A DNA stretch of 64,000 nucleotides from Dickeya oryzae. Its GTDB lineage: Bacteria > Pseudomonadota > Gammaproteobacteria > Enterobacterales > Enterobacteriaceae. The stretch lies in NCBI RefSeq assembly GCF_009372235.1, contig NZ_ML762922.1, positions 263,126-327,125 of the forward strand, written 5' to 3'. The first letter of the stretch is position 1. The number at the start of each line of letters is the position of its first letter. The notes beneath the pieces are model-generated. The model saw only the letters and a program-made list of their open reading frames with translations, made no database searches and was not told the origin of the DNA. This document shows, piece after piece, positions 1 to 64,000 of the stretch. Both the position numbers and the translations under genes were made by a program.

Positions 1-13
1 GGAGGGCATGCCC

Positions 14-259
14 ATGTCAACTGCCCGTGAATTGGCTCGAGGCCACAAGCAGTTACTACCACTGATCGAATACGCACTGAAAGAAGGATGGGGGGTTGTG
101 TGTACCTCTGGTGGGCATTTGAAGTTCACCAAGCCTGGTATGCCACCGATTTTCACCGGCTCGACAGCCAGCGACTACTGTGCTGGGCGTAATACGCGCG
201 CCTTACTACGGCGAACACGGCACCAGTTTGCTACTGACGAATCCTCTCCTAAAAAGTGA
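14..259 (+). CDS. Small ICE protein upstream of parB (HicA-like fold possible)
   Basis: An 81-residue basic protein. A GGAGGG Shine-Dalgarno at 1-6 sits seven bases before the ATG at 14, so that start is preferred over the ATG at 8. The middle contains GGHLKFTKPG and a C-terminal RNTRALLRR stretch. This loosely recalls the HicA / double-stranded RNA-binding fold, in which a short hairpin carries a His, but no HicB partner is visible. It ends just before parB and probably belongs to the same maintenance operon, whose upstream genes lie outside the window. Function unknown; the HicA comparison is an inference from a short motif only. Confidence 0.6.
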   Translation: MSTARELARGHKQLLPLIEYALKEGWGVVCTSGGHLKFTKPGMPPIFTGSTASDYCAGRNTRALLRRTRHQFATDESSPKK

Positions 260-266
260 GGCCGCT

Positions 267-1991
267 ATGCCTGACATTTCCGTACAAGACCTTGCCGGCA
301 AACTACTGAGCGAAGGCTTCACGAGCAAAGTACAGATTGCCGAGGTGTTGAGCGCACCTGTTGCAGAAACAGCGATGATTGTCACGCTCGACGAACTATC
401 ACCCTATGAGTTCAATCCACGCCTGACCCGTAACCCGCTCTACGACGAGATCAAAGCCTCAATACGCGAGCGTGGGCTAGACTCACCGCCCACCATCACC
501 CAGCGTCCAGGGGCAAAGGGCTATATCATTCGCACCGGAGGCAATACCAGACTCTCGATCCTGCGCGAGCTCTGGACGGAGACCAGGGATGAACGCTTCT
601 TCCGCATTCCCTGTCTGTTTCGCCCATGGCCGGAACGTGGTGACATCATCACATTGACAGGGCATCTGGCTGAGGACGAGCTGCACGGTGGTTTGTCATT
701 TATTGAACGTGCTCTGGGCGTCAATAAAGCACGAGAACTCTATGAGCAAGAGGCAGGAAAAGCACTGTCACAGTCAGAACTGGCCCGGCGTCTCAAAGCC
801 GATGGCTACCCCATCTCCCAGCCTCATATCAGCCGCATGCAAGAAGCCATTCAATACTTGCTCCCGGCCATCCCTACGGTTCTTTATGCGGGCCTAGGAA
901 GGCATCAGGTTGAACAATTGACCAGCCTGCGACGCGCTGCTGAACGAGCCTGGTCTGCTTGCGGCACCAATGCGCACCATCACATCGACTTCACCACCTT
1001 ATTCCAGGATGTATTGGTAATGTTCGACAGTACGCCGGAAAATTTCACTGTCCAGCGTGTACAAGATGAGTTGATCGGACAAATGGCCGATCTGCTGGAG
1101 ATGGAATACGACACGTTGGCATTCGAGATCACCGACTCCGACCGACGCTGGCAGTTACTCAGTAACGAAGCACCATTGGCTGAATCCGGAGTATCGACCC
1201 TACAAGGTAAACCACCACTATCAGCAGCGAAGCACGAAGCCATATCTGGGCCCACACAGTTCAGTGACGCCGTTTCACCAACAAGCAACAAGAAGTCTGC
1301 ACCATCTGCGTCACCCCCAACTGAACCTGTTAGTCACCCCCCACAAGGTAAATCAGCAACAGAAAACGGCGGACATGCCGCCCAGTTGCAACAGCATGTT
1401 GTTTCTCCGGCAAGCACAACCAAACGACTACAGTCGATCCAGCGCCTGGTCGCCGACCATACCGGCGAGACATTGCCGGATTTCGAACGCAATGTCTTGC
1501 AATCCATTCCTATCCAAGCCGACAGCCTGTATCCGATCACCGATATCTGGTACATCGAAACAGCACTCAATGAGCCAGCTCGACTACGCACCCATATCGC
1601 ACAGTTTGCAGCCGAAATCGCTCACGAAGTCGGCGCAAAAGATGCCATTGAACCATACGAAAACGGCATCGGATTCAGTTGTCAGTACGCCGATGATAGA
1701 GTCAACACAAACACATCAGCACCAATGGCGCTGGCGCTACTGCACGCTCTGAGTACCCCCTATCTGCCTGCTACACATCCTATTTCAGATACCACATCTA
1801 TGATGTCGTTCGGGCAACTCGGGTATTTGTTGCAGGGGATACCGGACGCGAGCAATGACGCAAACGCTGCACCGCAGCGGCTCAATGACAGTGCGCTGGT
1901 AAAGCTGTTCCGATTGCTGCGGCTGGCACGTCGGCTGATCGACATGGAGAACGGCAGACAAGATGACAACGACGGCATGTCCGGATCATGA
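267..1991 (+). CDS. parB: ParB-family partition protein, PFGI-1 class ICE
   Basis: A 574-residue protein. The N-terminal part (about residues 30-110) has the ParB/Srx nuclease-like core: LDELSPYEFNPR, then IRERGLDSPPTI, then GGNTRLSILREL, the usual ParB boxes. A helix-turn-helix follows (SQSELARRLKADGYPISQPHISR, read as adjacent segments, residues about 165-190). The second half is long, low-complexity and Ser/Pro-rich before a C-terminal domain. This length and layout match the ParB proteins of PFGI-1-type ICEs (TIGR03764) rather than chromosomal ParB of about 300 residues. The ATG at 267 follows the preceding stop closely. Known role in the family: binds centromere-like sites and stabilises the excised circular element with ParA, which lies outside the window. 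Confidence 0.9.
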   Translation: MPDISVQDLAGKLLSEGFTSKVQIAEVLSAPVAETAMIVTLDELSPYEFNPRLTRNPLYDEIKASIRERGLDSPPTITQRPGAKGYIIRTGGNTRLSILRELWTETRDERFFRIPCLFRPWPERGDIITLTGHLAEDELHGGLSFIERALGVNKARELYEQEAGKALSQSELARRLKADGYPISQPHISRMQEAIQYLLPAIPTVLYAGLGRHQVEQLTSLRRAAERAWSACGTNAHHHIDFTTLFQDVLVMFDSTPENFTVQRVQDELIGQMADLLEMEYDTLAFEITDSDRRWQLLSNEAPLAESGVSTLQGKPPLSAAKHEAISGPTQFSDAVSPTSNKKSAPSASPPTEPVSHPPQGKSATENGGHAAQLQQHVVSPASTTKRLQSIQRLVADHTGETLPDFERNVLQSIPIQADSLYPITDIWYIETALNEPARLRTHIAQFAAEIAHEVGAKDAIEPYENGIGFSCQYADDRVNTNTSAPMALALLHALSTPYLPATHPISDTTSMMSFGQLGYLLQGIPDASNDANAAPQRLNDSALVKLFRLLRLARRLIDMENGRQDDNDGMSGS

Positions 1992-2002
1992 GGAGCACAA
2001 CC

Positions 2003-2563
2003 ATGACCGGTCCACACCCTCTCAACCAGGCTGTCATCGCGCAAGCCCTGCATGATTTGCGCAATGGTCAACTACGCAAAGCCAAATCCATGGGATTTGA
2101 TGACACTGACCTCGATGCACTGAAGCATCCTGCCATGGCCAGCGTGCTGGCCAACGCCAACGTATCCTGGTGTTCGGTAGTGGTTAATCGTGATGTGCTG
2201 CGTCGGCTGCTGCATCAGGTTGATGATGTCACCGAAGAGATTGCCAAAACAGATCGGCTACTGCGCCTGGGTGCAAGCACCGAACTTATCAGCAAATTCT
2301 TCGGACTCACCCATCAGGAAATCGCGTTACGTCGTAGCGTCCTCGGACTACCCAAAAGAAAAGGACGCCATCCCGTTATGACCGAAGAACAGGATACCGA
2401 TCTGTGGCATCGATGGGCTGCTGCGATGAAATCACAGCAAGTGGCGCTCAATGACGATATGCATATGCTGGGTATCGCAGCGGATCTCGCCGAGGCTACA
2501 GATCTGCCGCTATCCGTTATCTGGAGCGCCATACGCGGATGGATTGATGAAGGACAAACCTGA
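2003..2563 (+). CDS. DUF2857 domain protein of the ICE maintenance module
   Basis: A 186-residue protein. The ATG at 2003 has GAGGAG about eight bases upstream; the in-frame ATG at 1988 overlaps the parB stop but has no such site. The sequence starts with a helical segment (QAVIAQALHDLRNGQLRKAK). Later it shows a HTH-like stretch near TELISKFFGLTHQEIALRR, where family members carry a recognition helix. Position directly between parB and the STY4528-like gene is the standard order in SPI-7-type elements (STY4529 homologue). Likely a DNA-binding accessory protein for maintenance or replication; no biochemical role is established. Confidence 0.85.
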   Translation: MTGPHPLNQAVIAQALHDLRNGQLRKAKSMGFDDTDLDALKHPAMASVLANANVSWCSVVVNRDVLRRLLHQVDDVTEEIAKTDRLLRLGASTELISKFFGLTHQEIALRRSVLGLPKRKGRHPVMTEEQDTDLWHRWAAAMKSQQVALNDDMHMLGIAADLAEATDLPLSVIWSAIRGWIDEGQT

Positions 2564-3777
2564 TGACAGGAGGCCAGCCACACACAAACGGCCCCATCCG
2601 GCTGAATGAGCTGTTCGACCAGGCTTTCGCCCATCTGCAACCGCAATCTGCGAAATCGGTTCAATCCACCTCATCGCCTGCGGCAACTGATGGTTTCCTT
2701 TTCAGCGGCAATCACCACGACAGTGTGCCACGGGCACTGCTGATGGACAGGCGGCTAACCCCGCTTGAACGTAACGGCTGGCAAGTTTTCCGGCTGATGC
2801 TCGCAGAGGATGGCATCACCGCGATGCCGACGTACGATCAGCTCGCTCCATGGCTCGCCTCCATGCCGTGCGCTGCCAGAGCGTCTCACGAAACGGTTGC
2901 ACGCACCCTGACTATGCTGCGCCTGACCCGATGGATCAGCCTGGTCAGGCGCAGACGCGATCCACGCACAGGCCGCATTCTGGGTAACCTCTATGTACTA
3001 CACGATGACCCGCTCACTTCCTATGAGGCAATCCAGCTTGACGCCGACTACCTGGCTCTGGTCAGCCAGTCGCTGACGCATACCAGCAAATCCATCCAGC
3101 GCGTTGGCGTGTATACACTACGAGAAATATCCCAGGACCCGATGCTCAGTGGTCAGGTACTGCCGACCCGATTACAGGTTCTGGCACAACGTCTGGCCGC
3201 TCAGGGCTGGAGCATGGAGTCAGGTTACCCACAGGATATGAACGATTGCGATTCCGAAGAAGGGACAACACCCCTTCTTCGGAATGATGGCGGCCAGACT
3301 TCGGATTCCGAAGCTGGCCTGAGAGCCCGCGACATCAACACACTTCGGAATCCGAAGAGCATCAGTACAGTACATACAAAAGAAAATAATAAAAAAATAC
3401 TTACAGTACCGCGCGCGCAAGGGCTCAGGATGCTTCGTTTACCTGAGCGCTTTATGGCACTTAGGGTTGAGCAGCAATCCGGTGCTCTCACCGCATTACA
3501 GTCGGTTGAACCAACGCTGCACCAGGCAGTCCTCGACGAATGGGATGCCCGATGCACGACAACTACCATTCGCAACCCTACTGGCTATCTGTTCGGCATC
3601 ATCCAGAAAGCCCTGCGCGACGACTTCCGAGCCTGGGCAGGGCAGAAGGACAACACCCAAAAAACGCTCGCCGCCAAACCTCATGACGTCCCCACGCCAC
3701 CACGGCCATCTACGGTGAACAGAGATGTCGCGCTGGCACATCTGGCGCGGTTGCGCAAATTGCTGGATACCCCCTGA
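2563..3777 (+). CDS. STY4528-family pathogenicity-island replication protein
   Basis: A 404-residue protein whose ATG overlaps the preceding TGA (TGATG), indicating translational coupling. Residues about 65-150 hold a conserved core with LLMDRRLTPLERNGWQVFR and a winged-helix-like region (SHETVARTLTMLRLTRWISLVRR). This is the hallmark of the STY4528 family annotated as island replication proteins. The middle (residues about 220-280) is low-complexity and AT-richer. The C-terminal part holds GYLFGIIQKAL, seen in several replication-initiator-like proteins. It probably helps the excised ICE replicate or be maintained; the exact biochemical role is inferred from family naming, not from catalytic residues. 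Confidence 0.85.
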   Translation: MTGGQPHTNGPIRLNELFDQAFAHLQPQSAKSVQSTSSPAATDGFLFSGNHHDSVPRALLMDRRLTPLERNGWQVFRLMLAEDGITAMPTYDQLAPWLASMPCAARASHETVARTLTMLRLTRWISLVRRRRDPRTGRILGNLYVLHDDPLTSYEAIQLDADYLALVSQSLTHTSKSIQRVGVYTLREISQDPMLSGQVLPTRLQVLAQRLAAQGWSMESGYPQDMNDCDSEEGTTPLLRNDGGQTSDSEAGLRARDINTLRNPKSISTVHTKENNKKILTVPRAQGLRMLRLPERFMALRVEQQSGALTALQSVEPTLHQAVLDEWDARCTTTTIRNPTGYLFGIIQKALRDDFRAWAGQKDNTQKTLAAKPHDVPTPPRPSTVNRDVALAHLARLRKLLDTP

Positions 3778-3960
3778 GCTCGATATATCCATGAGCATCC
3801 ATGGTCGTCTATACCCGGGGTATAGCTGCACACACAGCCTTCCATTGCCAGGCATCCGGCTCTTCGCAAAACAGGCTGACCACCAGTGCGGTTTCATGAC
3901 TGACGGTCTTCCTGTTGCAGCCGAAGCTGACGACTCGTTTCACTACAGAGAATCATCACT

Positions 3961-4779
3961 ATGGCCAGCGAAAACCGTGCCACTGAATCTTTGCAATTGA
4001 ATCTGGGGTCATTGCGCAGTGCGATGTCACTGACGTTGCATACTCACCACGCATCACGAATCTGGCACGGCCGCGCAGCAACAGAAGGCAAACCCGGCAT
4101 CGTCGGCCTGAACGGATTTGTCTCCATCATGAACAAGCTCAAGCGAGGTGCCGAGCAGGACGATCCCTACTCCGACTGGTGGATGCTGTGCATCGAAGAC
4201 AAGCTGGCGCTCACCAAAGAACAGCTCCAGATCTTACGCCAACAAGTGGATCAGGCACTGGCTGACGTACCTCCCGCGCTAAGCCTTGGTGAAAACATGA
4301 ACGTGCAACCCGTCAGACTACCGCTGTTTGTATCCTCGCAACTGGGCTTTATGGCGGTCTATTTACTGGCCGACTACGACGATCTTGCGCGTCGCCTAAT
4401 CCTGGCTCACCACACTGCACTGATCGACCGTTCAACCCTCGAACGCTGGCTCAATGACGGAGCCCATGCCCTGCGCAGTCTCTTCAGCCTGGCACAGCAA
4501 TACCGTTACTCCGGTACCCGGCGCGACGACTTCGCCGCCAACAATGCCGCGGCCCGAGCCGCAGTAGAAAAGTTCGGAGAGCTGCCGCAGGACGTGCTCG
4601 AAGGCACGCGTCGTTCACGCTTCGCACCGCCCTTGATCCGACGTGGGCAAGCGAACACAGCCCAATCAAGCACCACTAATCAGACACCATCACCAGTGAA
4701 CGAGGCTGCTAATACCCCTGCCGATGACAGTGAAAACCCGACAGAAGGTGCAAAAGATAGTGAGGGTGACCACGTATGA
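3961..4779 (+). CDS. Integrating conjugative element protein, PFL_4669 family
   Basis: A 272-residue protein with the conserved features of the PFL_4669 family (TIGR03761): an N-terminal SLRSAMSLTLHTHHASRIWHGR block followed by PGIVGLNGFVSIMNKL. The C-terminal 50 residues are Thr/Pro/Glu-rich and probably disordered. Its stop overlaps the next start (GTATGA), so it is co-translated with the DUF3158 gene. Found in the same position in SPI-7, PFGI-1 and ICEHin1056 relatives. Function unknown, though location suggests maintenance or replication rather than pilus assembly. Confidence 0.88.
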   Translation: MASENRATESLQLNLGSLRSAMSLTLHTHHASRIWHGRAATEGKPGIVGLNGFVSIMNKLKRGAEQDDPYSDWWMLCIEDKLALTKEQLQILRQQVDQALADVPPALSLGENMNVQPVRLPLFVSSQLGFMAVYLLADYDDLARRLILAHHTALIDRSTLERWLNDGAHALRSLFSLAQQYRYSGTRRDDFAANNAAARAAVEKFGELPQDVLEGTRRSRFAPPLIRRGQANTAQSSTTNQTPSPVNEAANTPADDSENPTEGAKDSEGDHV

Positions 4780-5306
4780 TCACATTAACTCGCTTCACCA
4801 TGCTGGAACACACCACCTTCCAGCAGTTGGAACATGCAGGCTACCTAAAAGGCCTTTTAAAACCTTTTAAAGGTAAAGGGGCACTCGATGACTGGGCCAG
4901 CCAATGTGAGGCATTACGCAACAACGTGATCGTGCTGGCACAGCGGCAAGTTCTGGCGCAGGCACGCAGCCACCCCTTCAACCTGCTACCGGTACAACTG
5001 GCCCAGCAAGCCACTGGCGCAGGCACCACCTTTCTGCGCTGGCGCAACCTCGACCGTAGCAGCATGGGTGTGGCGTTGTGGCAGGAGATGATGGCCAACC
5101 CAGCCACGCCGCCTGGACTCATCGACGATTTGTACGCAATCGAAACCCAGCGGGCTGTGCTGAATATGCAGATTAGCCTGTTGCACACACTCGCACGCCA
5201 AGCCAGAGACTGCGCCAGCAAGCTGGCCGATGCCGACGACGCTTATCTGCGCCGGACAGGCCATCAGGCAGAGCTGAACCATCCCCCCCCAAAGGGAGCC
5301 ACATGA
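4776..5306 (+). CDS. DUF3158 family ICE protein
   Basis: A 176-residue, largely helical protein; the ATG overlaps the upstream stop by four bases. The conserved FLRWRNLDRSSMGVALWQ block (residues about 88-105) and the position after the PFL_4669 gene identify it as the DUF3158 family of SPI-7-like ICEs. In related elements a single-stranded DNA-binding protein gene normally follows; here the next 5 kb are unrelated cargo and no ssb is seen. Function unknown. Confidence 0.82.
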   Translation: MITLTRFTMLEHTTFQQLEHAGYLKGLLKPFKGKGALDDWASQCEALRNNVIVLAQRQVLAQARSHPFNLLPVQLAQQATGAGTTFLRWRNLDRSSMGVALWQEMMANPATPPGLIDDLYAIETQRAVLNMQISLLHTLARQARDCASKLADADDAYLRRTGHQAELNHPPPKGAT

Positions 5307-5503
5307 AATTTCAAGCATCGGCACAACGCCGTTGACTGTTTCCGCCTGCATCGTCTTTTACGGAAGATCTGAAAAAATTCAAAGCCGGATCCGCCAATGC
5401 TGTCGACCTAAGGTATCTCGTTTGAATGTCAGACTTTTTTCCTGAATTGATGTAATGTACTTAGGATTAATCTGACTGCTTACATGCAAAGGGATCGATC
5501 AGA

Positions 5504-7075
5504 ATGGCTGCTAGGCAAAATATCCCAGCGCAATTGCGCTTGAAGGAAATACAGATTCAGAGCCTAAAAGGGATTTCTAACTGCACCATCACATTTCCTG
5601 CTGACAAAAAAGTCACTGCCATCATGGGGATGAACGGATCCGGAAAGTCGACAATCATTCATGCCCTTGCCTGCTGCTACAAACCGCGTAATGCTACCTC
5701 GAAAGAAAACAACCGGTTCTCTGATTTCTTTACTCCTCACGATGATAACAACTGGCGTGACAGTGGTTTTACAGCCCATTTTTTTGCAGGAGCGCTGAAC
5801 AATCAGGGCAACAGGATTATGTTTGTTCCCACGCCTGCACCCGATGATATTTTTATCCAGCTATATTCTAAAGTCAGCCGCTGGCAGCCGGTGTATGCAC
5901 GTCGGCCCGTCAAGGAGTCCATATATCTCGGGCTACAGACACTCGGAACGTTATCTGATGATCTCGCTGCGTCCCGTCATGCAAGGTATACCAGCCATGT
6001 CTTCGAACCCGCACATATTAAACAAAAAATACTGGATTCAATGTGTCGAGTTCTTGAGGCTAATTACTCAGATTTAATGATCTGTACTACGCAGAAAGGC
6101 TATACCTTTTATAAGTTTACCAAAAACGGTATCTCCTATACCGAACACACTATGGGGGCGGGGGAGAAGCGTGTATTTGAAGTGCTGAAAGCCGTACATG
6201 ACCCCTCCATTCGGCCAAATGGATTGCTTCTTATTGACGAACTCGATGTTCTGCTCCATGAGAAAGCCTTTAAAAAGCTGGTTACTGAGCTGATCGAAAT
6301 AGCGGAAGAATCTCTACTTGAAATTGTTTTTTCAACGCACAGAGAATCTATCATTCAGTTCAAGAGAGTGATCAATATTGTCAGTATTTTTAATATGGGC
6401 ACTGGGATCCGAGCATTTCCTGGAGTATCAGCTGATGCGCTGCGTCAGCTGACCGATATTCAGCCTGAAATGGTCAATGTTTTTGTTGAAGATGAACTGG
6501 CACGTACGGCCATTAATGTGCTTCTAGAGCGAGAGGCGTTGACCGATAAGGTCGATGTTCAAATTTTCGGCGCTGCAGAAAACTCTGCTGTCGTACTTGC
6601 GGGGCTTTTGCTTTCCGGCAGAGACATTGGAAAGGTTATGTGTGTGCTGGATGGCGATGTGTATCGTGATGAACAGGAAAAGCTGAAAATCATTCAGAAG
6701 TGCCTGACAGGAACGGATACAGTGAAACAACAACAACGTCGAGACGTTCTGAGCAGGATCTTTGAGTTTACTCTTCAGTCATTTCCTCAAAAAGGTGCCC
6801 CGGAACATAATCATAAATGTTGGTTTGAGGCGATTGATCCGGCAGCTATCGCGAAGGAAGAGTATGCTGAATACATGAAACTCAAGCAGTTTTCCATGTC
6901 GATTAACGGGCTGGCAGACTGGCATGATTACTACGACAAGCTGAATCAGCTGGCACGAAAAACCAACATTGAACATACCATTCTAAGCTATATCAGCAAA
7001 TACTCCCCGACGTGGAATAATTATATTTCAGCGGTCCGTCGGGAGATTATCAACCGGGCTGCCGAACTAGAATGA
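5504..7075 (+). CDS. OLD-like AAA ATPase with C-terminal Toprim-type nuclease domain
   Basis: A 523-residue protein. The N-terminal ABC-type ATPase half has Walker A GMNGSGKST (42-50), a signature-like GAGEKR (218-223), Walker B LLLIDELD (241-248) and an H-loop STHR (277-280). The C-terminal half has a Toprim-like pattern: an acidic VEDELAR (328-334) and VLDGDVYRDE (381-390), matching the E...DxD metal site of OLD-family nucleases. Class 1 OLD proteins of this size act alone as defence nucleases (known for the family); PARIS AriA/AriB and Gabija GajA are related architectures. It lies between DUF3158 and topB, where other ICEs carry ssb, and converges with the HEPN operon. Anti-phage role is an inference; the ATPase/Toprim call is strong. 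Confidence 0.82.
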   Translation: MAARQNIPAQLRLKEIQIQSLKGISNCTITFPADKKVTAIMGMNGSGKSTIIHALACCYKPRNATSKENNRFSDFFTPHDDNNWRDSGFTAHFFAGALNNQGNRIMFVPTPAPDDIFIQLYSKVSRWQPVYARRPVKESIYLGLQTLGTLSDDLAASRHARYTSHVFEPAHIKQKILDSMCRVLEANYSDLMICTTQKGYTFYKFTKNGISYTEHTMGAGEKRVFEVLKAVHDPSIRPNGLLLIDELDVLLHEKAFKKLVTELIEIAEESLLEIVFSTHRESIIQFKRVINIVSIFNMGTGIRAFPGVSADALRQLTDIQPEMVNVFVEDELARTAINVLLEREALTDKVDVQIFGAAENSAVVLAGLLLSGRDIGKVMCVLDGDVYRDEQEKLKIIQKCLTGTDTVKQQQRRDVLSRIFEFTLQSFPQKGAPEHNHKCWFEAIDPAAIAKEEYAEYMKLKQFSMSINGLADWHDYYDKLNQLARKTNIEHTILSYISKYSPTWNNYISAVRREIINRAAELE

Positions 7076-7082
7076 GGATATA

Positions 7083-7106
7083 CAGGGCAGCACTTTTGTT
7101 GCCCTG
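7083..7106. terminator. Inverted repeat between convergent genes
   Basis: CAGGGCA (7083-7089) and TGCCCTG (7100-7106) form a seven-base stem with a ten-base loop, in the 57-base gap between the OLD-like gene and the convergent HEPN gene. A shared bidirectional terminator is plausible, although no clear T-run follows on the plus strand. Confidence 0.4.
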
Positions 7107-7132
7107 CTGCAGTACTTCTCTGCCGTACGGTT

Positions 7133-8002
7133 TTACTCTTCCTCCAGATCGCAGTGACTGCAATGCTCTTCCATTCGGTAACCGCCGCATTCGCACGGCT
7201 CCATAGGAACAAACCCACCCTCCTTGCTGTAGTAACAAGTATGGCAAAGGCAGGCCCCTGCCCTGTACTTTGGTACGTAGATCACTGAATACCAGTTGCA
7301 CTCTGGGCACTGCTGAAAATTACATACCTGCAGGTCGGTCAGCCTGAAATCACAACAGATACAATGTGAGCTGACTGGGTAGCTCTCACCGGCGTAGACA
7401 ATAAAGTGCGACCAGTTTTCGCAGGCGGGACAAAGTGCCAGCACATATTCCTCTGGTGTGGTGATCCCCATAAACCGAGCCTCCAGATCAATAAATTGTC
7501 TGCGCACAGCAGAGTCCCAGGAATTATGCGTTTCATCGGCCTGCAGCAGAATGAACGCTGGTCGAAAGATTAGCCGGTACAATTCAGCCAGCTGCATCGC
7601 CAGACTTTCCGGACTGACTTCCAGAGCAAAATGCTGAAGGTTATTCCTCATCTGCGCTACAGCACTCATCAGTTGAAGTCCGGAATCCGAAAAATCACTC
7701 CGGTGATGCGTTTTTACAAGGTCGCACAGCTCGCTAATCTTCACGGACTGGCACCGGTGCAGTTCGCTTTCTGTGGGAAATGCTGGATCTTTGCAATGCC
7801 TTTTCAGGGACATTGGTGTGAAAATCCTTTCAGTTCCCTGACGCGAAACGACAGCCTTCAGCAACAACTCTGCCGCCTGAAAGAGATTAAGCAGGCACTG
7901 TTTGTAATCACGTCGGTTCTGGCTTTCCCGGGATTTACTGAAATACTCAAGCCCGGTTTCTACTGAGTCCAGCGCATTTTCCAGTAAAGTAAAACGCACC
8001 AT
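7133..8002 (-). CDS. HEPN-like protein with C-terminal zinc ribbons
   Basis: A 289-residue protein. The N-terminal 130 residues are helical and contain MRNNLQH (Arg119 to His124), fitting the R-x4-6-H signature of HEPN ribonucleases, after a helix NLFQAAELLLKAVV typical of the fold. The C-terminal half has many paired Cys/His residues (CPACENW, CICCDF, CPECNW, CHTCYY, CECGGY, HCSHC), indicating three or more zinc-binding knuckles. It starts one base after the stop of the ribbon-helix-helix gene, so the two form an operon. The HEPN call is inferred from one motif and helicity; a role as an RNase toxin or defence effector is possible, but no close named family is recognised. Confidence 0.6.
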   Translation of the reverse strand: MVRFTLLENALDSVETGLEYFSKSRESQNRRDYKQCLLNLFQAAELLLKAVVSRQGTERIFTPMSLKRHCKDPAFPTESELHRCQSVKISELCDLVKTHHRSDFSDSGLQLMSAVAQMRNNLQHFALEVSPESLAMQLAELYRLIFRPAFILLQADETHNSWDSAVRRQFIDLEARFMGITTPEEYVLALCPACENWSHFIVYAGESYPVSSHCICCDFRLTDLQVCNFQQCPECNWYSVIYVPKYRAGACLCHTCYYSKEGGFVPMEPCECGGYRMEEHCSHCDLEEE

Positions 8003-8003
8003 A

Positions 8004-9107
8004 TCAGAGATCCCCGTACAGGCAGCGCAGCCCGGTCAGGGCGTCCGCCAGCGGTCCGGTATCTGCAGCCACGGTCAGTTGGCTGACCAGTGAATCAAAG
8101 GCCTCTGCCGGCAGAAAAATTCTTAATCCGTCGATACCGAAGAACCCTTCTTCTGTGACGTGTCCGGGTGGGGAGAACATGACGCGCTCGCCCTGATGGC
8201 CGTGCGCCAGCGCATCCGGATGACGGGCATACAGCGTGAACAGGCCCAGCAGTTCGGAGAAGGCTTCCCAGCCATACGGCACCACGAAGTCCTGCCCGGT
8301 GATTATCAGGTGTAGTCGCGGCGTGTCATACCATGCTCCAGGACGCTGACCTGGATGCTGACCGTCAACACGCAAATCGAGGCGCAGCGTGCCGGCCTCA
8401 AGAGTTTGTACAATAGCCGGAATAACCGGTCGCAAGTCCTGTGCCAGTGCAGCAGCCTTTTCTCCAGTCCAGCCCAGCCCACGCAGAACCAGCGGAAAAA
8501 TGTCTTTCAGACGCGGCAGGGTGAAAATCTCAGCCAGCCGGCTGTCGGGAACGTCCGCCAGTTCAAAACAGTTGCTCTCCATCGGACGTAGGAGGCACTC
8601 AGCATACATCTGATCAACGACCGGGCGCAGTTCCGCCAGGAACCGGTCAAACTCCTCCGTCCAGTTCTCACCGGCCAGCCGGAAGATCCCCCTCAGGTAG
8701 GGAGCGTCCACCGGACGGTCAAGTGCCACCTGCCAGGCCAGCAGATCGCGGGTGATATCCAGCAGCGTGCGCAGGGCCGGGAGGATCGCCAACCTACCCT
8801 GCCCGCGCAGAAAGGCCTCCCGGGCGTAAGTCAGCATGAAGCGCAGCTCATCGCGGGAGACCGGGGCGGTGCCGAAGGTCTGGCCAAGAATAATATGCCG
8901 GTACAGCTGCCGGACCGTGGCCTCCGGATCGGCAATCAGTTGAAAATATCCGTCACCGGCGGCGGCCGTTTTCAGACCGTCATCAAGGAAACGTTCGGCC
9001 AGGGCGTTGACCGAGGTATTTTCGCGACCGGCACGCACTTTCAACGCCTCTATCAGCTTTTTATGAAAACGCAGGTTAAGCTGGCTAAGCATCATTGTTC
9101 CTTTCAT
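8004..9107 (-). CDS. Ribbon-helix-helix DNA-binding protein with large unknown C-terminal domain
   Basis: A 367-residue protein. Residues about 6-50 (LSQLNLRFHKKLIEALKVRAGRE, in adjacent parts, then SVNALAERFLDDGL) match an Arc/HicB-type ribbon-helix-helix. The remaining 310 residues are rich in Leu/Ala/Arg and not recognised. A start at 9095 or 9092 is equally possible, because AAAGGAA lies just before those ATGs. It is the first gene of a two-gene operon with the HEPN/zinc-ribbon protein. A possible operator, TGCTA-GCA-TAGCA at 9125-9137, overlaps the promoter region. Probably a regulator and partner of the HEPN protein; function unproven. Confidence 0.65.
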   Translation of the reverse strand: MKGTMMLSQLNLRFHKKLIEALKVRAGRENTSVNALAERFLDDGLKTAAAGDGYFQLIADPEATVRQLYRHIILGQTFGTAPVSRDELRFMLTYAREAFLRGQGRLAILPALRTLLDITRDLLAWQVALDRPVDAPYLRGIFRLAGENWTEEFDRFLAELRPVVDQMYAECLLRPMESNCFELADVPDSRLAEIFTLPRLKDIFPLVLRGLGWTGEKAAALAQDLRPVIPAIVQTLEAGTLRLDLRVDGQHPGQRPGAWYDTPRLHLIITGQDFVVPYGWEAFSELLGLFTLYARHPDALAHGHQGERVMFSPPGHVTEEGFFGIDGLRIFLPAEAFDSLVSQLTVAADTGPLADALTGLRCLYGDL

Positions 9108-9124
9108 CTTTGTTTTAATTTTAA

Positions 9125-9137
9125 TGCTAGCATAGCA
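9125..9137. promoter_or_regulatory. Possible RHH operator (short palindrome)
   Basis: TGCTAGCATAGCA reads as inverted five-base arms TGCTA/TAGCA around GCA, some 18 bases upstream of the RHH gene's most distal ATG. Ribbon-helix-helix repressors commonly bind such short palindromes in their own promoters. The assignment is positional only. Confidence 0.3.
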
Positions 9138-9430
9138 CTCAACGATTAAGCTATTTATTGAAGTGATGATAAATAAAAATGTATGAATGAAGTATGTAAT
9201 CTACAATGTGATGCTTACGTTGCTATACCTGCGTCTTTTCCTTTTCATTTCATCGGAGATCCGGAAACTCCAAGTTCCGCATCTTTCATCACCGCACCGA
9301 CGCTCAGCGGCTCAATGACACAAGATTTACTCCTTTTTAGATGACTGCTTTGCTATAGATCGCAAAGGGTTTTTCATTGATTGATTAGAGAATGATTCCT
9401 ATTAATTATCAAAGAGATATCCAACGGGGA
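9138..9430. other. AT-rich intergenic region
   Basis: Leader of the divergent RHH operon followed by AT-rich sequence. No convincing ORF, RNA gene or repeat is seen before the transposase remnant. Confidence 0.5.
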
Positions 9431-9650
9431 TCAGAGGGATGCCCCATGAATACCGAAGAGGTGTAGTAATCCGGCGATTGCCAGAAATAGAAACGCTATA
9501 CAGCCATGGCCAACCGTTGTTTAGGGGTCTATCCGCCCAGTACCATGTTTGGCATTCATGATTGTAGGACCACATCCATTCTGCCGCTGCACGCTGGACC
9601 TTGGAGTAGCCCCATGTACGTCTTGGTGTGCCCTGTGGTCTCACAATCTA
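9430..9650 (-). pseudogene. IS3/IS150-type transposase C-terminal remnant
   Basis: On the minus strand the frames give a transposase tail: AAAEWMWSYNHE in one frame, then in another frame MPNMVLGG, a stop, and TPKQRLAMAV. This matches the typical end of IS3-family OrfB proteins (WxWxYNxxRPNMxLGGxTPxQ). The frame change and internal stop show that it is dead. Upstream parts and terminal repeats are absent, so this is an old fragment marking past insertion in the accessory region. Confidence 0.65.
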
Positions 9651-9763
9651 TCTAAAAGACCATTGCAGCGAGGTGTCCAGCGCCCTCCTGGTGGGAGGTC
9701 AGCGACTGGGTTGCAACTGCCTCCCACACCGATGAACCTGCCATCAGGAGCCAGGAATGCCGG

Positions 9764-10023
9764 TTATCCTCTCGGACCGTTCGGTTTCTTATCGGCGTCC
9801 ACCGCCTTAACAAACATCTTCCAGTCGTGACTTTCTTCGCGGCAGTTGCTGCACGGAGGCAGCTTCTCGCACTCGCGATTGATCACATCCTCGAAGCCGC
9901 AGTTCTGGCACTCGTATATGCCGGGACTGCCTGGCTTGGTGCCTACACGGCGCAGGCGCTCATATTGCTCGGCATGGTCGGTTAGGCGTACTGCACTGCA
10001 TTGGTACTGCTGTAGAAGGCCAT
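9764..10023 (-). pseudogene. Zinc-ribbon protein gene broken by a 5-base tandem duplication
   Basis: The ATG (10021-10023) is preceded by an AAGGAGAA-type ribosome site. It opens MAFYSSTNAV and then stops early. Removing one copy of the tandem GCAGT GCAGT restores one frame: ...NAVRLTDHAEQYERLRRVG, then IYECQNCGFEDVINRECEKLPPCSNC, ending at the TAA at 9764-9766. The two CxxC pairs (CQNC, CSNC) form a zinc ribbon like the YjdM/rubredoxin-like small ICE proteins. The gene is therefore a very recent pseudogene, or phase-variable if the repeat slips. Function of the intact form unknown. Confidence 0.65.
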
Positions 10024-10383
10024 GATCAGTTCTCCTTGGTAATGGCGTCGGTTGTCAGTTTGGAGGCCAGGGTTGGTGAGGCCAGGTTTTTATGGGAGCA
10101 AAATAGGGGGACACAAGGGATAAACACAATATGTTGTGGTTTTTGCTAGTTGGTGAACTACAACGGATAGAAACGCGATGAAAAGTTTGATGGCACTTTA
10201 TTTGTAAGGGTGAAACTCTATTTCCAAGGATGAATCTTTATTTTCATCCCACAACCTCGAGCTCTTCCTGCCAACACATTACCAACAAAACAAGAAGGCG
10301 TGTACATGCCGCCCCCTTAAGAGGGAAATGCGTTTGGGTAAAACACGCGGGATAGTGCAAATTTCACAGATACACCAAACCCT
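10024..10383. other. Gene-free stretch between remnants
   Basis: About 360 bases of mixed composition with no ORF that looks coding. Nothing recognisable as a complete element end was seen. Confidence 0.4.
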
Positions 10384-10548
10384 TCAGGTACTCTGCCAGC
10401 CTTCCTTGAGCTCCAAGCGTCGATGCTCGACCCATTTGAGGAATACAGCCTTGGTGTACTCGTCGGCCAAGCGCACTGCTTGGCACTTATGCTTGCGGTC
10501 GACTTTAAGGTTGATACCTTTGCCCAGACTCACCGAATGATTCGGCAT
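10384..10548 (-). CDS. Small basic protein, 54 residues
   Basis: An ATG-to-TGA ORF starting MPNHSVSLGKGINLKVDRK, continuing with AVRLADEYTKAVFLKWVEHRR. The composition and helical C-terminal half look genuine and the codon use resembles the ICE backbone. It lies just upstream of and divergent from topB. No family is recognised; it could be the intact remainder of a longer gene. Confidence 0.4.
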   Translation of the reverse strand: MPNHSVSLGKGINLKVDRKHKCQAVRLADEYTKAVFLKWVEHRRLELKEGWQST

Positions 10549-10656
10549 ATCAGATTAGAAAATCAAATACGGTAGTTCGCAATCCATATTCTTTATAAGT
10601 TTATATTCTTGATACAGGAATACTCGACGGCATGATTCACATGCCGAGAGAATTCC

Positions 10657-12669
10657 ATGCGGTTATTTCTGTGTGAAAAGCCTTCTCAGGGCAAAGACAT
10701 CGGGCGTGTGCTGGGTACTACTCAGCGAGGCAATGGTTGCCTCACAGGTTCAGGCATCACCGTGACCTGGTGCATTGGCCATCTCGTTGAAGCGGCACCA
10801 CCCGAAACTTATGGTGAGCAGTACAAACGCTGGTCTATCGAACAGTTGCCGATTATCCCCGAGTGCTGGCGTATCGAAGTCAAATCCAAGACCGCCTCGC
10901 AATTCAACGTCGTCAAAGAGCTTCTGAGCAAGGCAACCGGACTGGTCATCGCGACCGATGCGGATCGTGAAGGCGAACTGATCGCCCGCGAGATCATCGA
11001 GCTATGCGGCTATCGCGGCCCTATCCAACGCCTGTGGCTATCAGCGTTGAACGACACGTCGATCCGCAAAGCCCTGTCGGTTCTCAGACCATCTGACGAG
11101 ACGCTACCGATGTACTTCTCGGCACTGGCTCGTTCCCGTGCGGACTGGCTGATCGGCATGAACCTCAGTCGCCTGTTCACCGTGCTGGGACGACAGGCCG
11201 GATACGACGGCGTACTCTCCGTTGGCCGGGTACAAACCCCGACACTGAAACTGGTTGTCGATCGCGACCGAGAAATTGCACGCTTTGTCTCTGTACCGTT
11301 CTGGGCTGTTGAAGTCGTGCTGTCGAGCGCGGGTCAATCTTTCACTGCAGCCTGGCTGCCACCTGATACAGAGACTGATAATGCGGGTCGCTGTCTGCAG
11401 GAACCCATCGCCCGGCAGGCAACCGAACGTATGCGTGTTACTGGCAGCGCACAGGTAACGTCAGTCGAAACAGAACGCATGCGTGAAAGCCCCCCGCTGC
11501 CGTTCGATCTGGGAACGCTGCAAGAGGTCTGTTCGAGGCAACTGGGCTTCGACGTACAGGAAACGCTGGAAATCGCTCAGGCACTGTACGAAACGCACAA
11601 AGCAACAACGTACCCGCGTTCAGACTCCGGCTACCTGCCCGAAAGCATGTTCGCCGAGGTGCCTATTGTATTCGATAGCTTGCTCAAGACCGATCCAGGC
11701 CTGAGGCCGATCGTCGATCTGTTAGACAGAAACCAGCGCTCACGCGCCTGGAACGACAGCAAAGTTACTGCGCACCATGGCATCATTCCCACGCTCGAAC
11801 CCGCTAACCTGGCAGCCATGAGCGATAAGGAGCGGGCAGTTTATACGCTGATCCGTACCCACTACCTGGCGCAGTTTTTGCCACATCATGAATTCGACCA
11901 TACCACTGCATACCTGTCTTGCGCAGGCGAGATGCTGCAGGCGGTCGGCAAGCAAGTAGTCGTAGTCGGCTGGCGACAGGTATTCACCGAGCCTAAGCCT
12001 GACGACGATGGCGATACCACATCACGCAGTCAGGTTCTGCCACCGCTGAACGAAGGATTGTCCTGCCAGATCACTGGCATCAGCTGCAAAGCACTCAAGA
12101 CATCGCCACCACGCCCTTATACCCAGGGTGAACTGGTTAAAGCGATGAAGAGCGTTGCCAAACTGGTCTCAAATCCACGCCTGAAGCAAACGTTGAAAGA
12201 CACCACCGGTATTGGTACTGAGGCGACACGCGCCAATATCATCAAGGGATTGCTTGACCGTGGCTATCTCTTGAAGAAAGGCAGCTCGGTACGCGCTTCC
12301 GATGCCGCCTTCACACTTATCGATGCCGTTCCCGGTGCCATTGCCGACCCCGGCATGACCGCCATATGGGAACAGGCGTTGGATATGATCGAATCAGGCC
12401 AGCTCACACTCGACGTCTTCATCGACAAGCAGTCAGCCTGGATTGCCCAACTGGTACAGCAGTATCGGGGAGCATCCTTATCCATCAAGATGCCACAGGG
12501 GCCCGCATGCCCTGAATGCAGCACGCCCATGCATCAGAGGCCCGGCAAGAACGGAGCGTTCTGGTCTTGCCCGCGCTATCCCGATTGCAGAGGCTCGCTA
12601 CCTTTCGACGGCGGCAAGCGTAAACGCACCACGCCGCGCAAACGTAACAGCAGTCTCCAGGCATCCTGA
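10657..12669 (+). CDS. topB: DNA topoisomerase III (type IA)
   Basis: A 670-residue protein of the usual TopB size. The Toprim domain has Glu7 in LFLCEKPSQ and DADREGE (101-107). The catalytic Tyr is Tyr319 in TTYPRSDSGYLP. The C-terminus carries a four-Cys zinc finger (CPEC...CPRYPDC). Type IA topoisomerases pass single strands and decatenate DNA. ICEs of this class regularly encode their own copy, thought to assist replication or transfer of the element. It has no near-upstream neighbour on the same strand, so it probably has its own promoter in 10550-10650. Confidence 0.95.
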   Translation: MRLFLCEKPSQGKDIGRVLGTTQRGNGCLTGSGITVTWCIGHLVEAAPPETYGEQYKRWSIEQLPIIPECWRIEVKSKTASQFNVVKELLSKATGLVIATDADREGELIAREIIELCGYRGPIQRLWLSALNDTSIRKALSVLRPSDETLPMYFSALARSRADWLIGMNLSRLFTVLGRQAGYDGVLSVGRVQTPTLKLVVDRDREIARFVSVPFWAVEVVLSSAGQSFTAAWLPPDTETDNAGRCLQEPIARQATERMRVTGSAQVTSVETERMRESPPLPFDLGTLQEVCSRQLGFDVQETLEIAQALYETHKATTYPRSDSGYLPESMFAEVPIVFDSLLKTDPGLRPIVDLLDRNQRSRAWNDSKVTAHHGIIPTLEPANLAAMSDKERAVYTLIRTHYLAQFLPHHEFDHTTAYLSCAGEMLQAVGKQVVVVGWRQVFTEPKPDDDGDTTSRSQVLPPLNEGLSCQITGISCKALKTSPPRPYTQGELVKAMKSVAKLVSNPRLKQTLKDTTGIGTEATRANIIKGLLDRGYLLKKGSSVRASDAAFTLIDAVPGAIADPGMTAIWEQALDMIESGQLTLDVFIDKQSAWIAQLVQQYRGASLSIKMPQGPACPECSTPMHQRPGKNGAFWSCPRYPDCRGSLPFDGGKRKRTTPRKRNSSLQAS

Positions 12670-13193
12670 GTCCCCCTACACCTGAAGAGCCCTGTCACGT
12701 CTTCTTGATGACATGCCGCCATCCCGCGTCCGTGCGGGAATCCCGGCGCACCAGCCTTCTACTAAACCGTGCGCACCTCGCTATGCAACGGCAGCGAGGC
12801 AAGAAGGCAACTCGTCCACGGATCGCACCAGACGCGCTCCCCCTTATCCGACATTTCCGCTCTCCATGAAGGGTTTCCTGATGCCTTGCTCTGATGGTCA
12901 GGTCTGAGGAAACCCTTCCGGGGTTGGCGGTATTCGTTGCCGTGCCCAACGGCGAAAAACTGGGCTCCCTTTGTGTGTGGATACATGCCAGAGGATTCCG
13001 GCCACAACCACGATAACGGCCGGGTGCGATTGCTGCGACAGCGAACGGTTTTGACGACAACCGCATCCTGGAACAGCCCATGGGTGGTTTCTTCCTACCG
13101 AGTCGGAGGCCAGCAGGTCCCCGACACTTTTTCTCCTGAGTGACGACACACCGCTCAGGCCTGTAACCCATAACTCAACAAACAGGAGACTTA
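12670..13193. other. Gene-free leader with a long inverted repeat
   Basis: Between topB and the methyltransferase fragment, both strands have long open frames with Arg/Pro-rich shadow-like translations and no convincing start. The notable structure is the perfect 12-base inverted repeat at 12868-12918, listed separately. Confidence 0.5.
12868..12918. repeat. 12-base perfect inverted repeat (hairpin)
   Basis: GAAGGGTTTCCT at 12868-12879 pairs with AGGAAACCCTTC at 12907-12918 across a 27-base loop. It lies about 280 bases upstream of the truncated DNA methyltransferase gene. It may be a long leader hairpin, a protein-binding site or a single-strand origin; no T-run follows. Confidence 0.6.
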
Positions 13194-13445
13194 ATGGACA
13201 CACACCACACATCCCATATGCTGCAATACGGCAGCGTATGCAGCGGCATCGAGGCAGTCAGCCTCGCCTGGGAGCCACTTGGCCTGCAAGCAGCCTGGTT
13301 CTCGGAAGTTGATCCATTTCCGAATGCCGTACTCGCGTATCGCTATCCCCATATCCCCAATCTCGGCGATATAACTCGCATCGCCGACCGTGTACAAAAC
13401 GGTGAAATCACAGCCCCAGACATTCTTGTCGGCGGTACACCTTGT
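13194..13445 (+). pseudogene. Cytosine DNA methyltransferase, N-terminal fragment
   Basis: Eighty-four residues match a C5-cytosine methyltransferase. Motif I is YGSVCSGIEAVSLAWEPLG, then FSEVDPFPNAVL, then the start of motif IV, DILVGGTPC, whose Cys is the catalytic nucleophile. Homology stops exactly there; the frame continues with 36 unrelated residues to 13553. The C-terminal tail of the same kind of protein appears at 18638-18736, so the gene was interrupted and about 250 central residues lost. An ACAGGAG ribosome site precedes the ATG. In intact ICE relatives this enzyme probably protects the incoming element from restriction. Confidence 0.85.
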
Positions 13446-13577
13446 GTCACTAACGATGCGAAAGTGGGTCTTCCGCAACCTGTTAAGGTATCGGAGAAAA
13501 TCGATCAAGTCCGTGGCATAGTCTCTCTGTCGTTCAGGGAGCTGCTGTGCTGACCCTAGGTACAGAAGATGGTATCT
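13446..13577. other. Unidentified junction segment between dcm fragment and IS3
   Basis: About 130 bases unrelated to the methyltransferase and outside the IS. On the minus strand it reads openly (ERQRDYATDLIDFLRYLN and RLRKTHFRIVSDT), which looks like coding sequence of an unknown gene cut at both ends. It is presumably part of the fragment that arrived with the microcin island. Confidence 0.4.
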
Positions 13578-13644
13578 TGATCTTACCCACCATTAGTGGA
13601 CACGCGACTAAGTGAGTAAACTCTCAAGTAAGAGGTGATTACTC

Positions 13645-13944
13645 ATGACAAAACCAGCATCAACCAGCAAAACAGCCCGTAAACAGTACACACCCGAATT
13701 CCGCGATGAAGCCCTGAAACTCGCTGAACACATCGGTGTCGCTGCCGCTGCCCGCGAGCTCAGCCTGTATGAATCCCAGCTCTACAACTGGCGCAGTAAA
13801 CAACAGCAACAGATGACCTCCTCAGAGCGCGAGAATGAACTGGCGGCCGAAAATGCCCGTCTCAAACGCCAACTGGCGGAACAGGCTGAGGAGCTGGCCA
13901 TTCTCCAAAAGGCTGCGACATACTTCGCGAAGCGCCTGAAATGA
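13645..13944 (+). CDS. IS3-family transposase OrfA
   Basis: A 99-residue protein with the OrfA layout: an N-terminal helix-turn-helix ([20 protein letters not shown] then [16 protein letters not shown]) and a C-terminal leucine zipper ([22 protein letters not shown]). It is intact. Its end overlaps orfB, where IS3 elements use a -1 frameshift to make the OrfAB transposase. OrfA alone binds the ends but cannot move the element. Confidence 0.9.
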
Positions 13945-14784
13945 AGTATGTCTTTATTGAAAAGCATCGGGCAGAGTTCAGTATCAAAGCGATGTGTCGG
14001 GTGCTTCGGGTTGCCCGAAGCGGCTGGTATGCCTGGTGTCTGCGTCGTCACCAACTGAGCCACCGGCAACAGTTCCGGCTCGTTTGTGATGATGCTGTTC
14101 GCAACGCATTCGCTGAGGCAAAACAGCGCTATGGTGCACCACGCCTTGCTGATGAGTTGCCGGAGTACAACATCAAAACCATCGCCGCCAGCCTGCGCCG
14201 TCAGGGATTACGGGCAAAAGCCAGCCGAAAATTCAGCCCGGTCAGCTACCGTGAACATGGTCTGCCGGTATCGGAAAACCTGCTGAAGCAGGACTTTATC
14301 GCCAGCGGCCCGAACCAGAAGTGGGTGGGTGACATCACTTACTTACGTACAGATGAGGGCTGGCTGTATCTGGCGGTGGTGATGGACCTGTGGTCTCGTG
14401 CCGTTATTGGCTGGTCGATGTCCGCACGAATGACGGCGAAACTGGCCTGCGATGCGTTACAGATGGCACTCTGGCGGCGTAAACGCCCGAAAAACGTTAT
14501 CGTTCGGCGGGCAGTACTGTTCAACGGATTATCAGGCATTACTGAAGCGGCACAGCCTGCACGGCAGCATGAGCGCAAAAGGTTGTTGCTACGATAATGC
14601 GTGCGCGGAAAGCTTCTTTCATTCACTGAAAGTGGAATGTATCCACGGAGAGCGTTTTAGCGACCGTGAAATTATGCGGACGACGGTATTTAATTATATC
14701 GAGTGTGATTACAATCGGTGGCGTCGTCACAGTGCCTGTGGCGGTCTCAGCCCGGAACAGTTTGAAAACAAAAACCTCGCTTAG
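13941..14784 (+). pseudogene. IS3-family transposase OrfB, frameshifted
   Basis: OrfB reads correctly to KRPKNVIV. It includes [20 protein letters not shown], the first DDE aspartate region, followed by [13 protein letters not shown]. After the Val, about 11 bases are missing near 14504: the expected HTDRGGQYCS becomes RRAVLF in a wrong frame. The rest continues in another frame as [20 protein letters not shown] ... [16 protein letters not shown] ... GLSPEQFEN, ending at 14784. The deletion removes the second catalytic Asp, so this copy cannot transpose on its own. Confidence 0.88.
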
Positions 14785-14814
14785 GGCTGTGTCCACATTA
14801 CGTGGGTAGGATCA

Positions 14815-15503
14815 TCTAGACATGCCAACTGCTCACGACTAACTACAGCAAGGACTTCCTTCCCTACCAGAGACAATCCGTCATGGCATCATACAAGCCA
14901 CTGGAATGTCCCCCGAACGATCAGCCTCTTAAAAGCACAACGTGTTGATCGCCTATCTGATCGACATATCTCAAGTAACCATTCTTCTCTGTATCTTCCG
15001 CAGTGAAACGGCACTACACAGCGCGTATACAAAGTTATGTGTAGCATGCCAAGGCAACTTTATTTTCATCAAGAAATAACTATCCCAACACAAAAGTCCA
15101 TTTAATATAGTGTGGCATTTTTTTCCTCTGTAAAAATCAAACTTCAATAAATTATATACTATGTTTCGATTTTTAACTCCAGGAGCATTGCTCATCTCAA
15201 TCTTATAGAAAAGCTAATGACTCTTAAGGAAAAATGTTTAAAATTATTACAATCGCAATTGCAATAAAGCGACATTATTATCATTTTTTGTTTATTTTCT
15301 TGTTCAAGAATGGTGCAAATTAAATATAAAACCAAGAAAATTAAAAAAACAACACTATCTGTTTACCATTTGAAATATTTTCATAAAAAAAACAAACAAG
15401 CATATTCAGATTTTATTATTGAAAAAAAGAAGAAAAACTCATAAAACGAAAACAGGGCCAAACGATAGTATTCGTTAATAAAATAAAGATTAAGGAGGAT
15501 ATA
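14815..15503. other. AT-rich upstream region of the microcin-like operon
   Basis: About 690 bases, extremely AT-rich from 15070 onward. It must hold the promoter of the downstream peptide gene. Several AT-rich hexamers could be -10 boxes (for example TATAAA near 15325 and TAATAA near 15477), but none can be singled out. No perfect CRP site is seen, although the E. coli mcc promoter is CRP-dependent. The small minus-strand frame at 14971-15195 has no convincing ribosome site. Confidence 0.5.
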
Positions 15504-15527
15504 ATGATTAGCGTATCCAGCAACTAA
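15504..15527 (+). CDS. mccA: MccA-like heptapeptide precursor, MISVSSN
   Basis: ATG ATT AGC GTA TCC AGC AAC TAA encodes seven residues ending in Asn. A near-perfect Shine-Dalgarno (AAGGAGGA at 15492-15499) stands five bases upstream, far stronger than needed for a random ORF. Known microcin C precursors are very short peptides with an obligatory C-terminal Asn, such as E. coli MRTGNAN, and MccB couples AMP to that Asn through a P-N bond. A hairpin and then mccB follow directly, as in E. coli. The product would be a Trojan-horse peptide-nucleotide processed inside target cells to a non-hydrolysable aspartyl-adenylate that blocks aspartyl-tRNA synthetase. Length, position, terminal Asn and ribosome site all agree; production is not shown. 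Confidence 0.88.
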   Translation: MISVSSN

Positions 15528-15541
15528 TTGCATGCCAAATA

Positions 15542-15563
15542 GACGGGGAAGGTCCTCCCCGTC
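15542..15563 (+). terminator. mccA-mccB intergenic hairpin (attenuator-like)
   Basis: GACGGGGA (15542-15549) pairs with TCCCCGTC (15556-15563) around a six-base loop, followed by ATCCTCTTTTATT. It lies between the peptide gene and mccB. In E. coli the corresponding mccA-mccB terminator makes the short mccA message abundant and lets a minority of transcripts continue into mccB; the same logic is inferred here. Confidence 0.82.
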
Positions 15564-15593
15564 ATCCTCTTTTATTAAATGGAAATTTAACAT

Positions 15594-16643
15594 ATGCTTT
15601 ATACTGGCAAATATATTCAAGTCGGGCGTTATAAAAAAGGAGGAGTCTTCGGAGTAGGCTCTAAGCAGATTATCTTTAACGAAAGAATAGACTTTGAAGA
15701 TATCGTCAAAATAGCAAGTTTTTGGAAAACCCCGTCAGACCCAAATAGCTTCGTTGAAAAAGCAAAAAAAAATTTTCCTGAAATGTCGGTTTCAAAAATC
15801 GAGAATTGTATTCAGTTTCTTTTTGATAACAACAGTTTAATGGAAAATAATGACTTCAACAGCAATGACAGGTATAGCCGAAATAGCCTGTATTATAATT
15901 ATATGGGTGCTAATTCAAAAGACGTTCAGGAAAAAATCCAGAATTCTTCTGTCACCCTTATTGGATGTGGAGGGATAGGTAATCATCTATCCTATCTATT
16001 AGCGACATCTGGTATCGGAAAAATAACATTAGTAGACAATGATAAAGTTGAGCTAAGCAACCTCACTCGCCAAGTTCTGTTTACAGAGAAGGATGTTGGA
16101 AATTCGAAGACAGAGGTGTTGAAGCGTGAACTTTTAAAACGAAGAAATGATGTTGCCATAGATATAATTGAATGTACTATCACTTCTGAAGATGACTTAT
16201 ATAAAATACCAAAATCAGACATCTTTATAATTTCCGCCGACCATCCTTTTAGCTTAATGGATTGGGTAAATTCATACTGTGTCGCGCATAATCAACCTTA
16301 TATCAATGTAGGTTATATTAATGACATCTCCGTAGTCGGACCATTTTTTATCCCTGGAGTCACCTCCTGTTTTAAATGTGCAGAAATCACACCAGACTAT
16401 ACGCAAAAGGATAGTTTAAGTGATTATTTAAAAATAATTAATGGTGATTTCAAAGCTGCAACGTTTCCAGGAGTGAATGGCGTGGCGGCTTCGTATGCAT
16501 TTGGCGATATCATCAAGTTTTTAGGTGGCTTTGGTGATATTTTAAGTAAAAATAAAAGAATAGGAATACACTCCTCCATAATTAAAATTGAAGAGCAATT
16601 GATTCCCAAAAATGAGAGGTGCTTCGTATGTTCTCGCCTATGA
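15594..16643 (+). CDS. mccB: MccB-like peptide adenylyltransferase (ThiF/E1 family)
   Basis: A 349-residue protein, almost exactly the length of E. coli MccB (350). The N-terminal peptide-clamp domain is followed by RYSRNSLYYNYMGAN (93-107). The E1-type nucleotide site is GCGGIGNH (124-131), then LVDNDKVELSNLTRQVLF, with the TRQ arginine that binds ATP phosphate. SADHPF (214-219) follows. Zinc ligands are Cys259/Cys262 and Cys343/Cys346. Many blocks match the remembered E. coli MccB sequence closely (LATSGIG, NLTRQVLF, KTEV-KRELLKR, PYIN-GY-NDI). It uses two ATP to convert the terminal Asn of MccA and attach AMP. No strong ribosome site precedes the ATG, consistent with low expression relative to mccA. 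Codon use is strongly AT-rich. Confidence 0.95.
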   Translation: MLYTGKYIQVGRYKKGGVFGVGSKQIIFNERIDFEDIVKIASFWKTPSDPNSFVEKAKKNFPEMSVSKIENCIQFLFDNNSLMENNDFNSNDRYSRNSLYYNYMGANSKDVQEKIQNSSVTLIGCGGIGNHLSYLLATSGIGKITLVDNDKVELSNLTRQVLFTEKDVGNSKTEVLKRELLKRRNDVAIDIIECTITSEDDLYKIPKSDIFIISADHPFSLMDWVNSYCVAHNQPYINVGYINDISVVGPFFIPGVTSCFKCAEITPDYTQKDSLSDYLKIINGDFKAATFPGVNGVAASYAFGDIIKFLGGFGDILSKNKRIGIHSSIIKIEEQLIPKNERCFVCSRL

Positions 16644-17839
16644 AAAAACTCATTCTATTCAATGTATTATTTAATTCATTCAGAATGCTCATAGGAGCAA
16701 CGTCTGCTATCTATCTATTAAATCACGGACTTAGCTTGATCGATCTTGCATTCATGAAGACTATGCAATCCGTGATATTTTTTATGCTTGATATTCCTTC
16801 ATCATATTTAGCCGATAAAATCAGCCGCAAGTACATGTTAGTTTTATCGGTTATTTTTGGTGGGTTATGGCTGATTATAACAGGAATAGCCGAAAGTAAA
16901 GCCATATTTTATTTAGCCGAAGTATTCAACTCTTTCTCGTTAAGTATATTTGGTGGAGTCTATTTTTCATATCTCATAGATAATACTCAGGATAATGAAA
17001 AAGAAGAAATTCATAAAATCCTTGGAAAAAGCAACAAGTACCAGTATTTATTTATGGCTTTTAGTGCACTCTTAGGCTCCTATCTTTCTTCATACAATGA
17101 CAGACTGGTATGGATTCTAGCTGGCTCCGGATGCCTACTGATTGTCATGACTCTGACATGGTCCTTACCTAAACCGGTAGTGAAGAAAAGACTTGAGAAA
17201 TCCTCTATTTTGGGAGACTTGAAAAAAATCTATGATATTATCAATGACAACTCATCCTCCCTTCACCTTATATTTATTGCCTTAGCGGCCAATATGGTCT
17301 ATTTCCAGATAATCTTACAATATTGGCAGCCTTTCGTTAGTGATAGTTTGAAATTCTATTCCCCAAACGATACCTTTTATGGTTTTTTATTTCTTTTCAT
17401 ATTAATTGCGCAATCAATTTCAGGTTGGATCAGTTCCAACGTAAAAAGCAATGCAAAGCTTTATTTTTATAGCATGATGTTGTTATGGCTCTCCAATATA
17501 ATCTGCTTAGTAGGATTATTGCAATATAACCTTCTTATTCCTGTTTCATTAGTTATTATGTTCGGTGCAAACCAAACACTAACTATGTCTCTCAGAGCAC
17601 ATTACCACTCTCTGATTTCATCTGAACTGAGATCAACATTTGACTCACTGCTATCTTCGCTATCTAAATTAGTTATTTTGGTTTTAATGCCAGGAGTCGT
17701 ACTGCTGACTCAACGATACGGATGGCTGTGTTTAACTTCTGTTTTAGTCGGTTTAACTGTTTTCGCCTCTATCTCATCGTTGCTTATGAAATTAGGAAAG
17801 AGGAACTCATCTATCGTGATCCCAGAGGAGGGCATGTAA
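16628..17839 (+). CDS. mccC: MccC-like MFS exporter
   Basis: A 403-residue membrane protein with about twelve hydrophobic segments, the size of E. coli MccC. The start at 16628 is chosen because GAGGTG (16616-16621) sits six bases upstream; an ATG at 16640 overlapping the mccB stop is the alternative. The Major Facilitator loop motif is seen as YLADKISRKYMLVLS between the second and third segments. It overlaps mccB by 16 bases and ends where the methyltransferase begins. In the E. coli system MccC exports the peptide-nucleotide and gives partial self-immunity; the same is inferred here. Confidence 0.9.
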   Translation: MFSPMKKLILFNVLFNSFRMLIGATSAIYLLNHGLSLIDLAFMKTMQSVIFFMLDIPSSYLADKISRKYMLVLSVIFGGLWLIITGIAESKAIFYLAEVFNSFSLSIFGGVYFSYLIDNTQDNEKEEIHKILGKSNKYQYLFMAFSALLGSYLSSYNDRLVWILAGSGCLLIVMTLTWSLPKPVVKKRLEKSSILGDLKKIYDIINDNSSSLHLIFIALAANMVYFQIILQYWQPFVSDSLKFYSPNDTFYGFLFLFILIAQSISGWISSNVKSNAKLYFYSMMLLWLSNIICLVGLLQYNLLIPVSLVIMFGANQTLTMSLRAHYHSLISSELRSTFDSLLSSLSKLVILVLMPGVVLLTQRYGWLCLTSVLVGLTVFASISSLLMKLGKRNSSIVIPEEGM

Positions 17840-18598
17840 ATGGATTATTTAAAAAAACAATTTAAAATCTTCAAAGAAAATATTAAAAACGGATATTCAA
17901 TAGATGATTTTGCAGCTGTGAAAGTTTATGCACAAAAGCTATTTTGTGAAAAAATATCCACAATGAATAATAATAGCTACCTTGAGGTCGGTTGTGGCGG
18001 CTCACTCTCCGTTCATTATTTAAGCAAACATGATAATGTCATATCTTATGGATTGGATTACGATGACATGGCTATTGAGTACTCGCAATTTCTTAAGAAA
18101 CAGTTAAATTCAAATGCTGTAATTTTAAAAGGAAATGCGTTCTCACTCCCCTTTGACGACAACAGCATAGATTGCGTTTTTTCTATTGGAATGATAGAGC
18201 ATTACGGTAAAGAAGAACAGTTAAAGATTTTGACAGAAATGGCACGAGTCGCAAAGAAAAACCTGATTATGGGAATTCCAAATTATAAGGAAAGCAGTGC
18301 TTCTTATCATATTATTAAACACGGTGATGAAGAACATCTTGATTGCGATCTGGAAGAGCTGGCTAATGCTTTACCTAGTAAAAAAATCTTCTTTGATGGA
18401 CGAGGACTGTTCATGGCCAAAAGGGATGTGGACAAAAATGAAAAGTATAAAGAATTTATTATTAATGCCTACCCAAATCTTTATAAAGATGTATTTCTTT
18501 CACACGATATTGAAGATTTGATTGCACATGAAAGAACAGCGCCACCTGAAACACGACGAAAGCATGGATTTATTGAGTATTTTGTTGCCACTATATAA
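17840..18598 (+). CDS. Stand-alone SAM-dependent methyltransferase of the microcin operon
   Basis: A 252-residue class I methyltransferase. Motif I is EVGCGGS (49-55), the acidic loop is YGLDYDD (70-76), post-II is KGNAFSLPFDDNSIDCVFS, and then MIEHYG. It starts on the base after the mccC stop with GAGGAGGG seven bases upstream, so it is the fourth gene of the operon. It lacks the extra N-terminal enzyme domain of E. coli MccD and any MccE acetyltransferase or decarboxylase, and does not look like the two-domain MccS carboxymethyl enzymes. It could methylate or carboxymethylate the peptide or nucleotide, or act as an immunity enzyme. The exact substrate is unknown. Confidence 0.85.
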   Translation: MDYLKKQFKIFKENIKNGYSIDDFAAVKVYAQKLFCEKISTMNNNSYLEVGCGGSLSVHYLSKHDNVISYGLDYDDMAIEYSQFLKKQLNSNAVILKGNAFSLPFDDNSIDCVFSIGMIEHYGKEEQLKILTEMARVAKKNLIMGIPNYKESSASYHIIKHGDEEHLDCDLEELANALPSKKIFFDGRGLFMAKRDVDKNEKYKEFIINAYPNLYKDVFLSHDIEDLIAHERTAPPETRRKHGFIEYFVATI

Positions 18599-18637
18599 AA
18601 ACCAAGAAGATATACTATTTATCTGTAAAATATAAAC

Positions 18638-18736
18638 ACGCCTCGCTACAAAGCCATCGGCAATTCCATGGCCGTACCATGCGTGGCGTGGCTGGGTCAA
18701 CGTCTGCTCCAGGCATTACAACCGTCCAAGTTATAG
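18638..18736 (+). pseudogene. Cytosine DNA methyltransferase, C-terminal fragment
   Basis: Reads TPRYKAIGNSMAVP then CVAWLGQRLLQALQPSKL and a TAG. The RYKAIGNSMAVP block is the conserved motif X end of C5-cytosine methyltransferases, and this frame has no start. It is the missing tail of the fragment at 13194-13445, showing that the segment 13446-18637 was put in place of the central part of that gene. Confidence 0.85.
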
Positions 18737-19118
18737 AACAGAGTTGTGTGTCGTTCGATAGCAGCAATACTCACAGGAGGTATGTGTTCTTACCAGCACC
18801 GCGTTGTATTACTTCTCTACGAGGATTTTGATCTCCCCACACATCCTCTCTACGAGGGGATTTGTCTACCGTAATCAGTGCCAATATGGGCGCAACCTGA
18901 TGCGTTTTGTTCCACGCACGCGGGCCATCATCACGCCATTCTGAATATATGTTCGCTGGCGTAGCTGGCAACATCCCAGGCAGTCAAGGCCATCAAGACT
19001 GCGGCACGCTGATAGCGTGTTGGCTTTCGCTATCACAGGGCGCTTAGCGTCCATTCGTTCCACCCACAAGGGCCCCCATCCCTTGAGGCTGGGGAGTTCC
19101 TTTTTTGGAGACTTTCCC
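18737..19118. other. Gene-free leader before the next ICE gene
   Basis: Contains a short imperfect direct repeat (TCTCTACGAGG near 18815 and again near 18846). A G/C-rich stem, CCC...GGG around CATCCCTTGAGGCTGGGG, lies upstream of the ATG at 19119. No ORF is supported. Confidence 0.45.
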
Positions 19119-19916
19119 ATGGATCATCAAACCATTCGCAATCAGATGCAGTCATTGGTGCGTGACCACGTTCCATCTAATGCCCGCAGCTTCAAATTCA
19201 ACATTTTCGACGGACAGCCCAAAGTGTCTACACTGGGCTTTCACATTGATCCCAAACCTTTTGAGGGAAAAATCATCGCCAGGACGGAGGATGCCATTGT
19301 CGTCAAGACCGGCCGAATCGAGTTCGCCGTGCTTGACCGGACTCTTGTGACCGAAGATCCGGACGAAGGTGCCAAGGTACACGTAGAGCCCTATGCGCGG
19401 CACCGCTTCGACGGCCTTCGTGCAGACACACCCGAAGAGCGCACCGAATACACCGCCGATGGCACGCCCTACAAGCTCAAGACATATATTCTCGGCTCTG
19501 CCCCCGCCAGGCTTCCGATCCCACAACCTCGCTGCCCAGAGTTACAGGAACTTATCAGGCAACTGGAGGAGCTACCGGCCCCCGATGGCTTCCGTCGTAT
19601 TACACACCTGTTGGTTGATGCCGGTGCGCGGGATTTCACCTGGGTCGATCCGCTGCCCCAGGACATCATCGCCACACCACCGGCGATCAGCTTCAACACA
19701 AGCACAGCGAAATTCGATGGCCGTGTCACCGTGCAATACGAGCGCGCCGACGACCTCTATGCCGTGGTGCTGCGTCACGATGGAGAGTTGGTCGAACGGG
19801 TTGACGGTGTGTTCTTCGATAGCCTCGGGGAGGTACTACTCAGGCTGATCGATGATGGAAGCTGGCGTCGCATACGTGTGTGCACCATTCAAAAGCCGCT
19901 ACGGCGTAAGTCATGA
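19119..19916 (+). CDS. Conserved ICE protein of unknown function
   Basis: A 265-residue soluble protein starting MDHQTIRNQMQSLV at an ATG preceded by TTTTGGAGAC. The middle shows VKTGRIEFAVLDRTLV and YTADGTPYKLKTYILG. The codon use is backbone-like. It is the first gene of the accessory block conserved between topB and pilL in relatives of this element. No catalytic motif or named domain is recognised. Confidence 0.75.
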   Translation: MDHQTIRNQMQSLVRDHVPSNARSFKFNIFDGQPKVSTLGFHIDPKPFEGKIIARTEDAIVVKTGRIEFAVLDRTLVTEDPDEGAKVHVEPYARHRFDGLRADTPEERTEYTADGTPYKLKTYILGSAPARLPIPQPRCPELQELIRQLEELPAPDGFRRITHLLVDAGARDFTWVDPLPQDIIATPPAISFNTSTAKFDGRVTVQYERADDLYAVVLRHDGELVERVDGVFFDSLGEVLLRLIDDGSWRRIRVCTIQKPLRRKS

Positions 19917-20064
19917 CGCTGCAGAAACAACCCGTCTACACGCCGGGTTAGCTGACAAACATCGTTTATTTACCGCGCCGCTACTGGGGCGCGCGTCAAT
20001 GCCTCGTCGCCAGACAACGGTTCTTCACCGTATTGCCCGGCATACCATTATCTCAGGAGTACCT

Positions 20065-20430
20065 ATGACTTTACGCTTCAAAGGAGCCGAATTGCGGCCC
20101 GTCATCGCCGAAGCTGTTGCCAATCAGTGCCGCATCATTCTGGTCAAGGATCAGGGTGTTTATTGGCTCGCCGAGCATGGTGAGCGCCATCCCGATGGGC
20201 GTCAAAAGCTGATCGCCTACGCGGTTGGCTGCAACCCGGACATTGACCCCTTTGACGACTGGTGGGAGCGTTCACACGCTGAGTTCGGTGGTGATGATTT
20301 TGGCGAATTTTTCGAGCCCCGCGACAGGGTGTTTACCCGCATCCTGGATGGTGCAGGCGATCTCCACGTGTCCGCTACCGCAACACAGATTTTCCTGCAA
20401 GTTGTGGCGATACCCCCCGATAGTAACTGA
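20065..20430 (+). CDS. DUF3085 family protein
   Basis: A 121-residue protein with CAGGAG upstream of the ATG. It starts LRFKGAELRPVIAEAV, then ILVKDQGVYWLAEHGER and a Cys-Asn-Pro block (GCNPDIDPFDDWWE) typical of the DUF3085 family found in ICEs and plasmids. A clear terminator follows at 20445-20463, so it is probably the last gene of its unit. Function unknown. Confidence 0.8.
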   Translation: MTLRFKGAELRPVIAEAVANQCRIILVKDQGVYWLAEHGERHPDGRQKLIAYAVGCNPDIDPFDDWWERSHAEFGGDDFGEFFEPRDRVFTRILDGAGDLHVSATATQIFLQVVAIPPDSN

Positions 20431-20444
20431 CCTTCGCCCCCCGT

Positions 20445-20463
20445 AGCCCCCTTGATGGGGGCT
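20445..20463 (+). terminator. Rho-independent terminator after the DUF3085 gene
   Basis: AGCCCCC (20445-20451) pairs with GGGGGCT (20457-20463) with loop TTGAT, followed by TCTTTCCCC. Fifteen bases after the stop codon. Confidence 0.8.
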
Positions 20464-20935
20464 TCTTTCCCCTCGCGCCAGACTCTCCGCCACTGATGCG
20501 TATCAGCCTGCAGCCGACCACTACGGACCATTCAGCCAGCTATATCCTGAAAACATTTGTATGCGCGGCCCATTCAAGATCAACTCCCCGACCTGCACCA
20601 ATGTTTCCGGTACGACAGCCTTTTCCTGAATAAATGGCACACGAAAATAGGGAACGGCTTCAGTTCACGTTTCTCATCGCACTTGCATTGCGGGCGCAGG
20701 CAGTCTGTCTGCATGTTTTGCTGACGTTGTCAGCGACATGCCACGCAACCCCGGCCCCAGGTTGCGGTGCGGCGAAAACCGCATGGCCAAGCCAGTTCGC
20801 ACAGCATCCTCACGCGAACGACCACCGGCTTATACCGGTAGTGGATGCCTCTGCCTTATCAACCCATCGCGGGGTTACACACCCCCGCAATCGGGCCTGG
20901 TGTGTCTCCGCTTCATTTTTAATGGAGATGTCATC
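20464..20935. promoter_or_regulatory. Hairpin-rich leader of the STY4534-family gene
   Basis: About 470 bases without a supported gene. Successive inverted repeats are CTGAC/GTCAG (20721-20733), GCAACC/GGTTGC (20745-20765), ACCGG/CCGGT (20824-20839) and GCGGGG/CCCCGC (20869-20888). The last lies about 50 bases before the ATG at 20936. The series resembles a structured RNA leader or a protein-loaded recognition region and recurs in simpler form before several neighbouring genes. Confidence 0.5.
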
Positions 20936-21829
20936 ATGGTTCATTCTACTTCAGGCGAAAAAGCCTATTTCGATCTGCACACCGAAGGTTACGGTCGTCT
21001 GCAGCGAGTGCGGGAAGTTCCCGTACGTGGCGGCCGCCGTGCCCAGCCCTTCCTGGCTTGCACCATCGCCGCGCTGGTTGGCTCTGCCAAAGAGCCGGTC
21101 ATCCGCTATTTTGATGTCAAAGTCTCGGGTGCCGAGGCTAAAAAACTGGTCGAACACTATATCGGTACGAATAATCCGCAGCAGTGCCCGGTGGTCAAGT
21201 TCCGGCTGGGGGATCTGTGGAGTGATGCATTCATCCGTCCCGGTGGTGAGCGCAAGGGTGAACCCGCAGCCAGCCTCAAAGGTAGACTTCTGAAGGCTGA
21301 ATTGATTGACCCCGCCACACTGGCGGCAATCGAACAGTACGAACTTATCACCCGAGGCATTGGTTATCTCAATCGCCCCATAGACGTCACACCGAAGGAG
21401 GGTGACCCGTTCCTCACATGCACCATCGGTGCACTAGCCGGGCCTGTTGAAGAACCGGAATACCGATACATCAACACCATCGTGACCGCTCCGGAAGCTC
21501 AGCATCTGGTGCGCCGTTGTGTGCAAGCCGTCGAGGCCCAGCGCAAGGTGTTGATCGCCTTCCGTCTCAATGACATGAAAGCGAACCCATACCTTCGCAA
21601 GAAGGGCGAGCATGCCGGCGAACCGGCAGCGAGTCTGGAGTCCAGGCTAATACATATTGGCCAGATTAAGATAGATGGACAACGAGTCTATCCAACGGCC
21701 AACCAGGCCTCCTCAGAATCAGAAAGTCCTGACAACAGCGCAGATATGCCGCCTACAACATCGGGTACACACGAGCCTGAAGCGCAATTTTCAGCAGAAG
21801 AAGAGTCCGCTCTCGCAACCTCACGCTAA
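20936..21829 (+). CDS. STY4534-family ICE replication-associated protein (DUF3577)
   Basis: A 297-residue protein with AATGGAG upstream. It contains an internal duplication. Residues about 37-75 (QPFLACTIAALVGSAKEP, VIRYFDVKVSGAEAKKLV) resemble residues about 156-195 (DPFLTCTIGALAGPVEEP, EYRYINTIVTAPEAQHLV), and each is followed by a FRLxD and an EPAASL block. The C-terminal 45 residues are acidic and low-complexity. This two-repeat layout is that of the STY4534/DUF3577 family near the replication block of SPI-7-like elements. Biochemical role unknown. Confidence 0.85.
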   Translation: MVHSTSGEKAYFDLHTEGYGRLQRVREVPVRGGRRAQPFLACTIAALVGSAKEPVIRYFDVKVSGAEAKKLVEHYIGTNNPQQCPVVKFRLGDLWSDAFIRPGGERKGEPAASLKGRLLKAELIDPATLAAIEQYELITRGIGYLNRPIDVTPKEGDPFLTCTIGALAGPVEEPEYRYINTIVTAPEAQHLVRRCVQAVEAQRKVLIAFRLNDMKANPYLRKKGEHAGEPAASLESRLIHIGQIKIDGQRVYPTANQASSESESPDNSADMPPTTSGTHEPEAQFSAEEESALATSR

Positions 21830-21911
21830 GCCGATCAGCAAGACCTCACATTGGGGTCTTGTCTCTTTTTCCAGGTCTATCGCCAGTAAAACGCATCTAA
21901 GGAGATTCAGC

Positions 21912-22574
21912 ATGGCTACAGCAGCCGTTCAATCCTATCCCCCTATCATCGTTCGCGGCCAGCTCACGATCCGCACTATCTTTGGTCGTAACGGCCGGTT
22001 CACCGTCGGTCGTCTCATCACCCACCTTGGGTTGTTCCATGTCAAAGATCCAGAACTGGAGCAGTATCCCGAAGGGAAGTATGAAGGTGAATTTGCGATT
22101 CGATACATTTATCCGAAGGCCTATCCGGTCGGCGACGGCATGCGATTCGAGATCCGCGCCAGCCTGAACGGCATGACGTTGTCCGGCATCGACAAACTCA
22201 GCAAAGCAGAGGCTCGCGCTTTCGCCACACAGGATGTCGATCCGCTTGATGAGGAACCGGGCACCCAGCCAACACCCGTGCCCAAATCCAAGGCCAGGCC
22301 TGCCTCTGTGCAAGCATCCAGGGATCCGTTGGTCGACACCACACCATTCGGTGTCGATGCGCCCTCCACCGCCGTGACGGCCTCGGGCAGTCCCGATAGC
22401 GACGACACTGCGTTATTCGGCATCCTCTGGCCCCTGGGAGAGTCAGTGAAACTGGACTCGACCATCGACCGCCGCACACTGCGCTTGCAGATAGCGCGGC
22501 TCAGTCAGTTGGACTATGCGTTCGACGCCACAGCCCAACAGTGGAATCGTCAGTCTGAATCTCTGACAACCTGA
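21912..22574 (+). CDS. DUF3275 family protein
   Basis: A 220-residue protein; AAGGAG lies upstream of the ATG at 21912. The conserved N-terminal domain reads IIVRGQLTIRTIFGRNGRF and LITHLGLFHVKDPELEQY, followed by EGEFAIRYIYPKAYPVG, as in DUF3275. A Pro/Ser/Thr-rich linker (about 115-165) joins it to a short C-terminal helical domain (FGILWPLGESVKLD). Always found with the STY4534 family in this ICE class. Function unknown. Confidence 0.85.
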   Translation: MATAAVQSYPPIIVRGQLTIRTIFGRNGRFTVGRLITHLGLFHVKDPELEQYPEGKYEGEFAIRYIYPKAYPVGDGMRFEIRASLNGMTLSGIDKLSKAEARAFATQDVDPLDEEPGTQPTPVPKSKARPASVQASRDPLVDTTPFGVDAPSTAVTASGSPDSDDTALFGILWPLGESVKLDSTIDRRTLRLQIARLSQLDYAFDATAQQWNRQSESLTT

Positions 22575-22608
22575 TTCCTCCTGCCACCGCTGTGGCATTT
22601 TTCCCACC

Positions 22609-22644
22609 TACCGGGGCTCCGCCTCTTTGGGGAGGACTCCGGTT
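22609..22644 (+). promoter_or_regulatory. Leader hairpin before a small ICE gene
   Basis: ACCGG and CCGGT arms enclose an inner CCTC/GAGG pairing in the 90-base gap after the DUF3275 gene, ending some 20 bases before the ATG at 22665. Confidence 0.4.
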
Positions 22645-22664
22645 TCTTTCTGGAGAATTCCATC

Positions 22665-23009
22665 ATGTTCACGAGTGATAACACGACATCCTCATGCGTC
22701 AACGGGGATCCCTGCGCCGCCCTCAATGAGCAAACCTGGCAGCGTGTCTGCAAGACAGCAGCCAAAGATGCCAGTAAGGGCTGCGGGCTGTCTTACGACC
22801 ATTACATTGCTCTCTTCAGCTCGTCGATTGATCGGCACGTTGATCAACTGCCCGAACACCAGCGCGCACAGGCTCTGGCAATAGCACGGGAATGGAATTA
22901 TGCAACACCCGTCGAAAGGCAGGAGAACCAGGACTGGAATGCTGAAAACGGCTATTGCAGACACGGTCTTGATCCGAATTGCTGTCCGGCTGGTTGCGGC
23001 GAGTATTGA
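22665..23009 (+). CDS. Small Cys-rich conserved ICE protein
   Basis: A 114-residue protein beginning MFTSDNTTSSCVNGDPC with TTCTGGAGAA upstream. The last 20 residues carry a Cys/His cluster (YCRHGLDPNCCPAGCGEY) that could bind a metal. The central part is helical (QALAIAREWNYATP). Backbone-like codon use and placement among conserved ICE genes support it as real; function unknown. Confidence 0.7.
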   Translation: MFTSDNTTSSCVNGDPCAALNEQTWQRVCKTAAKDASKGCGLSYDHYIALFSSSIDRHVDQLPEHQRAQALAIAREWNYATPVERQENQDWNAENGYCRHGLDPNCCPAGCGEY

Positions 23010-23071
23010 ACGCCAACAACGGCTCCCTCCGCCACTTGAACGCTGAACAGCTCACGCGCTTTCATCCCCTT

Positions 23072-23118
23072 GGGGCAACACTGCCCCGCAGGCAGCGTTG
23101 CCCCTCAACGTTATTGAG
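23072..23118 (+). promoter_or_regulatory. Strong double hairpin just upstream of a start codon
   Basis: GGGGCAACACTGCC (23072-23085) pairs with GGCAGCGTTGCCCC (23091-23104), with one mismatch. CTCAA/TTGAG (23104-23118) forms a second stem. The start codon at 23128 lies ten bases beyond, so the structure could control translation or end upstream transcription. Confidence 0.65.
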
Positions 23119-23127
23119 GACACCACC

Positions 23128-23772
23128 ATGCCTGAATCTTCATTACAGCAACCGTTGTTCCGTATCGACGAATGCACTGATCTGATGGTCGATGCCTGCG
23201 TCTGTAGCGAGAATGGCGACCTGGTCTTTGTCTCAATCTGGGCACGGGATACCGCCGTCCAGCAATTTATCGCCCGACTCACACTAGGCCACGATGAAGA
23301 TGGATTGAACCAGTTTCATCTCGTCACAGAACACGGCGGCTCCGTGCCAGTATTCATCCCTTCGGTCGAGCGACTTGAAAAACGCCTGACCCGCAACTAT
23401 CGCCGCACGCTGTTTGGATCGATAACCAACCTGTGGCTGTTCGACCAGCGTTGCATCTGCCCTGACAAGAGCACGGCCAGCGCATTTGCGCTACTGCCAC
23501 GCTCTGCTACACCTACTGTTCGCTTGTGGCAACTCGTCAAAGACACGTGCCCGCTGCCACTGCTCGACCACTGGCAAACGCCGATGCTGGCGTTGCTACA
23601 CAGCCGCAACATGCTCCATAAGCTGCCGGTCGCCCTCGGGCCGTTGCAGGGCTTTCACCTCGGTCTGGATGTGCCTGCGCTCACCGACGCGCTGGGCGAG
23701 CTTATCCGTAACGGCGTTCTCACCGCCTATCCATCTCCGTCACCGGTCTGGATACCACAAGCAGTGGCCTGA
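23128..23772 (+). CDS. Conserved ICE protein of unknown function
   Basis: A 214-residue protein, MPESSLQQPLFRIDEC..., in the block that accompanies DUF3275 and DUF6094 genes. The sequence contains a helical middle (PTVRLWQLVKDTCPLPLLDHW) and a C-terminal segment that looks like a short winged helix (PALTDALGELIRNGVLTAYP). No catalytic signature is visible. It is preceded by the strong double hairpin at 23072-23118. Confidence 0.7.
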   Translation: MPESSLQQPLFRIDECTDLMVDACVCSENGDLVFVSIWARDTAVQQFIARLTLGHDEDGLNQFHLVTEHGGSVPVFIPSVERLEKRLTRNYRRTLFGSITNLWLFDQRCICPDKSTASAFALLPRSATPTVRLWQLVKDTCPLPLLDHWQTPMLALLHSRNMLHKLPVALGPLQGFHLGLDVPALTDALGELIRNGVLTAYPSPSPVWIPQAVA

Positions 23773-23841
23773 TCGTGCCACGGCAGACGCACCTTATCAG
23801 GCACCTGTACGTTTTTCATCACCGTCAGACAGGAGATTCCT

Positions 23842-24951
23842 ATGGCACTCATGTTTCCCCGGCTCGCCAGAAATTTTGCCAAAAATGGCTATTACCCTAC
23901 CGATGAGTCCACGCTCGAACGGACACTCGCCGCACTGGCACCCAGCGATGAACCCATGTGCATTATTGACCCCTGTGCCGGCGAAGGCGTTGCGATTGCC
24001 GAAGCCGCCCATGCCCTCGGGCTTGATCACACCCGTTCGTACGCTGTCGAGTACGATCAGGAGCGCGCCAGTCATGCACGATTGCTGGTCGAACACTGCA
24101 TCCATGCCGACCTGATGGATACCATTATCTCGCGTCAGGCATTCGGCTTGCTTTGGCTCAATCCACCGTACGGAGACTTATCCAGAGATGCCAATGGCAA
24201 CATCGGCTACGAGGGTAAAGGCCGACCCCGGCTGGAAAAACTGTTCTACCAGCGGACGCTGCCCTTATTGCAGTACCACGGCATTCTCGTTTTTATCATT
24301 CCGTTCTATGTGCTCGACCAGGAAATGGTGGGCTGGCTCACGCGCCACTTCGCCGAGCTGAGTGTCTTCCGTGCGGTAGATACACAGTTCAAACAAGTGG
24401 TGCTGTTCGGTCGTCGCGCTCGCCAGCACGATCTGGCGAGTGAAGATGTGAAGTCCACCCGCGCCCGGTTGTTGCAAATCGGGCAGGGAGAGCAAGACGC
24501 AGAGGAATTGCCGCCCGAGTGGACGTCGCTTCCCTATATCGTGCCAGGCACCCAGGCCGAACCCGAGCACTTTTATCGCATCAGCATAGAGCCGATGCAG
24601 TTCGCCGAAGAGGTACAACGCCTGCGAGGTTTATGGCCAGCGTTCGATACTCACCTCGGTGCCGCGCAGCAGTCACTGCGTGCGCCTGCTCGCGCCTTAT
24701 CTGAATGGCACCTGGCATTGGCCCTGGCGGCCGGTGCGATCTCCAGTGTCGTGCAGTCCAAAAGCGGCCGCACGCTTGCGGTCAAGGGTGATACCTACAA
24801 GCAGAAAGTGACGAGCACCGAGTATTGCGAACGCGATGACGGCTCGATCGCCGAAACACGCATTCTCACCGATAAGTTCGTGCCCGTCATCAGAGCATGG
24901 GATTTATCTCCCGACTCAGCCACGCTGGGACGGATTCTCACCATCCATTAA
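23842..24951 (+). CDS. DUF6094 adenine-type DNA methyltransferase-like protein
   Basis: A 369-residue protein with the class I fold: motif I DPCAGEG (43-49), an acidic SYAVEYDQER (66-75), and the amino-methyltransferase motif IV NPPYG (107-111). NPPY is typical of N6-adenine or N4-cytosine DNA methyltransferases. A target-recognition region follows, with a C-terminal ATPase-free tail. AGGAGA lies upstream of the ATG. No cognate nuclease is adjacent, so it is probably an orphan methyltransferase, perhaps anti-restriction, or a regulator of ICE transfer. Confidence 0.85.
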   Translation: MALMFPRLARNFAKNGYYPTDESTLERTLAALAPSDEPMCIIDPCAGEGVAIAEAAHALGLDHTRSYAVEYDQERASHARLLVEHCIHADLMDTIISRQAFGLLWLNPPYGDLSRDANGNIGYEGKGRPRLEKLFYQRTLPLLQYHGILVFIIPFYVLDQEMVGWLTRHFAELSVFRAVDTQFKQVVLFGRRARQHDLASEDVKSTRARLLQIGQGEQDAEELPPEWTSLPYIVPGTQAEPEHFYRISIEPMQFAEEVQRLRGLWPAFDTHLGAAQQSLRAPARALSEWHLALALAAGAISSVVQSKSGRTLAVKGDTYKQKVTSTEYCERDDGSIAETRILTDKFVPVIRAWDLSPDSATLGRILTIH

Positions 24952-25034
24952 TCCCCGCAAGGGGAAGCAGCACCACCCACACACTGCTGGCCACTGAACC
25001 CGAGTTCAACGCCAGTCAATTTCACTCACCCATC

Positions 25035-25051
25035 GGGGCATACATCGCCCC
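25035..25051 (+). promoter_or_regulatory. Leader hairpin before the helicase gene
   Basis: GGGGC (25035-25039) pairs with GCCCC (25047-25051). A CCCC/GGG pair at about 25065-25077 forms a second short stem just before the ATG at 25087. Confidence 0.4.
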
Positions 25052-25086
25052 TGGGAGGTGCATACCCCATTTTTGGGAACATCACC

Positions 25087-27366
25087 ATGAGCATACAAAT
25101 CGAAGCGGCTCCTGCCGTAACGCAATCGCCCGAGACAGGCGATCTGTTCACCCCTGCGAACGCCGAACTCGCCATCAGCCTGCAGGATTTTGTCAGCGAG
25201 TTTGGGGATGAATTACTCGACTCTCTCAATCGGGCCAATCCACCGGTCTACAACGGTGTACCCCGTGCAAACCGCCAACGCATTCTCGCCAACCTCAAGC
25301 GGCAGTTGTTCCCCGCCCAGGCCGAAGTCGTGCATGCAGCGGCTGAACTGCTCGTCAATCAGGGTGAGCGTTCAGCTATCGTCAATGGTGAGATGGGGAC
25401 GGGAAAAACCACCGTCGGCATCGCGCTGGCGGCGGTGCTCAATGCGGAAGGTTATCGCCGCACACTCGTCCTCAGCCCGCCACACCTGGTCTACAAATGG
25501 CGCAGGGAAATTCTCGAAACCGTCACGGGGGCCAGAGTCTGGGTGCTCAACGGCCCTGACACGCTACTCAAACTGATCAAGCTGCGCGAGCAACTGAACG
25601 TGCCAGCCGATGGACAGGAGTTTTTCATCATCGGTCGTGTGCGCATGCGCATGGGATTCCACTGGAGGCCTGCATTCGTTCGCAAGCGCACCCGTCACGG
25701 CACTGTTGGGCTTTGCCCACACTGCGGCACCATGATTAACACCCTCGATGGCGAGCCAGTCAGCGCACTGGAACTTGACGCTGAGGAAGTGCGTCGCAAG
25801 TGTGGATTTTGCAAGAGTGCCCTCTGGACACTGATGCGCCCACGCAGTTTGTCAGGCAGCGATCAATCCGCAGCAGTACTGCGGGCGCTAAAACGCATTC
25901 CCACCATAGGCGAAGCCACGGCAGCGAAACTGATGAAGACCTTCGGCGATTCATTCCTGGCCTCGATGCTTGGAGACAACTTCCACCAGTTCATCAATCT
26001 GATGGACAACCGAGGGGAGTTGGTCTTTTCAGACCGACAGGCTCAGCGCATGGAACGTGCCATGTCGAGTATGGAGTTCAGCTTCGGTGAAGGCGGTTAT
26101 CAACCCAGCGAATTTGTGAAGCGGTATCTGCCGCAAAGCACGTTCGATTTACTCATCGCCGACGAAGCACACGAGTACAAGACAGGCGGTTCAGCGCAGG
26201 GCCAAGCCATGGGCGTTATCGCGGCCAAGACCCGTAAAACGTTGCTGCTCACCGGCACGCTGATGGGAGGCTACGCTTCTGATCTCTTTTATCTACTGTT
26301 CCGCGCATTGCCCGAACGTATGATCGAAGACGGCTACCGACCGAGCACCCGCGGCAGCATGAACGCTGCGGCCATGGCATTCATGCGGGATCACGGCGTC
26401 CTCAAGGATATCTACTCCGAGAGCGACGGCCCGTCCCACAAGACCGCAAAAGGCTCAAAGGTCACCGTCAGAACCGTCAAAGCACCGGGATTCGGCCCCA
26501 AAGGCGTGCTGCGCTGCGTTCTACCCTTCACGATTTTCCTCAAACTCCGAGACATTGGCGGCGTACTGCCCTCCTATAACGAAGAGTTCAGGGAGGTCGA
26601 GATGGAGGCTGAGCAAAGTGATACTTACAACAAGCTCGCTGCCAGCCTGACGACTCAGCTCAAGGAGGCCTTGCGTCAGCGGGATACTACCTTGTTGGGC
26701 GTGGTGCTCAATGTGCTGCTGGCCTGGTCTGACTGCTGCTTTCGTACCGAAACCGTGCGCCATCCGCGTACGCGAGAGGTACTGGCATTCATCCCGGCCC
26801 AGTTCAACGAGCTGCAGGTGATGCCGAAGGAGCAGGAACTGATCGATATCTGCAAGCAGGAGAAATCAGAAGGTCGCAAGACTCTGGTCTATTCCGTTTA
26901 CACCGGTACGCGGGACACCACCAGCAGGCTGAAAATGCTGTTGGAACAAGAAGGCTTCAAGGTGGCAGTATTGCGTGCGAGTGTCGATGCCAGCCGCCGT
27001 GAAGACTGGATTGCCGAACAGCTCGACCGTGGGATTGATATCCTCATCACCAACCCCGAGTTGGTCAAGACGGGGCTGGATCTTCTGGAGTTCCCAACGA
27101 TTGTGTTCATGCAATCTGGGTACAACGTGTACACACTGCAGCAGGCCGCACGTCGCTCCTGGCGTATCGGACAAAAGCAGCCGGTGAAGGTGATCTACCT
27201 GGGCTACGCAGCGACATCACAGATGACCTGCCTGGCTCTAATGGCGAAGAAGATTCTGGTCTCTCAGAGCACGTCGGGAGACGTGCCTGAATCAGGATTA
27301 GATGTACTCAACCAGGACGGAGATTCCATCGAGGTCGCCCTGGCCAGACAGCTTGTTGCAGCCTGA
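25087..27366 (+). CDS. SNF2-like DEAD/DEAH-box helicase of the ICE
   Basis: A 759-residue superfamily 2 ATPase. Walker A is NGEMGTGKTT near residue 100, and DEAH is LLIADEAHEYK near residue 360. Motif III LLLTGTL follows, and motif VI AARRSWRIGQKQPV is close to the SNF2 form. Between motifs I and II sits a zinc-ribbon insert with CPHCG and CGFC pairs. It is the largest gene of the accessory block and ends at a textbook terminator. Such helicases recur in SPI-7-type ICEs. A role in replication, anti-defence or remodelling of element DNA is possible but undemonstrated. Confidence 0.88.
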   Translation: MSIQIEAAPAVTQSPETGDLFTPANAELAISLQDFVSEFGDELLDSLNRANPPVYNGVPRANRQRILANLKRQLFPAQAEVVHAAAELLVNQGERSAIVNGEMGTGKTTVGIALAAVLNAEGYRRTLVLSPPHLVYKWRREILETVTGARVWVLNGPDTLLKLIKLREQLNVPADGQEFFIIGRVRMRMGFHWRPAFVRKRTRHGTVGLCPHCGTMINTLDGEPVSALELDAEEVRRKCGFCKSALWTLMRPRSLSGSDQSAAVLRALKRIPTIGEATAAKLMKTFGDSFLASMLGDNFHQFINLMDNRGELVFSDRQAQRMERAMSSMEFSFGEGGYQPSEFVKRYLPQSTFDLLIADEAHEYKTGGSAQGQAMGVIAAKTRKTLLLTGTLMGGYASDLFYLLFRALPERMIEDGYRPSTRGSMNAAAMAFMRDHGVLKDIYSESDGPSHKTAKGSKVTVRTVKAPGFGPKGVLRCVLPFTIFLKLRDIGGVLPSYNEEFREVEMEAEQSDTYNKLAASLTTQLKEALRQRDTTLLGVVLNVLLAWSDCCFRTETVRHPRTREVLAFIPAQFNELQVMPKEQELIDICKQEKSEGRKTLVYSVYTGTRDTTSRLKMLLEQEGFKVAVLRASVDASRREDWIAEQLDRGIDILITNPELVKTGLDLLEFPTIVFMQSGYNVYTLQQAARRSWRIGQKQPVKVIYLGYAATSQMTCLALMAKKILVSQSTSGDVPESGLDVLNQDGDSIEVALARQLVAA

Positions 27367-27377
27367 TGTTCCTACCT

Positions 27378-27407
27378 GCCGACGTCCCACAAGGACGTCG
27401 GCTTTTT
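27378..27407 (+). terminator. Strong Rho-independent terminator after the helicase
   Basis: GCCGACGTCC (27378-27387) pairs perfectly with GGACGTCGGC (27393-27402) around CACAA and is followed by TTTTT. It closes the 19-27 kb accessory operon(s). Confidence 0.92.
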
Positions 27408-27423
27408 CACATGACACGTCGCA

Positions 27424-27777
27424 CTATGGCGGTGAAAACTGCCCAGAGACAGCGGGCTTGTTCGTCATAGCGACCATTCTTTCACACACCATCCAAAATA
27501 AAGAAGGCACAACATCAGATGCGAGGAAAGATGCTTGTTTTCGAGCCACAGCGGTCGCATGAGACTCAAACCGACATGATCGATACCGACCACTACATAG
27601 CGAGCGAGGTACAGCGGACCACTGATCGATAGATAAATTGATTCGCTCGTACGACTTAAAGTGTATACGGCAAACACCTAATAAGAGCTCAGCGAGCTGC
27701 TTTAACTCGCCACCACCTGTCTGAGATCCGTAACGCTTGTCGATGCAGTCGTCAATTTCTTTTGATGTCAGTGCCAT
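27424..27777 (-). pseudogene. Possible small protein or fragment
   Basis: A 117-residue minus-strand frame beginning MALTSKEIDDCIDKRYGSQT with a good helical N-terminus (ELKQLAELLLGVCR). Beyond residue 40 the composition looks non-coding, while another minus-strand frame (SIYLSISGPLYLARYVVVG) looks better. A frameshifted gene is the simplest reading; function unknown. Confidence 0.3.
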
Positions 27778-28260
27778 TTTTTCTGCCTAAAATGTAGATA
27801 GTATTCGCAAAAATCGCGCCTGACGCATCCTATCGCGTATTTTCTAGGGGTTCCTCACAGCCGATAAGGTGTCATGCGCACCGCATGAATTGATCTTTGA
27901 ATTAAATTTTCCATATCGACATGTTGGCTACTGCGGATAGTCTTCCCGGAAGCCGACACTCGTCATCAACCGCTGTTAGCCGATAACGGATATTATAGGA
28001 TTCAATTCAAATTTCTGTTACTTCTGCCAGGACTTCCCCCGAAACCGTGAAAATCACGTGGACTTGAAACTACATATGGGGAAATAGGCACCGGCAGCAA
28101 GAACAAGATGACTATTTCAGGCCGCATCAGTCATTATCTTGCCAGAAAGCCACCCGCAAAGCAGATATCGGAACACTTTTCGATGCAAAAAACAGCATAG
28201 TCGTAACTGCTGAATATCAATGGGCCGTGCTTACGGTCAGCCTCCAGCACTTCTAGACAT
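27778..28260. other. Gene-free stretch before the caspase-like gene
   Basis: About 480 bases with no supported ORF, repeat or RNA. It may hold the downstream end of the defence-like insert. Confidence 0.4.
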
Positions 28261-29103
28261 CTAGGATTCGGCTGCGTCGAGGAAGGCCAAGAGCTGTTCA
28301 ATCGTGAAGCTACAACTTCTACAGACAAGAAAAGTTTGCGCGTATCTATCAAGGAGAGCTTGGTTCGGTTTCAAGCCCGCTTTTAACCTTTTCCGAATGG
28401 CTTTTCGATTGGCCTTAGTATTCTGCATTCCCTGCATAAACACCTCGGTCATGAGCCGCTCACGTCGCATCGCCGCTGATTTACCTTTGCAACCAGCCTT
28501 TATGTACCGGGCCACTACGATGAAGAGCATCTTCTCACAGTGAAAGTATTTAAAGGCCTCAGACAGATGACAGTTGTAAGCGTCGTCGAGACTTCCATGC
28601 GTAAACAAGTGATCGAAGAAAGGCGGAAGGTTTTTCTCCAAGAATCCAACGTTAACCTCTTGTTCTGGAGCTAACAGAACGAAAAATGGAGCAGCTTGGT
28701 CTAACTTAATCGGCGAGATGGCATGAAGGCTGAAACACGCTGCGCCGATCACACAGAGGTTGTTGAGGGTCGAAACATTGATCTGTTGCAGTAGCGCACT
28801 GAGTTCGGTCCATGCCATCATTTCACCCGAATCGCCTAGTAATAAACCATTCTCCTGACTCGCATGCGCGTCCAAAACGAGGATAGGGCGCATTCCATAC
28901 TCCCTAACCAGGAAATTAATATCATCAAGGACTTGAACCAAGTCTGAACGACACTTGGCGTCAAACTTAGAAAAATGGAAATCAAGACGAGAGGCGTGCG
29001 ACGCGATGTCTTCCGTCATTCGTCTGGACGGCCCGAGTTCAGTGTCGGGCAAGCTGGTGATCCAAATGACGGAGTTACAGGAGAAGCTACTGTTGAGTTG
29101 CAT
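28261..29103 (-). CDS. Caspase-like (His/Cys dyad) putative protease
   Basis: A 280-residue protein. The strand-loop PILVLDAHASQENG presents His80, and LCVIGAACFSLHA presents Cys123, about 40 residues later. This spacing and the hydrophobic strands before each match the clan CD caspase/CHAT fold (His in a beta-strand-loop HG/HA, Cys after a GAxC turn). The C-terminal 80 residues are basic (KANRKAIRKRLKAGLKPNQA). Bacterial caspase-like proteins often act in anti-phage or toxin systems with a sensor partner. The neighbour on the same strand is a DUF3800 protein. The protease call is from motifs only; no propeptide or target domain is recognised. Confidence 0.5.
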   Translation of the reverse strand: MQLNSSFSCNSVIWITSLPDTELGPSRRMTEDIASHASRLDFHFSKFDAKCRSDLVQVLDDINFLVREYGMRPILVLDAHASQENGLLLGDSGEMMAWTELSALLQQINVSTLNNLCVIGAACFSLHAISPIKLDQAAPFFVLLAPEQEVNVGFLEKNLPPFFDHLFTHGSLDDAYNCHLSEAFKYFHCEKMLFIVVARYIKAGCKGKSAAMRRERLMTEVFMQGMQNTKANRKAIRKRLKAGLKPNQALLDRYAQTFLVCRSCSFTIEQLLAFLDAAES

Positions 29104-29445
29104 AATGGCTTGTATTTTTTGATGAATAGGATGCTACAAAACGCGACGTTGGCTATGTCAGGAAAAAACAAGGCCGCCAGCATTTCTAACCTATCTTGAG
29201 ATATTTGGAATATAATACAATTAATTTTCGAAAATCAGAACTAAACATCAACAGCGTGCGTCGAATTACACTCACCAATGAAACCACCCAAGCATTCTGG
29301 CAGAAATAAAAACCGACTTTGATTCTCAAATTCGATAAATTTCGGCATCACCCTGTCCTTAAATGAGCTGTCTCATTTTAATTAATCTTCGTGAGTTGTA
29401 ACGGTTTTTCCCCACAGCTTCGTCCATAACAAAATACAGTCCTAA
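29104..29445. other. Gene-free stretch upstream of the caspase-like gene
   Basis: AT-rich leader; no ORF longer than shadow length. It ends at the MITE target duplication. Confidence 0.4.
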
Positions 29446-29449
29446 CTAG

Positions 29450-29620
29450 GGTCTGTCCCTTAACCTCGCAGCGCGCTAAAAAGTGCCGCAAGAATCATTT
29501 CCGAAAGGTGATTTTTGGTTAAAAATCGAACGTTTTTAGTCGTTCTTTATCGCTTAAACGCGTTTTTTGGCGCAGTTATAACGATGCTGATCTGTACAAA
29601 AAATAGTTACGGGACACACC
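29450..29620. mobile_element. 171-base MITE, copy 1
   Basis: The termini are GGTCTGTCCCTTAAC and, inverted, GGTGTGTCCCGTAAC. The element is flanked by the four-base duplication CTAG (29446-29449 and 29621-29624). It has no coding capacity. A second copy of identical length, strongly similar throughout and also CTAG-flanked, lies at 56062-56232. The YTAR-type CTAG target and the end sequence suggest a non-autonomous derivative of an IS5-family element. Confidence 0.82.
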
Positions 29621-29672
29621 CTAGTCGCCGAAAACCCTTTCCGACTTCGCTGATCGATCTGCGCTGCGGCCA

Positions 29673-30839
29673 TCATGTGTTGCGCGCACCACCGCCTACC
29701 ACTTGGACAAATTCACTTGTGGCATCCTTGTCAAACAGAAAAACTGCGTGCTTATGGTGTTCTATCTGCGACATTACGTAGTAGAGAAATTCCGGCTGCT
29801 CGGCATCAGATTTTTCAATGAGCCCTCGTAATAATTTGAGACACTGTCGCTGCTTGTCAGTCAAAGAATTCTTGGCTTCAACGAGCTCGGGAACACTCAT
29901 TTTTGCGACAAAAGTGAAGTAATTTTTGAGCAGACCACTGATCACATCTGAAACTTGAACGGCCGGGTACTTCTTAGAGTCGACAAATTTGAAATTACTT
30001 GAGCTTAATAGATTGTCCAGCGATGCGATTTCCTTGAAGCTTTTCTCGATTTGGTACTCATTATCGAAAACATGGCATGATGAGGCGAACAGTTCAATGC
30101 AATGACGGTAAAATACAGATAGCCCGTCAATGAGTTTAAACGGCTCACTTTCATATACCATTTCCAGCGATTCTATGTTTTTACACATTTCGAAAAGCTT
30201 GAATAGGCTATTAGTACGAGACAGGTCAACCTTGCTCACCTTACCGCCAAGGCGTGCAGACACTTGCCGATTTTTATTGATAACTTTGTTCAACTGCTTG
30301 ATGAATACTGCAGCATTTTCGGGTGCAACATTCGGGTAGCGATACTTAGCAAGAACGCCCAAAAAATCCGACCGATATTTGCACATGATGTAGTAAAGTG
30401 CGTCTTTGTGATAATCCATATAGAGCCGCCGCCCACCTACTTGCGCGTAATCCAACATTCCATGGCGATCAACATAGGTGCAACAATCGTCAATAATATC
30501 AACCAGTGACCAATACTCCATATTCAGATTAATATAGTGCAAATAGTAATCCGAGTCGATAAGCCATCTGATAATTTGGGCGATTTTCTCTGATTTCAAA
30601 TTATCCAGAAATCCCCCCCTTGCCACCTGTTTGAATTTTAGTTCTTTTGCAGTAGGCGGCAGGCGAAGCGAGGCGATAATTTCCTCACAATTACTTTCCA
30701 CATGATTATTTTTGTGAGCTATACCGGCTAGCACAAAGCAAGGCGATGGATTTTCGTGTGAATCGGTATTGAATTTTCCGCTTTTCAAATACAGTGAGCG
30801 GATATTATTGGACTCGTCGTAATAAAATGTATAGCTCAT
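29673..30839 (-). CDS. DUF3800 family protein
   Basis: A 388-residue protein with the family's N-terminal signature FYYDESNN (residues 5-12) and the later acidic position in VQVSDVISGLLKNYF. DUF3800 proteins have a predicted RNase H-like fold, in which the DES and later Asp residues are candidate metal ligands. A strong AAGGAGAGG precedes the ATG. The gene reads toward the MITE and the caspase-like gene, and codon use is AT-rich relative to the ICE core. DUF3800 genes recur in defence islands; nuclease activity is inferred. Confidence 0.8.
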   Translation of the reverse strand: MSYTFYYDESNNIRSLYLKSGKFNTDSHENPSPCFVLAGIAHKNNHVESNCEEIIASLRLPPTAKELKFKQVARGGFLDNLKSEKIAQIIRWLIDSDYYLHYINLNMEYWSLVDIIDDCCTYVDRHGMLDYAQVGGRRLYMDYHKDALYYIMCKYRSDFLGVLAKYRYPNVAPENAAVFIKQLNKVINKNRQVSARLGGKVSKVDLSRTNSLFKLFEMCKNIESLEMVYESEPFKLIDGLSVFYRHCIELFASSCHVFDNEYQIEKSFKEIASLDNLLSSSNFKFVDSKKYPAVQVSDVISGLLKNYFTFVAKMSVPELVEAKNSLTDKQRQCLKLLRGLIEKSDAEQPEFLYYVMSQIEHHKHAVFLFDKDATSEFVQVVGGGARNT

Positions 30840-31231
30840 TTCCTCTCCTTTTCGTTAAACTCACAAAATCAGGCATCCATTGAGAAATCTGGATTAACAA
30901 AGAGTCTTGCTTTGTCCATTTTACTCCCCCTCTGCACGAGCGTCAGATAATTACCTATAATTAAAATTCAGTTTAGGTTTTCTGCCTAGCCCCCTTCCTG
31001 AACCCCTGATGCCCCATCATGAACGCCTACGATATGTGCAGAATAAACATCGTGGCATCTGCTGTATCGAGCTCTGGCGTAGTTCAGCGAATTGCAGAGC
31101 TGGAATCACCGCCCCCTCTGCTTCGCCTACAGCAACGACGCCAAAAAGGAAAACACCCAATCCGCATTCTTTGCTGATCAAACCCATGCCTCAGACGAAG
31201 GTATCAGCTCATCGCTATAGAGAGCTGAGCC
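30840..31231. other. Divergent intergenic region upstream of the conjugation block
   Basis: About 390 bases between the leftward DUF3800 gene and rightward pilL. It must contain promoters for both; the plus-strand frame from 31009 is Arg/His/Ala-rich and looks like a shadow. No clear operator is seen. Confidence 0.45.
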
Positions 31232-31792
31232 ATGTCAACTACGCATTTAATAAGGCGGCTGTTTGTAAGTAGCTTGCTGGTTACTACCATCTTGATCAGC
31301 GGTTGCGCCACAACTTCCGCTCCAGCGACCACATCTCACACCACAGCGGTCATCCCGCCCACTGAACACGCTACGCCGGATTTCATTCCCGTTGTACGTT
31401 ACGGACGCTATACCCTGGTAGAACTGGCTCCCAACGCGGCACAGCGTGATCTGTTGCTGCAGGTGATCGACGTATCAATGCCCGAAAACTCCCGCGCCAC
31501 TGTGGGTGACGGCCTGCGGCATGCGCTCAAGCGAAGTGGCTACCAGCTCTGCGAAACGGCCCATTCTGTTAGTGAACTCTATTCACTGCCGCTGCCCGCT
31601 GCTCATCTGCACCTCGGCCCGATGACCTTGCGGGAGGCATTGCTTACCTTGGCCGGACCGTTCTGGACTCTGTATGTCGATAACCGTACGCGACAAGTGT
31701 GCTTCAAACGCCCCGACATTGATGCAGGAAATGGTAGCACTTTGGTCGCCGAAGCAGTTAAGCCCAACCCTCCTGCCGGAGAGCAGCCATGA
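31232..31792 (+). CDS. pilL: PilL-like lipoprotein, first gene of the conjugation block
   Basis: A 186-residue protein with a lipoprotein signal: LVTTILISGC, Cys about 25. The N-terminal PilL domain (TIGR03748) is seen as FIPVVRYGRYTLVELAPNAAQRDLL and LHLGPMTLREALLTLAGP. PFGI-1-type elements use such proteins with a type IV pilus or the mating apparatus; here no other pil genes follow. AGAGAGCTGA lies before the ATG. Its stop overlaps the next start (ATGA). Confidence 0.85.
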   Translation: MSTTHLIRRLFVSSLLVTTILISGCATTSAPATTSHTTAVIPPTEHATPDFIPVVRYGRYTLVELAPNAAQRDLLLQVIDVSMPENSRATVGDGLRHALKRSGYQLCETAHSVSELYSLPLPAAHLHLGPMTLREALLTLAGPFWTLYVDNRTRQVCFKRPDIDAGNGSTLVAEAVKPNPPAGEQP

Positions 31793-32439
31793 ACAACACC
31801 ACCATAACACTGAAGCACACCGCAACCATGCTCATCCGACTCTTGATCTGGGTGTGGTTGGGTGTACTTACTGTTCTTGCCGTCATGAACTATCACAACA
31901 CAGCCGAACTGACCGAGCGCGAACAGATGGATGCCCGCCTGAAGCAGGTTCAGGTACTGGAAGATCGCCTGACAGCGCTGACCGACAGCATACAGGCCCT
32001 TCAGGCACGCCCAGCCCCCGCCAGCACAACAGCCTTACGCGGCATACAGCAAAATCTGGAAATGCGTATCGCTCAGATTGAACAAACTCAAGAAAACTAC
32101 GCCTCCACGCAGGCAGTGCAAACGCTTCGTGACGAACTTGAACAGCTCAAGTCCCGACAGGCAGTGGCCATTCCAAACACAGCAACCACCAGCCACATCG
32201 CCAGACCTGCTGCCATAGCGTCTAAGAAAATGCCATTCCCGTTCCGTATCCTGGGCCTGGAACTGCGTGCCGGGCAACGCATGGTATCGATTGCTCCTGC
32301 CAGTGGAGAACCGGCACCGACGCAAATCCAGGTTGTATTACCCGGCGAAACAGTGGGCCAGTGGCGACTGAAAACCATCGATGGCGACACAGCAATTTTC
32401 AGCCACGCCGGGCAAACACACCGGCTGGCTATCCCCTGA
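31789..32439 (+). CDS. Inner-membrane coiled-coil protein, PilP-like tail
   Basis: A 216-residue protein. One transmembrane helix lies at about 15-35 (MLIRLLIWVWLGVLTVLAVM), followed by a long coiled coil (about 45-120; LKQVQVLEDRLTALTDSIQAL). The C-terminal beta-rich domain (ILGLELRAGQRMVSIAP, GQWRLKTIDGDTAIFSHAG) resembles the PilP-type periplasmic domain. It is translationally coupled to pilL. Probably a structural component linking the inner membrane to the periplasmic part of the transfer machine. Confidence 0.7.
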   Translation: MNNTTITLKHTATMLIRLLIWVWLGVLTVLAVMNYHNTAELTEREQMDARLKQVQVLEDRLTALTDSIQALQARPAPASTTALRGIQQNLEMRIAQIEQTQENYASTQAVQTLRDELEQLKSRQAVAIPNTATTSHIARPAAIASKKMPFPFRILGLELRAGQRMVSIAPASGEPAPTQIQVVLPGETVGQWRLKTIDGDTAIFSHAGQTHRLAIP

Positions 32440-32450
32440 GGGAGAGCACA

Positions 32451-33158
32451 ATGAAACGCCAGATGACGCTCCTCATCGCGGCCACTCTGACAATGTCAGC
32501 GATGGCACAGCCACCCACCACGATGCAGTCCCACATCGTACCGGTTCAGGGCGAACAACAACGAGATGAACGTCTGGCTCAGGAGTGGGGCCTGAAGACC
32601 GATGAATGGCAGCGATACAGCGAACTGATGGAGGGGCCAATCGGTACTTACTCACCCAACCTCGATCCGCTCTCTGCACTGGGTATCGAGGCACGCAGTG
32701 ATGAAGAGCGACAACGTTATGCTGAACTACAAGTGAAAGCAGAAGCTCGTCGCGTCGAAAAGCTGCTGGCCTATCAGCGCGCGTACGACGAAGCGTGGCA
32801 AAGACTCAACCCTGGCATGCAGCGGGTAAGTTTGCCTGATGCTGGGCTCAGCAGAAACGCGGTGACCAGCAACGGACGCACGGCGGTGTTCGTCAAGGAC
32901 AATTGCCAGCCATGCACCCAGCTTGTGCAGCGTTTACAGGCCTCCGGCACCGCATTTGACCTGTATATGGTCGGCTCACACCAGGACGATGCGCTCATCC
33001 GCGCCTGGGCCAGAGGTGCGCAGATTGACCCTGAGCAGGTACGCAATGGCACCATTACTCTGAACCACGACGCCGGTCGTTGGTCGTCTCTGGGGCTGCC
33101 CGGAGACCTGCCCGCCAGTATCAGACAAGTTAATGGCCGATGGCAGCGTCAGCCCTGA
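32451..33158 (+). CDS. ICE conjugation protein, PFL_4693 family
   Basis: A 235-residue exported protein with an N-terminal signal (MKRQMTLLIAATLTMSAMA) and GGGAGA upstream. It carries the PFL_4693/TIGR03759 conserved stretch EWGLKTDEWQRYSELMEGP and LDPLSALGIEARSDEER. The C-terminal half has a thioredoxin-like FVKDNCQPCTQLVQRLQ with a CxxC. This suggests a periplasmic redox or fold role in assembly of the mating channel; unproven. Confidence 0.88.
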   Translation: MKRQMTLLIAATLTMSAMAQPPTTMQSHIVPVQGEQQRDERLAQEWGLKTDEWQRYSELMEGPIGTYSPNLDPLSALGIEARSDEERQRYAELQVKAEARRVEKLLAYQRAYDEAWQRLNPGMQRVSLPDAGLSRNAVTSNGRTAVFVKDNCQPCTQLVQRLQASGTAFDLYMVGSHQDDALIRAWARGAQIDPEQVRNGTITLNHDAGRWSSLGLPGDLPASIRQVNGRWQRQP

Positions 33159-33730
33159 CATCCATGCGACGGCGGTGGGTTCTGCTGGCGAACATACTGC
33201 TGAGCAGCCTGACCCAAGGCCAGGAGATCCCTCCGCCTGCCTACCAGTTGGCCGCTCAACGCGCTGGCATTCCCTCCGTCGTCCTCTATGCAGTGGCGCT
33301 GCAGGAAAGTGGCGTGCGCCGTGCAGAGCGCATCGTACCGTGGCCGTGGTCGCTGAATGTGGACGGTCAGTCATGCCGATATGCCAGTCAGGTACAGGCC
33401 TGCGCAGGAATACACCAGGCTCTGCGGGACGTACCACCAACCCGAATCGACGTAGGGTTGGGGCAGATTAATCTCGGTTGGCAAAAACATCGCTACCGCC
33501 AGCCCTGCGACTTACTCAACCCGTACAACAATTTGGCGATCGCTGCGCAGATCCTCAAAGAGCAATACATTCCCGGTGAGGACTGGCTGCTGGCGATTGG
33601 TCGCTACCACCGACCATCTGGAGGTTCGCCTGCAGCACGCTACCGGCATGGTGTATCTCAACACCTTCAGCGCGTATTGGGGCCACAGCAAGCCTTCACC
33701 AACACTAATAGCAAGGAGACCTCCCCATGA
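33140..33730 (+). CDS. Lytic transglycosylase (SLT domain) of the conjugation system
   Basis: A 196-residue protein with a signal-like N-terminus (RRRWVLLANILLSSL) and an SLT domain. The catalytic Glu is in YAVALQESG (residues about 50-58), followed by DVGLGQINLGWQ and LLNPYNNLAIAAQIL, the usual GLMQI/NI-AG motif series. It cleaves peptidoglycan so that the transfer channel can pass the wall. The ATG at 33140 lies inside the preceding gene; 33164 is an alternative. Confidence 0.88.
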   Translation: MAASALTSMRRRWVLLANILLSSLTQGQEIPPPAYQLAAQRAGIPSVVLYAVALQESGVRRAERIVPWPWSLNVDGQSCRYASQVQACAGIHQALRDVPPTRIDVGLGQINLGWQKHRYRQPCDLLNPYNNLAIAAQILKEQYIPGEDWLLAIGRYHRPSGGSPAARYRHGVSQHLQRVLGPQQAFTNTNSKETSP

Positions 33731-34266
33731 CGACTCACATCACGACCGCATACGGCTTTCTCCTGGCACTCACCACCGTATCGCCGTTGCTGCATGCAGC
33801 ACAACCGCCGATCGTAGTAGAGGACCATGGCGGGGCGTCAGCCATGCCGTACTACGAGGCGCTCAACCTTCAGGCCCGTTCACCCAATGCCCCACTCTCC
33901 CGCATTACTCTTCCATCAGTACAAGTGAACCCAGCCACCGAAGCAGACATGCTGCCAGTGCGCAGCCCGAAACTCACACCCGGCACCGTAGCACGTCGGG
34001 TCATCGACGCACCGGGCCTGCAGCCATTCTTTCTGGTCGGCGACGATGAAGCATCGCATATGTGGCTGCAACGCCAGGGGGCATCACTGCGCGAACGTAA
34101 AGCCATCGGCCTGGTAGTCAATGTCGAGAATGAGGCCGGACTGGCACACCTGCGTGCGATCACACCAGACCTGCAGTTCGCGCCGGTTGCGGCCGATGAC
34201 CTAGCCGAACGCCTTAGCCTGCAACATTACCCCGTGCTTATCACCAGCACCGGCATTGAGCAATAA
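33727..34266 (+). CDS. ICE conjugation protein, PFL_4695 family
   Basis: A 179-residue exported protein with a signal peptide ending near LLHAAQ. It carries the conserved PFL_4695/TIGR03765 stretch VVEDHGGASAMPYYEALN, then RSPKLTPGTVARRVIDAPG and FFLVGDDEASHMWLQRQ. Its start overlaps the transglycosylase stop. Known only as part of this ICE type's transfer region; probably periplasmic. Confidence 0.88.
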   Translation: MTTHITTAYGFLLALTTVSPLLHAAQPPIVVEDHGGASAMPYYEALNLQARSPNAPLSRITLPSVQVNPATEADMLPVRSPKLTPGTVARRVIDAPGLQPFFLVGDDEASHMWLQRQGASLRERKAIGLVVNVENEAGLAHLRAITPDLQFAPVAADDLAERLSLQHYPVLITSTGIEQ

Positions 34267-34270
34267 CACA

Positions 34271-36430
34271 ATGGCAAAGTCCCAACCGGTCGAGGTACTG
34301 CTGCGCCCAGCAGTAGAACTCTATACCGTTGCGGTTTGCGCCGGAGCCGTACTGCTATGCCTGACAGCTCCGTGGTCTCTCGCGCTAAGTCCAGACATCG
34401 GCATCGGCAGCGCACTGGCCTTTGTCGTCTTTGGCGCACTGCGCTGGCGTGATGCACAGGTGATCCTGCATTACCGCCGTAATATCCGTCGCCTGCCACG
34501 CTATGTGATGACCAGCCGTGACGTACCCGTCAGTGGACAACGACTGTTTATCGGTAGGGGGTTTCTGTGGGAGCAAAAGCACACCCACCGGTTGATGCAA
34601 ACCTACCGACCTGAGTTCAGGCGTTATGTAGAACCGACACCCGCCTACCAGCTGGCCCGACGTCTGGAGGCGCGGCTGGAATTCGCACCATTCCCGCTGT
34701 CGAAATTGCCCCGTATCACCACCTGGGATGTACCATTTAACCCGGTTCGGCCTCTGCCTCCTGTCGGCGGACTGCCGCGCCTGCACGGTATCGAGCCTGA
34801 TGAGGTGGATGTTAGCCTGCCCTTGGGCGAGCGCGCCGGTCATTCTCTGGTGTTGGGCACCACACGGGTGGGCAAAACGCGGCTGGCCGAATTATTCATC
34901 ACCCAGGACATCCGCCGAAAGAATCACCTCGGCGAGCATGAAGTCGTTATTGTTTTCGATCCTAAAGGTGACGCGGATCTGCTCAAGAGGATGTGCATCG
35001 AGGCAAAACGTGCAGGCAGAGAAAACGAGTTCTATGTGTTCCACCTTGGGTGGCCGGAGATCAGCGCGCGTTACAACGCGGTGGGGCGTTTTGGTCGTAT
35101 CAGCGAAGTCGCCACCCGCGTCGCAGGACAGCTTTCCAGGGAAGGCAACTCGGCGGCCTTCAGGGAATTCGCCTGGAGATTTGTCAATGTCATCGCCAGG
35201 GCGTTGATCGAACTGGGTCAGCGCCCGGACTACCTGCTCATCCAACGCCACGTCATCAATATCGATGCGTTGTTCATCGAGTACGCCCAGCACTATTTCG
35301 CCCGCACAGAACCGAAAGCCTGGGAGGTTATTGTCCAGATCGAAGCCAGGCTCAACGAGAATAACATTCCCAGGAATATGATCGGCCGCGAAAAGCGTGT
35401 GGTCGCCCTTGAGCAATACCTCAGCCAGGCCCGTAACTACGACCCCGTACTGGATGGACTGAGATCCGCTGTTCGCTACGACAAAACGTACTTCGACAAG
35501 ATCGTCGCCAGCCTGCTGCCCCTGCTTGAAAAACTCACCAGCGGCAAAATCGCCCAATTGCTGGCTCCAAACTATTCGGATCTGAGCGATCCCAGACCGA
35601 TTTTCGATTGGCTGCAAATCATCAGGAAACGCGCAATAGTCTATGTCGGTCTTGATGCACTATCCGATGCAGAAGTCGCAGCAGCAGTAGGCAACTCGAT
35701 GTTCAGCGATATGGTCTCTGTGGCCGGACACATCTATAAATTCGGTATCGACGACGGTCTGCCGGGTGCATCTGCTGACACCAAGGTGCCAATCAACGTC
35801 CATGCCGATGAATTCAATGAACTGATGGGCGATGAGTTCATCCCTATGGTCAACAAAGGGGGCGGCGCTGGCATCCAGATCACCGCCTATACTCAAACCC
35901 TCAGTGATATTGAAGCCCGCATAGGCAATCGCGCCAAAGCCGGTCAGGTCGTCGGCAATTTCAACAATCTATTCATGCTGCGCGTGCGCGAAACAGCCAC
36001 CGCTGAGCTACTCACGAAACAGTTACCCAAGGTAGAGGTCTACACCACCACTGTGGCCAGTAGCGTGACAGACAGCTCCGACATCCACGCAAAAACCGAC
36101 TTCACCAGCAACACACAGGATCGCATCAGTCTATCGAGCGTGCCGATGATTGAACCGTCCCATATGGTTCAACTTCCGAAAGGGCAGTGCTTCGCGCTGC
36201 TGCAGGGTGGCAATCTCTGGAAAGTCCGCATGCCACTGCCTTCCCCCGACCCGGATGAAGTCATGCCGACCGATCTGCAGCAATTGGCAGGCTACATGCG
36301 CCAGAGCTACACCGATGCCGGACAATGGTGGCAGAACCAGGGGCCGTCCGTGTTGCAGGAGCAAGCACTGCCACCTGAATTGCTCGACGAAAACCTCAAC
36401 AGCACCGCCAACCAGGGTAGAGCACCATGA
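34271..36430 (+). CDS. traD: TraD-type coupling protein (type IV coupling ATPase)
   Basis: A 719-residue protein. Two N-terminal membrane segments lie at about 15-55, followed by Walker A GTTRVGKT (196-203), Walker B IVFDPKG, and a C-terminal FNNLFMLRVRETATAELL region typical of the SXT/TOL subfamily (TIGR03743). It couples the relaxosome (MobH at 58.8 kb) to the transfer channel and supplies ATP-driven substrate entry. The ATG at 34271 follows an intergenic AATAACACA. Downstream it overlaps the PFL_4697 gene by four bases. Confidence 0.93.
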   Translation: MAKSQPVEVLLRPAVELYTVAVCAGAVLLCLTAPWSLALSPDIGIGSALAFVVFGALRWRDAQVILHYRRNIRRLPRYVMTSRDVPVSGQRLFIGRGFLWEQKHTHRLMQTYRPEFRRYVEPTPAYQLARRLEARLEFAPFPLSKLPRITTWDVPFNPVRPLPPVGGLPRLHGIEPDEVDVSLPLGERAGHSLVLGTTRVGKTRLAELFITQDIRRKNHLGEHEVVIVFDPKGDADLLKRMCIEAKRAGRENEFYVFHLGWPEISARYNAVGRFGRISEVATRVAGQLSREGNSAAFREFAWRFVNVIARALIELGQRPDYLLIQRHVINIDALFIEYAQHYFARTEPKAWEVIVQIEARLNENNIPRNMIGREKRVVALEQYLSQARNYDPVLDGLRSAVRYDKTYFDKIVASLLPLLEKLTSGKIAQLLAPNYSDLSDPRPIFDWLQIIRKRAIVYVGLDALSDAEVAAAVGNSMFSDMVSVAGHIYKFGIDDGLPGASADTKVPINVHADEFNELMGDEFIPMVNKGGGAGIQITAYTQTLSDIEARIGNRAKAGQVVGNFNNLFMLRVRETATAELLTKQLPKVEVYTTTVASSVTDSSDIHAKTDFTSNTQDRISLSSVPMIEPSHMVQLPKGQCFALLQGGNLWKVRMPLPSPDPDEVMPTDLQQLAGYMRQSYTDAGQWWQNQGPSVLQEQALPPELLDENLNSTANQGRAP

Positions 36431-37176
36431 GCGATCCGGCTGCTGCTGCGCAACACCAACAGACACGCCGACAAAGCCTGCTGGCGAGTGTCATCACCTT
36501 GCCGTTCAGGTTGCTTGGCGTGCTGATCGGCTCGTTGCTGATTTCAATCATCGTGGAATGCGCAGGCATGCATCTCTTCTGGAAAGACCAAGGCTGGCGA
36601 CACTCGCAGGCGATGCTGCAGTACGAGATGGGTCACTTATCAAACCATTTCACACGCAGCGCCATTGTGCAGGAGCCGGGTCGAACTGCGCACCGGATCG
36701 TCGATATCGGCTATGAATGGATGTTCGTCAAGACCGGACTGTTTGAGCGCATGAAGCGGATCGCCGAGCGTGCCCGTGCTCCCAGCCAGACACCCAAGCA
36801 CGACTTCCGCTACTTCGTAAGCCAAGTCTATGTATGGTCGGAAGACTATCTGATCGCCGCCGCCTTCACCACGCTGACGTTCATGGTACGCTTGCTGGTA
36901 CTGGTGCTGACATTGCCGCTCATCCTCATGGCCGTGTTCGTCGGGCTAGTGGATGGTCTGGTACGGCGCGATGTGCGTAGGTTTGGTGCAGGTCGAGAAT
37001 CAGGATTCATTTACCACAGGGCAAAGGCCGCGTTACTGCCGCTGACCATGCTGCCCTGGGTAACCTATCTGGCACTGCCGGTATCGGTACATCCGCTGCT
37101 GATCCTACTGCCCGGTGCGGCATTGTTGGGCTTCGCGGTGGCGCTGACGGCCAGTAGTTTCAAGAAATACCTCTAA
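36427..37176 (+). CDS. ICE membrane protein, PFL_4697 family
   Basis: A 249-residue inner-membrane protein with an N-terminal hydrophobic segment (LPFRLLGVLIGSLLISIIVE) and further segments around 145-180 and 195-245. It carries the conserved DQGWRHSQAML and RRDVRRFGAGRESGFIYHRAK blocks of TIGR03747. Translationally coupled to traD. In relatives the RAQPRD gene comes immediately next; here a 3.4 kb IS1-flanked insert intervenes. Confidence 0.9.
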   Translation: MSDPAAAAQHQQTRRQSLLASVITLPFRLLGVLIGSLLISIIVECAGMHLFWKDQGWRHSQAMLQYEMGHLSNHFTRSAIVQEPGRTAHRIVDIGYEWMFVKTGLFERMKRIAERARAPSQTPKHDFRYFVSQVYVWSEDYLIAAAFTTLTFMVRLLVLVLTLPLILMAVFVGLVDGLVRRDVRRFGAGRESGFIYHRAKAALLPLTMLPWVTYLALPVSVHPLLILLPGAALLGFAVALTASSFKKYL

Positions 37177-37226
37177 AGAAGGTCTGAATAAGACTAAATT
37201 CGAAAATTTTAATCCTTAAAAAATAT

Positions 37227-37890
37227 GGTAATAAATCCAATTATTTGATTGTTATATATAATGCTCGCTTTTAAGGTTTTCTCATGGCCAGCGTTAATGT
37301 TCATTGTCCCCGTTGTCAGTCTGCTTAGGTGTATCGCCATGGTCAGAATCCTAAAGGTCGTGACAGATTTCGCTGCCGTGACTGCCACCGCGTGTTTCTG
37401 CTCACTTATACCTACGAAGCGCGCAAGCCCGGTCTCAAAGAGCAGATCACCGAAATGGCTTTCAACGGCGCGGGGGTTCGCGATACAGCAAGGACGTTGA
37501 AGATTGGCATAAACACCGTCATTCACACGTTAAAAAACTCGCGCCAAAGCGAATAACGTCCTCACCGGTCGCTCATGCTGGCGTGGCACTTATCTGCGAA
37601 CGCGATGAGCAATGGAGTTTTGTCAGCAGTAAAGCCCGCCAGCACTGGCTCTGGTACGCATACAACACCAGGACCGGCGGTGTACTGGCCTATACATTTG
37701 GCCCCCGCACGGATGAAACTTGCCGTGAATTATTGGCACCCCTTACGCCGTTTAACATCGGAGTGATAACCAGCGATGAGTGGGCCGTTATGCCAGAGCA
37801 GTGCTGAAGGATAAGCATCTGACAGGCAAAATCTTCACTCAACGTATCGAGCGTAACAACCTGACACTGAGGACGCGCATTAAACGTCTC
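37227..37890 (+). mobile_element. IS1-family element, copy A (3'-truncated, defective)
   Basis: The left end GGTAATAAATCCAATTA starts at 37227. InsA (ATG at 37284) would read MASVNVHCPRCQSA, then a TAG at 37326-37328, then VYRHGQNPKGRDRFRCRDCH and the usual tail. InsB is frameshifted (ITSDEWAVMPEQC then stop). The match to copy B ends near 37886, so the right inverted repeat is missing. The zinc-finger CPRC...CRDC of InsA and the A-rich TTAAAAAAC slippage site identify IS1. It cannot make transposase. Confidence 0.85.
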
Positions 37891-37904
37891 TGAGCATTTA
37901 ACGG

Positions 37905-38822
37905 TTAAGAATATTTAAGTGTAATCAAAGGTGTCCGCTCGAGGTCTTTAATATATACGACAGCATCGGCAGTAGATGTATTACCTTCAAGGTCCATCGA
38001 TTGATTGAATTTAACTGTCCAATCTTTGATTTGGTTCGATTCTCCTGCGGAAAAATACAAGGTTTTGCAATCAAACATATTGGAAACCCCAGGAATCATA
38101 AATGGTGGTTGATCTTGTAATGTAACTTCCCAGAAGTCCAGATGACTATTACCAAGCAGAGCCAACCATTTAAAATGTGCGCTACTTCTTTGTTCTTCTC
38201 TTATTGCTTGAATGGCTTGGTAATTCATCACAAGTTGACGTTTACCCCCGCCATACAGCTTGGGATGTTTATATGATAAAAACGTATCGAAAAATACCAC
38301 TTTTATGTGAAAAGACAAGGCAGCTTTAACCAGACTGCGTATACTGCTTTCGTCATTGTGAAGTGCCTCTCCTCGCAAATATGCCATAACCCTCTGATAA
38401 TCTATGTTTTTTATGATATCCTGCCGTGGTTGCACCTGTAATGAATGGCAGTATTTATCACGCATGACATGCTCCAAAAACAAGTGTGTATATCCTTTTT
38501 GACTAAATGTAGCCATATTTGCCAATAGAAACTTACGTGCAGCAAGATGTTGATGCACTTCACCGATACATACATTCCCACTAAACATTTCTTCGAGAGC
38601 TCTAAATCCATTTCGGGATTTAACACATGGGAGCATACTTTCGATGCCTTTTTTTGCCTCATTCAATAGTTTATTGGCCGCTTGATCTTGATTTACTAGC
38701 AATAGCCTGTCTTCGTCGTCTTTAGGCATTCGATATTTAATTAGTGGTTCACCGCAATTCGGATTTGGGCAAGGTGAAAATTCATCACCACGGATTTTCA
38801 TGTTACATTTTTCACAATACAT
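37905..38822 (-). CDS. TIKI/ChaN-like metal-dependent domain protein with zinc ribbon
   Basis: A 305-residue protein. The N-terminal zinc ribbon uses Cys3/Cys6 and Cys18/Cys23. The main domain shows GEVHQH (87-92), LFLEH (114-118) and LLGNSHLDF (222-230), followed by GVSNMF. This ordered GExH...EH...GxxH pattern is that of the TIKI/ChaN-fold domain found in large toxins and effectors (for example the C2 region of Pasteurella multocida toxin). A strong AGAGGAAAG precedes the ATG. It follows the Fic-like gene by 12 bases in the same operon. Likely an effector or toxin; the substrate is unknown. AT-rich and foreign to the ICE backbone. Confidence 0.6.
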   Translation of the reverse strand: MYCEKCNMKIRGDEFSPCPNPNCGEPLIKYRMPKDDEDRLLLVNQDQAANKLLNEAKKGIESMLPCVKSRNGFRALEEMFSGNVCIGEVHQHLAARKFLLANMATFSQKGYTHLFLEHVMRDKYCHSLQVQPRQDIIKNIDYQRVMAYLRGEALHNDESSIRSLVKAALSFHIKVVFFDTFLSYKHPKLYGGGKRQLVMNYQAIQAIREEQRSSAHFKWLALLGNSHLDFWEVTLQDQPPFMIPGVSNMFDCKTLYFSAGESNQIKDWTVKFNQSMDLEGNTSTADAVVYIKDLERTPLITLKYS

Positions 38823-38834
38823 AGTTTCTTTCCT

Positions 38835-39455
38835 CTATTCCTTGGTCACCCATTCTTGATACTCATTGCCAACCAAAATTTTGGCTAACCTTGGATCATC
38901 CAAACAACCGATAAGCCGATGGCCATTGCCACCATATCTGTCACTAAATGTCGTCTTATAACTCAGAATAAAATTCAGTAGTGCAACGCAAAATCGAGTA
39001 TTGCCATCTTTAAACAAATGTAACTTGAATAGTAGAGCTACTAGTTTGCATGCCATTGCAGCTTTGGGGTAAGGCATTAATTTTAAGCCGGCACTCATCT
39101 GAAACATTGAGTTGACACTGTACCTTTCCAGTTCCGTTTCTATTCGTTGGCGAGCGATTATACTAAATTCACTTTCTGTTGACGCAATACCATGTCCACT
39201 TGAAGTCATTTTCTTTATCTTTTCTTCGTCATTCAATTCAGCGGGATTAATAACCCTGTCTATCGGCGATGACCAATTACTTAGCATGACCCCATATCTA
39301 TCGCCAATGCCTTGGTTCTGTAGGTACTGTGCCGCCGCATCAATCACATTGCCGATGGTTGTATTTTCCAAACCTTTCTGAGAAACCAAAGCGCTAAATT
39401 TTTCTGTCAACCCATTAATAAATCGTTGTTGGTCTTTGTTATCGGTTCTTTCCAT
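38835..39455 (-). CDS. Fic-like domain protein
   Basis: A 206-residue, mostly helical protein with HLFKDGNTR (146-154), a variant of the Fic active site HPFx(D/E)GNGRxxR. The His, Phe, acidic, Gly-Asn and first Arg positions are kept; the last Gly is Thr and the final Arg is absent. No inhibitory (S/T)xxxE(G/N) helix is obvious. Fic enzymes transfer AMP or other nucleotides to proteins. It is the first gene of a two-gene operon with the TIKI-like protein, flanked by IS1 copies. Activity is uncertain because of the altered motif. Confidence 0.62.
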   Translation of the reverse strand: MERTDNKDQQRFINGLTEKFSALVSQKGLENTTIGNVIDAAAQYLQNQGIGDRYGVMLSNWSSPIDRVINPAELNDEEKIKKMTSSGHGIASTESEFSIIARQRIETELERYSVNSMFQMSAGLKLMPYPKAAMACKLVALLFKLHLFKDGNTRFCVALLNFILSYKTTFSDRYGGNGHRLIGCLDDPRLAKILVGNEYQEWVTKE

Positions 39456-39524
39456 TTATTCTTCACCTTGAGGTTAGCATGATGAAAAAAGAATACTCCT
39501 CAACCCCCTAGGTTACTCTGGCGT

Positions 39525-39725
39525 TTATACGAAGTTTTCTGCAATTAAGAGGGTTGATATATACAGGGATGTAGTCAGCGATAAAACCTCGGTAAAGCCA
39601 TCAGTGTAGTGCTCGAGTTTAATTAGCTCCCCCTTATATAGCTGACTCGAGAATTTTCCATAGCAAAAGTTACCTGAATCGTTGTTTGATTCAGCCTGTT
39701 CAAAATTCAGATTCACAACTTTCAC
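39525..39725 (-). CDS. Possible small protein upstream of the Fic operon
   Basis: A 66-residue GTG-started frame, MKVVNLNFEQAESNNDSGNF... The composition is protein-like but no ribosome site or family is recognised. It may be the remnant of a third cargo gene. Confidence 0.3.
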   Translation of the reverse strand: MKVVNLNFEQAESNNDSGNFCYGKFSSQLYKGELIKLEHYTDGFTEVLSLTTSLYISTLLIAENFV

Positions 39726-39824
39726 ATGTGAAAGTTTTCCGGTGTAACGAACAACTGAGCCTTACCCTGCTCCCAAACGATTGGCGCACTGTATTTTCCA
39801 TTTCCTTGCTTTTCTGAACGCACT

Positions 39825-40591
39825 GGATAATGCATCCAATTAGTTGATTGTGATATATAATGCTCGCTTTTAAGGTTTTCTCACGGCCAGCGTTAATATT
39901 CATTGTCCCCGTTGTCAGTCTGCTTAGGTGTATCGCCATGGTCAGAATCCTAAAGGTCGTGACAGATTTCGCTGCCGTGACTGACACTGCGTGTTTCTGC
40001 TCACTTACACCTACGAAGCGCGCAAGCCCGGCCTCAAAGAGCAGATCACCGAAATGGCTTTCAACGGCGCGGGGGTTCGCGATACAGCAAGGACGTTGAA
40101 GATTGGCATAAACACCGTCATTCGCACGTTAAAAAACTCGCGCCAAAGCGAATAACGTCCTCACCGGTCGCTCATGATGGCGTGGCACTTATCTGCGAAC
40201 GCGATGAGCAATGGAGTTTTGTCGGCAGTAAAGCCCGCCAGCACTGGCTCTGGTACGCATACAACACCAGGACCGGCGGTGTACTGGCCTATACATTTGG
40301 CCCCCGCACGGATGAAACCTGCCGTGAATTATTGGCACCCCTTACGCCGTTTAACATCGGAATGATAACCCGCGATGAGTTGGGCAGTTATGCCAGAGAA
40401 GTGCTGAAGGATAAGCATCTGACAGGCAAAATCTTCACTCAACGTATTGAGCGTAACTACCTGACACTGAGGACGCGCATTAAACGTTTGGTCCGGAAAA
40501 CACTCTGTTTCTCACGCTCGATTGAAGTGCATGAAAAAGTCATCGGTGCGTTCATTGAAAAACATATGTTCTACTAAATGGAGTCATTACC
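39825..40591 (+). mobile_element. IS1-family element, copy B (full length, defective InsA)
   Basis: Runs from GGATAATGCATCC at 39825 to GAGTCATTACC at 40591, 767 bases, the length of IS1. InsA has ACG (39883-39885) in place of the start codon and shares the nonsense TAG (39925-39927) with copy A. The A6-C slippage site and an intact InsB frame (40182-40577) remain. With copy A it brackets the Fic/TIKI cargo in direct orientation; no eight- or nine-base duplication is found at the outer ends. Confidence 0.88.
40182..40577 (+). CDS. insB: IS1 InsB frame (copy B)
   Basis: A 131-residue frame from the internal GTG, VALICERDEQWSFVGSKARQ ... LKDKHLTGKIFTQRIERNYL ... EVHEKVIGAFIEKH, closely resembling IS1 InsB with its DDE core. 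In vivo it would be made as an InsAB' fusion by -1 slippage at TTAAAAAAC, which needs InsA translation. InsA here lacks a start codon and has a stop, so transposase is unlikely to be made. Confidence 0.85.
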   Translation: MALICERDEQWSFVGSKARQHWLWYAYNTRTGGVLAYTFGPRTDETCRELLAPLTPFNIGMITRDELGSYAREVLKDKHLTGKIFTQRIERNYLTLRTRIKRLVRKTLCFSRSIEVHEKVIGAFIEKHMFY

Positions 40592-40687
40592 CCAAATCGG
40601 ACACTCCGTAGTTCCTATTGTTTACAGCCACAAGACACTCGTTTCACCAATATCACGCCATTGCTCAACGAACTGAGGAATGGCGTG

Positions 40688-41074
40688 ATGACGCTTCCAA
40701 CCCGACTTCGCGCTGTGCACTACAGCGCGCTCATTTTTTTCTCCATCGTCCTGATGCTGGGCTGCCCGTTAGCTGTCCATGCCGATACGCCAGCACAGCG
40801 CCAGGAGCTGGCCGCCGCGCTACGCCAGTTGGACGCCCTGCAACGCTTTGTCGCGCAGAGCGCCGCAACTACACCACTCGAGCCAAACGAACGTTATTAC
40901 TTCGACTACCCACGGCTACTCGGTGATTTAGCCCGCGTGCGCTCTGGCATTCAGTTCTATCTTTCGCCATCCCGCGCCCAGCCGCGCGACACCACCGAAC
41001 TGAACAGTGACTACCGCCAGGAATCGCCCCCCAAGTACTACAGCACCTCGCTGAAGCTGAAGGAGCAGCCATGA
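40688..41074 (+). CDS. RAQPRD-family ICE conjugation protein
   Basis: A 128-residue exported protein with a signal peptide ending near AVHADT. The name-giving SRAQPRD sequence lies near residue 100, followed by ELNSDYRQ (TIGR01690). The ATG at 40688 has GAGGAA about eight bases upstream; an earlier ATG at 40661 is less likely. It heads the second half of the transfer operon after the IS1 insert and overlaps the next gene by four bases. Periplasmic role in mating-pair formation; details unknown. Confidence 0.9.
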   Translation: MTLPTRLRAVHYSALIFFSIVLMLGCPLAVHADTPAQRQELAAALRQLDALQRFVAQSAATTPLEPNERYYFDYPRLLGDLARVRSGIQFYLSPSRAQPRDTTELNSDYRQESPPKYYSTSLKLKEQP

Positions 41075-41304
41075 CTTCCGCACAGATCAGCGCCTTTCAG
41101 GCGAACAGCAGTATCACACCTGCGGCAATGTCCACCGCCCTGACCAGTATCGTGTTCGCTGTACTGCTGTTGTGGGGCGCATGGGCTATCCGAACCGCCT
41201 ACGTCGGCTGGGCCGAGAACCAGCTCAACCAGCGCCAGTTCCTCGGCGTCATCGTGCGCTTTCTCGCGATGTACCTCGTGCTGACGTTTTTCCTGCTCTC
41301 GTAA
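41071..41304 (+). CDS. ICE membrane protein, PFL_4701 family
   Basis: A 77-residue protein with two hydrophobic segments (VFAVLLLWGAWAIRTAYVGW, VIVRFLAMYLVLTFFLL), as expected for TIGR03758. Start and the previous stop overlap (ATGA). By size and topology it may be a pilin- or channel-like small subunit together with the next gene. Confidence 0.88.
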   Translation: MTSAQISAFQANSSITPAAMSTALTSIVFAVLLLWGAWAIRTAYVGWAENQLNQRQFLGVIVRFLAMYLVLTFFLLS

Positions 41305-41322
41305 CCAAAAAGGGCCAGCCCG

Positions 41323-41682
41323 ATGAAACACTACCGCTATCCCACCCATCTCGTTCAGCGCGCTGCGCTGGCCTTGGGCCTTACCACCTTACCTGCATTG
41401 TCGTTCGCACAGGGATTGCCGCAACTGGAAAACCCATCTCGTGGCACAGGTGGCGGCATCATGGAAACCATCCGCAATTACGGCTACGACATCGTGCTAC
41501 TGGTAGCGCTACTGGTGGTCGCCAGCATGTTCATCGGAGTGTGCTATCACGCGTACGGCACCTACGCCGAGATCCACAACGGCAAGAAAACCTGGGGCCA
41601 GTTTGGCTTGACGGTCGCGGTTGGGGCGGTGCTGCTGGTGATCGGCATCTGGCTGCTCACCGAAGCTACTGGCATTTTGTAA
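41323..41682 (+). CDS. ICE membrane protein, PFL_4702 family
   Basis: A 119-residue protein. A signal-like segment (LALGLTTLPALSFAQG) is followed by two transmembrane helices (DIVLLVALLVVASMFIGVCY and LTVAVGAVLLVIGIWLLTEA). This matches TIGR03745, pilin-like small membrane proteins analogous to VirB2/TraA by layout. Eighteen bases after the preceding gene. Confidence 0.88.
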   Translation: MKHYRYPTHLVQRAALALGLTTLPALSFAQGLPQLENPSRGTGGGIMETIRNYGYDIVLLVALLVVASMFIGVCYHAYGTYAEIHNGKKTWGQFGLTVAVGAVLLVIGIWLLTEATGIL

Positions 41683-41694
41683 GAGGGGCTGGAC

Positions 41695-42093
41695 ATGTCA
41701 GCACATCCGCATGTCCGCGCAGACGGCACAGTGACATTCCTGCCACATCGGCTCAATCGACATCCGGTGGTGGTGCGCGGACTGACAGCCGATGAGTTGT
41801 GGATCTGTTGTGGCCTGTTCGGCTGCGCCGGGTTGCTCATCGGCGTACCGCTGTCCTGGCTACTTTCAACCATCGCTCTGGCACCAAGCTGTATTGTGCT
41901 GGGCATCACCTGCGGCGTATTCGTCGGAGGTGGCTTCCTGCGACGACAGAAACGCGGGCGACCCGACACCTGGCTGTACCGCCAGTTGCAATGGCGTATC
42001 ACAACCCGCTATCCACTGCTCACAGGCTGGGTCGGCGGGCACCTGCTGATTACGCGATCGGGCTTCTGGTCGAACCGGAGGACGATGCGATGA
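41695..42093 (+). CDS. Conjugative transfer region protein, TIGR03750 type
   Basis: A 132-residue membrane protein: FLPHRLNRHPVVVRGLTADEL, two hydrophobic segments, then RRQKRGRPDTWLYRQLQWR, the hallmark of the family and of the VirB3/TraL group by topology. Coupled to the next gene by overlapping ATGCGATGA. Confidence 0.88.
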   Translation: MSAHPHVRADGTVTFLPHRLNRHPVVVRGLTADELWICCGLFGCAGLLIGVPLSWLLSTIALAPSCIVLGITCGVFVGGGFLRRQKRGRPDTWLYRQLQWRITTRYPLLTGWVGGHLLITRSGFWSNRRTMR

Positions 42094-42770
42094 GTCGATT
42101 CAAAAACGAAGTCATACATCTACAGGCTCACATCAAGACCCTCCGCATCGGTGCCAGCGCATTACTCCTTGTGGCACTGGTGATGGGGGTGGGTTGGTGG
42201 AACGCACCGCGTGATCTGACAATCCACATACCACCCGATCTGCGTTCAGGGAGTTCACGTGCCTGGTGGGAGGTACCCCCGGAATCGGTCTACGCCTTCA
42301 CATTCTATGTGTTCCAGCAGCTCAACCGCTGGCCAACCAACGGAGAAGAGGACTACGCACGTAACCTCCATGCATTATCGCCGTACTTCACTCCGGCATG
42401 CCTCGCCTTTCTGCAGGCGGATTACGACTATCGCCGCAGCACAGGCGAACTGCAACAACGTGTACGCGGCGTCTACGAAATCCCCGGTCGCGGCTATGGC
42501 GATAATCCTGCCGCACGGGTACGCGTAGTCTCTGACCGCGATTGGGTCGTCACGCTCGATCTCAGCGCCGACGAGTACCACGGCCCGGAACAGGTCAAGC
42601 GCGCTCTGGTGCGCTACCCGCTCAAAGTCGCGCGCGTAGATGTCGATCCGGTCCGTAATCCGTTTGGTCTGGTGCTCGACTGCTACGACGGTGTTCCGCA
42701 GCACATCTCCCCCCCGACGCAGGAAACACCCAATCGTGTCGGCCTGGGCAAGCAAGGAGAAACCCCATGA
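42090..42770 (+). CDS. ICE conjugation protein, PFL_4703 family
   Basis: A 226-residue protein with one N-terminal transmembrane helix (SALLLVALVMGVGWW). The periplasmic domain has SVYAFTFYVFQQLNRWP and ALSPYFTPACLAFLQADY, as in TIGR03746. The topology recalls TraE/VirB8-type channel proteins. Start overlaps the preceding stop; its stop overlaps the next start. Confidence 0.88.
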   Translation: MSRFKNEVIHLQAHIKTLRIGASALLLVALVMGVGWWNAPRDLTIHIPPDLRSGSSRAWWEVPPESVYAFTFYVFQQLNRWPTNGEEDYARNLHALSPYFTPACLAFLQADYDYRRSTGELQQRVRGVYEIPGRGYGDNPAARVRVVSDRDWVVTLDLSADEYHGPEQVKRALVRYPLKVARVDVDPVRNPFGLVLDCYDGVPQHISPPTQETPNRVGLGKQGETP

Positions 42771-43660
42771 AATTCCGTCTCATCCGGCTGGGGCTTCTGA
42801 CTCTGGTAATGGCATCATCTGCCCATGCAGTAGAGATCCTGCGTTGGGAGCGACTGCCTCTTGCCGTACCGCTGACTGTCGGACAGGAACGTATTGTATT
42901 CGTGGAACACAACGTCCGTGTCGGCATCCCGGCCAGCATCGGCGACCGCCTGCGTGTGCAGAGTGCCGGTGGTGCCATCTATCTGCGTGCCAGCAAGCCC
43001 ATCGAACCCACCCGATTACAGTTGCAGGACGTAGACAGTGGTGCGTTGATCCTACTCGACATTGATGCCATGCCAGCCAAAGAGGGCGAACCGAAACTTG
43101 AGCCTGTGCGCATCGTCGAGGACAATACCACGCCACCGCACTATGCCCAGCAACTGGACAGCGCAACCAAAACGCCCATTACAGAACCGGACAGGCCGAC
43201 GCAACATGAAACGCCGGTGGCCGTGGTACTGACGCGCTACGCCGCACAGAACCTGTACGCACCACTGCGCACTGTTGAACCCGTGCCCGGCATCATGCGG
43301 GTAAATTTGCGCCGTAATCTGCCACTCGACACCTTACTGCCTACGCTGCCGGTTCAGGCGACAGTGCTGGTTTCATGGCGATTGGAAGATCAGTGGGTCA
43401 CGGCCGTGCGACTGACCCATACAGAGGGTGGTTGGATTCAGTTAGATCCACGCACACTGCAAGGTGATTTCCTCGCAGCTACTTTTCAGCATGCGGCGCT
43501 CGGCCCACACGGTACCCCCGAAGACACCACAGTACTGTATCTGGTTACCCGCAAGCACGGGCTGCCCCAGTCGCTACTGCCTGCCATCCAACGCTTTGAT
43601 CCTGCCGTGCACTTGCCTACTTCGACGCCTCCGAAAACGGAGGTGAATCATGCTCAGTAA
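42767..43660 (+). CDS. ICE conjugation protein, PFL_4704 family
   Basis: A 297-residue exported protein with a clear signal (LGLLTLVMASSAHAVE). The beta-rich N-terminal domain starts EILRWERLPLAVPLTVGQER, matching TIGR03749. Its place before the PFL_4705 gene parallels TraK/VirB9 outer-membrane-complex proteins by position; this analogy is inferential. Its end overlaps the next gene by 11 bases. Confidence 0.88.
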   Translation: MKFRLIRLGLLTLVMASSAHAVEILRWERLPLAVPLTVGQERIVFVEHNVRVGIPASIGDRLRVQSAGGAIYLRASKPIEPTRLQLQDVDSGALILLDIDAMPAKEGEPKLEPVRIVEDNTTPPHYAQQLDSATKTPITEPDRPTQHETPVAVVLTRYAAQNLYAPLRTVEPVPGIMRVNLRRNLPLDTLLPTLPVQATVLVSWRLEDQWVTAVRLTHTEGGWIQLDPRTLQGDFLAATFQHAALGPHGTPEDTTVLYLVTRKHGLPQSLLPAIQRFDPAVHLPTSTPPKTEVNHAQ

Positions 43661-45050
43661 CGGTCTACTGAAATGGCTGATGATCCCGGTGATCTTGCTG
43701 GTGCTGTTCGTTGGCATCCGCATATTCTCTGGTCATGGCACGCATACACCAGACACAGCCGATACAGGCAGCCAACTCACCCCAGAGGAAATGAAGGCGT
43801 TGGGTATCGAAGGGGACACACCGCGTGACACCGTCGCCACACTGGTAGCACAGGTCCGGCAACTGCGATCCGAACTGCAAACCGCGACTGCCGACAACCG
43901 GACACAACACGAAGAAAACCAGCGTCTGCGCCAGCGTGAAAGCACCATTGACCAGCGTATCAACACTGCACTGGAGTCCGAGCGAGCTAACCTGCGCCGC
44001 GACCAGGAACAGTTCAGTAGTGAACGTCAGCAGACTGAAGGTCTGCTGGCAGATTTGCAGCGACGGCTGGACAGCATCAGCAGCAATGGTCACGCAGACT
44101 TGCCTGTCGGTCTTGGTCTGCGAGACGGGGATGCTGAAGGGTTCGGCAACGAGGCCGCTATCCGCTGGATAGAGCCTGACGATGCCAGGCAGACTGCAGG
44201 CCGCAATAGCAACACGGCGCGGAGCTTCCCGACCAGTTTCGGACCTGCGCAGAAGACACTGGACACTACGGTCGAAAGTGTAACCCGTGCCAGCGCTACC
44301 GGAGCCAAACCCGCCAGGGCTGTTTACACCGTACCCACCAATTCAACACTGATGGGCTCAGTCGCGATGACTGCGCTGATCGGCCGTGTCCCTATCGACG
44401 GCACCGTCAATGACCCCTACCCCTTCAAGGTTTTGGTTGGCCCCGACAACTTGACGGCCAACGGCATCGATATCCCCGATGTGGCCGGAGCCGTGTTCAG
44501 CGGCACCGCCTCTGGCGACTGGACGCTCTCATGCGTCAGGGGGCAGGTACGCTCAATCACCTTCGTTTTCCACGACGGCACCATCCGCACCATTCCACAA
44601 GATAGCGAACACAGTCATCAGCAAAGCAACGACCAGAACAGTCTCGGATGGATCAGTGATCCCTACGGTATCCCGTGCGTGTCAGGAGAGCGCCGCAGCA
44701 ATGCCCAGCAGTATCTCGGCACGCAGGCTTTGATCACCGCAGCGGGTGCAGGCGCAGCATCGCTCATGGATTCAAAAAGCAGCCAGATGTCCTACACCGG
44801 TGCCAACGGCTCCATTGGCACGGTGGGTATCAGCAGCAACGAGGCGGTGGGCAGCATTCTTGCCGGCGGCGTACGCGACATGTCGGATTGGGTCAACAAG
44901 CTCTATGGCCAGGCCTTCGCAGCGGTCTATGTGAAGCCAGGCGCACAAGTTGCAGTTCACCTCGAAAAACCTCTCGCCATTGACTACGAAACCGAAGGCC
45001 GCAAGGTCGACCATCGTACAGGAGAAAGCCATGCGTTCGAACTGGACTAA
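43650..45050 (+). CDS. ICE conjugation protein, PFL_4705 family (TraB/VirB10-like)
   Basis: A 466-residue protein: an N-terminal transmembrane anchor (WLMIPVILLVLFVGIRIF), a coiled-coil stretch (about 65-150), and a C-terminal periplasmic domain with GVFSG-like and QYLGTQALITAAGAGAAS segments. This matches TIGR03752. The architecture of anchor, helical stalk and beta-barrel-like end resembles TraB/VirB10 scaffold proteins. Confidence 0.88.
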   Translation: MLSNGLLKWLMIPVILLVLFVGIRIFSGHGTHTPDTADTGSQLTPEEMKALGIEGDTPRDTVATLVAQVRQLRSELQTATADNRTQHEENQRLRQRESTIDQRINTALESERANLRRDQEQFSSERQQTEGLLADLQRRLDSISSNGHADLPVGLGLRDGDAEGFGNEAAIRWIEPDDARQTAGRNSNTARSFPTSFGPAQKTLDTTVESVTRASATGAKPARAVYTVPTNSTLMGSVAMTALIGRVPIDGTVNDPYPFKVLVGPDNLTANGIDIPDVAGAVFSGTASGDWTLSCVRGQVRSITFVFHDGTIRTIPQDSEHSHQQSNDQNSLGWISDPYGIPCVSGERRSNAQQYLGTQALITAAGAGAASLMDSKSSQMSYTGANGSIGTVGISSNEAVGSILAGGVRDMSDWVNKLYGQAFAAVYVKPGAQVAVHLEKPLAIDYETEGRKVDHRTGESHAFELD

Positions 45051-45468
45051 ATCGTTGGCAACCATGGTAACGGTAACCGTATTGACCAGTTGCGCTACCA
45101 GCAAGGAAGAGCTGTTGCCACATGGCGGTCGAACCATGCAGGACATCTGGCAGCAGGAGAGCGGCAATGGAGGCAGTCCGGGTCAGATGGCATACCGTCA
45201 ACTGCTCGATGCCCGTCAGAGCTTACGTCGCCCACTCAGCCATGCAGATGTGAAAACATTTTCCACTGAGCAGGAAAGCTACACGCGTACCGCCGCCAAT
45301 GATGTACGCAGCCAGTTTCAGCGGCTGCCCAATCCCGACTTGTTGATGTACGTGTTCCCGCATCTGGCGGGGACAGACCCGGTTCCGGTGCCGGGTTACA
45401 CCACCATTTTCCCGCTCTATCAGCGTGTACAGTACGCGATGCCAGGGGAACGTACGGAGGACTACTGA
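45031..45468 (+). CDS. Conjugative transfer region lipoprotein, TIGR03751 type
   Basis: A 145-residue lipoprotein with a lipobox VTVLTSC, then SKEELLPHGGRTMQDIWQQE. CAGGAGAAAG precedes the ATG at 45031. It resembles TraV/VirB7-type lipoproteins by position after the VirB10-like gene and overlaps the VirB4-type gene (TGATG). Outer-membrane part of the channel by inference. Confidence 0.87.
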   Translation: MRSNWTKSLATMVTVTVLTSCATSKEELLPHGGRTMQDIWQQESGNGGSPGQMAYRQLLDARQSLRRPLSHADVKTFSTEQESYTRTAANDVRSQFQRLPNPDLLMYVFPHLAGTDPVPVPGYTTIFPLYQRVQYAMPGERTEDY

Positions 45469-48335
45469 TGGTCTGGTCGCTTCTTCGTCGTAAATCCTCA
45501 GAGGTCATCAAAGACGCACTGCCGGACGGCTGGCAGCACCACGTCAACACACTGCAACAGGCAGGTATTCCTGAACCCGGATCCACCACCAGGGGAAACA
45601 GCCCCGCTACACAAGCCGACGAACAAGCCTTGTACCAGGTTGTGCCATCGCTGGTCGAGCTACTGCCCTGGGTTGAATACCTGCCCACATCACAAAGCAT
45701 GCTGCTGGAGGATGGCAGCTCGGTCGCCGCATTCTTCGAACTAACCCCATTGGGTACCGAAGGCCGTGAACCGTCCTGGCTGGCACAGGCACGGGATGCA
45801 CTGGAGAACGCGCTGCAGGACAGTTTTGATGAGTTTGACGACAACCCCTGGGTGCTACAGCTCTATGCCCAGGACGAGACAAACTTTGACGCCTATCTGC
45901 AGACCTTACATCGCTACATTCGACCACGCGCACAAGGCTCTCGTTTCACTGAGTTCTACCTGCATTCGATGGCTCATCACCTGCACGCGGTAGCAAAGCC
46001 GGGCGGCCTGTTCGATGACACCACAGTCACCCGGCTGCCCTGGCGTGGCCAAATGCGCCGGGTACGCATGGTGGTCTATCGCCGTACTACAGGCGGCACA
46101 GCACGACGCGGCCAGACGCCCGAGCAGGGATTGAACGTGGTTTGTGATCGCCTGACCGGAGGCCTGACCAACGCTGGCATTCGTGCACATCGACTGGATG
46201 CCGCACAAATCCACGACTGGCTACTGCGCTGGTTCAACCCACATCCCACACTACTGGGACTGGGTGCCGAAGACCGCGAACGCTTCTACCAGTTGACTGC
46301 CTACCCGAATACCTGTGACGCCGACGAGATCGAGCTGGCCTCTGGACGCGATTTCAGTCAGCGACTGTTCTTCAGCCAGCCACGCTCAAATGCAGATCAG
46401 GGTGTGTGGTACTTCGACGGCATCCCGCATCGGGCAGTCGTGACCGACCGCCTGCGTACCCCACCAGATGTAGGGCATCTGACAGGTGAAAACCACAAGG
46501 GTGATGCCATCAATACCCTGTTCGACCAGATGCCGGAAGACTCTGTGATGTGCCTGACGCTGGTTGCCACACCACAGGACGTGCTCGAAACGCACCTGAA
46601 TCATCTGGCCAAAAAAGCCGTGGGCGAGACGCTGGCATCCGAACAAACCCTGGCGGACGTGCAAGAGGCTCGATCGCTGATCGGCAGTTCCCACAAGCTG
46701 TACCGCGCCAGCCTGGCGTTTTACCTGCGTGGGCGGAATGAAGAAGAGCTCGACAGCAAGGGGCTGCAACTGGCCAACGTGATGCTGGGCGCAGGCCTTC
46801 AGCCAGTACGCGAAGAGGACGAAGTCGCCCCGCTCAACACGTATCTGCGCTGGCTACCGTGTATGTACAACCCGGCCCAAGACCGCAAACAGTGGTACAC
46901 GCAACTGATGTTCGCCCAGCATGTAGCCAACCTCTCACCGACCTGGGGGCGTAGCCGGGGTACGGGCCATCCAGGGATCACTGTCTTCAATCGTGGAGGT
47001 GGCCTGATCACGTTCGACCCATTCAACCGCCTGGATCGGCAGATGAACGCGCACCTTTTCCTGTTCGGCCCCACAGGCTCAGGCAAAAGCGCAACCCTCA
47101 ACAACCTGCTCAATCAAGTCACCGCAATCTATCGTCCACGGATTTTCATTGTGGAGGCAGGCAATTCCTTCGGGCTGTTCTGCGAGTTCGCCCGGCGTTT
47201 AGGACTGACCGTCAACCGAGTCAAACTCGCCCCCGGAGCCGGTGTAAGTCTCGCGCCGTTCGCCGACGCCCGTCGACTCATTGAAACGCCCAGTGACGTA
47301 CAAACACTCGATGCCGATGAACTGGATGATGAACGACAGAGCAAGGGAACTGAGGCTGATGAACAGCGCGATGTGCTGGGCGAACTGGAAATCACCGCAC
47401 GTTTGATGATCACCGGTGGTGAAGACAAGGAAGAAGCCCGCATGACCCGGGCCGATCGCTCGTTGATCCGCCAGTGCATTCTGGACGCCGCCCAACGCGG
47501 CGTAACGGCCAACCGCACCGTACTGACCCGCGACGTACGTGATGCGCTGCGTGAGCGCGGCCATGACACCACACTGCCGGAAATCCGGCGTGCTCGCCTG
47601 CTGGAGATGGCGGACGCAATGGATATGTTCTGCCAGGGCAGCGACGGAGAAATGTTCGACCGCGATGGCACCCCCTGGCCAGAGGCCGACATCACCCTAG
47701 TCGACCTGGCAACCTATGCGCGTGAAGGCTATAACGCACAACTGTCGATCGCCTACATCTCACTCATCAACACCGTCAACAACATCGCCGAGCGCGACCA
47801 GTTCCTGGGCCGCCCCATCCTCAACGTGACGGATGAAGGCCATATCATCACCAAAAACCCCTTGCTCTCGCCCTACGTTGTGAAAGTAACAAAAATGTGG
47901 CGCAAGCTTGGGGCGTGGTTCTGGCTCGCGACGCAGAACATCGACGATCTGCCAAAAGCGGCAGAACCGATGCTCAACATGATCGAGTGGTGGATTTGCC
48001 TGTCGATGCCGCCCGACGAAGTCGAGAAAATTGCCCGGTTCAGGGAACTGACACCCGCTCAGAAGACGCTGATGCTGTCAGCACGGAAAGAATCCGGCAA
48101 ATTCACCGAAGGCGTCATCCTCTCCAAGAACCTGGAGGTGCTATTCCGTGCCGTCCCCCCCAGTCTCTACCTCGCTCTTGCGCAGACCGAACCCGAGGAG
48201 AAAGCCGAACGCTACCGGCTGATGCAACAGTACGGCATTAGCGAGTTGGATGCCGCGTTCAAAGTAGCCGAAATGATTGACCATGCACGTGGCATCACGC
48301 CCATGGTTATAGAGGTGATCAACGAGGCTGATTGA
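45468..48335 (+). CDS. traC: VirB4/TraC-type conjugative transfer ATPase (PFL_4706 family)
   Basis: A 955-residue ATPase with Walker A GPTGSGKS (534-541) and Walker B in RPILNVTDEGHII near residue 785. A C-terminal WLATQNIDDLPKAAEPML follows, matching TIGR03744. It is the assembly motor of the mating channel. Translationally coupled to the lipoprotein gene. Its last 17 bases overlap the convergent AbiEii gene. Confidence 0.95.
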   Translation: MVWSLLRRKSSEVIKDALPDGWQHHVNTLQQAGIPEPGSTTRGNSPATQADEQALYQVVPSLVELLPWVEYLPTSQSMLLEDGSSVAAFFELTPLGTEGREPSWLAQARDALENALQDSFDEFDDNPWVLQLYAQDETNFDAYLQTLHRYIRPRAQGSRFTEFYLHSMAHHLHAVAKPGGLFDDTTVTRLPWRGQMRRVRMVVYRRTTGGTARRGQTPEQGLNVVCDRLTGGLTNAGIRAHRLDAAQIHDWLLRWFNPHPTLLGLGAEDRERFYQLTAYPNTCDADEIELASGRDFSQRLFFSQPRSNADQGVWYFDGIPHRAVVTDRLRTPPDVGHLTGENHKGDAINTLFDQMPEDSVMCLTLVATPQDVLETHLNHLAKKAVGETLASEQTLADVQEARSLIGSSHKLYRASLAFYLRGRNEEELDSKGLQLANVMLGAGLQPVREEDEVAPLNTYLRWLPCMYNPAQDRKQWYTQLMFAQHVANLSPTWGRSRGTGHPGITVFNRGGGLITFDPFNRLDRQMNAHLFLFGPTGSGKSATLNNLLNQVTAIYRPRIFIVEAGNSFGLFCEFARRLGLTVNRVKLAPGAGVSLAPFADARRLIETPSDVQTLDADELDDERQSKGTEADEQRDVLGELEITARLMITGGEDKEEARMTRADRSLIRQCILDAAQRGVTANRTVLTRDVRDALRERGHDTTLPEIRRARLLEMADAMDMFCQGSDGEMFDRDGTPWPEADITLVDLATYAREGYNAQLSIAYISLINTVNNIAERDQFLGRPILNVTDEGHIITKNPLLSPYVVKVTKMWRKLGAWFWLATQNIDDLPKAAEPMLNMIEWWICLSMPPDEVEKIARFRELTPAQKTLMLSARKESGKFTEGVILSKNLEVLFRAVPPSLYLALAQTEPEEKAERYRLMQQYGISELDAAFKVAEMIDHARGITPMVIEVINEAD

Positions 48336-49338
48336 TCTGCTGCTCCAGGCGGGTCAGCCGTTCTACAATGGAATCAAACGACAGAGTCTCACCATAAAAC
48401 ATCCGGGCGTTCAGCATCGCCTGATAATCCTGCCTCAACGCATCAAGCAGCGCCGCATCCGGGATCAGTCTCAGCGCGCCCGTCAGGCAGCGGTCATAGT
48501 GGCTGGAACTGCTGCGAAAGAAGGTTTCTTTGATGTTCAGCACATCCTGCAACAGCGCGATATCTTCCAAAGCCCGGTGACCGATATGGTGGTCAGCCAA
48601 CCGCGCCAGATCGTACCAATGCCGCGACAGCCGCGCAGCACTGGCACGCAGGTCCGGGCGATGGCATTCAACATGAATGAGTGTTGCCTTCTCCCAGAAA
48701 GTACGCATCGGCGACAGTACGGCGACCTTTGCTGTTGGAAACACCACCCCCGGCACATGCTCACCGATGTCTGGCACGATGGTCAACATCTCCTGCGGCA
48801 AGGTCGCATTTCTGCCACCGAACTCGATCAACACGCTGGGCCGCAGATAGGCGTCGGTGTTCTCCACTGCACTGGGGTAATAAAGCCTGAGTTCTTCCGC
48901 ATTATCACTGATTTCAATCGTGACTTCGTGATTTGGAAGAGCCTGTAGCAACGCCTCATGTAGTGCCGGCACCAATTCCCCGGTGACATGCTCAGCCAAT
49001 GCCTCCCTGAGTGTGTCAGACAATTTCCGGCGCTGATTGCCGGAAAGCGTGTCCAGCACGGGCACGTCCGGCACCAGACTGCGATAATCAATGGTGACAT
49101 CGATATCTTCGGAGAAACGTTCGATAGCCTGATAGACCTTCGACAGTGATGTCCCTCCCTTGAAGGCCATCGGTTTGCGGCAGGGTAACGCAAAGAGTGA
49201 GCCGAGTACCTGGCATAGCCAGATATCTTTTTCCAGAATCTCGGCACGGCGTCCAAGCACTGGTGCCAGACCATTCAGCAGTTCGGCCTGCTCAACGGGC
49301 GTCAGATCAAAATAGGACGCACCTGACGTATCAGACAT
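48319..49338 (-). CDS. abiEii: AbiEii/AbiGii-family nucleotidyltransferase toxin
   Basis: A 339-residue protein with the nucleotidyltransferase core MAFKGGTSLSKVYQAIERFSEDIDVTIDY, i.e. GG(T/S)xLxK followed by SEDIDV, which carries the catalytic Asp pair. Such AbiE toxins transfer NTPs to tRNA or other targets and stop growth, conferring phage abortive infection and element stability. Eight bases overlap with the partner antitoxin gene upstream. Inserted between conjugation genes, reading against them. Confidence 0.9.
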   Translation of the reverse strand: MSDTSGASYFDLTPVEQAELLNGLAPVLGRRAEILEKDIWLCQVLGSLFALPCRKPMAFKGGTSLSKVYQAIERFSEDIDVTIDYRSLVPDVPVLDTLSGNQRRKLSDTLREALAEHVTGELVPALHEALLQALPNHEVTIEISDNAEELRLYYPSAVENTDAYLRPSVLIEFGGRNATLPQEMLTIVPDIGEHVPGVVFPTAKVAVLSPMRTFWEKATLIHVECHRPDLRASAARLSRHWYDLARLADHHIGHRALEDIALLQDVLNIKETFFRSSSSHYDRCLTGALRLIPDAALLDALRQDYQAMLNARMFYGETLSFDSIVERLTRLEQQINQPR

Positions 49339-49942
49339 GTGTCACCTCGCTGCGTTCGTAGCCGCGCAATGCTTCCAGCATCCATGCAGGCATTGAGGCC
49401 TTGGCAGAGCACAGTGCCTGAAACTCCGTGGGAGCGAGCTTTTGCGCAATCCGCTGAAATGTACCGGAGGTGACCTGATGACGTCCCAGATACCAGAGCG
49501 CCGACAGCGCCTGACCTGCTGGTCGGCCAGCCAATGCCAGTTTACGCGATGCGACATGCTGCAAGCGGACGGTCATTTTTCCTAATCTAACCACCCGTGA
49601 CGACCCACTGGTGTAGAACACCGCTTGCGCCGGCATCTGCGTAGAAAAGCCGAAACGCCGTGCGGCCTCTGCACCGTGGATCTCAATCGTCGCGCCTTCC
49701 GCCTCAGCCAGTGTCTGCGCGATCTGCTCAGGCGCAGGCAATGTCTTGACGCCAAAGCGACCGACCTTGGGAACGACATACAGCCCATGGCCGATACGCT
49801 CAATACTGCCAGCCTTGGTAAGCCGCATCAGCGCCTGATCGATGGCCGCACGCGACCCCAACCCGGCGAAGATAGCGGGCGTGAAAGGCTCTCCGACTAA
49901 CAGGGTGGAGATGCGTTCTCGAATAGCTTTGGCTGTGCTCAT
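49331..49942 (-). CDS. abiEi: AbiEi-type antitoxin (DUF6088 family)
   Basis: A 203-residue protein with an N-terminal winged helix (ISTLLVGEPFTPAIFAGLG, AAIDQALMRLTKAGSIERIG). The C-terminal domain carries HGAEAARRFGFSTQMP and VFYTSGSSRVVRLG. AGGAGG precedes its ATG. Type IV antitoxins of this kind repress their own promoter and counter the AbiEii toxin. The eight-base overlap with abiEii supports co-translation. Confidence 0.88.
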   Translation of the reverse strand: MSTAKAIRERISTLLVGEPFTPAIFAGLGSRAAIDQALMRLTKAGSIERIGHGLYVVPKVGRFGVKTLPAPEQIAQTLAEAEGATIEIHGAEAARRFGFSTQMPAQAVFYTSGSSRVVRLGKMTVRLQHVASRKLALAGRPAGQALSALWYLGRHQVTSGTFQRIAQKLAPTEFQALCSAKASMPAWMLEALRGYERSEVTHV

Positions 49943-50093
49943 AGCGGCCTCCTGTTGTTAGATATTTTACAAAAAAATCTAACACATCACAATGAGAGCA
50001 AGAACCGCCTAAAGCAGATTCATCCAGAAACCGGGATGCACCGCTTCCCGATTGTTTATCGTTTCCTGAAGCAGATCGGAGTGGACTACCACC

Positions 50094-50552
50094 ATGATCA
50101 ATTTTGCGGTACTCCATATGCTGGCTTCTGCTTCCATCTATTCCTTTTCGCGGCATAGGCTTGCTACTGTCTTGCTCACTGCGCTGCTGAGTCCACTCGT
50201 ACAGGCCGCGGATTTACTGGCCGTTACTGATACCCGGCACCCGATGCAAAACCTGGGCAACACCCGGCTCATCGAACTGGACCTCCCATCACGCATCGAA
50301 GCCGAGCTGGCAGCCAACCTCCCCAAAGATCCAACCCGTGCCACGGCAATCGTGCAACAACGCCTGAAAGAAGGCGGCACCGCCCTGCAGCAGCGCATCA
50401 ACGAGGCCTATCAGAACGTTGTCGATGCCTGGAGCCTGGGCATCACCACCCTTCCCGCCGTTATCGTTGATCAACGGTATGTGGTTTATGGTGAAGCTGA
50501 CGTCGCCAAAGCGGTTGCGCGTATCGACGCTTACAGGAGGACTCAGCAATGA
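50094..50552 (+). CDS. ICE conjugation protein, PFL_4709 family
   Basis: A 152-residue exported protein with a signal ending near SPLVQAAD. The TIGR03757 block is seen as VTDTRHPMQNLGNTRLIELD and TTLPAVIVDQRYVVYGEADV. The latter resembles a thioredoxin-fold cis-Pro segment, as in TrbC/TraW-like proteins. ATGA overlap with the next gene. Confidence 0.88.
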   Translation: MINFAVLHMLASASIYSFSRHRLATVLLTALLSPLVQAADLLAVTDTRHPMQNLGNTRLIELDLPSRIEAELAANLPKDPTRATAIVQQRLKEGGTALQQRINEAYQNVVDAWSLGITTLPAVIVDQRYVVYGEADVAKAVARIDAYRRTQQ

Positions 50553-51484
50553 GACTCCCACGCTGTCTGCGCGCCAGCATCGCCAGCATTTTGCTGACGG
50601 CAGCCAGTTCATCGTTCGCTCTCAACACCGTCGCCATCATATCCTCGTCGTTATCCCCAGATTGCCTGGAATACCGCGTCACCGGGATCTGCTACTGGCT
50701 GCTTTGCACCCCGTTCGGATGTTCGGTACGCACTTCCGTCAAAGTCAGGCACTACGTTCCCGATGCCGTGGTATCGAGCTATGGCAATACGGGCAAAAAC
50801 CCGTGGATTGAGGTGCGCGCCATGAGCATGCCCAACACCACGGCCCAGGGCGGCGGTGACGGCACCAGCAACCATAGCAACGAGGACAATCTATCCAGAT
50901 TCCGCAACGCTGACGTGATCGGCCACCCCGGTGGCCAGGCATTCAGTCAGTTTGCCTCGTCATCAGGCTACATCTGCGACGGTGCCGGCATTGCGTTCAT
51001 GCCGTACCTGCTGAGCACACTAGATACCGTCGCGTGGCGCTACAACATTCCCGAAGTCGTGTATCCCGAGGCGCTGATCCCCGGTATGCGCGAGATCGGC
51101 GCACGCGCCACGCTGAACCTGTGGGGCAGCCTCTATCCGCGCGGTGGTTTCCTGCACCAGGTGGACAGCTACAAGGCCAGTGCCGTGGTCGCCCAACGGG
51201 CGGGCGACATCGTGACCCGTCGGGGACAACTGCATGTATACCAACCCTTGCTTGCCAACGCGCACGACGGTTACTGGCCAGCAGGCGCACTGATGGAAAA
51301 CGATGCATCGACCGGCAAATGGCAAGAGCTGGCCCCTGACCTGTCCTCCTCCTGCACAGTCTTCCCACATAACGGGCCACTGACTCAGGCGCAGCAAGAC
51401 GACTATGCCTGGGCACTATGGCGACCGTATAGCTGCTGCCAGCGACGCGGCCAGACCTTTCTCGGCAGTATGGATTTCAACTGA
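50549..51484 (+). CDS. ICE conjugation protein, PFL_4710 family (TraU-like)
   Basis: A 311-residue exported protein with many Cys residues (CLEYRVTGICYWLLCTPFGC, YICDGAG, CCQRRG) suited to disulphides in the periplasm. TIGR03756 blocks include YCWLL-like ICYWLLCTPFGCSVRTS and ATLNLWGSLYPRGGFL. The layout is TraU-like. Translationally coupled to its neighbours. Confidence 0.88.
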   Translation: MRLPRCLRASIASILLTAASSSFALNTVAIISSSLSPDCLEYRVTGICYWLLCTPFGCSVRTSVKVRHYVPDAVVSSYGNTGKNPWIEVRAMSMPNTTAQGGGDGTSNHSNEDNLSRFRNADVIGHPGGQAFSQFASSSGYICDGAGIAFMPYLLSTLDTVAWRYNIPEVVYPEALIPGMREIGARATLNLWGSLYPRGGFLHQVDSYKASAVVAQRAGDIVTRRGQLHVYQPLLANAHDGYWPAGALMENDASTGKWQELAPDLSSSCTVFPHNGPLTQAQQDDYAWALWRPYSCCQRRGQTFLGSMDFN

Positions 51485-51488
51485 GGAT

Positions 51489-52892
51489 ATGATGATGAAA
51501 CATCTCAATCCGAACGCGTTCTCAACACCTACGCTACACCTGTGGCAATGCGCGCTATTGGTTACCGCACTGTCTATGACCAGTGGCCTGGCTCTGGCAC
51601 AGGATGGAGGCTTCCAGAACAGCGGTGCTGTCATTGGCGATGAGGTGATGTACTCCATCGGTGGCGGCAACGCCGTATCGATGAGTAGTGCGGCCAGTAT
51701 GCGCTCGATTGGTGTCGGTGTGGGCTGGAACAGCAATCTGATCTGCGGCGACATGAACATCAGTACGACCATCCAGAATCAGCTCAATGGGCTAACCAAC
51801 GGCTTCCAGAACATCATGAGCAGCGTGATCCAGAACGCCACCAGCGCGGTCGCCTCATTGCCTGCACTCATCATCCAGCGGGCCGATCCGGGTCTCTACA
51901 ACCTTCTGACCAATGGTATTCTGCAAGCCCGGCTCGACTTTGATCGCTCCAAACTCACCTGCCGGGCGATGGCGGAACGCATGGCGGACACGGCAGGCGG
52001 CCAACTCGGCTGGAGCCAGATTGCCGAAGGCATGGCGCTGCGTCAGGCGGTATCCAGCACCGATGCCGTATCGGCTATTGAACAAGCTGAAAAAAACCGA
52101 GGCAATGACGGGGTACCGTGGGTTGGCGGCGACAACGCCGGCGGTGTCGGACAACACTCAATCAAGGTCATCGGAGACGTAACCCGTGCAGGTTACAACC
52201 TGGTCAACGGCCGCAATGTGGCCGACACGTCATCCATCGACACCGCGAGTTGCCAAAGCCTGTCCTGCCAGACCTGGGCATCACCACAACAGGCTATTGA
52301 CTTTGCCACTCGTGTGCTGGGCGAACAGGAGCAGCGTACCTGCGAAGGCTGTATCAGGACCGAGACCGTACCCGGCGTCGGGCTGACCCCGGTCATCCAG
52401 GAAGAGTACGACACCAAGCTGAAAGTGCTGCAGGAATTGGTCAGAGGAACCCGCAATACCACGTTCGAGAACCTTCACGACGCTGGCAGTACTTCGCTGC
52501 CAATCACCCGTGGCGTTATCGAGGCACTGCGTGACGAACCTGATCAAGACATTCTGGCCCGACGCCTGGCCTCCGAAGTTGCGCTGGCATCGGTATTGGA
52601 AAAAGCCCTGCTGCTGCAGCGCACGCTACTGACTGGCCAGAAAGAGCCGAATGTTGCGGCGAATCGGTTGGCAGTCGCTGCCGTCACTCAGGAAAGCAAC
52701 ACCCTCGACCGCGAGATCCTCAACCTCAAAACCGAGCTTGAGCTACGCCGGGAACTCGCCAGCAACTCACCGATGGCCATTATCCAACGCCACAGTGTAC
52801 GTTCAGCCGGTTCACGCGGTATCTATGAAGGAGACCCTGTACCTAACCGTCTCGACCAGTTACAGCGACGCAATCCCGGAGGCACACCATGA
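51489..52892 (+). CDS. ICE conjugation protein, PFL_4711 family (TraN/TraH-like)
   Basis: A 467-residue exported protein with a signal ending near SGLALAQDG; CTGAGGA is the ribosome site, and the three successive ATGs make the exact start uncertain. The TIGR03755 blocks YSIGGGNAVSMSSAASMRSIG and GWNSNLICGDMNIS follow. Low-complexity helical middle. It acts with PFL_4709 and PFL_4710 in mating-pair formation. Confidence 0.88.
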   Translation: MMMKHLNPNAFSTPTLHLWQCALLVTALSMTSGLALAQDGGFQNSGAVIGDEVMYSIGGGNAVSMSSAASMRSIGVGVGWNSNLICGDMNISTTIQNQLNGLTNGFQNIMSSVIQNATSAVASLPALIIQRADPGLYNLLTNGILQARLDFDRSKLTCRAMAERMADTAGGQLGWSQIAEGMALRQAVSSTDAVSAIEQAEKNRGNDGVPWVGGDNAGGVGQHSIKVIGDVTRAGYNLVNGRNVADTSSIDTASCQSLSCQTWASPQQAIDFATRVLGEQEQRTCEGCIRTETVPGVGLTPVIQEEYDTKLKVLQELVRGTRNTTFENLHDAGSTSLPITRGVIEALRDEPDQDILARRLASEVALASVLEKALLLQRTLLTGQKEPNVAANRLAVAAVTQESNTLDREILNLKTELELRRELASNSPMAIIQRHSVRSAGSRGIYEGDPVPNRLDQLQRRNPGGTP

Positions 52893-53239
52893 AGTTTGCC
52901 TGGCTGCGATCACACCGTCTGTTCAGTTGGCGTACACCCAGAGTCCTTCTGTGGATTGTTGCATGGCTGGTCATCACCGTCACAGCCAACGTTCTGGGCA
53001 TCCACTTCCTTGGCAGCATTGCTGGCTGGGAACACTGGCTGGCCGATACAGCCGGCTATTTTCTGTTGTGGCGTCTGTGTCTGTACGGTGCCACCGTTTA
53101 TGGCTGGCTGTGGATGCGCCGCCGCCTGCTCCTGCGCGATACCCGTACCGATGACCGGCGCAGGCTCATTCGCGCCGAAGTTTTCGGTGTCGGCGCGTTA
53201 CTGGTGCTGGAATTCAGCCTGTTGGTGCAGTACGTATAG
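52889..53239 (+). CDS. Small membrane protein of the transfer operon
   Basis: A 116-residue protein with two or three hydrophobic segments (RVLLWIVAWLVITVTANVLG, AGYFLLWRLCLYGATVYGWLW, GVGALLVLEFSLLVQYV). ATGA overlap with the preceding gene and five bases before the TraG-type gene. Commonly found here in this ICE class; function unknown. Confidence 0.8.
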   Translation: MKFAWLRSHRLFSWRTPRVLLWIVAWLVITVTANVLGIHFLGSIAGWEHWLADTAGYFLLWRLCLYGATVYGWLWMRRRLLLRDTRTDDRRRLIRAEVFGVGALLVLEFSLLVQYV

Positions 53240-53250
53240 GTGCTGTGACC

Positions 53251-54774
53251 ATGACGCTTTTCACCACCGATTACCTGGAGTATTACCTGACTCTGGTGAG
53301 CTGGATCGTCCACAACGGTATTTGGGCGGTATTGGTTTCCAGCGGCGTGTTTGTCCTCCCCTTCGTGGCCATCATCATCGACGAGTGGCTGAGAGCCCGT
53401 ACCGAAGGCGCTGATGAGGGCAACAAGGGCGTGCTGTCATCAATGCGCATTGAGAACCGGGTATGGGTGGCAATTGTTGTGGTGATGTTCGCAGGCATTC
53501 CGTTCATCGATGTCGACCTCAACACGATCAGATACGACCAGGCGCGTTCGGCACAGTGCCGGATCAGCGTACCGCAGCCCGAAGACACTGGCTGGTCAAA
53601 ATCCTTCAGCACCCTCAACAACCAGAGCGCCAAAGTGCCAGTCTGGTGGGCCTTCATGCACGCACTCTCACGTGCGATCACCAGTGCCTCGGTATCAGCT
53701 ATCCCATGTGGCACCGACCTGCGGCAAATGAGAATGGAGATCAATGCTACCCGTATTGATGACCCGGTACTGGCTCAGGAAGTAGCAGACTTTACCCACG
53801 ATTGCTACGGCCCCGCACGCGCCAAGCTGTTCATGACTCGTCCCAATCTTGACAAGACACAAATGCACGATGTGACCTGGATCGGTTCGACCTATTTTGT
53901 CAGTACAGCAGGCTTCTACGACACCTATCACGCCAGGACACCGCGTGAGGGTTGGGCCTACGACAGCCATCGTGACGCCGGACTGGCTCAGGTGCCAAGT
54001 GGTGCTGGCTACCCGAGTTGCCGCCAGTGGTGGAGCGATGGAGGAAACGGCTTGCGTGCACGACTGCTGGCACAGGTCGATCCCAGCTTACTCAATCGCA
54101 TCGCCGGCTGGGCCGGGTTCCTCAGCCGCACGGAGGTAGATGACTCAGTTATCAGGACGATTGCCTCCCCTCACCAACAGAAACTCAACCAAGGTAGTGT
54201 CTACACGGATTACGGTGGTCAAATCGACAAGACCTTACCGAATATTGTTACTCGCGCTGCGGGTGACATCGGCATGACAGTGGGAGGACTCGCCGCATTC
54301 CCGGCATTGGACGTGATGCGCCAGGGACTGCCGATGGTGCTTGCATTACTGAAGATGGCGCTGGTGATCTGTATCCCTCTTGTACTTCTGGTAGGCACTT
54401 ACAACCTGAAGACAACGATAACAGTCAGCGTCGTGCAGTTTGCGCTGTTCTTTGCGGATTTTTGGTTTCAACTGGCACGATGGATTGACAGCACCATCCT
54501 CGATGCACTTTACGGGTGGGGTTGGGGCTGGAATCGGCCGCACGGCGGCGTCGATCCGATGGCGGGCTTGAGCAACACTTTCGGCGACATGCTGCTGAAC
54601 TTCGTCATGGGCACGATGTTCATTGTACTACCCACATTCTGGATAATGGCTTTGGCTTGGGCAGGCATCCGCGCCGGTAATGTTCTTCAAGGGTTCGCTG
54701 GAGCTACGGCTGATGCCAAAGCAGCAGGAGCAAAAGGAGGTGACATGGTTCTTAAATCCGTATCGAAAAAATAA
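53251..54774 (+). CDS. traG: TraG N-terminal domain conjugal transfer protein
   Basis: A 507-residue membrane protein with N-terminal segments (VSWIVHNGIWAVLVSSGVFVLPF, VAIVVVMFAGIPFIDV). A long periplasmic part includes HALSRAITSASVSAIPCGTDLR. C-terminal segments are LALLKMALVICIPLVLLVG and LNFVMGTMFIVLPTFWIMALAWAG. This is the TraG_N/TrbL-like layout, used in stabilising mating pairs. A GTG at 53245 is the alternative start. Last gene of the main transfer operon. Confidence 0.9.
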   Translation: MTLFTTDYLEYYLTLVSWIVHNGIWAVLVSSGVFVLPFVAIIIDEWLRARTEGADEGNKGVLSSMRIENRVWVAIVVVMFAGIPFIDVDLNTIRYDQARSAQCRISVPQPEDTGWSKSFSTLNNQSAKVPVWWAFMHALSRAITSASVSAIPCGTDLRQMRMEINATRIDDPVLAQEVADFTHDCYGPARAKLFMTRPNLDKTQMHDVTWIGSTYFVSTAGFYDTYHARTPREGWAYDSHRDAGLAQVPSGAGYPSCRQWWSDGGNGLRARLLAQVDPSLLNRIAGWAGFLSRTEVDDSVIRTIASPHQQKLNQGSVYTDYGGQIDKTLPNIVTRAAGDIGMTVGGLAAFPALDVMRQGLPMVLALLKMALVICIPLVLLVGTYNLKTTITVSVVQFALFFADFWFQLARWIDSTILDALYGWGWGWNRPHGGVDPMAGLSNTFGDMLLNFVMGTMFIVLPTFWIMALAWAGIRAGNVLQGFAGATADAKAAGAKGGDMVLKSVSKK

Positions 54775-54780
54775 GCTCTT

Positions 54781-55149
54781 TTAATCGTCTTCAATATGCG
54801 GATCGATACGAAAGTCATCGTAGGTATACAGCCCGAATCCTGCAGGGCCGTTACGCCACTCTGGTTTTGGAGGCTCATCAACGAATCCAGCGGCATTAGC
54901 CATCAGAGCAGCAGCTACAACGAAAATGAGTAGGGTCGCTAACCAGAATGCCACATAAAGCAATAACCCCAAGAGAGTCAGTTTGGTCATCCACAGCAGA
55001 GCAAATGCTCCCTTAACAGGCATCCCCTGCTCGACAAACCAGCCTGATATCTGTTGCTCACAACGCGCATAGACACGCCAACCCCTGCCGAGCCAACGGC
55101 CAAAGCGTTCTGCAATACTGTTATGGCTTGCGCTATTCATGGTCATCAT
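54781..55149 (-). CDS. DUF3742 family protein
   Basis: A 122-residue protein with one or two membrane segments (LLWMTKLTLLGLLLYVAFWLA, LLIFVVAAALMANAAGF). The conserved GFGLYTYDDFRIDPH C-terminus identifies the DUF3742 family. It is convergent with traG, the usual position in PFGI-1-like elements. Function unknown, possibly entry exclusion by location. Confidence 0.85.
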   Translation of the reverse strand: MMTMNSASHNSIAERFGRWLGRGWRVYARCEQQISGWFVEQGMPVKGAFALLWMTKLTLLGLLLYVAFWLATLLIFVVAAALMANAAGFVDEPPKPEWRNGPAGFGLYTYDDFRIDPHIEDD

Positions 55150-55261
55150 TTACCTGCGTTACCCGTTTCCCCTACATCCCACCTTACAACGATTGATACG
55201 CAGTATTGCGACAGCAGTCACCCTGTCTACTTAGCTTAGAGCAGAAATACCATACATCAAG

Positions 55262-55810
55262 TCACTCCCCTTCCTGCAACGCTTGCGCCATTTTGTATTC
55301 ACATCGCATTCGCATAAATTGCTGGGGAACTTTTACCGAGGCTTCAAAGAAAGTGGTAAAGTCGAAGCCTTCCAATTGATACGGCGCAACTAACACCGAG
55401 TCCTGAGCATTACCAAGAAAAATCACTGGCCGACCCGCTGGAACATTAGCGCATTGATGCGAGTTATTAAAATCTAGCCGCATAGCCAGCAGATAGACTT
55501 TTTCAGACACCCGATTATCGCTCAATTGCTCATTGGACCATAACCATCCATGATAAAGAAGAACGGATGAAACCAACACACAAAGGATAGGGCGCAACAC
55601 TGGCGACGCTGAATCCCCACCATCAAACTTATTCTTGAGCCAAGCTAACAGAAATAAAATATTTATAATAAACATAGCCGCAGCCACGACGATTATAAAT
55701 GGCAAAATTAATTTGAATACCATAAACCCGGTAGTGAACAACAGGGTAATAGGTAAAGCCGACGCATCAACATGAAATACGTCATTGACATAAATTGCAT
55801 TAGTGTCCAA
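55262..55810 (-). CDS. Membrane protein downstream of DUF3742
   Basis: A 182-residue protein with two or three hydrophobic segments (FMVFKLILPFIIVVAAAMFI, INILFLLAWLK, ILCVLVSSVLLYHGWLW) and a soluble C-terminal part. No family recognised. Same strand as the DUF3742 gene and probably co-transcribed. Confidence 0.7.
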   Translation of the reverse strand: MDTNAIYVNDVFHVDASALPITLLFTTGFMVFKLILPFIIVVAAAMFIINILFLLAWLKNKFDGGDSASPVLRPILCVLVSSVLLYHGWLWSNEQLSDNRVSEKVYLLAMRLDFNNSHQCANVPAGRPVIFLGNAQDSVLVAPYQLEGFDFTTFFEASVKVPQQFMRMRCEYKMAQALQEGE

Positions 55811-55873
55811 GGGATACTGACGGAATAATTACCAGGCGATTTTGTCGTTATCACACTATCAACGCCCTTCGAT

Positions 55874-56057
55874 TCAGGCAAAGTCTTTTGCGGTGTTATT
55901 ACGTGGGGAGAAGTCGATAATCAACCTTTCCAGGGCTTCTTCTGTTCGGTTCTTGTGCCGTAAACTTGGTGTCTCCTGGCGCTTGAGGGCATCAATACCT
56001 TCTTCTTTAACCAACCGTCTGTGACGGTGAATAGTTTCCCGTGACACGCCGCTCAGA
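55874..56057 (-). pseudogene. IS481-type transposase N-terminal fragment
   Basis: The minus strand reads GVSRETIHRHRRLVKEEGID, ALKRQETPSLRHKNRTEEAL, ERLIIDFSPRNNTAKDFA and a stop: the helix-turn-helix domain of IS481-like transposases. The catalytic domain is absent and the fragment is cut at its upstream end by the MITE at 56062. Confidence 0.65.
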
Positions 56058-56061
56058 CTAG

Positions 56062-56232
56062 GGTCTGTCCCTTAACCTCCCTACACGCTAAAAAGTGCTG
56101 CAAGAATCATTTCCGAGATGTGATTTTTGGTTAAATACCCATCTCTTTTGGTCATTCTTTATCGCTTAAAAGCGTTTTTTTGCACAGTTATAGAAATGCT
56201 GAACTGTACAAAAAATAGTTACGGGACACAGC
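56062..56232. mobile_element. 171-base MITE, copy 2
   Basis: Same length and terminal repeats as the copy at 29450-29620, flanked by CTAG at 56058-56061 and 56233-56236. It interrupts or abuts the IS481-type fragment. Differences from copy 1 are scattered substitutions, suggesting separate, not very recent insertions. Confidence 0.82.
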
Positions 56233-56238
56233 CTAGTG

Positions 56239-56532
56239 TTAGTACCCTCCCCAAACGGACCATGTGCTTTTAGATATCTGACCTAACGTGCCATAGCGTC
56301 CACGATGTCTACTTCTGACACGGAGCGGGAAAATGTATGGCACTTTAGGTCGGCGAGGAGCAGAAGTTGGCATCTGTCTCATCACTCTGAGTGACTTAAT
56401 AAACACCGAGGAGTATTCGTCAACTGGGTACAGGTCAATACGACCTAAACTATCCCACTCAATTTGATGAATATCAATGGGGAATCGCTTGCCCTTACGT
56501 AGAGAGTATTTTTCGATTTTACTATTGCCCAT
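56239..56532 (-). CDS. Uncharacterised small protein
   Basis: A 97-residue frame, MGNSKIEKYSLRKGKRFPID... The N-terminal 50 residues look protein-like (QIEWDSLGRIDLYPVDEYSS); the C-terminal part is Arg-rich and could be read-through from a truncated gene next to the MITE. No family known. Confidence 0.35.
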   Translation of the reverse strand: MGNSKIEKYSLRKGKRFPIDIHQIEWDSLGRIDLYPVDEYSSVFIKSLRVMRQMPTSAPRRPKVPYIFPLRVRSRHRGRYGTLGQISKSTWSVWGGY

Positions 56533-56581
56533 GCTCCTGAAAAAGGTAGATAATATCCAAAAAAATCATGGGATAAAAGTG

Positions 56582-57547
56582 ATGACACAGAATATTCCTT
56601 CTCATTTATATAAATATAAAAGCTTCAGCATTGATAGTCTTGATTTGCTTGTAAGCGATAAACTGTATTTTGCCGACCCGGCAACATTCAATGATCCGTT
56701 GGATTGTAATCCTTCCGTGTTAAATGACATCGATACCACCGATAAATTAAACGCCATTCTTCATAGATTAGTAAAAGAAAATCATCTAAAGGAACTAGAG
56801 AAAGCAGCAAGTAAAATTAAATATAGAGGTCCACGGACATTAGAAAAAATTGAAATACTAGGTGAAGGTGAAGCTCGAAAATTAATTAACAACATTGCAG
56901 AGAATGTTTGTTTTTTTGGCGACGATTTTATCGATATTGTCAGGCATCATATTAAAAGATATTTGCTAAAAAACTATGATATTGGTGTCCTTTCATTAGC
57001 AAAAAAGTTTGACTGTCCCTTAATGTGGTCGCACTACGCTGATCAACATAAGGGATTTTGTATTGGATATGACGTTTCTGAAAATGACTCTTCAGATATC
57101 TACCCTGTTGATTACAAAGGCAAGCGATTTATTAGAACTCAACAAGTTCATGATATGTTGTTTGGTAGCAATGATAATGTAGTAAATACTGCAAAAAAAG
57201 AGATTGATAGAGTCATTCTTCTCAGCAAATCTCCTTCTTGGAAATATGAGAATGAATATCGAGTTATTAACAAAAAAGGCTTGCAGGACTCAAATTTTCG
57301 ATTAAGCGATGTTACATTCGGTTTGAGGTTCAAAAAATCTGCTAAGTTTTCTGTTATGAGCGCATTACAATCCAGGCAGGGTGATATTAAGTTTTACGAA
57401 ATGTCACTTTCTGATAAAACCTTCAAATTGAAAAGAACATTAATTGATTTGGGTAATATAGAATTTCAATCATACCCTAAAAGTAATTATGAACGTACTC
57501 GCGATCATCTTCAAATGCTTGATGACTTAAATGACGATGAAAACTAG
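56582..57547 (+). CDS. DUF2971 domain protein
   Basis: A 321-residue protein with the family opening LYKYKSFSIDSLDLLVSDKLYFADPATFNDPLDC (read in parts), then CPLMWSHYADQHKGFCIGYDV and KYENEYRVI. These are the DUF2971 landmarks. An earlier in-frame ATG at 56531 exists. AT-rich, unlike the backbone. DUF2971 genes are frequent in genomic islands and some are tied to phage defence; function here unknown. Confidence 0.82.
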   Translation: MTQNIPSHLYKYKSFSIDSLDLLVSDKLYFADPATFNDPLDCNPSVLNDIDTTDKLNAILHRLVKENHLKELEKAASKIKYRGPRTLEKIEILGEGEARKLINNIAENVCFFGDDFIDIVRHHIKRYLLKNYDIGVLSLAKKFDCPLMWSHYADQHKGFCIGYDVSENDSSDIYPVDYKGKRFIRTQQVHDMLFGSNDNVVNTAKKEIDRVILLSKSPSWKYENEYRVINKKGLQDSNFRLSDVTFGLRFKKSAKFSVMSALQSRQGDIKFYEMSLSDKTFKLKRTLIDLGNIEFQSYPKSNYERTRDHLQMLDDLNDDEN

Positions 57548-58021
57548 CACAGGGTGCGCCGTAGTTCATTGGCCTCTTGGCGATTAAAACAATCTGGTGT
57601 CTACAACGTCCGTTCCTGGCACAAAGAGGCCCACCTGCGCATTTTTTGTCTGCTACGAGCGAGATATAGACTTTCATACCCTGAACGTTACGCTATTAGG
57701 TGATCCAGGGTATGCACTTGAACGTGGAGCACTTACTGGCTCGAAAGCAAAGCGGCAATCATCAAATCACATGATTCTGGCACAATATTCGTAACCAGTA
57801 AGCGCATACCCTGAATCACTTAAAAGTGTAACCCTCAGGGTTCGAATGACTATATCTGGCACAGAACTGCCTGTCAGGTAAGGTTTAGCTCTGTGCTGTG
57901 ACAATCCTAAATAGCTTCTCGCATTAATGCTCCACTTATCATTGCGCGGCTCCAGAGCTAGCGGGTGTCATATCTCACAAGTGTAGCGCTATTATGAGAA
58001 GCTATTTAGCTCAAGTCAGAG
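57548..58021. other. Degenerate, gene-free stretch
   Basis: About 470 bases with many stops in all frames and no clear repeat ends; looks like decayed coding sequence. Confidence 0.4.
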
Positions 58022-58471
58022 CTAATACATATAAATGCCTGCCTGACCGCGTGAATAGATCACCAGCCCCGACAGTACAATTGATAGCAAAACCTTCGTG
58101 ACAGTAAAGCTCCACAGAGAACTCACCAGAGACAAGCGCTCCAGCGATACACCAACAAAAATGGCACACAAGGCCACACCCCATAATCGAAATGACAGAG
58201 TATGTTCTCGTATCCAATCAAAATCATTTTCCTCTGAGCGAGTAATTGCTAACAACACGCCAATGAAGCCAATTACACAAAGGGCCACTTCAAGATTACG
58301 GTGTGATTCCTCTCGTTCATCTTTGCGTGTATACATCAATGTTACCAAGTCATTATGGATATCCCGCACATAATATTTCAGTGATCGTGTTTCTTGCCGT
58401 GACTGATCCAATTCGGAACCCGTCAATTCCTGTCTGATAACATTGATATCGCGTTCAAATTCCTTCGTCAT
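58022..58471 (-). CDS. Predicted membrane protein
   Basis: A 149-residue protein with a helical N-terminal part (about 1-60). Transmembrane segments follow: LEVALCVIGFIGVLLAIT, FRLWGVALCAIFVGVSL and VTKVLLSIVLSGLVIYS. No family recognised. Lies between the DUF2971 gene and the relaxase gene on the opposite strand. Confidence 0.6.
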   Translation of the reverse strand: MTKEFERDINVIRQELTGSELDQSRQETRSLKYYVRDIHNDLVTLMYTRKDEREESHRNLEVALCVIGFIGVLLAITRSEENDFDWIREHTLSFRLWGVALCAIFVGVSLERLSLVSSLWSFTVTKVLLSIVLSGLVIYSRGQAGIYMY

Positions 58472-58784
58472 TCTTATTTCCCGTTAATTCTGCCAAATCG
58501 TTCTTCGCTTAAAGTAAGCCATATTTCTGTTTCAGACCGAAAGAATTGCATAACAACGCACCTTGCAGCAAAAAATTTGCTCATGTTCATACAACCATCT
58601 CTTTCCCTGCACAAAAAGGATTCATTCTTGCCGTATTGATACTCGATGGTACGGATAAACAGCGCTATATCAAAAGGGTTCCACAAGGGTAAAAACCGAT
58701 AAAGGGCAATGGAATGGGATCAAGGGGAAAGGCTCTACCTGGAAAAGGAAAAGGCCCGGTTATATCGCACTTAAGGCCATCACA
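58472..58784. other. Leader of the relaxase gene
   Basis: About 310 bases without a supported gene. In related elements the transfer origin lies near the relaxase gene, but no inverted repeat strong enough to call oriT is seen here. Confidence 0.35.
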
Positions 58785-60584
58785 ATGTTTACTCTGTTCC
58801 AGCGAAAAAAGCCCACACCACCCAAGTCTGATCTGGTCATGCCAGAAAAAGGGCTACTCCGACCGGAGCCAGCTGCTTCCTTGCTGGCCACACCTCGGCG
58901 TCAACAGTTGCTGGAACACATCTGGCAGCGTACCTCAGTTTCACAAAAGCAATTCGCCTGGCTGTACCGAGCTCCTTTTGAGCGTTACGCCGAACTCGTG
59001 CAACAGTTTCCGGCCTCAGAAAGTCATCACCATGCCTACCACGGTGGCATGCTGGATCATGGTCTGGAAATTGTCGCCTTCGCCCTGAAACTGCGCCAGT
59101 CCCGTCTACTCCCCGTAGGCTCGCCGCCAGAAGATCAGGCAGCACAGGAAGAAGCCTGGACAGCCGCTGTCGCCTATACTGCACTGCTGCATGACATCGG
59201 CAAGATCGCAGTAGATCTGCACGTCGAGCAAGAGGACGGCAGCACATGGCACCCGTGGCATGGCTCATTGAAACGTCCATACCGCTTTCGCTACCGGGAA
59301 GATCGTGAGTATCGTCTCCATAGTGCTGCAACCAGTTTGCTCTACCACCAAGTGCTCGATCCCCGCATACTCGATTGGCTCAGCAGCTACCCATCCCTGT
59401 GGGCTTCACTATTGTATGTGCTGGCTGGCCAGTATGAGCATGCCGACGTGCTGGGCGAGCTCATAGTCAAAGCCGATCAGGCATCAGTCGCGCAAGCGTT
59501 AGGTGGCGATCCCACCAAGGTAATGGCTGCGCCGAAACATGCCCTGCAGCGCAAGTTGCTCGATGGTCTGCGCTACCTGTTGAAAGAGGAATTCAAACTG
59601 AATCAGCCGCAAGCATCTGATGGCTGGCTGACGCAAGATGCCTTGTGGCTGGTGAGCAAGACGGTATCCGACAAACTGCGTGCCTATCTGCTGTCACAAG
59701 GTATTGATGGCATCCCCGCCAACAACACAGTGGTATTCAATGTGCTGCAGGAGCACGGCGTGCTGCAACCCACCCCAGATGGCAAGGCAATCTGGCGAGC
59801 CACCATCTGCAGTTCGTCCGGCTGGTCACATCGTTTCACGCTATTGAAACTCTCTCCGGCCTTGATCTGGGAAGCATCTGAACGTCCAGCATCCTTCGCA
59901 GGAACAGTGACAATTGATGTCACCCCCTGTGACAGCAGCGACTCAATACCCTCCGTCACTAAACCCGCAATATCTACTTCTCCCGCTTTCACCGCCACCG
60001 ACTTTGCAACAGCGCAAGCCACCACCGCACCACACGATGTCATGGATGACATGCTTGCTATGCTGATGCCAGCCGAAGCCCCTCGCACAGCGCCACCAGA
60101 CAACAACACATCAGATATTGCTACTAATAAGTCGACATCGGTACAGGCCTCGAATGCACCACCTCAACTTGAGCCCACCAAACTGCGTTCGGCCGAGCAT
60201 TTCATGGAGTGGCTACGAGAAGGGGTTCAATCCCGAAGGATAATCATCAATGATGCAAAAGCCCTGGTACATAGCGTGGACGATACGGTCTACCTGGTCA
60301 GCCCTGGCGTTTTCCAGCGCTATGCACAAGAGCACCTGCAGATCGGCGAACTTGCCAAACAAGAGAAGATGCAGGACTGGCAGTGGGTACAGAAACGCTT
60401 CGAGCATCTGCAAATCCATCGCAAGCAAGCCAATGGTCTGAACATCTGGGCCTGCACAATCAATGGACCGCGCAAATCACGCCGACTGAACGGCTACCTG
60501 CTATCCGATCCCAGATTGATTTTTAGCTCCCCCATGCCAAATAACCCCTATATCTCGCTTACGTCACCACTACCCAGCAAATAA
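58785..60584 (+). CDS. mobH: MobH-type relaxase (TraI, PFGI-1 class)
   Basis: A 599-residue protein. The N-terminal TraI_2/HD-hydrolase domain has HHHAYHGGMLDHGLE (81-95) and LLHDIGK (134-140), the metal-binding HD pattern of MobH relaxases (TIGR03760). A Thr/Pro/Ala-rich linker (about 370-470) leads to a C-terminal winged-helix-like domain (SAEHFMEWLREGVQSRRIII, YLVSPGVFQRYA). It nicks at oriT and leads the strand through the channel with TraD. Separate transcription unit from traG. Confidence 0.92.
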   Translation: MFTLFQRKKPTPPKSDLVMPEKGLLRPEPAASLLATPRRQQLLEHIWQRTSVSQKQFAWLYRAPFERYAELVQQFPASESHHHAYHGGMLDHGLEIVAFALKLRQSRLLPVGSPPEDQAAQEEAWTAAVAYTALLHDIGKIAVDLHVEQEDGSTWHPWHGSLKRPYRFRYREDREYRLHSAATSLLYHQVLDPRILDWLSSYPSLWASLLYVLAGQYEHADVLGELIVKADQASVAQALGGDPTKVMAAPKHALQRKLLDGLRYLLKEEFKLNQPQASDGWLTQDALWLVSKTVSDKLRAYLLSQGIDGIPANNTVVFNVLQEHGVLQPTPDGKAIWRATICSSSGWSHRFTLLKLSPALIWEASERPASFAGTVTIDVTPCDSSDSIPSVTKPAISTSPAFTATDFATAQATTAPHDVMDDMLAMLMPAEAPRTAPPDNNTSDIATNKSTSVQASNAPPQLEPTKLRSAEHFMEWLREGVQSRRIIINDAKALVHSVDDTVYLVSPGVFQRYAQEHLQIGELAKQEKMQDWQWVQKRFEHLQIHRKQANGLNIWACTINGPRKSRRLNGYLLSDPRLIFSSPMPNNPYISLTSPLPSK

Positions 60585-60669
60585 CGGGAGTAGACTTTTC
60601 TACCGCCCGCATGTCGTTGAGATGATGCGCCACCAAGCGCCATACCCGTGCTCAGCTACGACAACCTCA

Positions 60670-62261
60670 TTAGTAGGTAATCCCCATCCTTAGACACTTG
60701 TCGTTGAACGTTCGGCTGGGCATATTTAGGCTATCTGCCGCTGCCTGACGATCACCACCGTACTGCCGCAACCGCGCCTCTATCACCGCCGCCTCGAACG
60801 AACGCACCGAAAAACCTAAATCCTTTACGTGCTGGTAGCCCTCATCCAACTGAGCCAGCTCATTTGTCAGCCTCTTCTGCATGTCAGGCGGCAGAGCCTG
60901 CATCGTAATAGGCTGACCCGATGAGGAATGGGCACAAGTCACCTCCAGCAGATTTCGCAGTTCCCAGGAAAATCGTACCCACATAGCTGTTGCAGGAATG
61001 ACGATGCCAGCACCCCCGGAGTTTTCTGCTCCCGCTCACAGCACTGTGCGATGAAATGGTGGCACAACAGTGAGATATCCTCTGTACGTTCACGCAGCGG
61101 TGCCACATGCAATACACACTGACACAACCGGTGGTACAGATCCTGACGGAACGCACCGTCGGATACGCGCTGCTTCAGCGTATGGTGCGTGGCAGCAACC
61201 AGCCGGAAATCCGAATGTACTTCCTGTTCGGCCCCTAATGGACGAAAACACCGGGTTTCCAGCACCCTCAGCAACTTGGCCTGCATGGAAAGCGGCATAT
61301 CGCCGACCTCATCCAGAAACAGCGTACCGCCATTGGCCTGCGCTACCAGACCAACTTTGTCGCTCAGGGCATCAGAAAATGCCCCTTTCTGGTGGCCGAA
61401 CAACTCGCTTTCGATCAGACTCTCAGGGAGAGCTGCACAGTTAATCACCACAAAGGGTCCGTCTGCTCTGACAGAGCATTGATGCAGCAGGCGGGCGACC
61501 ACATCTTTGCCTGTACCGGTTTCTCCCTGGATCAACACCGACAGGTTATGTCCGGCAGCCTGGCAGATCTTCTGCTGCAGCGCCTTCATGACTGATGACT
61601 GGCCGATCAAGGTGTCCTTAATTCGCGTGAGCAGTGCCTGCTGACGCGCTTCATCCCGTTCCCGTTCAACAGACGCTCTGAGTGTCAACCTTACCTGCTG
61701 CGCTCCCGCCAACTCACGCAGCAGACTCAACTGGTTGCAAAACACCTGAGCCAACAGGTTACCTTCGCCACCGTCATGCCATAGCTGCAGGCGTTCCGGC
61801 GTATCCAACAGCGCCAGTTGTCCCAGTATCTTGCCGCTCTCTGACAACAGCGGTATGGCATACATCCCACAGTCTGCACCCAGTCCCGATAGCACCTGCT
61901 GAAAGAGCGGGTGTTCAATACGAGCCCCCACATTCAACGATGACCAGGCGTACGCCTTATTTTCACGCAGCGCATAGGCCAGTGGATGGCTAAAATCATC
62001 CACCTCCAGCGCTAACGCAACAGATTCATCACCAACTCGGCCACAACACAGTAACTGCCTGCCACAGCCATCAACCAACCCAAGAATGATACCCTGCGGT
62101 TGCCAAACAGAAGCCACCGTGGACAACAGCCAGTCGCACAAATCCGGCTCCGTTTTCTGACGTATCATCGCCAACGCCAGATCACACGATAACGTCAGCA
62201 CCGACTCTTCAGCGCTTTCGGTGCCATATTCCCTACTGGATAACGCTCTGCTTTCAGGCAC
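60670..62261 (-). pseudogene. Sigma-54-type (NorR/TyrR-like) regulator, frameshifted
   Basis: GTG start at 62259-62261 with AGGGAGGT upstream. An N-terminal GAF-like sensor domain is followed by an AAA+ domain: GETGTGKD, ELFGHQKGAFSDA, TLFLDEVGDMPL, R-finger region. Near 60963 about ten bases are missing: GYDFPGN runs into a wrong frame, while ELRNLLEVTCAHSSSG and the Fis-type helix-turn-helix (AAADSLNMPSRTFNDKCLRM) continue in another to 60670. The GAFTGA loop is GAFSDA, so contact with sigma-54 was already doubtful. It sits beyond the relaxase where such ICEs keep a regulator of transfer. Confidence 0.82.
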
Positions 62262-62286
62262 CGCTACCTCCCTGTCTCATTGATTA

Positions 62287-62683
62287 TGATCCTACTCACC
62301 TAATGTTGATACGGCCCTAAGAGAGCATCTCATTTTCAAACTGTTCCGGGCTGAGGACACCATAGGTACTATGGCGACGAAGCCAATTATAACCGCACTC
62401 AATATTTCAGGCGCTTCTCGAAGTCTGTCGCTGCCTTTTGGATAATGGCCAATTCCTAAGTCTGTTCAGCTTTAGTCGGGCATTTTCAGCGACGAGTTCA
62501 TTTTCGCGTTCTGTGGACGTCATTTGCTGCTGTTTGCTGCGCCAAACGTAGAGTTGTGATGCATGCAGGCTGAACTCTGCTTACGAGGCTTTTTGTGGGT
62601 TGAGCTGGTTTTGTCATGAGTAATCACCTCTGGTTGAGAGTTTACTCACTTAGTCGCGTATCCACTAATGGTGGGTAGGATCA
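62287..62683 (-). mobile_element. Internally deleted IS3 remnant
   Basis: The left end TGATCCTACTCACC... and the right end CCACTAATGGTGGGTAGGATCA match the inverted repeats of the IS3 copy at 13578-14814. Inside, pieces of the OrfB end (minus strand) and OrfA zipper region survive. About 840 bases are lost, so it is inert. Confidence 0.75.
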
Positions 62684-62820
62684 CTCAGTCCAGTTAACCG
62701 CCCTGTAACCCCAACACCCCGACGCGCACTTTTAGCCCCAGACACGCTACCGCCACACTGTGACCTCCCTGCCTGCCACGCATCATAGCAGCGGCGGCAG
62801 TCGCTGCCATTAGTCGTTTT

Positions 62821-62982
62821 GTGAATGAAACGAGTTTTAGCACGGTAGCCGGTGTTCTGCCTCTTGCTTGTGTCAATCTTAAAGGCCGCTGGCTGGAAGA
62901 GTCGGGGTTTATGACCGGGATGCCGATTACCGTGACGGTCGAGCGGGGAAGGATAGTGATCGAGACGGAGATTAATGTCTGA
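62821..62982 (+). pseudogene. symE: SymE-like toxin remnant
   Basis: A GTG-started 53-residue frame whose second half, VNLKGRWLEESGFMTGMPIT then VTVERGRIVIE, matches the SymE core (LxGxWLxxAGFxxGxxVxVxVxxGxIVL). The usual N-terminal arm is missing and the upstream sequence has stops. SymE toxins are controlled by an antisense RNA (SymR); none can be identified here. Confidence 0.6.
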
Positions 62983-63011
62983 TCGTTGCACTTAACAGCA
63001 GGTAAAAAAAT

Positions 63012-63044
63012 AGCCGGAAGGATCGTTGGGATCGCTTCCGGCTT
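63012..63044. terminator. Bidirectional terminator-like hairpin
   Basis: AGCCGGAAG pairs with CTTCCGGCT around a 14-base loop, with TTTTATTA on one side and an A-run on the other. It separates the SymE remnant from the convergent immunity gene. Confidence 0.82.
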
Positions 63045-63047
63045 TTA

Positions 63048-63446
63048 TTATAAGTAGGCTTGCTTCCACTTGTCATCAAACCATTCTTTCTTATCAATTC
63101 GCCACTCATCATTCTTAAATTGAAGAGTATAGCGATATTGATTTTTAAATCCTGTATGTTGTTGAGTTATAAATACACATTTATTTTTATTTAACTCACT
63201 GCTTAATACTTCTTCGTCTGGTGAATACTCTGGTGGTTCACCACATGATAGCGATACTTGCCTGCCCTGTTTTCTTTCTTTTTTTGTGCAGAAGAGAGCG
63301 TATATATCATCAAGTTCCTTTTTGGCTGCATCTTTATGCGCAGTCATTCCTTCATTTCTGAATAATGGGTAATACTTCAACTCCCACTGATTCATTTGAA
63401 TGATAAATTCTTTTAGAACCTTTTCAGCTTTAGATAGCTCAGTCAT
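63048..63446 (-). CDS. Rhs-associated immunity protein (NTF2-like)
   Basis: A 132-residue acidic/basic mixed protein directly downstream of the Rhs toxin end (nine bases). The helical start (AEKVLKEFIIQMNQWELKYY) and beta-rich end (YRYTLQFKNDEWRIDKKEWF) suggest the NTF2 fold of several polymorphic-toxin immunity proteins. AT-rich. The assignment rests chiefly on location and fold impression. Confidence 0.65.
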   Translation of the reverse strand: MTELSKAEKVLKEFIIQMNQWELKYYPLFRNEGMTAHKDAAKKELDDIYALFCTKKERKQGRQVSLSCGEPPEYSPDEEVLSSELNKNKCVFITQQHTGFKNQYRYTLQFKNDEWRIDKKEWFDDKWKQAYL

Positions 63447-63455
63447 AAAAATACC

Positions 63456-64000
63456 TTAATTATTGAATATCCTACCAAAAACTTTCTGTCCATTTTGATA
63501 GACGTCATAGTAGATTTCTGTAGGTCGGGTTCCACCATTTCCATATTTAAACGTCCAGTCAATATCTACTGTTCCATTTTTATCGATATATTTTCTGACT
63601 TGCTCTTCGAACACTCGATATTCACCACGGTTAATAGCAGGTAATTGCGGGAACACATTCCCTTTACCGCCTTGACCACCAAGCACATTGCCTAATATGT
63701 GTCCGGCATCATCGGTTTGATTACCTAATGAACGGGCGTAATCTCTGGAGCTTTGATTCGTTCCAGAACCCGTTCTAAGCTCGGCTTTCGATACGGTGGC
63801 TTTGGCTGATAATATTTCCCCGTTAGCCCCATGAGTTAACGTCGGGCACTTTGCCAACCCAAACGGATCGACCCAACACATGGGATTTGAGACATACCCG
63901 TAGTTACTCTCCCCCCCCGCTATCCCTATCGGGTCTGGCGAGACATAGCACCCACCGGCCGGGTCGTAGTACCGAAAGCGGTTATAGCACAGCCCGCTTT
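63456..64000 (-). CDS. rhs: Rhs protein, C-terminal part with nuclease toxin domain (5' part outside window)
   Basis: The frame is open to the window edge and reads the Rhs core end: [44 protein letters not shown]. The toxin domain follows, with [39 protein letters not shown] and [16 protein letters not shown], matching DNA/RNA non-specific endonuclease (DxGH...N) toxins. The DAGH His and the downstream Asn are candidate catalytic residues. Secreted or contact-delivered toxin against competitors, neutralised by the next gene. Confidence 0.85.

Follow-up and report, generated by a model that had tools for sequence, protein, structure and literature searches.

Precursors of the microcin C-like family are mostly heptapeptides with a fixed Asn, and this terminal Asn is the residue used as substrate by MccB. 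In the E. coli microcin C7/C51 operon (mccABCDEF; plasmid MccC7-H22, NC_010257) a Shine-Dalgarno-led heptapeptide gene ending in Asn is followed by a hairpin, MccB, an MFS exporter and a SAM-dependent enzyme. The same elements in the same order were found in a 64,000 bp stretch of Dickeya oryzae DNA (contig NZ_ML762922.1, positions 263,126 to 327,125), referred to here as the window. The precursor is MISVSSN in the window and MRTGNAN in E. coli, the two MccB proteins are 47-48% identical, and mccE and mccF were not found near the operon (window positions 9001-25000). Photorhabdus mccABC operons are also alike, with MISxxSN precursors, MccB identities of 59-61% (L032, L033 and L034) and MFS identities of 47-50%. 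They differ in being without a relative of the methyltransferase, and Photorhabdus bodei has a GNAT gene instead. The carboxymethyl-cytidylate microcins of Yersinia pseudotuberculosis and Bacillus amyloliquefaciens share the terminal Asn and a ThiF-type MccB but, as described in PMC9239234 and PMC12250964, have a long precursor and a bifunctional MccB plus MccS, compared to 7 residues and a 349-aa MccB here.

Operon organization
With this operon the known microcin C-like family gains a further member. It is very probably a microcin C-type operon, composed of mccA (encoding MISVSSN), mccB and genes for an MFS protein and a methyltransferase. From its sequence it is predicted to produce and export a heptapeptide-nucleotide, which would enter related bacteria and block aspartyl-tRNA synthetase (AspRS). 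The features are as follows.

14876..18630, no strand assigned: whole mcc module, common to the window and a chromosomal copy in another species of the genus (genome G394)
14876..15503, plus strand: AT-rich leader region, part of the module and conserved with G394
15492..15498, plus strand: Shine-Dalgarno AAGGAGG, with the mccA ATG five bases downstream
15504..15527, plus strand: mccA, seven-codon precursor gene (MISVSSN), from ORF scans; identical in G394
15542..15563, plus strand: GC hairpin with T-rich tail, terminator/attenuator-like, between mccA and mccB, from folding
15594..16643, plus strand: mccB, ThiF-type peptide nucleotidyltransferase, 349 aa (PF00899; PDB match)
16628..17839, plus strand: mccC-like MFS exporter (PF07690, E=1.2e-13), overlapping mccB by 16 nt
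17840..18598, plus strand: class I SAM-dependent methyltransferase belonging to a rare family (PF08241), abutting the MFS stop

The original prediction of a compact operon of short ORF, hairpin, MccB, MFS exporter and methyltransferase was borne out, each element being present at its position, and its microcin C-like identity was upheld by the MccB match, the conserved MIS..SN ORF and the gene order. The excellent ribosome site claimed for the Asn-ending ORF was found as AAGGAGG.

The mccA codons are ATG ATT AGC GTA TCC AGC AAC TAA. MISVSSN thus has the features of a precursor of the 7-residue microcin C-like clade: a short ORF with a strong Shine-Dalgarno, Met first and Asn last, beside mccB. 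Both strands of the window were scanned for short ORFs (ATG start, 4-24 codons) preceded by any of four Shine-Dalgarno motifs. Eight were found, of which MISVSSN was the sole 7-codon ORF. A 7-codon ORF ending in Asn arose in 2 of 20,000 Markov sequences modelling 718 bp upstream. A search of MccB neighbourhoods for MISVSSN or variants had been proposed, and 18 of 29 MccB loci had, at most 400 bp upstream of mccB, a 7-codon ORF with terminal Asn behind a Shine-Dalgarno sequence, with a motif set looser than in the window scan and loci that are not mutually independent. The precursor scan gave no qualifying 7-codon ORF at the other 11 loci. As a positive control the same scan recovered MRTGNAN at the E. 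coli locus. The background rate of such ORFs was 1 in 728,086 bases and, set against 18 of 29 loci, this argues that the MISVSSN ORF is not due to chance.

In the predicted pathway fMISVSSN would be translated repeatedly from the strong Shine-Dalgarno site, and the hairpin would hold mccA mRNA above the level of mccB mRNA. MccB would act on the terminal Asn, forming an isoAsn phosphoramidate whose nucleotide is most likely AMP. This product may be decorated by the methyltransferase, which would take the place of E. coli MccD and most likely act on the phosphoramidate. The MFS protein would export the peptide-nucleotide, and a stand-alone MccF-like peptidase encoded elsewhere in the genome may clear product that leaks back.

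Relatives and genomic setting
BLASTn of the window against G394 gave homology at 14876-18630. The 3.75-kb module aligned over 3756 columns with 91.6% identity. The 44-nt run at 15489-15532, spanning the Shine-Dalgarno, was without difference, while the non-coding leader was 82-88% identical per 100-base bin. Photorhabdus precursors encoded before mccB were MISIASN, MISSGSN, MISMTSN and MISIVSN. Residues 1-3 and 6-7 (MIS and SN) are constant across Photorhabdus and the window, and residues 4-5 are variable. Close homologues of the locus therefore retained both the short ORF and the Asn at its end, as the original prediction demanded, in the form of an identical mccA in G394 and MIS..SN heptapeptides in Photorhabdus. 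The MIS..SN peptide group, including MISVSSN, appears to be new, and some of these heptapeptides may already stand in published MccA/MccB data sets. One such data set, behind a tree of 71 MccB sequences, is in Table S1 of PMC6495379. Several Photorhabdus mccB copies were broken or partial, suggesting that the mcc system is dispensable in Photorhabdus.

A first scan of the genome contigs confirmed no relative, and plasmids and E. coli genomes gave no match at the DNA level. A scan of viral sequences gave 15 loci, of which L058 alone covered most of MccB, and no relative of the methyltransferase.

The surroundings of the module are a PFGI-1/SPI-7-type integrative conjugative element (ICE), with TraD (TIGR03754), a TraC/VirB4-type ATPase (TIGR03744), a MobH relaxase (NF041494/TIGR03760) and the ICE ParB (TIGR03764), all above the profile cut-offs. 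The description of the operon as ICE cargo thus holds for this genome but not as a fixed property of the module, which is chromosomal in G394. The leader presumably contains the mcc promoter. A sigma-70 promoter scan of the leader gave a match count not above that of shuffles and picked out no promoter. Expression driven by an insertion sequence (IS) is unlikely because the 600 bp upstream of mccA belong to the module itself. A repeat scan gave no terminal inverted repeats for the IS.

Exporter and methyltransferase
The start of the MFS gene is most likely ATG 16628, although the mechanical ORF list has it at GTG 16619. As in the 7-residue clade, an export gene lies in the operon (PF07690 MFS gene, predicted exporter). 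Its product is 47-50% identical to the MFS proteins encoded downstream of mccB in six Photorhabdus loci, and significant similarity to E. coli MccC was confined to 63 residues (38%).

The methyltransferase family adjoins MccB in the four organisms where the neighbourhood could be seen. Two of 14 close database relatives came from the same organism and an equally long contig as an MccB. Among the 27 MccB loci L032-L058 the gene was present in L056 (G394) only, the flank of L057 being too short to tell. Purifying selection was shown, as judged from codon substitutions, for mccB, the MFS gene and the methyltransferase gene: dN/dS between the window species and G394 was 0.10, 0.10 and 0.15, respectively.

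By alignment the methyltransferase is no evident MccD. Orthology to MccD was unsupported by pairwise identity (24% over 104 aa), though the tree, in which the methyltransferase formed its own supported clade, allows a grouping with MccD (p-AU 0.31). An AlphaFold2 model built from 26 sequences had a pLDDT of 96; a 5-sequence run (pLDDT 49) was set aside. Foldseek ranked LahSB, a RiPP C-terminal methyltransferase, top and MccD (5fcd_B) 43rd. A second fold comparison put UbiG at the top, tied with many others, and LahSB at 26th place. As modelled, the fold matches class I methyltransferases in an unspecific way and leaves the reaction unfixed. A methyltransferase attached to a microcin C-type operon without MccE beside it appears to be new. 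It is tentatively proposed, at somewhat short of an even chance, that this dedicated family gives a decoration new to the microcin C class. It could alkylate the phosphoramidate or cap the aspartate-like carboxylate, one step replacing MccD and MccE, and so protect the warhead against resistance hydrolases of the HIT type or against the AspRS of the producer.

Immunity
Immunity by acetylation is known from MccE2. The methyltransferase could itself be a self-immunity factor within the same core pathway, methylating the processed aspartamide-nucleotide at its free amine or beta-carboxylate and preventing AspRS binding. The top Foldseek match to LahSB is consistent with this role. So is the lack of a tblastn match to E. 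coli MccE or MccF (E <= 1e-6) in window positions 9001-25000. With the same threshold, MccE searched against the 27 loci, L073 and this part of the window matched Pantoea and Brenneria loci only; the MccE next to mccB of E. coli-type aminopropylated microcin C was thus not seen here. The slot after mccC is also variable, with a GNAT acetyltransferase in P. bodei and no same-strand ORF of at least 100 aa in Photorhabdus heterorhabditis. The window's genome had three weak matches only (23-30%) to a GNAT of the P. bodei type. Against an immunity role, the gene occupies the mccD slot of E. coli, the fold matches are unspecific, and a chromosomal MccF-like gene is predicted to offer immunity already. 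The immunity role is judged rather unlikely, and a tailoring step by the methyltransferase is preferred.

The MccF-like gene stands alone in the chromosome of the same genome, away from the operon, and its product is 59% identical to E. coli MccF. Of 9 genomes in the genus, 7 carry it at full length. The protein conserves Ser118, Glu243, His311 and Trp186 (E. coli numbering), residues with a functional role in E. coli MccF. In contrast, four Photorhabdus genomes searched (G138, G361, G761 and G762) gave no MccF-like match. PMC9239234 puts forward the idea that minimal mcc operons depend on immunity enzymes encoded elsewhere, 'not explicitly checked' there; the window's genome fits this idea, and the four Photorhabdus genomes show no such gene. 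A second, resistant AspRS was also considered as an immunity factor and none was found among the four tRNA-synt_2 proteins of the genome. Their open frames were 600, 530, 481 and 359 aa, which we take from size to be AspRS, LysRS, AsnRS and EpmA, respectively.

MccB and the nucleotide
MccB had been predicted to be of canonical length with canonical motifs. It proved to be full length, with E. coli MccB 3h5n as the nearest PDB entry (E=1.9e-104, 353 bits, residues 4-347). In 39 aligned MccB-like proteins GCGGIG, NLTRQ and Cys259/262/343 were invariant and Cys346 nearly so. The PDB alignment, which takes in the N-terminal region, together with PF00899 and the cysteines, is that of an MccB of the 7-residue clade. 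The MccB tree puts the window in one group, at SH-aLRT 82, together with G394, P0002, Rouxiella and two rows from Photorhabdus, and leaves P0004, a third row from that genus, unplaced.

That cytidylate rather than adenylate is attached is improbable. Peptide-cytidine members exist and E. coli MccB can use several NTPs in vitro (PMC12250964), but the members described there and in PMC9239234 combine a long precursor with an MccB that carries a carboxymethyltransferase domain at its C-terminus. The present precursor is 7 residues long, MccB has a length of 349 aa and the ThiF match ends at residue 337. Adenylate is preferred.

Thr3 of MRTGNAN is called critical for MccB in a review (PMC12250964). 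The MIS..SN precursors carry Ser at this position. MIA, MDH and MRF precursors are without a hydroxyl there, so the Thr3 requirement is not a general rule.

Intergenic hairpin
The hairpin, GACGGGGA-AGGTCC-TCCCCGTC followed by the T-rich tail, lies between mccA and mccB as in the 7-residue clade. Its energy in the window was only moderately unusual, with 7 of 200 shuffles folding equally well over 76 nt (z -2.26), and 17 of 200 doing so when 60 nt were folded (z -1.39). A z below -2 was found in 10 of 18 loci. Relatives have hairpins at the same position with differing sequences. The short ORF and hairpin look like an attenuator, and a termination mechanism raising mccA over the biosynthetic transcripts is described for E. 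coli (PMC6495379), but a regulatory leader peptide attenuating mccB, with the true MccB substrate elsewhere, was rejected as highly improbable since the terminal Asn is the MccB substrate residue, MIS and SN are held while residues 4-5 vary, and the E. coli locus with its proven MRTGNAN shows the same layout.

Uptake and potential applications
Because gene callers readily overlook seven-codon genes, new precursors are usually discovered by manual inspection. With the MIS..SN group, a ready set of uptake sequences can be compared on one warhead. MISVSSN is without a charged side chain, unlike MRTGNAN with its Arg, and this difference could influence the choice of importer. The original prediction also held that the target spectrum may differ. 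The methyltransferase adds a candidate new tailoring or immunity step. New MccA/MccB pairs serve as orthogonal protein-thioesterification tags, according to PMC13255007. A YejA homologue was present in all nine genomes of the genus (62-65% identity). The TAA noted in each YejA row was the end of an open frame at the two loci checked.

Operon organization

The original prediction had placed a tightly spaced microcin C-like operon within the window. All of its coordinates were exact on re-reading.

Features of the operon and its flanks
13194 to about 13449 (ORF 13194-13553): C5 cytosine DNA methylase remnant, N-terminal part (PF00145, ORF residues 14-85)
13645-14784: transposase ORFs (Pfam), presumably of IS3 type
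14876-18630: mcc module, which together with the transposase ORFs lies between the two C5 DNA methylase gene remnants
15504-15527: mccA, seven-codon ORF (MISVSSN) with AAGGAGG five bases before it
15542-15563: GC hairpin with a T-rich tail, between mccA and mccB
15594-16643: mccB, ThiF-type protein of 349 amino acids
ATG at 16628: start of the MFS gene, overlapping mccB by 16 nt
17840-18598: SAM-dependent methyltransferase gene, with no gap after the MFS gene
18635-18736: second C5 methylase remnant of 33 codons (...YKAIGNSMAVP...), past the mcc module

The operon has a G+C content of 35% compared to 52% for the window. Between the window and G394, another species of the genus, dN/dS was 0.096 (mccB), 0.097 (MFS gene) and 0.150 (methyltransferase gene); these low values indicate that all three have been kept.

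MccB

The closest PDB match of the window MccB was E. coli MccB 3h5n (residues 4-347, E=1.9e-104); the E1 enzymes, the family that came next, were far behind (E=1.7e-24). It was 47-48% identical to E. coli MccB from plasmids. Its motifs are canonical, as had been claimed: GCGGIG, NLTRQ and cysteines 259, 262 and 343 were invariant in 39 aligned MccB-like proteins and cysteine 346 was nearly so. The nearest database relatives outside its own cluster were P0002 (88%) and proteins of Rouxiella silvae (75%) and Photorhabdus (59-60%). Among the other genomes sampled, 4 of 391 in the family and 1 of 393 in the order (39% identity) had relatives at E <= 1e-40. Two of nine genomes of the genus carried mccB, including G000, the genome containing the window.

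The precursor gene

Judged by comparison across loci, the seven-codon mccA is a real precursor gene. It was identical in G394. Together with its Shine-Dalgarno site, the ORF falls within a 44-nt run without a single difference; identity over the non-coding leader is 82-88%. This run is no proof by itself, because eleven further identical runs in the module were at least 44 nt long, all of them coding or ending just past a stop. In Photorhabdus, MIS..SN peptides are encoded before mccB: MISIASN in P. heterorhabditis and P. khanii, MISSGSN in P. bodei, MISMTSN in P. tasmaniensis and MISIVSN in P. asymbiotica. The codons of their first three residues differ synonymously. Farther loci encoded MIAAVRN and MIAMAHN (Moraxella), MDHSMNN (Pantoea, Brenneria), MDHxxxN (Bartonella) and MRFTANN (Bordetella).

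Under a fixed rule (a Shine-Dalgarno-led 7-codon ORF with a final Asn, <=400 bp upstream of mccB), 18 of 29 MccB loci were positive compared to one such ORF in 728,086 background bases; the window and the E. coli locus used as positive control are among the 18, several of which are close kin. Among the 11 misses, L041 and L042 contain heptapeptides without a recognized Shine-Dalgarno site, and L044, L046, L048, L051 and L054 are from Bartonella. In L047, L049, L052 and L053 mccB was matched only in part, so the scanned 400 bp did not start at the gene. In the Moraxella caprae locus L036, one mccB is preceded by two copies of the MIAMAHN ORF (4398 and 4662), both with AAGGAG. L058, a contig in a viral collection, encodes MLGKTRN, an MccB (43%) and an MFS protein in this order; of the two stops inside the sequence taken as mccB, one may simply be where the gene ends.

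Hairpins unrelated in sequence followed mccA in most loci examined, including E. coli, and were weakest in L036 and L055. The energy of the window hairpin was moderately unusual: out of 200 shuffles each, 7 folded as well over 76 nt and 17 over 60 nt. Ten of 18 loci had a z below -2. A termination mechanism that lifts mccA above the biosynthetic transcripts in E. coli is described in the available part of PMC6495379.

In the literature searched, no paper turned up for MISVSSN or six related peptides, or for MccB, peptide-nucleotide and Photorhabdus combined; a broader search listed four. The operon is a fresh example of an already described microcin C-like type, since the portions available of two papers report that most MccA precursors have 7 residues with conserved Met and Asn (PMC6495379) and that minimal operons of three genes are known (PMC9239234).

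The methyltransferase

The methyltransferase has a predicted class I SAM-methyltransferase fold (AlphaFold2, 26 sequences, pLDDT 96). Its gene occupies the slot of mccD in the E. coli operon, but by sequence it is not evidently an MccD: identity to E. coli MccD was 24% over 104 residues, whereas MccD of Pantoea and Brenneria is 59-60% identical and accompanied by MccE. It formed one clade with 13 database relatives (SH-aLRT 99), and a grouping with MccD was not rejected (p-AU 0.31). An alignment search, which scored only the 7,997 candidates with the most shared words, gave 14 proteins at E <= 3e-45, its own cluster counted, and the next match at 1e-16.

Among the organisms with this methyltransferase, it could be placed with MccB in four: that of the window, G394, Rouxiella silvae (P0003 and P0123, contigs of 214,332 bases) and Marinomonas agarivorans (P0010 and P0128, contigs of 16,209 bases), the last two being paired by organism and equal contig size. 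The gene that fills the mccD slot here is thus rare: of 27 scanned MccB loci only L056, from G394, had it, and searches gave nothing at E <= 1e-25 in the class sample (368 other genomes) or at E <= 1e-12 among 72,556 plasmid records.

The enzyme would alkylate the phosphoramidate. The main rival is that it would cap the amine or carboxylate as immunity. Alkylation of the phosphoramidate is preferred because aminopropylation of the phosphate in E. coli raised toxicity about two-fold (available part of PMC6495379) and blocks HIT hydrolases (available part of PMC7157772).

Immunity and uptake

Searches with E. coli MccD, MccE and MccF (tblastn, E <= 1e-6) gave nothing in window positions 9001-25000 or in L073, the G394 module locus. 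The S66 peptidase family had one match in G000, a stand-alone MccF-like gene at G000:C1:583707-584696 (L077, L088) whose product shares 59% identity with E. coli MccF. MccF structures were its first PDB matches (E=6.5e-131), with murein carboxypeptidases far behind (6.6e-23). Ser118, Glu243, His311 and Trp186, which we take to be residues with roles in MccF, are kept. The gene is not tied to the operon, being full length in seven of nine genomes of the genus (G208 and G282 matched at the C-terminal end only). Four Photorhabdus genomes searched had no MccF-like match. YejA homologues were present in all nine genomes of the genus. Judged by size, one of the genome's four class II synthetases is AspRS.

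In P. bodei (L034) a GNAT acetyltransferase gene (PF13302, 7199-7750) follows the MFS gene and is possibly an MccE2-like immunity gene. The mccB of this locus was not a single open frame.

Mobile surroundings

The operon had been described as ICE cargo. This holds in the window, where the surroundings are a PFGI-1/SPI-7-type ICE, but not in G394, where the module sits between tex and a BioH-like gene. Stretches matching these two genes lie 88 bp apart on another contig of G000, so either the module was transferred between the ICE and the chromosome or the two acquired it independently. Next to the window module, the 18635-18736 piece alone had no Pfam match; its YKAIGNSMAVP is presumably the last motif of the C5 DNA methylase family.

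A repeat of about 120 bp adjoins the chromosomal module of G394 (L073:11669-11788). Three copies at 93-94% identity occur elsewhere in genome G392, and it looks like a dispersed miniature element. Farther downstream than the module, the ICE contains two radC RNA motifs (RF01754; 18938-19092 and 20702-20848), both of which exceed the gathering score.
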